The notes beneath the pieces were generated by a model, which worked only from the letters and a program-made list of their open reading frames with translations, ran no database searches and was not told the DNA's origin. 20,993 nt of DNA from a virus: the IMG/VR virus record IMGVR_UViG_3300037246_000313, positions 1-20,993 of that record. The stretch is one strand, 5' to 3'. The position numbers were made by a program, and so were the translations under genes. Within the stretch, counting starts at the first letter, position 1, and each line of letters opens with the position of its first letter. This document shows, piece after piece, positions 1-20,993 of the stretch.

Positions 1-78
1 TTCAACCATGCAATTGATGCAATACGTTATCACGAAATGGAAAGCATCGGATTAAAACAGGATTTCTTTGTCTTTTAA
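1..78 (+). CDS. Terminase large subunit, C-terminal end (partial)
   Basis: The window opens inside an open frame that reads 25 residues to a TAA at 76-78. The stretch FNHAIDAIRYHEM resembles the '(D/N)HAIDA(I/L)RY' signature near the C-terminus of phage large terminases, the ATPase/nuclease that cuts and pumps DNA into the prohead. The gene directly downstream is the portal, the terminase docking partner, which fits the usual terminase-portal-protease-capsid order. Only the tail end is present, so neither catalytic domain can be checked. Family identity rests on this short motif plus position. Confidence 0.75.
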   Translation, partial: FNHAIDAIRYHEMESIGLKQDFFVF

Positions 79-100
79 TAACACTAACTTAATAGATTTT

Positions 101-114
101 ATTTATTATCTTTG
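101..114 (+). promoter_or_regulatory. Late promoter candidate P1 (before portal)
   Basis: ATTTATTATCTTTG contains the Bacteroidota -7 consensus TAnnTTTG at 107-114. It lies in the 60-base gap after terminase, 24 bases before the portal ATG. The same 14-mer, or a one-base variant, occurs before three other structural transcription units. No convincing TTG -33 box is seen 17-19 bases upstream. Confidence 0.6.
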
Positions 115-138
115 AACTAACTATAATTATTATATATA

Positions 139-1551
139 ATGAGGCTATTTGGCTATAAATTACACAGGGTAGGTAAAGAAGTAAATGTAGATAATAGAGC
201 TAATGTAGATAATACTATAATTAACCAATTGCTATATTCGTTAGGGGTTAAGTTCACTAAGTACGATACTAACAGAACAACTTATATTGAGCAAGGTTAC
301 AACGCTAATGCTGATGTATTTGCAGTAGTTAACCAAAAAGCAACCGAGGCTAACAGGATTCCTTATTGTATAAAGGTAATAAAAGACGAAACACAAAAGA
401 ATAAGTTTCTACAAGCTAAGAACGTTACTAGAGACGGCATAGACAGTCGTTCATTAATCAAGAATATACAATTAGAAACTAAGGCGTTTGAAGACAAAGA
501 TTTGCCTATGCCTATTGATATGCCGAACCCTAACTGCTCATGGGGTGACTTTATAGCACTTTATACGGTGTTTATTAACTGCGTTGGCGAGTTCTATGCT
601 TACAAGGTGTTTCCTGAGCATGGTGTTAATTCGGGCGTGCCAATGCAATATTATGTGCTACCTGCTCATTTGATTGAAATCGTTCTAAAGGATAACGTTG
701 ACTTATTAAGTAGCGAAGACCCTATAGCATATTATTTAATGACTCAAGGTGATACACGTGTTAAAATCATGCCTGAAAACATGATGCATATAAAACTCCC
801 TAATCCAAACTTTGATTTAGCAGGCTCTCATTTATACGGCATGTCAAGACTAAGATCGGCGTTAGATAATATACAATCATCTAACGAAGCAACAGCATTA
901 AATGCTAAGACTTTAGCGAATGGCGGTGTGTTTGGGTTTATGTCTACTAAAGAGCCGTTAACCGAGACACAGGCAGCGGCATTAAAGGAGCGTTTAGTTG
1001 AAATGGATAACAATACTAAGCGTTTATCTAATATTGCAGGCAGTTCTAAAGAGGTTGTATTTACGCGTATTTCATTAACAGCGGACGAATTAAAAGTATT
1101 TGATTACTTGGATTACGACCAAAAGCAAATATGTAATGTATTAATTTGGGATAACAAACTATTAAACAATGATGCTGGTGCTAAGTATGACAATTATAAA
1201 TTTGCTATACGTCGCGCAATTACCACAGGAGTAATACCAGACCTTAGACTATTAGAAACGGCTTTAAACGCTGATTTCATAAAGCATAAAGGTTATCAAA
1301 ATACGGTGTTTTACTTTGATGAGACGCAACTTCCCGAAATGCAGGAGGACTTAGGCAAATTGATAGAAGGTCTTAGTACGGCTTTAAAGGATGGTGTTAT
1401 ACACAGAAACGAATACAGGTTAGCTATTAACTACGCTGCTAGTGATGAAGCTGACATGGAAGTATTTACAGTGAGCGAAAACGTGCAGACCTTATCAGAT
1501 GCTATAATGGGTATTGATGATATGAATATTGATAATAATAATACAGAATAG
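139..1551 (+). CDS. Phage portal protein (HK97 type)
   Basis: This 470-residue protein has the length and layout of HK97/phage_portal family proteins, which form the dodecameric ring at the unique capsid vertex, bind terminase and nucleate the tail joint. Supporting segments are the N-terminal wing with tryptophan/aromatic-rich text around residues 130-160, the stem/crown region 'YGMSRLRSALDNIQSSNEA' at about 234-252, and the helix 'YDQKQICNVLIWD' near 328-340, typical of portals. The C-terminus is acidic and Asn/Asp-rich. It follows terminase and precedes a MuF-like protein and protease, the canonical head order. The ATG at 139 sits 24 bases after a promoter-like box, which supports this start. 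Assignment is by family-like text and gene order. Confidence 0.88.
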   Translation: MRLFGYKLHRVGKEVNVDNRANVDNTIINQLLYSLGVKFTKYDTNRTTYIEQGYNANADVFAVVNQKATEANRIPYCIKVIKDETQKNKFLQAKNVTRDGIDSRSLIKNIQLETKAFEDKDLPMPIDMPNPNCSWGDFIALYTVFINCVGEFYAYKVFPEHGVNSGVPMQYYVLPAHLIEIVLKDNVDLLSSEDPIAYYLMTQGDTRVKIMPENMMHIKLPNPNFDLAGSHLYGMSRLRSALDNIQSSNEATALNAKTLANGGVFGFMSTKEPLTETQAAALKERLVEMDNNTKRLSNIAGSSKEVVFTRISLTADELKVFDYLDYDQKQICNVLIWDNKLLNNDAGAKYDNYKFAIRRAITTGVIPDLRLLETALNADFIKHKGYQNTVFYFDETQLPEMQEDLGKLIEGLSTALKDGVIHRNEYRLAINYAASDEADMEVFTVSENVQTLSDAIMGIDDMNIDNNNTE

Positions 1552-1553
1552 AT

Positions 1554-1655
1554 ATGAAAAAAGGTAGAACAGGTTTTAATAGTAAAGGAGGAACATGGGT
1601 TGGGGATATATCAATGGGGGATATAATCTTCGAGGGTGAAGATGATTTAATTTAA
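1554..1655 (+). CDS. Tiny acidic protein, copy 1 of a tandem pair
   Basis: A 33-residue open frame starts two bases after the portal stop and runs MKKGRTGFNS to a C-terminal GEDDLI. It ends with the segment DIIFEGEDDL, which aligns without gaps to DLISWGEDEL in the next small frame (1704-1817). At DNA level 24 of 31 bases agree between 1620-1650 and 1767-1797, and the differences mostly keep residue character. Conservation in frame between two copies argues that both are translated. I do not recognise the family. It lies between the portal and minor head genes, so a small head-associated role is possible but only inferred. Confidence 0.55.
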   Translation: MKKGRTGFNSKGGTWVGDISMGDIIFEGEDDLI

Positions 1656-1703
1656 TAGATATGAAACAAGATTTACAATGTTAAACGATTTAAATTGGTA
1701 GTT

Positions 1704-1817
1704 ATGAAAAGAGATACAGATTACAATAGCAGTAAAAGCGGTTCACAGTCAGGAGATTGTGTAGGTGATCTAATCTCTTGGGGTGAAGATGAACTAAGCA
1801 ATGATGCCGACTGGTAA
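1704..1817 (+). CDS. Tiny acidic protein, copy 2 of a tandem pair
   Basis: A 37-residue open frame, MKRDTDYNSS to NDADW, ends four bases before the MuF-type gene. It shares the order MK..., an aromatic-Asn-Ser, Gly/Ser-rich middle, GD(I/L)I and GED(D/E)L with the 33-residue protein just upstream, so the two look like diverged duplicates. A scrap of about 45 bases between them (1656-1703) holds only 7-residue frames. No membrane segment or known motif is visible. Function unknown; the Gly/Ser-rich middle and acidic end suggest a flexible peptide rather than a folded enzyme. Confidence 0.55.
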   Translation: MKRDTDYNSSKSGSQSGDCVGDLISWGEDELSNDADW

Positions 1818-1820
1818 GCA

Positions 1821-2636
1821 ATGAATATACAGAAATACAGGAAAACGTGGTTGCGACTACTTAAACGATACGAACGACGCTCTTATAATATTATGAGGGC
1901 GGCTTTTGTAGACATGACAAGGAAATTACCTTTTGTTATAATGACTGAGGAGAATTACGAAACCGTATTAGATAACTTTGTATTAGATTCACAGATTGAG
2001 CGCGCTTACTTTGAGATATATCGGCAAATAGGCTTAACTCATGGTTTAGTTGTTGGTAAGTCAATCAATAAAGAGATTAAGAACTTTAACGCGTTCACGT
2101 TTCAAAACGAATACACAAGAGGTTTATTTGATTGGGTTCTGAAGAATGCAGGAGACAGCATTACAAGTGTTACAAATACTTATGTTTCGTATATCAAGGA
2201 CATTCTAGCAAAAGGCTTTAGCGAGGGTAAAACAGTTATAGAAATGTCTAAAGAGATAAAAGAAATGGTTAACAGGCGGAACTTTTACAGATGGCAGGCG
2301 TTAAGAATAGCACGAACAGAAACCACAACGGCGGCAAATAATGCGGCTATAATAGCAGGTAAAACTACGAGTGTCGTAATGGACAAGGTTTGGATTAGTG
2401 CAATAGACGCACGTACTAGACGCACGCCTCCTGATAGATTCGATCACGTACACATGACTTTAGTTAAAGTTCCTTTAGGTAGTGATTTTAATGTGAGTGG
2501 TGAGCTTATCGCTTACCCGGGAGCAAAGACAACTAAAAGCGGTGCAAGAACTAGCGGTGGCAACATAATTAATTGTAGATGTACCGTTTCCCAAACACCG
2601 AGAAGAGACGGAAACGGTAAAATAGTAAGGATATGA
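1821..2636 (+). CDS. Minor head morphogenesis protein (SPP1 gp7 / MuF family)
   Basis: This 271-residue protein matches the SPP1 gp7/Mu F family of portal-binding minor capsid proteins, thought to enter the prohead with the portal and influence DNA delivery. The N-terminal half is helical. The family core follows: 'LRIARTETTTAANNA' (about 161-175), then 'VWISAIDARTRRTPPDRFDHVHM' (about 190-212, split here by position), and the closing 'NCRC' at 251-254, all in the usual order. H209/H211 and the two cysteines may bind metal, as suspected for the family. No toxin domain is fused at the C-terminus, unlike long MuF proteins. It sits after the portal and overlaps the next small gene by ATGA. Confidence 0.88.
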   Translation: MNIQKYRKTWLRLLKRYERRSYNIMRAAFVDMTRKLPFVIMTEENYETVLDNFVLDSQIERAYFEIYRQIGLTHGLVVGKSINKEIKNFNAFTFQNEYTRGLFDWVLKNAGDSITSVTNTYVSYIKDILAKGFSEGKTVIEMSKEIKEMVNRRNFYRWQALRIARTETTTAANNAAIIAGKTTSVVMDKVWISAIDARTRRTPPDRFDHVHMTLVKVPLGSDFNVSGELIAYPGAKTTKSGARTSGGNIINCRCTVSQTPRRDGNGKIVRI

Positions 2637-2791
2637 TAGCAACAAAAATACTACTAGAAAGCATTGTCGAGGGCATGGTTTTAATAACCTACAAGCATTG
2701 GATTGATGGCGAATGTCAATGTACAGCAATAAAAATAACGCGAACATTTAAAGAGAGCCCTACTAAAAAAGAACTTGTTGAGGCTATATAA
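2633..2791 (+). CDS. 52-residue protein of unknown function
   Basis: An ATG overlapping the stop of the MuF-type gene (ATGA at 2633-2636) opens a 52-residue frame, MIATKILLES to KKELVEAI, ending just before promoter-like box P2. The stop-start overlap is the standard translational coupling in this genome and is the main evidence that it is real. The first 20 residues are hydrophobic but contain Lys and Glu, so a membrane segment is doubtful. Residues 20-40 include HWIDGECQC and a beta-like stretch. I do not recognise the family. Small genes between MuF and protease are common in Bacteroidota phages. Confidence 0.55.
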   Translation: MIATKILLESIVEGMVLITYKHWIDGECQCTAIKITRTFKESPTKKELVEAI

Positions 2792-2819
2792 TAACTATCA
2801 ATTAAATTTATTATCTTTG
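2792..2819 (+). promoter_or_regulatory. Late promoter candidate P2 (before protease and capsid)
   Basis: The -7 box TATCTTTG lies at 2812-2819, 22 bases before the protease ATG. Bases 2792-2818 are identical over 27 positions to 8206-8232, upstream of the tail tube gene, so the conserved block extends well past the -7 box. It would drive protease and the highly expressed major capsid gene and end at the 4678-4705 terminator. Confidence 0.68.
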
Positions 2820-2841
2820 TATCAATCAATAGGTTTTACTT

Positions 2842-3510
2842 ATGAATAGAATGGAATTTAAACAGGTATCTATCGACATCAAGGATTTTGATGAGGCTCA
2901 AGGCGTTATTAAGGCTTACGCTAATACTTACGACTTTAAAGATAGTGATGGTGATATAAGTGCTAAAGGTTCATTTACTAAGACCGTAAACGAGAATTAT
3001 AAACGTATTAGAGTCTTAAAGGATCATATTCCAACGGTATCGCTTGGCGTTCCTTTAGAGATTGATTCTAAGGATAGTTATGGTTTACTTACCACTACCC
3101 AGTTCAACCTTAAAAAAGAGGTTAGTCGGGATATGTTTACGGATATTCAACTAATGAAAGATAACGGTTTAAACGCTGAATTATCTATTGGTTATGGCGT
3201 AATGAATAGAGACGCTAAGAATAAGAGCATCATTACTGAGTATAAACTAATGGAATATTCTTTTCTGTCTAGTTGGGCGGCTAACGAACTTAGCACCGTG
3301 CAAGATATTAAGAGTATTAAAAGCCTTTACGGGATCATGGAGTTAATAGAGAAATCTTATGACCTCAAATATTCAGATACACGATTAAAAGAAATAGAAA
3401 CAATATTAAAAGCACTTAGCAATAAAGAGCCGTTAGACGATAACACTCCTAACCTTGAGCCGCTACAGATTACAAAAGGAATACTAACGGATTACATTAA
3501 CACATTATAA
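2842..3510 (+). CDS. Prohead protease (HK97 gp4-like, S78/U35 family)
   Basis: This 222-residue serine protease would clear the scaffolding domains from the prohead before DNA packaging. The fold markers are in order: an N-terminal strand 'GVIKAYANTYDFKDSDGD' (21-38) with the conserved D-x-D-G-D turn, a candidate catalytic His at 62 in 'LKDHIP', Ser at 115 in 'AELSIGY', and an acidic partner near E138 in 'KLMEYSFLS'. In HK97 the triad residues have similar spacing. The C-terminal 60 residues are helical and charged, probably the self-cleaved tail. It precedes the major capsid gene by two bases. The ATG at 2842 follows promoter box P2 by 22 bases; an internal Met at position 4 is an alternative. 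Confidence 0.88.
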   Translation: MNRMEFKQVSIDIKDFDEAQGVIKAYANTYDFKDSDGDISAKGSFTKTVNENYKRIRVLKDHIPTVSLGVPLEIDSKDSYGLLTTTQFNLKKEVSRDMFTDIQLMKDNGLNAELSIGYGVMNRDAKNKSIITEYKLMEYSFLSSWAANELSTVQDIKSIKSLYGIMELIEKSYDLKYSDTRLKEIETILKALSNKEPLDDNTPNLEPLQITKGILTDYINTL

Positions 3511-3512
3511 CA

Positions 3513-4646
3513 ATGGATTTAGAGAAAGAATTAAAAGATTTAACCACAAAACTAGAGGGTAAGTCTAAAGAGCAAGCGGACACGCTTATCAAAGCGTTTG
3601 AAGTTAAGCATAAGGAAGAAATGACCTTAGAGATTAAAACGGCTGTTGATGCTGTTAAAGCGGAGTCAAAAGAAGTAACTGACGAGATGCAAAAGCATTT
3701 AGATAAGTTAGATATTAAGTTACAAGCTAAAGACGTTCAAGGAGCACCTAAAGTTGACATACTTGTCAAAGCTATTAAAGATAATTCGGAAGGTATTCTG
3801 AATGTTAAGAAAGGGCAGGAAGTGCAGACTAAAGTAGTCGGTGATATGACAACTGGAAATTTAACAGGTGATGAGCCAAGAGATTATAACTTTGACATTG
3901 TTAATTTCCCTTCTCAGAAAGTTAATATTTCCGATTTAGCGCGCAATATCTCTATTGGTGGAGGCACATATACTTACACTAGAGAAACAGGGGCAGAAGG
4001 TGCTATCGGGGATCAAACAGAAGGAGCTAGCAAAAACCAAGTTGATTATGATTTTGCGACTGTAGATGTATCTACTAATTTTATCGCAGGTTTCACTAGG
4101 TATAGCAGAAAAATGAGAAATAACCTTTCTTATATTACGTCTTCTATTCCTATGTTATTAAGACGTGATTACTTTAAAGCGGAAAACGCAGCTTTCCAAT
4201 TGATTTTAGCAGCAGACGCTACAGCATCGACTGAAATTATCACAGGTAAAACGAAAGCGGAGATGCTTATAAATGAAATCGGTAAATTAGAAGATTCTGA
4301 TTATACAGAAACTAATTTAATTGTTGTTAAGCCTACTGATTATTTAAGTATATTAAAGACAGCAAAAGCAGATTTAGCAAGCGCGGTTACTTATGAGGGC
4401 GGTGTTTTAAGAGTTGCAGGAGTGCAAGTGTTAAAGGGCTCTAGTTGGTTACCTGCTAATAAGTACTATATTGGTGATTGGTCAAGAGTATCAAAAATCA
4501 ACACAGAAGGATTGTCTTTAGCATTCTCAGAAGAAGAAGGCACAAACTTTGTTAAGAATATGATTACTGCAAGAATTGAGAGCCAAACGGCTTTAACGGT
4601 TGAACAACCAGCCGCTTTAGTTTACGGTGATTTTACCGCGGTATAA
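3513..4646 (+). CDS. Major capsid protein (HK97 fold, with N-terminal scaffold domain)
   Basis: This 377-residue protein forms the capsid lattice. Residues 1 to about 105 are highly charged and predicted coiled coil (EKELKDLTTKLEGKSKEQ onwards), which resembles the HK97 delta domain that acts as internal scaffold and is removed by the protease encoded just upstream. The mature part begins around 105-130. It contains 'GGGTYTYTRETGAEGAIGDQ', the E-loop region, followed by the spine helix and P-domain with 'SYITSSIPMLLRRD' near 206-219. Total length is close to HK97 gp5 (385). The exact cleavage site cannot be read from sequence. It is followed directly by a hairpin terminator, consistent with a strongly expressed last gene of its unit. 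Confidence 0.9.
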   Translation: MDLEKELKDLTTKLEGKSKEQADTLIKAFEVKHKEEMTLEIKTAVDAVKAESKEVTDEMQKHLDKLDIKLQAKDVQGAPKVDILVKAIKDNSEGILNVKKGQEVQTKVVGDMTTGNLTGDEPRDYNFDIVNFPSQKVNISDLARNISIGGGTYTYTRETGAEGAIGDQTEGASKNQVDYDFATVDVSTNFIAGFTRYSRKMRNNLSYITSSIPMLLRRDYFKAENAAFQLILAADATASTEIITGKTKAEMLINEIGKLEDSDYTETNLIVVKPTDYLSILKTAKADLASAVTYEGGVLRVAGVQVLKGSSWLPANKYYIGDWSRVSKINTEGLSLAFSEEEGTNFVKNMITARIESQTALTVEQPAALVYGDFTAV

Positions 4647-4677
4647 TTAACAATTAGTTATATTATTATAGATTAAG

Positions 4678-4705
4678 ACACCTCTTTTATTAGGGGTGTT
4701 TTTTT
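4678..4705 (+). terminator. Rho-independent terminator after major capsid gene
   Basis: ACACCTC (4678-4684) pairs with GGGGTGT (4693-4699), seven pairs including one G-T, around an 8-base loop, followed by a T tract at 4699-4705. It lies 31 bases after the capsid stop and just before promoter-like box P3, so it separates the head unit from the neck unit. Confidence 0.85.
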
Positions 4706-4714
4706 ATGCTTAAA

Positions 4715-4728
4715 ATTTGTTATCTTTG
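4715..4728 (+). promoter_or_regulatory. Late promoter candidate P3 (before neck genes)
   Basis: ATTTGTTATCTTTG differs at one base from the box before the portal and protease and includes TATCTTTG at 4721-4728. It begins ten bases after the capsid terminator's T tract and lies 31 bases before the ATG at 4760. A promoter directly after a terminator is a strong positional argument. Confidence 0.65.
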
Positions 4729-4759
4729 ATATAAATAATATTGATAATACAAACACATT

Positions 4760-4921
4760 ATGATAGTTAAAGTTGATTTTTATTGCACGGTTGAGAAAAA
4801 GACATATTTAAGAGGTGGTAAATATTTAGGTACTCGCAAAGACATCGATAACATGCTCATCAAAGAAGATAAAGACAAAGTTTCCACTAAGGAGCTTAAA
4901 CAGGTTAAAAAGACTAAATAA
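4760..4921 (+). CDS. Small lysine-rich protein (53 aa), unknown
   Basis: A 53-residue frame begins with MIVKVDFYCTVEKKTYLRGG and ends at a TAA whose last base touches the ATG of the connector gene. It is the first gene after promoter box P3 and is directly coupled to the neck genes. Composition is rich in Lys and charged residues, with a short N-terminal beta-like part (1-25) and a charged helical tail (30-53). Short proteins of this form between capsid and connector are frequent in Bacteroidota phages. No known motif is seen; a head decoration or accessory connector role would be a guess. Confidence 0.65.
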   Translation: MIVKVDFYCTVEKKTYLRGGKYLGTRKDIDNMLIKEDKDKVSTKELKQVKKTK

Positions 4922-5392
4922 ATGGCATACTTAGACGTAATACCTTTAGCGGACGCAAAGAGCTATCTTAGGATAGATGACACTCAAAACGAGACGGACG
5001 CGGAAATAACGAGCATGATAAAGAGCGCGCTTGCTTATGTAGAAAAGCGTACTAATGTTATGGTTTACGCTAGAGATAAGGATTTTGTTGTAATAGATAA
5101 CTTGATAAGGATTTACGATTACCCTATTAACTCGACAGTAGAACCTACGGAAAACGTATCTATTGAGGTTAAAACGCTTTATAGTATTTACTGCTCTACG
5201 GATTCGAGCGTACTTACTTTAAATGTCGGATATACTGATCCTGCAAATGTGCCTAACGAAATGATAGACGCAGGGCTTGAGATTATAAGCGCAATGTTTT
5301 ACAATCAAGAAGACGAAAAGAAAACATTTACAGAAACATTACCTTCTTACACAAAGGAGTTTTTAAGCGTTAACAGTAGATTTATACTATGA
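4922..5392 (+). CDS. Head-tail connector (gp6-like)
   Basis: This 156-residue protein resembles the HK97 gp6/SPP1 gp15 adaptor family, which forms the ring under the portal through which DNA exits. The diagnostic N-terminal text is 'LADAKSYLRIDD' (8-19) followed by acidic residues, 'ITSMIKSALAYVEKRTN' (28-44), matching the family pattern of a first helix, a D-x-x-D/E loop and a long second helix with K/R-T. The C-terminal helix 'EMIDAGLEIISAMFYNQED' also fits. Position between capsid and head closure genes is the usual one. It overlaps the next gene by four bases (ATGA). Confidence 0.85.
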   Translation: MAYLDVIPLADAKSYLRIDDTQNETDAEITSMIKSALAYVEKRTNVMVYARDKDFVVIDNLIRIYDYPINSTVEPTENVSIEVKTLYSIYCSTDSSVLTLNVGYTDPANVPNEMIDAGLEIISAMFYNQEDEKKTFTETLPSYTKEFLSVNSRFIL

Positions 5393-5595
5393 GTCAAATA
5401 GATATACATAAATTAATGAATGATTTAGAGGATGTTAATATCGACGGCAAAGTATTAGGCGGTTATAATATTAACGGAACTGTTAAATTCAACGAAAAAG
5501 CAAACAAAAACGATGTTTATTCATGGTTAAAAAGTGCGGGGATTGATCCATACGACATAACGGTAAAAGGGAGTAACTTTAATTGCAAAGCATGA
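5389..5595 (+). CDS. 68-residue protein of unknown function in the neck cluster
   Basis: The gene starts in an ATGA overlap with the connector and stops in an ATGA overlap with the head closure gene, so it is translationally coupled on both sides and almost certainly expressed. The protein runs MSQIDIHKLMNDLEDVNIDG through a beta-like middle to a short helix-turn 'DVYSWLKSAGIDPYDI' (about 43-58) and ends in FNCKA. It has no membrane segment. The middle and end suggest a small alpha/beta fold. I do not recognise the family; its placement suggests a neck or assembly role, which is inference only. Confidence 0.7.
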   Translation: MSQIDIHKLMNDLEDVNIDGKVLGGYNINGTVKFNEKANKNDVYSWLKSAGIDPYDITVKGSNFNCKA

Positions 5596-6011
5596 GACAA
5601 AGACGAATGTTTACTAAGAGAGTCGAGATTTGGGGCGATGCTCCTGTCTCCGATGGTTTCGGGGGGTTTATTCAAGAATCTACGTTTTTAGCGTCTTCAT
5701 GGGCGAAGATTAAAACCGTTTCCAATACGGCTAGAAATACTCAGAGAATAAGTGATTTAGGCATAATAGACCCATCATCTGCAATTATAGTAACACTTAG
5801 ATACAGAAACGATATAACTTACAACGGGGTTAATCAATTCATTAAATATAAAGACGTTAAATACGTTATAAAGACAAGCGCAATAAGCGTAGACTTAAAA
5901 GATACTTACATCGAAATAATAGCAGCTAGAGAAGCTTTGACAAATATTACTAATAGTCCAGTTGTGGCAATACCTACATTTGACAATACATTTGATAATA
6001 CATTTTTATAA
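5592..6011 (+). CDS. Head closure / head-tail joining protein
   Basis: A 139-residue protein with the pattern of the SPP1 gp16/HK97 gp7-like head-tail joining family, the second neck ring that retains DNA. Evidence: 'KRVEIWGDAPVSDGFGGFIQE' (split here at about residues 10-29), with the family's D-G-F-G-G turn, then 'LASSWAKIKTVS', then 'VTLRYRNDITYNGVNQFI' and the late strands 'DTYIEIIAARE'. I start it at the ATG at 5592, which overlaps the previous stop as ATGA; a TTG three codons upstream is less likely. The last 22 residues are an odd extension, ending in a duplicated TFDNTFDNTF encoded by a 12-base tandem repeat. Confidence 0.82.
   Translation: MRQRRMFTKRVEIWGDAPVSDGFGGFIQESTFLASSWAKIKTVSNTARNTQRISDLGIIDPSSAIIVTLRYRNDITYNGVNQFIKYKDVKYVIKTSAISVDLKDTYIEIIAAREALTNITNSPVVAIPTFDNTFDNTFL
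5977..6000 (+). repeat. Two tandem 12-base units at the end of the head closure gene
   Basis: ACATTTGACAAT (5977-5988) is followed by ACATTTGATAAT (5989-6000), one transition apart, with a further ACATTT after them. In frame it gives a TFDN repeat. It looks like a recent short duplication in a C-terminal extension. Confidence 0.7.
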
Positions 6012-6013
6012 AT

Positions 6014-7351
6014 ATGGCAACATTAGAAGAAGAAATAGACGCAATAATAGCCGCCTCGGTTGTTATAAAAGATGAAACAATAGAGGGTGCGAATACAGCT
6101 AATAGAGTTGGTGGCAATACTGAAGAGTTAGGTATATTTGTAAAAGGTCAATTATATACAAATGTAGTACCCATAAATAAGCCTGATGATTTTCCTGATG
6201 CTGTTAGTGGGGTTAGGGAGTTAGTGCCTAATAGCGGTGATAAGATTGCTTATATTGTCGCTTCTCTTAATATCGACATGGGTAGCGATAGATTCACGTG
6301 TACCGATGGCGACATAGTAATATTGGGAGCGCATAGAACAGCCTCGACTTTAACATCTACAACTTCGGGCAACTTCTTTACGTGTGTAGATGCTGCATTC
6401 TTTCCTGAGAAAATCGGTTTTAATTGCCCTAATGCAAAGGTTATTAAATTTACAGTACCAACAGCCTTAACGTTTAAGAGTCTTGTATGTGATAATGTTA
6501 TTATAAGGGCATGTGATTCAATATTCGATATTGAAGATGCTTTTACGTCTTCTTTCAGAACACTAACAGTTGTGTCTGCTACAACAAGCGGGATATTATG
6601 GACGGGGACAGGAGCTTCTCAGATAAACATGTCTAACGTATTAGCGTTATCATGGACGGGGACTTTGTTTGATTTAGGTACAGCGACTTTTGATATTATA
6701 GATATTGGTTCGGGGTGTCGATTTGTATCTCCAAATGGAACAACTATATTAAGCGGCATGTCTAGTAGTGGTAACCTAAAAACAGGAGGTCGTGCATTAG
6801 TGGGTAGCAATTTATTTAACGGGATAGGAACAGCGTTAAGTGGTATTGATACAATGGATTTAAAATGGCAATTTACGGGAAATACTTTTGTAGATGGAAC
6901 AACTTTAAACTCACGACAATTAGCCGACTGCTATTTAACAGCCTCGCGAACAGTTTCGATAGGAGGAGGGAATCAAGGTGTTTACACCCCTGTAGGGGGT
7001 TCTAATTGGGTTTCTGATATAGATGATAGGTTTACAGTATCGACAGCAGGTATAATTGAATACATTGGTATTAGAAATATAGAGGCTGAGTTTATGGTGT
7101 TTTCAACCGTTGAAAAACAAGGCGGAGGCTCAGATAAGATATGTAGTAAGATTGCTATAGATACTGGTAGCGGTTTTGTGGTTCAAGACAAAACTATGGG
7201 CTGCACCGAAAACTCAACGCCTACAGGTATAACCTCAGTAGGGTTATTCACTTTATCAACAGGAGATAAGCTTCAATTATTTGTATCAAATGAAGACGGC
7301 ACGAGCAATATTATAGTAAGTGGGTCAACAGGAATAATTAAAGGAGGTTAA
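6014..7351 (+). CDS. Putative fibre or appendage protein in the neck cluster
   Basis: A 445-residue protein of unrecognised family with fibre-like layout. Residues 1-50 are short helices and an attachment-like start ('EEEIDAIIAASV'). Residues 50 to about 310 are rich in Thr, Ser, Gly, Val and Ile with few charges and many short strand-like pieces, suggesting a beta-helix or beta-solenoid. The last 130 residues ('VGGSNWVSDIDDRFTVSTAG' onward, ending 'LSTGDKLQLFVSNEDGTSNI') resemble C1q/TNF-like jelly-roll tips found in Bacteroidota surface and phage fibre proteins. It lies between head closure and gp10-like genes, away from the tail fibres, so a head or neck fibre is the likely role. It starts two bases after the upstream stop and touches the next gene. 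Confidence 0.6.
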   Translation: MATLEEEIDAIIAASVVIKDETIEGANTANRVGGNTEELGIFVKGQLYTNVVPINKPDDFPDAVSGVRELVPNSGDKIAYIVASLNIDMGSDRFTCTDGDIVILGAHRTASTLTSTTSGNFFTCVDAAFFPEKIGFNCPNAKVIKFTVPTALTFKSLVCDNVIIRACDSIFDIEDAFTSSFRTLTVVSATTSGILWTGTGASQINMSNVLALSWTGTLFDLGTATFDIIDIGSGCRFVSPNGTTILSGMSSSGNLKTGGRALVGSNLFNGIGTALSGIDTMDLKWQFTGNTFVDGTTLNSRQLADCYLTASRTVSIGGGNQGVYTPVGGSNWVSDIDDRFTVSTAGIIEYIGIRNIEAEFMVFSTVEKQGGGSDKICSKIAIDTGSGFVVQDKTMGCTENSTPTGITSVGLFTLSTGDKLQLFVSNEDGTSNIIVSGSTGIIKGG

Positions 7352-7794
7352 TGGCTATAGGCAAAATAAAGGGATATGATAAGTTTATTAAGGATTTAAA
7401 GTCTTTAGGCAAAGAGGGTGTTAAACGTATTTCTGAAACAACCAAAGCCAACGCTCAAGAGATTGCCACCAATGCAAAAATAGCCGCTAAAGTAGGTAAG
7501 ACTGGCAAGTTACAGCAAAGCATTAAGCCTCTTGAAATAGATAACCTTAACTGGAAAGTGTCGGCTAATGCAACAGGTAACGCACCATACGCGGCTTATG
7601 TGGAGTTTGGAACGGGTGGCATGGTTAAAGTGCCTGATGAACTAAAAGAAATAGCTATTCAGTTTAAAGGTAAAGGCGTTAAAGAAATAAACCTACCCGC
7701 AAGACCTTTTTTATATCCTGCGTTCGTTAAAGGTAGGATTCAGTATATTAAGGATTTACAAGACGATTTAGACGATTTAACAAAAAGCATATGA
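7351..7794 (+). CDS. HK97 gp10-like neck/tail completion protein
   Basis: A 147-residue protein with the hallmarks of the HK97-gp10 family: an N-terminal helical part containing 'KANAQEIATNAKIAAKVGKT', the motif 'YAAYVEFGTG' (about 83-92) and 'LPARPFLYPAF' (about 111-121). These proteins sit at the head-tail interface and are needed for joining or tail completion. The start ATG overlaps the stop of the fibre-like gene by one base and its end overlaps the next gene (ATGA), so it belongs to the neck operon. Confidence 0.87.
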   Translation: MAIGKIKGYDKFIKDLKSLGKEGVKRISETTKANAQEIATNAKIAAKVGKTGKLQQSIKPLEIDNLNWKVSANATGNAPYAAYVEFGTGGMVKVPDELKEIAIQFKGKGVKEINLPARPFLYPAFVKGRIQYIKDLQDDLDDLTKSI

Positions 7795-8219
7795 TATTAA
7801 CACTTCCAGATAAATGGATTAGAAAAGCTATAAGCGACAAAATAAATAACATAACTGTTAACGGAAATGTTATACCTTGTTTTGATAGCAAAGTAAGCAC
7901 GAACATTATACCTTCTTACTATGTATTAATGTCTACACAAACAAATCAAGTAAACGAACTTACTAAATGCGGTGATGTTTGGGAGTCTAGCATATTACTA
8001 GATGTTTTTACACGTTACCCAATAACAGGGAATACAGGTAGTCGAGTGCTTGCAGATGATATTACGGACGCTGTACGGGCTTTAGTGAATAACTTAGTAT
8101 TAGAAGGAGGGTTTCAAGTGCAAAATCAGGTATTGGATTTTCCTAATGATATTTCAAGCGAGACACAGAATGAAAACGTATTTAGAAAGTTTATACGTAT
8201 TGAATTAACTATCAATTAA
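7791..8219 (+). CDS. Tail terminator / tail completion protein (DUF3168-like)
   Basis: This 142-residue protein lies directly between the gp10-like gene and the tail tube gene, the usual place for the protein that caps the tail tube end (gpU/SPP1 gp17-like). The sequence has the family's order: N-terminal helix 'WIRKAISDKINNITVNG', a central 'YYVLMSTQTNQ' strand, 'ESSILLDVFTRYP' and the helix 'SRVLADDITDAVRALVNN', then C-terminal strands. Similarity is judged by eye, so the placement carries much of the weight. Its last codons overlap the conserved block of promoter P4. Confidence 0.72.
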   Translation: MILTLPDKWIRKAISDKINNITVNGNVIPCFDSKVSTNIIPSYYVLMSTQTNQVNELTKCGDVWESSILLDVFTRYPITGNTGSRVLADDITDAVRALVNNLVLEGGFQVQNQVLDFPNDISSETQNENVFRKFIRIELTIN

Positions 8220-8233
8220 ATTTATTATCTTTA
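8206..8233 (+). promoter_or_regulatory. Late promoter candidate P4 (before tail tube gene)
   Basis: Bases 8206-8232 repeat 2792-2818 exactly over 27 positions. The -7 box is TATCTTTA at 8226-8233 (last base differs from consensus), 24 bases before the tail tube ATG. The first 14 bases of the repeat are also the last codons and stop of the upstream gene, so a promoter has been kept inside coding sequence. Confidence 0.66.
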
Positions 8234-8257
8234 CATAAACAATAAAATATTACTATA

Positions 8258-8701
8258 ATGGCAGGAGAACAATTCATTAAAGGCGAAGAGGGTATACTAT
8301 CAGTTTGGGATGGTGCAGCTTATAGACCGATAGCATGTCTAACTTCAAACTCTTTGGCAACAGCTTTAAGTGTTTTAGAAACAAATACTAAGTGTGATCC
8401 AGGCAATACAATTAGACAAGGCGACCAATTCAGCTATGATATTTCATGTGATGGTAATTATATTGATACGACCTCAGTAGGTGGTGAAATCACGAAAGCG
8501 TCTCATGATTGGTTATTAGTAAAGCAAATGGCTAACGAAGATACTGAATGGAAACTAGACACGGGTTTAGCAGATACAATCTATTACGGAACAGCGATTT
8601 TAACAGATTTAAACTTAGATCAAGCGGTTAGTGAATTCAGCGTGTTTAGTGCTACATTAAGTGGTTCTGGTGCAATTGTATTAACCGATCCAAACGCGTA
8701 A
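8258..8701 (+). CDS. Major tail tube protein (TP901-1-like)
   Basis: A 147-residue protein resembling TP901-1-type major tail proteins, which stack as hexameric rings to make the siphovirus tube. Visible markers are 'MAGEQFIKGEEGILSVWDG', the strand 'YRPIACLTSNSLAT', the 'F-S-Y-D-I-S-C-D-G' stretch near 64-72, and the C-terminal 'FSVFSATLSGSGAIV' (about 125-139), all usual in Bacteroidota phage relatives. It has its own promoter-like box 24 bases upstream, matching the need for many copies. The tail assembly chaperone starts four bases after its stop. Confidence 0.87.
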   Translation: MAGEQFIKGEEGILSVWDGAAYRPIACLTSNSLATALSVLETNTKCDPGNTIRQGDQFSYDISCDGNYIDTTSVGGEITKASHDWLLVKQMANEDTEWKLDTGLADTIYYGTAILTDLNLDQAVSEFSVFSATLSGSGAIVLTDPNA

Positions 8702-8704
8702 TAA

Positions 8705-9058
8705 ATGAAAGCAACCATAAACGGTAAAGAAATTAGTTTTGGTTTTGGGTTGTACTTTTTAGGTAAGGCTCAAGGCGTTTTAGGAATGGAATTAGGCGAG
8801 TTATTAACCAGTTTAAAGACTCGTGCCGATATTGTTGACTTAATGTATGTTTCTGCTAAAACAGAAGCGTATTTAGACGATAAAATCTTTATCTATTCTA
8901 AGCGCGACTGGGTAGACCTATTCATAAATGATACTGCTGAGGTTAAAATAATTACTGATTGGGAGGCTGAATTTGTAAAGTCCGTACAAGGTTTATTTAA
9001 CCTTAAACAAGAAGATACTGAAAGTGAAACTAATCTAACAGTCGAAAAAAAAAAGTAG
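8705..9058 (+). CDS. Tail assembly chaperone, upstream frame (gpG-like)
   Basis: A 117-residue protein, MKATINGKEISFGFGLYFLG onwards, placed between the tail tube and tape measure genes, where siphoviruses encode the G/GT tail assembly chaperones that bind the tape measure protein during tail growth. It ends E-K-K-K-stop in a run of ten A bases, immediately before TAG. The second chaperone frame begins there in the -1 register. The short form would be made by most ribosomes and the fusion by a minority. The C-terminal 15 residues are acidic and low-complexity, as expected of a linker before the T domain. Confidence 0.85.
   Translation: MKATINGKEISFGFGLYFLGKAQGVLGMELGELLTSLKTRADIVDLMYVSAKTEAYLDDKIFIYSKRDWVDLFINDTAEVKIITDWEAEFVKSVQGLFNLKQEDTESETNLTVEKKK
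9049..9055 (+). promoter_or_regulatory. -1 programmed ribosomal frameshift site A AAA AAG
   Basis: In the register of the upstream chaperone the codons are GAA AAA AAA AAG TAG (9044-9058), so 9049-9055 is the heptamer A AAA AAG, a highly slippery bacterial -1 site. The TAG stop follows at once. The -1 frame is open from 9034 to 9390 with no ATG near its beginning. Slippage here joins ...EKKK to VDWANDIIS and gives a 228-residue fusion. Confidence 0.85.
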
Positions 9059-9390
9059 ATTGGGCTAATGATATTATATCGGTGGCTATTGGTGAATTAA
9101 AATGCTCATCTTTAGATTATGTTTACAGAATGACATGGGCGGAGTTTGAACTTCGCCTTTTCAGTTTCAATAGGTCAGAGAAAAGGGAAGAGTATAAACT
9201 AAGACGTCAAGCATGGATAACTTATATAAGCCCCTACCAGAACCCTAAAAAACTAAGAGGCATGACAGAATCTAAGTTTTGGAATATATCAGGAGACAAG
9301 CCGAAACAAGTTACAGAAGCACACAAGAAAAGGTTTTTAGAAAAGTATCAAGAATATTTATTAAAAAAGGCAGAACATGGCAGAGCTTAA
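9055..9390 (+). CDS. Tail assembly chaperone, frameshift-expressed part (gpGT-like)
   Basis: The -1 frame after the slippery site encodes 111 residues, beginning VDWANDIISVAIGELKCSSL and containing 'YRMTWAEFELRLFSFNRSEK' split over about residues 20-39 of this part. The only internal candidate start, a GTG at 9082, lacks a ribosome site and lies 24 bases after the upstream stop, while the frame is open back through the slippery run; translation as a fusion is therefore more likely. The T-like domain should bind the tape measure protein, whose ATG at 9377 overlaps the end by 14 bases. The protein is basic and helical with several Trp/Tyr. A sequencing error in the ten-A run is an alternative explanation but would need to be coincident with a canonical site. 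Confidence 0.8.
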   Translation, partial: VDWANDIISVAIGELKCSSLDYVYRMTWAEFELRLFSFNRSEKREEYKLRRQAWITYISPYQNPKKLRGMTESKFWNISGDKPKQVTEAHKKRFLEKYQEYLLKKAEHGRA

Positions 9391-11416
9391 AGTCGAGATA
9401 GGGGCAGATGTAAAAGGATTAGTTGACGCTTTAGCCAAAACGGAAAACAGCGTAAAAAAGACTAATGCCACCTTACAGAAATTAATATCTCGTAATGTTT
9501 CGGTTGAGAAATCTATTGACGGTTTATCAAAGTCTTATGAATCGGGCGCAATATCTGAGGCGACTTATACTAAGAACTTAAAACGATTAGAGGGAGTCCA
9601 AAAGAGTTTTGATACACAAATAGGAAAGTCAGAAAAGCAATTAAATACTTTAAATAAAAGATATAAGCAATTAGGCGGTTCATCTTCTAAGGCAGCGGCT
9701 AAAGGCGTTAACAGGGTAGGCAAAGCGGGGGTAAATGCCGCGCCTGCAATGCAAGAATTCTCTAGGGTTATTCAAGATGCTCCTTTCGGTATTCAAGGTG
9801 TCGCGAATAATATACAACAATTAACATCTCAATTTGGTTATCTACAAGCGAAAACAGGAAGCGCAAAGTCCGCGTTAAAAGCTATGTTAGGCACGTTATC
9901 GGGTCCCGCGGGGATATTATTTGCCGTGAGTGCGGTTACTTCATTAATGGTGTCTTATGGTGATGAGATGCTTGCAATGATAGGTACTACTGATAAATTA
10001 GCTAAAGCAACTAAGGAATTCTTAGGCGAAGCAAGAGCGGAACAGATAGAACTTAAAACTCTTATCGGATTAGCGCAAAACGAAGCTAATAGTAAAGCTA
10101 TAAGGGAAGAGGCTATAAAAAAGCTTAATGAAAAATACAAGGATTACTTAGGAAATTTAACACTTGAGACTGTTAATAGTAGCAAGGCGAAACTTGCAGT
10201 GGATGAGCTTTCTAAATCCATAATACGACAGGCTCAAATAAGGGGTATATCTAAATTAATAGAAGAAAAGGCTTTAGAATTAGCAGAGGAAGAAATTGAT
10301 GCTAAAAAAGACGCTGTAAAAGAAGGTAACAGATTAGCGACCACTAATAGAAACGTAAACAAATCTTATGATGAGCAAAGACTTGCTTTTGCTTCTTTAG
10401 GTAAGAATTATAAGAAAATACAAAAAGGCTTAAGTAAAACAGTTAAAGAAAAGGTTATATCTAGCTCTATAAAAGAAGAGACAAAGGATATAGTTTCGGA
10501 AATAGACGAATTAACTAGTTTTTTAGAAAGTAAGCTAAGTGAGCAATTTGCTTTTGATTCTTTATTTAAAACAGATGATAAAGAAAGTAAGTCAAATGAT
10601 AAATCTCTTAAAAGTGCTGCCTCTTTAGCTGAAAGAAAAAGAAAACTATTTGCTCGACTATCTAACGACCAAATAAAAGAAGATGACAGGGTTAGAAATG
10701 AGTTTATAGCAAGATGGGAGGGTGTTCAAATAGAGGTCGATCCTTTTGCTGGTTTATTTCAAGAGGGTAAACAAGTCTTTAAAGACCTTAATGATGCTTT
10801 TGATAAAGCGGAACAAAACGCTAAAATATTCTCAGATGCCACAGGAAGCGCGATAGGTGCTTTATCTAACCAAATAGCGGAAGATTTGAAAACAGGTAGC
10901 GCGGTTGTAGACGCTTTTACGGGTTCTATTCTTAGTTCTTTAGGTAATTTATTAGCGGGAATGATTGCAAATTACGCCTCTCAATTAGCTGCTAAATCAG
11001 CAGCTACAGCTACAAGTATAGGGCTAGACACAGCTAAAGCTACAGGAGCAGCCATCGCAGGAGGTGCTGAATCAGGAGCCGCTACAGGTGCGGGTGCTAT
11101 ATTCTCTATACCTACAATGATTGCCGCTTTAGTGGGTGTTGTAGGTTCTGCATTCGGGTCAATAGGCTCTTTTGCAAAAGGTGGTTTTTCTGGTGATGAC
11201 AATCTAGCGATGTTAAATAAAAACGAGTTAATACTACGCCCAATGGAGCAAGCGGCTTTATACAACGCTATTAGAGGCGGTAATTTAGGCAGTTTAGCAC
11301 CAAGCACAGGAGCAGGACTAACAAATCAATCAATACGAGTTTATGGCTCTTTACGAGGTAGTGATATTAATTTATCAAATGCAAGAGCAGGGAAAAATAA
11401 TAATAGATTCTTTTAA
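9377..11416 (+). CDS. Tape measure protein
   Basis: A 679-residue protein that would set tail length and enter the cell envelope with DNA. Residues 1-100 are a charged coiled-coil region. A hydrophobic stretch around 165-205 ('GPAGILFAVSAVTSLMV') and a second Ala/Gly-rich hydrophobic zone around 490-600 flank a long Lys/Glu-rich helical part (215-470). Near 597-618 comes 'FAKGGFSGDDNLAMLNKNE', close to the 'GG...MLxxGE' motif seen near the C-terminus of many tape measures. By the usual 0.15 nm per residue rule the tail would be about 100 nm. It follows the frameshifted chaperone pair, the standard partner arrangement. No lytic domain is visible. Confidence 0.9.
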   Translation: MAELKVEIGADVKGLVDALAKTENSVKKTNATLQKLISRNVSVEKSIDGLSKSYESGAISEATYTKNLKRLEGVQKSFDTQIGKSEKQLNTLNKRYKQLGGSSSKAAAKGVNRVGKAGVNAAPAMQEFSRVIQDAPFGIQGVANNIQQLTSQFGYLQAKTGSAKSALKAMLGTLSGPAGILFAVSAVTSLMVSYGDEMLAMIGTTDKLAKATKEFLGEARAEQIELKTLIGLAQNEANSKAIREEAIKKLNEKYKDYLGNLTLETVNSSKAKLAVDELSKSIIRQAQIRGISKLIEEKALELAEEEIDAKKDAVKEGNRLATTNRNVNKSYDEQRLAFASLGKNYKKIQKGLSKTVKEKVISSSIKEETKDIVSEIDELTSFLESKLSEQFAFDSLFKTDDKESKSNDKSLKSAASLAERKRKLFARLSNDQIKEDDRVRNEFIARWEGVQIEVDPFAGLFQEGKQVFKDLNDAFDKAEQNAKIFSDATGSAIGALSNQIAEDLKTGSAVVDAFTGSILSSLGNLLAGMIANYASQLAAKSAATATSIGLDTAKATGAAIAGGAESGAATGAGAIFSIPTMIAALVGVVGSAFGSIGSFAKGGFSGDDNLAMLNKNELILRPMEQAALYNAIRGGNLGSLAPSTGAGLTNQSIRVYGSLRGSDINLSNARAGKNNNRFF

Positions 11417-14178
11417 TGGCATATACAGAAAAATACTTTATTACTTATTGCGATAAGTTCGGGCATAATTACAGGGTTTCTATACTCCAAAACGAGTATG
11501 TAGGTGACACAACCGAATTAGAAGCAGATGTTAACCCTATGATTGTTGATTACGAGAGTTCAGAAGACTTTAAGTTCAGCCCAATACGCCCAAGCGTAGG
11601 AAGCGTCAATATGGTTTTCGGTACTGATAACGGTGTGGACTTTGAAGAGTTTTGGTCGGCTGATGAGAGGGAATTTAAAGTTGAACAGTATTACGATGGT
11701 TCTATTAAATGGGTTGGGTTTGTTATCCCTAACGGGTTTAGCTATCAGTTAAAAGGAGGTCTTTACCATGCTAATATACAAGCGGCTGATGGTCTTAGCA
11801 CTTTAGAAGCATTTCAATTTAGAGATGATAACGGGTTTCCTTATGGGAATCAGGATTTAGTATATAATAATGAATTTGAATTTCCTTTTATATTAATATT
11901 TACCGAGATATTAAGAAAGTTAGATTTAGGTTTAGATTTATGGGCATGCGTTGATAGTTACGAAAAAACTATGACTAAAACAGGTGACACAAGAGACGCT
12001 GATCCTTTAGCGAACGCTTATGTAAACGTTAGAACCTATATAAATAAAACAGAAACAAGAGAGAAACCTTACTGGTCTAGAGCAGGGGAAGAGTGGAACT
12101 GCTATGAGGTTATCGAAAATTGTTTATATATTTTCGGTGCTAAATTATATCAAGAAAACGGCACATGGCGAATAAAAACTATTAATACAGATGCGAATTA
12201 CGGAACAGGTGTAACTCAATTGTATTGGCGTAAATATAATACTTTAGCGGTTTACTTACCTAATTACGAAATTGTAAACGATACGAGGGACATACCTTGT
12301 GATAGTAGTGACGCTTATATCTTGAGTGACGATTCCGTAATGAGAATGGATGAGGTTTATAAGGCGTTTAGAATGAATTATGAATATACGTTTTTACGAG
12401 AGGGAGACGATCCTTTGAGTTTATTAAAAAACGGTAACTTTTACGACTTTAATAACACAAGCGCGTTGGCTGCTCCTGCTTTTTGGGAGCGTTATACTAA
12501 TTATTCCGATAGCTTAGGCATGATGAGAATGCGGGAAGATGTCGCCCCGTTTGACGAAATAGGATTTGATAAATGCCTCGAGCTTTGGACTCAAAAAACA
12601 GGTATTAGCACTGCGGGAACTTTTTATGGGAATACGCCTGATAAATCACTTTTATTCTCAGAACAACCCTCTATAATTAGAGGTGATTTATTTACGCTTA
12701 ATATATGGCATAAATATAGAGGTAAGGCTGACATGGCTAATTTCAACAATGGCGGGGCTGTATATTTTAAACCATTATTAAAGCTCATATTAAAAGGAGA
12801 AAACGGCGGATGGTGGTGTCTTATGAATAAGACCGATAGCTATAATGAGGCTATATGGCTTAAATACGAACCGAATGATTTTAATAATGATTTTAATCAT
12901 GCTTTTTACGATGCTAAAACCCTTGTAATAAACCCCAGCGCGTCCGTGGATTGGGATTCTGACACAAATACAGCTAATACTGAATTAAGAAAATTTAGAT
13001 GGTACAATAATATTTTAGATATTCCAGAAGCACCCGCATCGGGAACTTTATTTATACACCATCAAGGGGTTGGAGTTAATCAAAACGTGGGATGGGTTGA
13101 GTATGACAACCTAATATACCATTACTATAATACTAATTTCCTAACTGAAACCATATACGGTATAAATACGGGTATGATTGATACAAGCGGCAACTTCATA
13201 GAAGACCCAAGAGTAGCGGGTTTTGAATTAGGTTATATTTCTGATGAAGATAAATTGTCTCCTTTAAACGATTATATTTATGAGAACTCGAACACAAAAT
13301 ACACTCTTGAGCCTGATCCTATAACGGTATTTAACGGCGATGTGCAAGACGTTAATCATATCTCTAATATAATAGTTCCAACTAATGTTAGCGGAGGTAA
13401 AAACTTCTGGAATACATTAAACGAAGATTACGCAAATAGCTCTATTGGGTTGGTTACTGTAAAAGATGTAATGAGACAGTATGCGAAACCTAAAAGGATA
13501 TTTGAAGCGTCTATCTTTATAGAAAACCCATCACTAGGTGCTGTTTATACTTTTGATGCAATACCAAATGTTAGGTTTATACTTCAAAGGGGCTCTATAA
13601 ATAGCGCGAAGCAATATATTGAAGATGCTACATTCTTTGAGATTAGTAACGATGTTTTACCTGATGGTGGTCGCGAGGGGTTTGTCGGCACATTGCCGCT
13701 TTTCCAATATACAGGAAATTCATGGTGTGAAACTGTTAACGGTGAAAACACAGGTTATTTATTAGAAGAATTAATTAATATAAATGTAGCTTCTGAAACT
13801 TACGGAGAACTCAAACAAGAAAGGAGTTTAAATACTGTTGATGCGTGTCCTTTATTACAGCCGATACAATACCTTTGGAGTTCTGATGATGTAAGCTTAA
13901 ATACGGCTGCTTTAGATGTTAGAAACATAAACCAAATAGATAATAAAAATGTTACGGTTACATTTACCAATGAAGATAATAATTATCTTTACTTTATACA
14001 TTTAAAGTCTTTAGGAGTTGTTGAGGTTGTAAACACAAATACAAGCCCTAGCAATGTTGTTAGTGATTGGATATACTTATCAGATATAACATTAAATGGT
14101 TATCTTTATCGTGTATTTAGAACAGATTATACAATGAGTGATTTTAGTGGTTTTTTACATAATTTTAAATTTTCATAG
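11416..14178 (+). CDS. Large tail tip / baseplate hub protein
   Basis: This 920-residue protein follows the tape measure, where distal tail and tail-associated hub proteins are encoded. It begins MAYTEKYFITYCDKFGHNYR and has beta-rich N-terminal text including 'PIRPSVGSVNMVFGTD' (about 56-71) and 'GSIKWVGFVIPNGFSYQL' (about 96-113), a pattern I associate with Bacteroidota phage tail proteins that combine Dit- and hub-like parts. The middle (330-600) is aromatic- and Asn-rich, like a carbohydrate-binding beta domain. No peptidase motif is recognised. The start overlaps the previous stop by one base. The exact role, hub or side tail protein, cannot be separated by sequence reading. Confidence 0.68.
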   Translation: MAYTEKYFITYCDKFGHNYRVSILQNEYVGDTTELEADVNPMIVDYESSEDFKFSPIRPSVGSVNMVFGTDNGVDFEEFWSADEREFKVEQYYDGSIKWVGFVIPNGFSYQLKGGLYHANIQAADGLSTLEAFQFRDDNGFPYGNQDLVYNNEFEFPFILIFTEILRKLDLGLDLWACVDSYEKTMTKTGDTRDADPLANAYVNVRTYINKTETREKPYWSRAGEEWNCYEVIENCLYIFGAKLYQENGTWRIKTINTDANYGTGVTQLYWRKYNTLAVYLPNYEIVNDTRDIPCDSSDAYILSDDSVMRMDEVYKAFRMNYEYTFLREGDDPLSLLKNGNFYDFNNTSALAAPAFWERYTNYSDSLGMMRMREDVAPFDEIGFDKCLELWTQKTGISTAGTFYGNTPDKSLLFSEQPSIIRGDLFTLNIWHKYRGKADMANFNNGGAVYFKPLLKLILKGENGGWWCLMNKTDSYNEAIWLKYEPNDFNNDFNHAFYDAKTLVINPSASVDWDSDTNTANTELRKFRWYNNILDIPEAPASGTLFIHHQGVGVNQNVGWVEYDNLIYHYYNTNFLTETIYGINTGMIDTSGNFIEDPRVAGFELGYISDEDKLSPLNDYIYENSNTKYTLEPDPITVFNGDVQDVNHISNIIVPTNVSGGKNFWNTLNEDYANSSIGLVTVKDVMRQYAKPKRIFEASIFIENPSLGAVYTFDAIPNVRFILQRGSINSAKQYIEDATFFEISNDVLPDGGREGFVGTLPLFQYTGNSWCETVNGENTGYLLEELININVASETYGELKQERSLNTVDACPLLQPIQYLWSSDDVSLNTAALDVRNINQIDNKNVTVTFTNEDNNYLYFIHLKSLGVVEVVNTNTSPSNVVSDWIYLSDITLNGYLYRVFRTDYTMSDFSGFLHNFKFS

Positions 14179-15501
14179 ATGGCAGAGTTATTAGGTTATC
14201 AATTCGATAGAACGTTTGCTTCACCAATAGAGACTAATAGACAAGTCACTACGATAAACGACAGGGACAATATACAAACGTCTAAACGATGGCTCGGCAT
14301 GTTGGTTCATGTTGTTGCAGAGAATCAAACCTACGAGTTAAACGGGGGGCTTACAAACGCTTCATGGATTGAATCGGGTAGCGGTACTATAATTGGTGAT
14401 TCTGACGATATAACAGAAGGTACTATTAACCTTTTCATGACTAATGCGGAAAAAACCAAATTAGGTTATATTACGGTTGTTAATAGTATTGATTTAGATG
14501 TATTAAAAACTGATGTTGATGCGTTAGGTAGTGGGTTGATAATTAAAGATGATTGGGATGCTTCAGTAGGCACGTTTCCTGGCGGCGGGTCTGCTTTAAT
14601 AGGTTGGTTTTATATTGTAAACGTTGCGGGAACGGTTGATGGTGTATCGTTTGCTATTGGTGATAGTATTATTGCTAAGATAGATAACGCAAGTACTACT
14701 GTTTTCGCTGCTAATTGGATTCAAACACAAAGCACATCAGAAGTTACAAGCGTTGTAGGTTTAACGGGTGTTATATCTAAAGCAAGTCTTTTATCGGCTT
14801 TAAACGTTGAGGACGGTGCTAAGGATGATATGACAGGCGCGGAAATAGCAGCCGCGATAACATCGGAATTAGGTGTTGACGATTGGAAAACGAAACTAAC
14901 TAAAGCACAAGTTTTAGAGTTTGTTAATCAAGCAATAAACGCAGGGACTCAAACAAATATCGAGGTTTCTTATGAGTCTTTAACCGAGTCAATAGATTTT
15001 ACAGTTAAACCTTATATATCTACTTCTTACAATGACTTACCAGCGTTATTAGCAGATCAAGGTAATCAAGTTGATTATGTACTTTACGAGATAGCGGATG
15101 CAAGCGGTTTCGAGAGTATTACAGGCGGCGTTGCATGGGTAAGATATAAAGGAACTACTATAGGAGATGAAACTGATTATCTTATAACGAGTAGTCAAAA
15201 AAGAACAGGAGTGCGTAATGTTGCAAGCGTATCTACAACACAAACATTTAACCATGCTTTATACAGTGATTTTAAATTCACAATGACAGCCGACACTATA
15301 TTTTCGTCAATTAATTTACCAACAGGAAATAGAACGCTTGAATTTACAATGAAGTTAACAGGTGAATTTGTGCCAACATTTGACTATTTAGATATAACTT
15401 TATTAGGCGACACATACGACGGTACTATATGGAATTTCTACGCGGTACAAATACACAACGGGGACACAGAAGAGGTAACAGCATTTATAACTAATATGTA
15501 A
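14179..15501 (+). CDS. Tail fibre / tail tip protein
   Basis: A 440-residue protein adjoining the hub gene without a gap. The N-terminal 70 residues ('MAELLGYQFDRTFASPIETN', with 'RWLGMLVHVVAENQTYEL') form a small beta domain of a kind found at the start of fibre proteins in Bacteroidota phages. Residues 85-260 are mixed, with a helix-rich segment 'AEIAAAITSELGVDDWKTKL' and a repeated idea of 'GDS.I.K' strands. The last 110 residues are beta-strand-rich ('RTLEFTMKLTGEFVPTFDYL') and may be a tip domain. No chaperone or enzymatic motif is visible. Gene order and composition suggest a structural fibre or its adaptor. Confidence 0.65.
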   Translation: MAELLGYQFDRTFASPIETNRQVTTINDRDNIQTSKRWLGMLVHVVAENQTYELNGGLTNASWIESGSGTIIGDSDDITEGTINLFMTNAEKTKLGYITVVNSIDLDVLKTDVDALGSGLIIKDDWDASVGTFPGGGSALIGWFYIVNVAGTVDGVSFAIGDSIIAKIDNASTTVFAANWIQTQSTSEVTSVVGLTGVISKASLLSALNVEDGAKDDMTGAEIAAAITSELGVDDWKTKLTKAQVLEFVNQAINAGTQTNIEVSYESLTESIDFTVKPYISTSYNDLPALLADQGNQVDYVLYEIADASGFESITGGVAWVRYKGTTIGDETDYLITSSQKRTGVRNVASVSTTQTFNHALYSDFKFTMTADTIFSSINLPTGNRTLEFTMKLTGEFVPTFDYLDITLLGDTYDGTIWNFYAVQIHNGDTEEVTAFITNM

Positions 15502-15504
15502 GCT

Positions 15505-16431
15505 ATGGGAAAGAAAATGTTTATGAGGGTTTTTAGGACTAGTTCTTTTACAATGCAAGTAAAAACAGATAACACAGGAGCGAGCGCAGATAATCAGTTT
15601 ACTATTCCCGCGGACACTGGAACATATACCTATGATTACGATGTGACTACGAGTGACGGGCAGATTATAAACGGGAACACAGGTAGCTTAACAATAACAT
15701 TTCCAAGCGGAGCGGGAATATATGAGGTTAATATAAGTAGAGTATACCCATATATTAACATGAATGACTCAGGGGATAAAGAGAAACTAACTTCAATCGA
15801 GCAATGGGGAAATATAGTATGGAGTAGTTTTGCAAACTCTTTCTCTTCATGCCAATTTTTAGAAACTGTTAAAAAAAGCACGCCTGATTTAAGCAATGTC
15901 ACGAAACTTAATGCTATGTTTCAAACAACATCAAACATAACTACTGTAGATGTGTCTAATTGGGATGTTTCAAATATAACAGATTTTAACGGGATGTTTA
16001 ATATTAGTGGAGTGACCGAGATAAAAGGGTTAGACACGTGGGTTTTAAACACAAATGAAAATATTTCTTTACAATCGTTACTTAGAAATTGTAGCGCATT
16101 AAGTCTCCCGAATGGAGTTTTTGATAATTGGGATACAAGTAAAGTAACTAATATTCGAGAGATGCTTCGATTTGTTGCTTACGATGGTAGTTTTGCTAAT
16201 TGGGATATTTCTAATATAACTAATTTTATTAATTTTATGGTAGGCTCTGCTGGTATATCGACTGTTAATTATGATGCGACCTTGATAAGTTGGGCGGGGC
16301 AATCTCCAAGTATTAATGAAAGCGTTAGTTTTGGTGGTGCAAAGTACACTTTAGGAGGTGCAGCAGAAGCAGCAAGGGATACATTAGTTAATACTTACGG
16401 CTGGACAATAACAGACGGGGGCGGAATATAA
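15505..16431 (+). CDS. Receptor-binding candidate with BspA/DUF285 repeats
   Basis: A 308-residue protein. Residues 1-75 form a beta domain ('FRTSSFTMQVKTDNTGAS' region). From about 75 to 260 come BspA-like/DUF285 leucine-rich-type repeats with the tell-tale 'VDVSNWDVSNITDFNGMF' (about 152-169), 'FDNWDTSKVTNIREML' (about 206-221) and 'FANWDISNITNFINFM' (about 230-245). The C-terminus 'YTLGGAAEAARDTLVNTYGW' with 'TITDGGG' is the usual closing module of such proteins in flavobacteria. No signal peptide or sorting domain is present, which fits a virion protein rather than a secreted surface protein. Being last in the tail operon, it is the best candidate for contact with the host receptor. Confidence 0.75.
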   Translation: MGKKMFMRVFRTSSFTMQVKTDNTGASADNQFTIPADTGTYTYDYDVTTSDGQIINGNTGSLTITFPSGAGIYEVNISRVYPYINMNDSGDKEKLTSIEQWGNIVWSSFANSFSSCQFLETVKKSTPDLSNVTKLNAMFQTTSNITTVDVSNWDVSNITDFNGMFNISGVTEIKGLDTWVLNTNENISLQSLLRNCSALSLPNGVFDNWDTSKVTNIREMLRFVAYDGSFANWDISNITNFINFMVGSAGISTVNYDATLISWAGQSPSINESVSFGGAKYTLGGAAEAARDTLVNTYGWTITDGGGI

Positions 16432-16438
16432 AAAAACT

Positions 16439-16642
16439 ATGAATAAAAATAATTTATGTTATCCAAATATAAACACGTGGTTTATTTGTTGGAACGAAGA
16501 CAAAATAGAATTAATGTCTTACGGGTTAATTACCCCTGAGCAATGCATGAAAACACCATGGACTGAAATCGATTTTTACACGATAGAATCGGAATGGTTA
16601 GAAGTATTAATAAATAATAACATAGACCCTTATGAGGAATAA
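16439..16642 (+). CDS. 67-residue protein after the tail fibre gene, unknown
   Basis: A short protein rich in Trp, Tyr and acidic residues, MNKNNLCYPNINTWFICWNE to NNIDPYEE. It begins seven bases after the receptor-binding candidate and overlaps the following membrane gene by 11 bases, so it lies within the same unit. Residues 25-60 read as two short helices ('GLITPEQCMKTPWTEIDFYT'). No membrane segment is seen. Its placement directly after a fibre gene makes a fibre chaperone or attachment factor conceivable, but nothing in the sequence shows this. Confidence 0.7.
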   Translation: MNKNNLCYPNINTWFICWNEDKIELMSYGLITPEQCMKTPWTEIDFYTIESEWLEVLINNNIDPYEE

Positions 16643-16934
16643 ATATTATAAACTAATCGCATTTTTCGATAACTCAGATTTCTTTTCACCGAAACCCGAC
16701 AAAGCAAAGCACGCTCAAATATTTGGCTTATTCGCATTCGCATTAAATATAATACTGTTTATAATAGGAGGTGCGGAGTTACAAGCGTGGTCTTTAGGTA
16801 TCGTTGTAGTCGCTGCGGTTGGTTTAGAACTATTCCAAGTAATCGCGCAAGTAGGTTATTTTAGTCTTATGGATATTTATTTCAGTGTTCAATGGGCTTT
16901 CTTGATTTATATGCTTACAAAATTAATTAGTTAA
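16632..16934 (+). CDS. Three-span membrane protein (VanZ-like appearance), lysis cluster
   Basis: This 100-residue protein has a polar N-terminal 28 residues and three predicted membrane segments at about 29-46 ('QIFGLFAFALNIILFIIG'), 52-70 and 83-98. The stretch 'GLELFQVIAQVGYFSLMDIY' between segments 2 and 3 recalls the E-x-x-Q...S-x-x-D arrangement of VanZ-like proteins, although the length is short. It precedes the holin and endolysin genes, so a second holin, antiholin or accessory lysis role is plausible. Family assignment is tentative. Start ATG 16632 overlaps the previous gene's end. Confidence 0.7.
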   Translation: MRNKYYKLIAFFDNSDFFSPKPDKAKHAQIFGLFAFALNIILFIIGGAELQAWSLGIVVVAAVGLELFQVIAQVGYFSLMDIYFSVQWAFLIYMLTKLIS

Positions 16935-16978
16935 ACGTATCAAAAAAAATAGTATTTTTATACATTATAAGAAACGAT

Positions 16979-17482
16979 ATGATACGATTACAAATAGACC
17001 CAACCTACTTTGAAGCGTTATGTAAATACGGCAACCAGATAAAGACGGCAATTTATTCTGTTTTTATCTTTTTAAATATAGATGTTGATGTGGTAAAGAT
17101 TTTAATTTGGTTAATGATTATAGATACTGGGTTTGGAATCGTTAAATCGGTTGTTATGGGTAGGCGGTTTAGTTTTAAGAGGCTTTTTATGGGCTTATCT
17201 ATAAAGACCCTCGTAATACTTATACCTATGACATTGGCTTTAGTCAGTAAAGGATTAAACACTTATGATTTTACACCGTTAGTAGATATTGTTTTAAAAA
17301 TACTGTTAGTGTCTGAGGGTTATTCGATACTTACATCGATGTACGTTATTAAAACAAAGAAGGATGTTAAGGAATTGGACATTGTTACATTGCTTTTAGA
17401 GTCATTACGAAAAGGATTAAGAGGTTTAATAGAAATGTGGTTAGGTAAACTTGAAAACATGAACAACTATAAAGATAAATAA
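16979..17482 (+). CDS. Phage holin (holin family 4 type)
   Basis: A 167-residue membrane protein resembling the phage_holin_4_1 (toxin secretion/phage lysis) family, which opens the inner membrane so the endolysin can reach the wall. Membrane segments lie at about 37-57 ('VVKILIWLMIIDTGFGIVKS', containing the family's Asp-x-x-Gly/Thr-Gly at about 49), 74-92 ('TLVILIPMTLALVSKG') and 101-122. The loop 'GRRFSFKRLFMGLSIKT' between the first two is basic, typical of this family. The C-terminal 45 residues are charged and cytoplasmic-looking. It is five bases upstream of the endolysin gene. Confidence 0.85.
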   Translation: MIRLQIDPTYFEALCKYGNQIKTAIYSVFIFLNIDVDVVKILIWLMIIDTGFGIVKSVVMGRRFSFKRLFMGLSIKTLVILIPMTLALVSKGLNTYDFTPLVDIVLKILLVSEGYSILTSMYVIKTKKDVKELDIVTLLLESLRKGLRGLIEMWLGKLENMNNYKDK

Positions 17483-17487
17483 TAATA

Positions 17488-17904
17488 ATGAATCATTTAA
17501 ACGTAGCATTAAGCCAATACGGTATTAAAGAAATCGCAGGCTCTAAAGATAATCCAGAAATATTAAAGTACTTTGATTCTTTAGGGTACAACGGAACAGA
17601 ATTAAAAGACGAAACGGCATGGTGTGCCGCCTCTCTTAATTGGATATTAAAAACATCATGTAAACCATACACAAGAAAACTACATGCTCGAAGCTTCTTA
17701 AACGTTGGTGAACAGGTAGAGCATCCCCAATTAGGAGATATTGTAGTTTTATGGCGTGAGAGCGTTAAGAGTTGGAAAGGGCATGTAGGTCTTTATATTT
17801 CAGAGACAGAACATTCGATTTATATATTAGGGGGTAATCAAGGCAATACATATTGTATTAAGCCATATCCAAAGAGTAGATTATTAGAATATAGAAGAGT
17901 ATAA
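17488..17904 (+). CDS. Endolysin, NlpC/P60-CHAP-type peptidase (TIGR02594-like)
   Basis: A 138-residue single-domain cysteine peptidase that should cleave peptidoglycan peptide cross-links at lysis. The catalytic Cys is C46 in 'ETAWCAASLNW', the His is H99 in 'KGHVGLYIS', and the third polar residue is probably N117 in 'GGNQGN', matching the TIGR02594/CHAP-like layout C...H...N. 'QLGDIVVLW' (81-89) before the His is the usual G-D-hydrophobic strand. There is no signal peptide or wall-binding domain, so export would depend on the holin just upstream. The downstream membrane-anchored gene starts one base after its stop. Confidence 0.88.
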   Translation: MNHLNVALSQYGIKEIAGSKDNPEILKYFDSLGYNGTELKDETAWCAASLNWILKTSCKPYTRKLHARSFLNVGEQVEHPQLGDIVVLWRESVKSWKGHVGLYISETEHSIYILGGNQGNTYCIKPYPKSRLLEYRRV

Positions 17905-17905
17905 C

Positions 17906-18235
17906 ATGATAAACTTTAAGAACACAGCAGAGAATTTAGCCATTGTTTTAATAGGAGTGGTATTTGGTGTCTTTATTGGTTATAAAGTGTCTGTAACAAC
18001 GTCTAAAACGCTTATAGACCAACTTGTGCCAACTATTGAAAAGGCTATTGATAAGGAAAGCATTACCAACACGATAAACAACGCTATAGAAATGAAGATA
18101 GATAAGATTAAAAAGTCCGATTCTATTAATATAAACATCATTCAAACGCCTGAAAGCGTACAGAAACCGTCTAATACAATTAACAAAACAGTAGCGCCTG
18201 AAAAAGAAAGGAAAAAGTTTTTAGGTATAATCTAA
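17906..18235 (+). CDS. Membrane-anchored protein after endolysin (i-spanin-like position)
   Basis: A 109-residue protein with one N-terminal membrane segment at about 11-31 ('NLAIVLIGVVFGVFIGYKVS') after a short positive start, then a helical region (35-75, 'LVPTIEKAIDKESITNTINN'), a linker rich in Ser, Pro and Thr, and a basic end 'PEKERKKFLGII'. This topology, a short cytoplasmic end, one span and a long periplasmic helical part, resembles an inner-membrane spanin (Rz), and the place after the endolysin fits. No embedded Rz1-like lipoprotein frame with a lipobox was recognised. The similarity is in layout only. Confidence 0.65.
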   Translation: MINFKNTAENLAIVLIGVVFGVFIGYKVSVTTSKTLIDQLVPTIEKAIDKESITNTINNAIEMKIDKIKKSDSININIIQTPESVQKPSNTINKTVAPEKERKKFLGII

Positions 18236-18245
18236 TATAATTATG

Positions 18246-18253
18246 TATATTTG
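18246..18253 (+). promoter_or_regulatory. TATATTTG box, possible promoter of a short RNA
   Basis: It matches the Bacteroidota -7 consensus TAnnTTTG and lies eleven bases after the stop of the membrane-anchored gene. There is no ATG between it and the 18325-18361 terminator. In such AT-rich DNA a chance match is quite possible. Confidence 0.3.
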
Positions 18254-18324
18254 AATATCTATTAATTAACTTTAATTTTTTCATAATAAGTTTTTATCTG
18301 GTTTTTTTGGTTTTGGAAAAAAGG

Positions 18325-18361
18325 AGGGAGTTGCAATCTTAAAACGCAGCTCTCTTTTTTT
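18325..18361 (+). terminator. Rho-independent terminator at the end of the lysis cluster
   Basis: AGGGAGTTGC (18325-18334) pairs with GCAGCTCTCT (18346-18355), ten pairs including two G-T, around an 11-base loop. A run of T at 18355-18361 follows. An A run at 18317-18322 before the stem would make it weakly bidirectional. It ends the structural and lysis unit and isolates the next gene cluster. Confidence 0.85.
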
Positions 18362-18413
18362 ATGCTCTACAAACATAATTAAAAATATATTTTTTTTATA
18401 AGAGATTAAGATG

Positions 18414-18421
18414 TATATTTG
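18414..18421 (+). promoter_or_regulatory. Promoter candidate P5 (before small-gene cluster)
   Basis: TATATTTG matches TAnnTTTG and lies 22 bases before the ATG at 18444, the same spacing as the late promoter candidates. It lacks their ATTTATTATC extension, so it may be read by the host sigma factor alone. It argues against the ATG at 18411, which would place the box inside the gene. Confidence 0.55.
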
Positions 18422-18443
18422 TAGAAACAAAAACAGATATATT

Positions 18444-18869
18444 ATGGAAAATAAAGAAATACTACAACATGTTGTTAATGGGGTGGAAATAGAAATCACT
18501 AATTATGAATGTGATTACGTTGGAATTAAAAAAGCTAAAGCAAACGGTTATTATTTCATAGATGATAAATTACATGTCACTTATGAAGGAGGGAGTACTG
18601 GTAAATCTGTAAATGAATTTAAATTAATACTAAGACCATTAAGCGATTTAATTACTGAAATTAACATTGATTTTGATGATGAAAAATTCACACCCTATGA
18701 GGTTATAAGAAGAAAAGGAGGCTGCAATTCGGAGGTTGGGTTGCATTCTAAAATAGATAAAGGAACGCTAGGGATTAAGTTTGCTGTTATGTTATTAGAA
18801 TGGCACTTCGACGTATTCGGGTTAATAGAAAAAGGATTAGCAATAGATATTAATACTTTAACACCATGA
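18444..18869 (+). CDS. 141-residue protein common to Bacteroidota phages, unknown
   Basis: The protein runs MENKEILQHVVNGVEIEITN to GLAIDINTLTP. The end 'LLEWHFDVFGLIEKGLAIDI' (about 116-135) and 'FKLILRPLSDLITEI' (about 54-68) are familiar from small proteins found repeatedly in Bacteroidota prophages and phages, but no function is known to me. It appears to be a soluble alpha/beta protein. I start it at 18444 rather than at the in-frame ATG at 18411, because the earlier ATG overlaps a promoter box. The stop overlaps the next ATG by four bases (ATGA). It is the first gene of the early or accessory cluster. Confidence 0.8.
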   Translation: MENKEILQHVVNGVEIEITNYECDYVGIKKAKANGYYFIDDKLHVTYEGGSTGKSVNEFKLILRPLSDLITEINIDFDDEKFTPYEVIRRKGGCNSEVGLHSKIDKGTLGIKFAVMLLEWHFDVFGLIEKGLAIDINTLTP

Positions 18870-19159
18870 AAACGACAATATTTAACGCGTATTTAAGAAG
18901 CCTCGAAATTATACAGGACTCAATCGATATAACAGCAAGTGATGAACACGACGTTGTTTGCAGAATTAGCAAGATAAACAAAGAAGAACTCAATATCTTA
19001 GAAGATTCCGCGCACATAGACGAAGAGGAGCATGTATTTACAGACCTTCAAAAAGATAGGCTTTACGAATTCGTTCATGAACACATCGACCACAACAATG
19101 AAGGAGATCCGTTTACAGATATTGACTACACGCATTTTATTAATATAATTTATAACTAA
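18866..19159 (+). CDS. Strongly acidic 97-residue protein, unknown
   Basis: The protein has about 23 Asp/Glu against about 7 Lys/Arg in 97 residues, spread along the whole length, with several His. Acidic pieces include 'EDSAHIDEEEHVF' and 'HEHIDHNNEGDPFTDIDYTH'. It overlaps both neighbours (ATGA at its start, one base at its end), so expression is coupled. There is no membrane segment or known motif. Strong even acidity in an early-type phage protein could mean DNA mimicry, as in Ocr-like anti-restriction proteins, but no sequence similarity supports that; a His/Asp metal-binding role is another possibility. Confidence 0.72.
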   Translation: MKTTIFNAYLRSLEIIQDSIDITASDEHDVVCRISKINKEELNILEDSAHIDEEEHVFTDLQKDRLYEFVHEHIDHNNEGDPFTDIDYTHFINIIYN

Positions 19160-19485
19160 TGGAATTAACAGGGAAAGCAGAAGAGGATTTTAATCAGTGG
19201 TTATGGGTTAAAGCTCAAGGTAATGAGGATTGGTTTGCTACAGGTCTTAGATTTAACTTATTATGTGACTCAGCAAAATACGGTGTATTAGTTGATTTCT
19301 TTGATAGTGTTGGAATGAGTATTGATATTACGCCATGGTCCAATACGGATGGATTTGAATTTACGGTAAGGATTTATGAAAAGAAATATAAATCTACCTT
19401 AATTGATGACGCTTGGAGTACCCGCCCCGAAGCAAGAACCAAAGCAATAGAGAAAGCAAACGAAATACATAATAACAGAAACTAA
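19159..19485 (+). CDS. 108-residue phage protein, unknown
   Basis: The protein runs MELTGKAEEDFNQWLWVKAQ to ANEIHNNRN. The pattern of an opening 'LTGKA...F..WL', a middle 'YGVLVDFFDSVGMSIDI' (about 41-57) and an ending 'TRPEARTKAIEKANEI' (about 88-103) is frequent among small proteins in Bacteroidota phages and prophages. No function has been attached to it as far as I know. It is soluble, alpha/beta, with a charged C-terminal helix. The start overlaps the previous stop by one base, and its own stop overlaps the next ATG. Confidence 0.78.
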   Translation: MELTGKAEEDFNQWLWVKAQGNEDWFATGLRFNLLCDSAKYGVLVDFFDSVGMSIDITPWSNTDGFEFTVRIYEKKYKSTLIDDAWSTRPEARTKAIEKANEIHNNRN

Positions 19486-19616
19486 TGGAACAACAGATAA
19501 GAAGTGAATTCGATAAATTAGAATACTGGCAGTGGGAAGCCTCATTTGCTTTAGTGAAAAAAGCAAAGGTTAACGGTTTTACAGAACTGGCACAAGAAAT
19601 GTTAAACGATTTTTAA
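19485..19616 (+). CDS. 43-residue helical protein, unknown
   Basis: An ATG overlapping the previous stop (TAATG) opens a frame of 43 residues, MEQQIRSEFDKLEYWQWEAS through 'FALVKKAKVNGFTELAQEML' to NDF. It is predicted to be two amphipathic helices separated by an Asn-Gly turn. The overlap and neat fit of 11 bases before the next gene are the main support. No family is recognised. Confidence 0.6.
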   Translation: MEQQIRSEFDKLEYWQWEASFALVKKAKVNGFTELAQEMLNDF

Positions 19617-19626
19617 ATATAACGAT

Positions 19627-19845
19627 ATGAAGACAACCACAGGGATTAAAACAGACGAAAAGAACGGCTTAATTATTGTGTATAGTGATAAGTACAACGA
19701 AGCTAAGCCTTTTCGATTTAAGATTAGAGACGAACTTCATAAACACTTACAAAAAATGAGCAAAGTAGAAACAATTATTAAAAAAGCAATAGTATTAATT
19801 ATAATTATAATAGGCGTATTATGCCTTAACCACTTATTAGAATGA
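19627..19845 (+). CDS. Small protein with C-terminal membrane anchor, unknown
   Basis: This 72-residue protein has a charged soluble part (1-50, 'MKTTTGIKTDEKNGLIIVYS' and a helix ending at 'KKA') and a C-terminal hydrophobic segment at about 53-69 ('IVLIIIIIGVLCLNHLL'). That is a tail-anchored topology with the bulk in the cytoplasm. Small single-span phage proteins encoded early are often superinfection or lysis modulators, but no motif shows this here. Its stop overlaps the next ATG (ATGA). Confidence 0.7.
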   Translation: MKTTTGIKTDEKNGLIIVYSDKYNEAKPFRFKIRDELHKHLQKMSKVETIIKKAIVLIIIIIGVLCLNHLLE

Positions 19846-20072
19846 ATAGAAAAATAACATATACAGAAGGTGTAATCTTTAAGACATTTATCACCGTTAA
19901 ACAACGTAAAGAACTATCTAAAAGGGTAAACACAAGTGTAACAACTGTTAATAATATCCTTAGCGGTATTGAAACAATCGACACGAAACAAAAGGAACGT
20001 ATTTACGAGGCTTTAAAAGTAGAGGCTAAAAACAACTTAGACAAGTTTGTTTTTATGTCTGAATCTATATAA
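19842..20072 (+). CDS. Small helix-turn-helix DNA-binding protein candidate
   Basis: A 76-residue protein whose centre reads like an HTH: helix 'TVKQRKELSKRVNTS' (about 18-32) then turn and recognition helix 'VTTVNNILSGIETI' (about 33-46), followed by 'DTKQKERIYEALKVEA', a third helix. The pattern resembles Xre/LacI-like HTH text where 'V...TV...L.G' marks the recognition helix. It could regulate the surrounding early genes or lysogeny. It overlaps the preceding gene by four bases. Its stop is followed at once by a degenerate copy of the repeat that follows the next three genes. Confidence 0.66.
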   Translation: MNRKITYTEGVIFKTFITVKQRKELSKRVNTSVTTVNNILSGIETIDTKQKERIYEALKVEAKNNLDKFVFMSESI

Positions 20073-20079
20073 TGTGCTA

Positions 20080-20093
20080 GTGTATGTTTAGAT
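20080..20093 (+). repeat. Degenerate attC-like element E0 after the HTH gene
   Basis: CTAGTGTATGTTTAG lies eight bases after the HTH gene stop. It keeps CTA, GTGTATG and TTAG of the better elements E1 and E3, but with the ACGGA block missing. On its own it would not be noticed; it is listed because the next three genes are all followed by clear relatives. Confidence 0.3.
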
Positions 20094-20122
20094 TTTTAAC
20101 GAGTAAATAAAGAATAAGTATT

Positions 20123-20365
20123 ATGGCAACGGAAGACATAAAGAAACTAAGAGCAGAAAACAAAGCGTATGAAATAACAGAAAACAGTTTATTGAAGTAT
20201 GTTGAAAAATTAGAAAAAAGTAATGATGATTTACGTAAGAAAGTTAAAACTTTAAATATACACATTGTTAGCAATTCCGTTTGTCCTGATTGTGGATATA
20301 CTAAAGTTAAAAAGTCTTTTGAAGATTTTGAAAGGTGCGAAGGTTGTGAGTGGACGAGCAAATGA
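20123..20365 (+). CDS. Coiled-coil plus zinc-ribbon small protein
   Basis: An 80-residue protein with an N-terminal coiled coil (about 4-47, 'KKLRAENKAYEITENSLLKY') followed by a zinc-ribbon-like module with C54-x-x-C57 ('CPDCGY') and C72-x-x-C75 ('CEGCEW'). The 14-residue spacing between knuckles is short but workable. Such proteins may dimerise through the coil and bind nucleic acid or a protein partner. The function is not known. It begins 50 bases after the HTH gene, breaking the tight overlaps seen upstream, and its stop is three bases before the attC-like element E1. Confidence 0.72.
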   Translation: MATEDIKKLRAENKAYEITENSLLKYVEKLEKSNDDLRKKVKTLNIHIVSNSVCPDCGYTKVKKSFEDFERCEGCEWTSK

Positions 20366-20368
20366 TTA

Positions 20369-20489
20369 CTAACGGACGAGTGTATGAGCAGTAGCCTACA
20401 CGAACTAAGTAAATAGAAACAAAATTAAATATTAAACAACTGCAATAGTAAAAACGCCTAACAGCTATTGCTTATACACATTGTTAGGC
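20369..20489 (+). repeat. attC-like imperfect palindrome E1
   Basis: An outer stem CTAAC (20369-20373) with GTTAG (20483-20487), then unpaired GGACGA opposite ATT, then a 16-pair inner stem GTGTATGAGCAGTAGC (20380-20395) with GCTATTGCTTATACAC (20464-20479) that includes two G-T pairs, and a 68-base terminal loop. The order, an R box stem, unpaired spacer, L box stem and variable loop, is that of integron attC sites; the right box GTTAGGC fits GTTRRRY. The loop also contains GCCTAAC (20456-20462), complementary to the right box, and GCAATAG (20442-20448), complementary to CTATTGC in the right arm, so alternative folds exist. No integrase is present in the window. Confidence 0.62.
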
Positions 20490-20496
20490 AACGTTT
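20483..20496 (+). repeat. Left copy of inverted repeat flanking the 57-residue gene
   Basis: GTTAGGCAACGTTT is the reverse complement of AAATGTTGCCTAAC (20661-20674) at 13 of 14 positions. It starts with the GTTRRRY box of E1 and ends three bases before the ATG at 20500. Confidence 0.75.
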
Positions 20497-20499
20497 AAG

Positions 20500-20673
20500 A
20501 TGGAAGTATTTGCAATAATAATTTTTGGACTAGCAACAGTAAGAACAATAACACCTTTTGCTAAACAAGAAACATATAAAAAAGGAACTGACTTTATTGC
20601 TAGTTTGATTATAGCGGGATTAATGGCGTGGTGCTATGTTTGGTTTATAAAACTAATTATAAATGTTGCCTAA
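20500..20673 (+). CDS. 57-residue membrane protein in a cassette-like unit
   Basis: The frame reads MEVFAIIIFGLATVRTITPF, a polar stretch, then a second hydrophobic segment 'DFIASLIIAGLMAWCYVWFI' and ends KLIINVA. Two membrane segments at about 2-17 and 31-54 make a hairpin. Its TAA stop lies inside the element after it (GCC TAA CGG). The gene is bracketed by 14-base inverted repeats that match the cassette boundary boxes of integrons, so it forms a one-gene unit of about 190 bases. No family is recognised; small membrane proteins are common in integron cassettes and in phage defence or exclusion genes. Confidence 0.62.
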   Translation: MEVFAIIIFGLATVRTITPFAKQETYKKGTDFIASLIIAGLMAWCYVWFIKLIINVA

Positions 20674-20717
20674 CGGACGAGTATAAAAACAGTGCGATTT
20701 AATAATACAAAATTTAG
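20661..20717 (+). repeat. attC-like element E2 with right copy of the inverted repeat
   Basis: AAATGTTGCCTAAC (20661-20674) mirrors 20483-20496. From 20670, CTAACGGACGAGT repeats the first 13 bases of E1. A weak right side follows: ATAC at 20705-20708 can pair with GTAT at 20681-20684, and TTAG at 20714-20717 with CTAA at 20670-20673. It overlaps the stop of the 57-residue gene and ends five bases before the next ATG. Confidence 0.5.
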
Positions 20718-20721
20718 TAAA

Positions 20722-20952
20722 ATGGAAGAATTGAAACAAAAATTAATAGACCTTAAACAAGCTCTGCCAATTATGAGCCAACTTGGGGGGTTAAATAAAA
20801 GTGCATTAAAGACTATAACAGAAGAACTAGACCAAGCATTGTTTTTATACAATGCTAGCAATATGTTAACGGTTAAAGAAGTGCTTGATATATTAGATAA
20901 TAGCGACCATTTAGATGATGCTAAAACCTTAATAAGAGAAACAGTTAGTTAA
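20722..20952 (+). CDS. 76-residue helical protein, unknown
   Basis: The protein runs MEELKQKLIDLKQALPIMSQ to LIRETVS and appears all-helical, with leucine-rich amphipathic pieces and the segment 'MLTVKEVLDILDNSDHLDDA'. I start at the ATG at 20722; the in-frame GTG at 20692 lies inside repeat E2 and the ten residues it would add have no sense in composition. It follows the cassette-like 57-residue gene and precedes element E3 by six bases. No motif or family is recognised. Confidence 0.65.
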   Translation: MEELKQKLIDLKQALPIMSQLGGLNKSALKTITEELDQALFLYNASNMLTVKEVLDILDNSDHLDDAKTLIRETVS

Positions 20953-20958
20953 TTATTG

Positions 20959-20980
20959 CTAACGGATTGTATAACGTTAG
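20959..20980 (+). repeat. Compact attC-like hairpin E3
   Basis: CTAACG (20959-20964) pairs with CGTTAG (20975-20980) around the loop GATTGTATAA. The left side CTAACGGA matches E1 and E2, and the right side TATAACGTTAG resembles the E1 right arm. It lies six bases after the stop of the 76-residue gene and near the end of the window, so whether another gene unit follows cannot be seen. Confidence 0.55.
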
Positions 20981-20993
20981 AATTTAAAATTAT

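Follow-up and report, generated by a model that had tools for sequence, protein, structure and literature searches.

An integron-like cassette array in a Bacteroidota phage points to a recombination system with its own recombinase and inverted cassettes

In classical integrons the gene cassettes point away from the attI site, and it is the antisense strand of the attC site that folds and recombines. Integrons are seen as almost absent from Bacteroidetes, and in Bacteroidetes proper IntegronFinder 2.0 identified one complete integron, from Salinibacter (PMC9024848). The report by Qi et al. (PMC9892861) describes integron components in 21 phages, including Polaribacter phage P12002L, the recombination of one P12002L attC with attI1 through IntI1, and a P12002L cluster that includes two methyltransferases. 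The reverse integron of Treponema denticola has its integrase gene in the direction of the cassettes and the order intI, attI, cassettes; PCR running from intI through attI to the first cassette shows that the genes point away from attI (PMC4909258). Our search of the open-access literature found no description of a non-IntI platform with inverted cassettes. Here we describe a phage site, E1, which is very probably the first visible site of a cassette array in a Bacteroidota phage, the array forming part of an integron-like system that has a recombinase of its own.

The stretch of DNA analysed (the window) is an entire virus record of 20,993 nt. It carries a phage structural and lysis module (139–17904, + strand) with genes for portal, head protease, major head protein, connectors, tail and a tail-type lysozyme, which runs in the same direction as the cassettes; the small genes after the module also read rightwards. 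Just 5' of E1 lies an 80-aa gene (20123–20365, + strand) whose product is a coiled coil with a zinc-ribbon-like end (DUF2225, E 1.5e-4). Relatives of this gene were sought in viral contigs and none was found, nor was a cassette start matching it found upstream. A search based on the lysozyme for nearer relatives of the phage yielded two distant loci with no comparable array, and a capsid-based search one 71% relative that also bears an array, with other cassettes. A weak Rfam match to GcvB at 4566–4707 (30.7 bits, below the gathering score of 42) is most likely due to chance.

E1 (20370–20489, + strand) runs from TAAC (20370–20373) through GTTAGGC (20483–20489). Its outer stem is formed by CTAAC (20369–20373) and GTTAG (20483–20487), its spacers are GGACGA (20374–20379, 6 nt) and ATT (20480–20482, 3 nt), and its inner stem, GTGTATGAGCAGTAGC (20380–20395) against GCTATTGCTTATACAC (20464–20479), has 16 pairs, two of them G-T, and encloses a loop of 68 nt (20396–20463). 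Direct reading thus bore out the arms, spacers, loop and coordinates of the original prediction. The arrangement is that of an attC fold, an inverted repeat with paired outer and inner boxes and asymmetric unpaired spacers. Compared with the core boxes RYYYAAC/GTTRRRY, the right box of E1 (GTTAGGC) fits and the left (TACTAAC) does so partly; GTT/AAC itself is fixed by the design of the site scan described below, and many members of the site family carry GTTATAN or GTTGTGN at the core. An Rfam search at E1 gave no match and reported no attC family.

The original prediction covered only part of the feature, as E1 is followed by a degenerate second site and the start of a third. Cassette 1 (20483–20674, + strand) starts with GTTAGGCAACGTTTA and ends with TAAATGTTGCCTAAC, an inverted repeat complementary at 14 of 15 positions. 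It contains a gene for a hydrophobic protein of 57 aa (20500–20673, + strand; no Pfam match), the stop codon of which, TAA, falls within the cassette-end CCTAAC, in the second copy of the TAACGGACGAGTATA motif. E2 (20671–20859, + strand), recognised from its inverted repeat, the site scan and its sequence, comprises TAAC (20671–20674), GGACGA (20675–20680) and a stem (20681–20695/20836–20850, 14 of 15 paired) followed by AAT; its core is damaged, with GCTAGC in place of the expected GTTAGC. By the cassette-end rule, cassette 2 (20854–20963, + strand) would start with GCTAGCAATA, in which the core T is changed to C, and end with TATTGCTAAC. A 76-aa frame (20722–20952) begins in the E2 loop and extends past the damaged core into cassette 2, so that it looks like a loop frame joined to the cassette gene through loss of the core. 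The sequence TAACGGATTGTATAACG begins the third site, E3 (20960–20993, + strand), which is cut by the contig end. With E1, E2 and E3 and no PF00589 match, hence no tyrosine recombinase, the window has the make-up of a CALIN (at least two sites, no integrase nearby). Since there is no recombinase in the window, the array may be a stranded cluster; the window being a contig fragment, an integrase may also lie beyond its end.

E1-type sites recur widely. Exact copies of the motif CTAACGGACGAGTRTA were found in 37 viral stretches and in 24 from genomes; in most of the viral stretches and a few Bacteroidota genomes it is followed by the matching arm and the GTT core. Scanning the fetched loci for the order TAACG, spacer, stem, loop, stem, spacer, GTT gave 100 structures against 7 from the same sequences reversed, which excludes a chance origin of E1 and upholds the claim that its pairing exceeds what chance would give. 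Members of the family have loops of ∼20 to 300 nt, and their stem sequences differ. A site in Cellulophaga phage phi18:3 is 92% identical to E1 over 133 nt, the similarity ending at the site edges and both neighbouring genes being unrelated. The E1-like sites total 14 (80–93% identity); they come from different phages and from one bacterial MAG, sit between unrelated genes and have distinct flanks, with a single pair sharing a flank. The arms of E1 are therefore not part of one fixed gene pair, which would have spoken against an exchangeable site; other phages and Bacteroidota MAGs also have E1-type paired arms between unrelated genes, an occurrence that had been named as support for the original prediction.

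The same hairpin in many contexts could also reflect a dispersed element of the MITE, REP or IS200/605-end type that, as a hairpin, enters the spaces between genes by itself. However, the hairpin bodies vary greatly around a constant plan, the sites form head-to-tail arrays in one orientation that end at one recombinase, and it is the intervening genes, not hairpins alone, that are bounded by matched ends, which makes such an element extremely unlikely. A 93-kb phage contig (G005; L085 and L086, 58000–93027) carries ∼36 attC-like sites within 35 kb, which puts its array on the scale of a large chromosomal integron; no tyrosine recombinase was found on this contig.

The preferred reading, an array of exchangeable cassettes, was examined at the cassette ends, where the sequence after GTTN was compared with that before the next TAAC in 220 unique cassettes. 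Beyond the core, the ends of one cassette pair over a mean run of 3.84 nt, versus 0.82 nt (sd 0.07) in shuffled sets, and the two sides of one site show no excess (0.84 nt). The arms outside the core therefore belong to the cassettes and not to the sites, as expected if whole units were exchanged at the core. The paired ends extend ∼15 nt, with a tenth position that is near-constantly non-Watson-Crick. In 179 of 186 cassettes the longest reading frame is in the sense orientation. Like integron cassettes, these units hold unrelated genes, have their own matched ends and form arrays in one orientation. Six larger phage-borne cassette proteins were checked: three are N4/N6 DNA methylases and one a D12 adenine methylase, the others being an RNA ligase and a PAPS-reductase-like protein. 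Geneless cassettes of 29–38 nt with matched ends, of the form GTTANNNNN TCGTTTTAATG NNNNNTAAC, are also present (the last 29 nt before attI in L170, L181 and L194; L005:12363–12400).

In several array phages, a gene for a tyrosine recombinase of ∼267 aa directly follows the last site. Three recombinases of this type were aligned and the alignment was used to fetch 80 viral loci, in which 348 sites precede the recombinase gene on its own strand, 5 follow it and 2 occupy the opposite strand (22 in reversed controls). Upstream sites are present in 67 of the 70 recombinase loci with more than 200 nt upstream; the loci were gathered by similarity, some are near-copies, so that they do not represent 70 independent cases, and some 'viral' contigs may be misclassified. 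The recombinases are roughly 54–70% identical to the query. Their best NCBIfam match is a Xer/integron model, below cut-off, and the integron-integrase model TIGR02249 scores them at 150–161 bits (cut-off 265). The distance from the catalytic K to HxxR is 59 residues, compared with 106 in IntI, 64–65 in the chromosomal relatives and 68–72 in XerC and XerD, which means that the family lacks the insertion specific to IntI. A tree of 78 recombinases places the family in one clade (99) and IntI in a second (100), with chromosomal recombinases of Bacteroidia grouping with the family (a quick search with some long branches). A 428-aa tyrosine recombinase beside the phi18:3 site and similar long integrases in two other contigs were considered as partners and rejected, being typical phage integrases of inconsistent placement.

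A candidate attI was recognised in the interval that separates the last cassette from the recombinase start: in 69 of 74 loci [TC]AAC leads into a stretch resembling TATnATATAT, compared with 0.011 occurrences expected per 220 nt. The sequence to the left of this motif is complementary to the beginning of the last cassette (pairing of 4.98 versus 1.06, sd 0.15), and this cassette carries no site body towards the recombinase; motif position, pairing and the missing site body together place attI at the 3' end of the array. Related recombinases occur in 105 of 295 Bacteroidia genomes (same recombinase search, E up to 1e-60). These are ∼350–390 aa long and stand beside the same kind of arrays on Bacteroidia chromosomes: sites were found in 16 of 40 fetched neighbourhoods, a proportion limited in part by contig ends, and 45 of the 47 sites lie 3' of the recombinase on the opposite strand (controls, 4). 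In most chromosomal loci with a nearby last cassette, an attI-like TAAC-N4-TTATA lies 42–113 nt from the recombinase stop and likewise pairs with the start of that cassette. In both types, phage and chromosomal, the motif thus lies beside the integrase and abuts a cassette, as attI does. In neither type do the cassette genes point away from it; they face attI, the inverse of the classical integron. Read from attI, the phage type has the classical skeleton (divergent recombinase, attI, array) with the genes turned around.

The strand that folds was assessed in the same terms. The original prediction had the bottom strand of E1 folding; folded alone as DNA, that strand does not form the structure (z −0.8) because of the 68-nt loop, and by itself E1 is no exceptional single-stranded DNA hairpin. 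When the + strand of E1 is folded as RNA, the result is this very structure (z −3.5; of 200 shuffles, 1 was as good). Across the family, the gene-sense strand is the more stable at 198 sites and the other at 10 (198 of the 208 sites that differ), whereas in five class 1 attC sites the antisense strand folds equally well or better. The expectation of a folded site has held, but with the gene-sense ('top') strand folding best; the antisense strand would be the folding one only if the array were read from attI. Among 281 stems the inner stems are continuous, with no extrahelical bases on one arm, the feature by which attC strand choice is made. They contain 459 G-T pairs against 72 A-C, the G-T pairs at set positions (6–7 and 11–12 from the stem base) and the other positions mostly Watson-Crick. 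These fixed G-T pairs may stand in for the protruding bases of classical attC; because their positions are fixed, they are only suggestive as evidence of the folding strand. A second test concerned alike site bodies with unrelated flanks, which have a common downstream edge in 91 pairs and a common upstream edge in 11 (about chance level); therefore, the site body travels with the downstream gene. The E1-like sites follow suit, with GTTAGGCA downstream in 11 of 12 and a varying upstream edge. Two independent tests, one on the strand that folds and one on the downstream gene to which the site body is linked, agree with an inverted polarity.

Better folding of the gene-sense strand would equally be expected of an mRNA element and in this respect counts against our main reading. 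If the sites were intercistronic hairpins that stabilise or regulate phage mRNA, the good fold of E1 as RNA would also find an explanation. Such a role leaves unexplained the complementarity of cassette ends across a whole gene, the presence of a recombinase and an attI motif where the arrays end, and identical sites between unrelated genes, and E1 has no Rfam match. An RNA element is thus very improbable as the explanation of the arrays; a secondary RNA role of the sites is possible.

We also asked how the arrays relate to IntI. Of 296 genomes of the phylum Bacteroidota, 84 have true IntI (TIGR02249 over cut-off), in many cases at 430 bits or higher; this frequency far exceeds what the literature on Bacteroidetes suggests. 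However, IntI was rejected as the array partner: none of the 20 fetched IntI neighbourhoods contains an array of E1-type sites, and none of 12 array-bearing genomes or phages has IntI over cut-off.

Polaribacter phage P12002L provides a direct link to the published record. Its complete genome (48,689 nt; loci L019 and L039 of the present analysis) has at least nine sites of the E1 family in a methyltransferase region and no recombinase. Sites of the family flank the methyltransferase gene at 38118–38816 and, as the cluster published in PMC9892861 includes two methyltransferases, the P12002L site tested with IntI1 is probably of the E1 family. Phages without a recombinase may use that of the host or of a co-resident element. 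The P12002L segment 32276–32514 is 94.6% identical over 239 nt to a Pukyongia MAG, and a second cassette is common to a phage and a MAG (92% over 254 nt). Cassette exchange with a host integron, as originally proposed, is thus supported by like cassettes in phage and host arrays, except that the recombinase is not IntI. In and beside the array of this lytic phage (L066, 29–39 kb) there are five DNA methyltransferase or modification genes, one of them 78% identical over 792 nt to a Lacinutrix MAG sequence (L069).

E1 might alternatively be part of an ordinary IntI-type integron fragment captured by a phage, that is, a CALIN served by classical IntI with genes pointing away from attI. The core GTTAGGC fits GTTRRRY, IntI is present in the phylum, and PMC9892861 reports phages with CALINs, P12002L with its nine sites of the E1 family among them, and one P12002L attC recombining through IntI1. 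But none of the 12 array-bearing genomes or phages has IntI over cut-off, none of the 20 fetched IntI neighbourhoods has an E1-type array, the array recombinase falls outside the IntI clade with 59 residues where IntI has 106, and the polarity is inverted. We regard an IntI-type fragment as unlikely. The E1-type system lacks both an IntI integrase and the classical cassette orientation, and since these are two defining properties, it is not a classical integron. The attC reading of E1 therefore stands as to an integron-type cassette site and gives way as to recombinase clade and polarity.

We consider it probable that Bacteroidia and their phages share a widespread second kind of integron, with a recombinase from a non-IntI clade and cassettes inverted so that the genes face attI. 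The cassettes, sites, candidate attI and recombinase, and their geometry, are read from sequence. In the mechanism we envisage, the recombinase, whether phage-borne, supplied by another element or chromosomal in the host, would bind the hairpin of the gene-sense strand and cut at the GTT/AAC core, and units of site body plus gene would be excised from, or inserted at, attI. Phages and hosts could thereby exchange genes such as those for DNA methyltransferases. Because the genes face attI, they would not be driven by a promoter there; they may be expressed by read-through from upstream, in the window from the phage operon running into the array.

Such a system would have escaped notice, its integrase and sites being outside the models on which integron detection relies, and it is probable that bacteria and phages exchange small genes by way of a platform missed by standard integron searches. 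If functional, this platform would be a major unrecorded route of small-gene trade between Bacteroidota and their phages, including methyltransferases that can guard phage DNA. Its scale is suggested by the 105 of 295 Bacteroidia genomes with a recombinase of the array-linked clade and by the arrays in many phages. Inverted polarity combined with a separate recombinase would offer a natural test of which integron features are essential and which are history.

With classical integrons, class 1 and chromosomal, the E1-type system has in common complementary cassette ends, unpaired spacers, the GTT/AAC core, a single cassette orientation, an attI beside the recombinase gene and one strand that folds better. 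It differs from them in its recombinase clade, which lacks the IntI insertion, in genes that face attI, and in paired ends of ∼15 nt and a continuous inner stem with fixed G-T pairs and no protruding bases. The Treponema reverse integron resembles the phage type in that the integrase gene has the direction of the cassettes, but its genes point away from attI and those described here toward it (PMC4909258). XerC, XerD, XerA and phage tyrosine recombinases are similar to the 267-aa recombinase in catalytic domain and size, whereas the latter is tied to cassette arrays and the attI motif, not to dif or attP. The closest likeness is to the phage CALINs of Qi et al. (2023), since the P12002L sites belong to the E1 family; that report (PMC9892861) presents them as ordinary attC sites in divergent directions and describes no dedicated recombinase, attI or inverted polarity. 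The attC sites of P12002L were thus already known, and what is new is the putative dedicated non-IntI recombinase, its attI and the inverted polarity of the cassettes.
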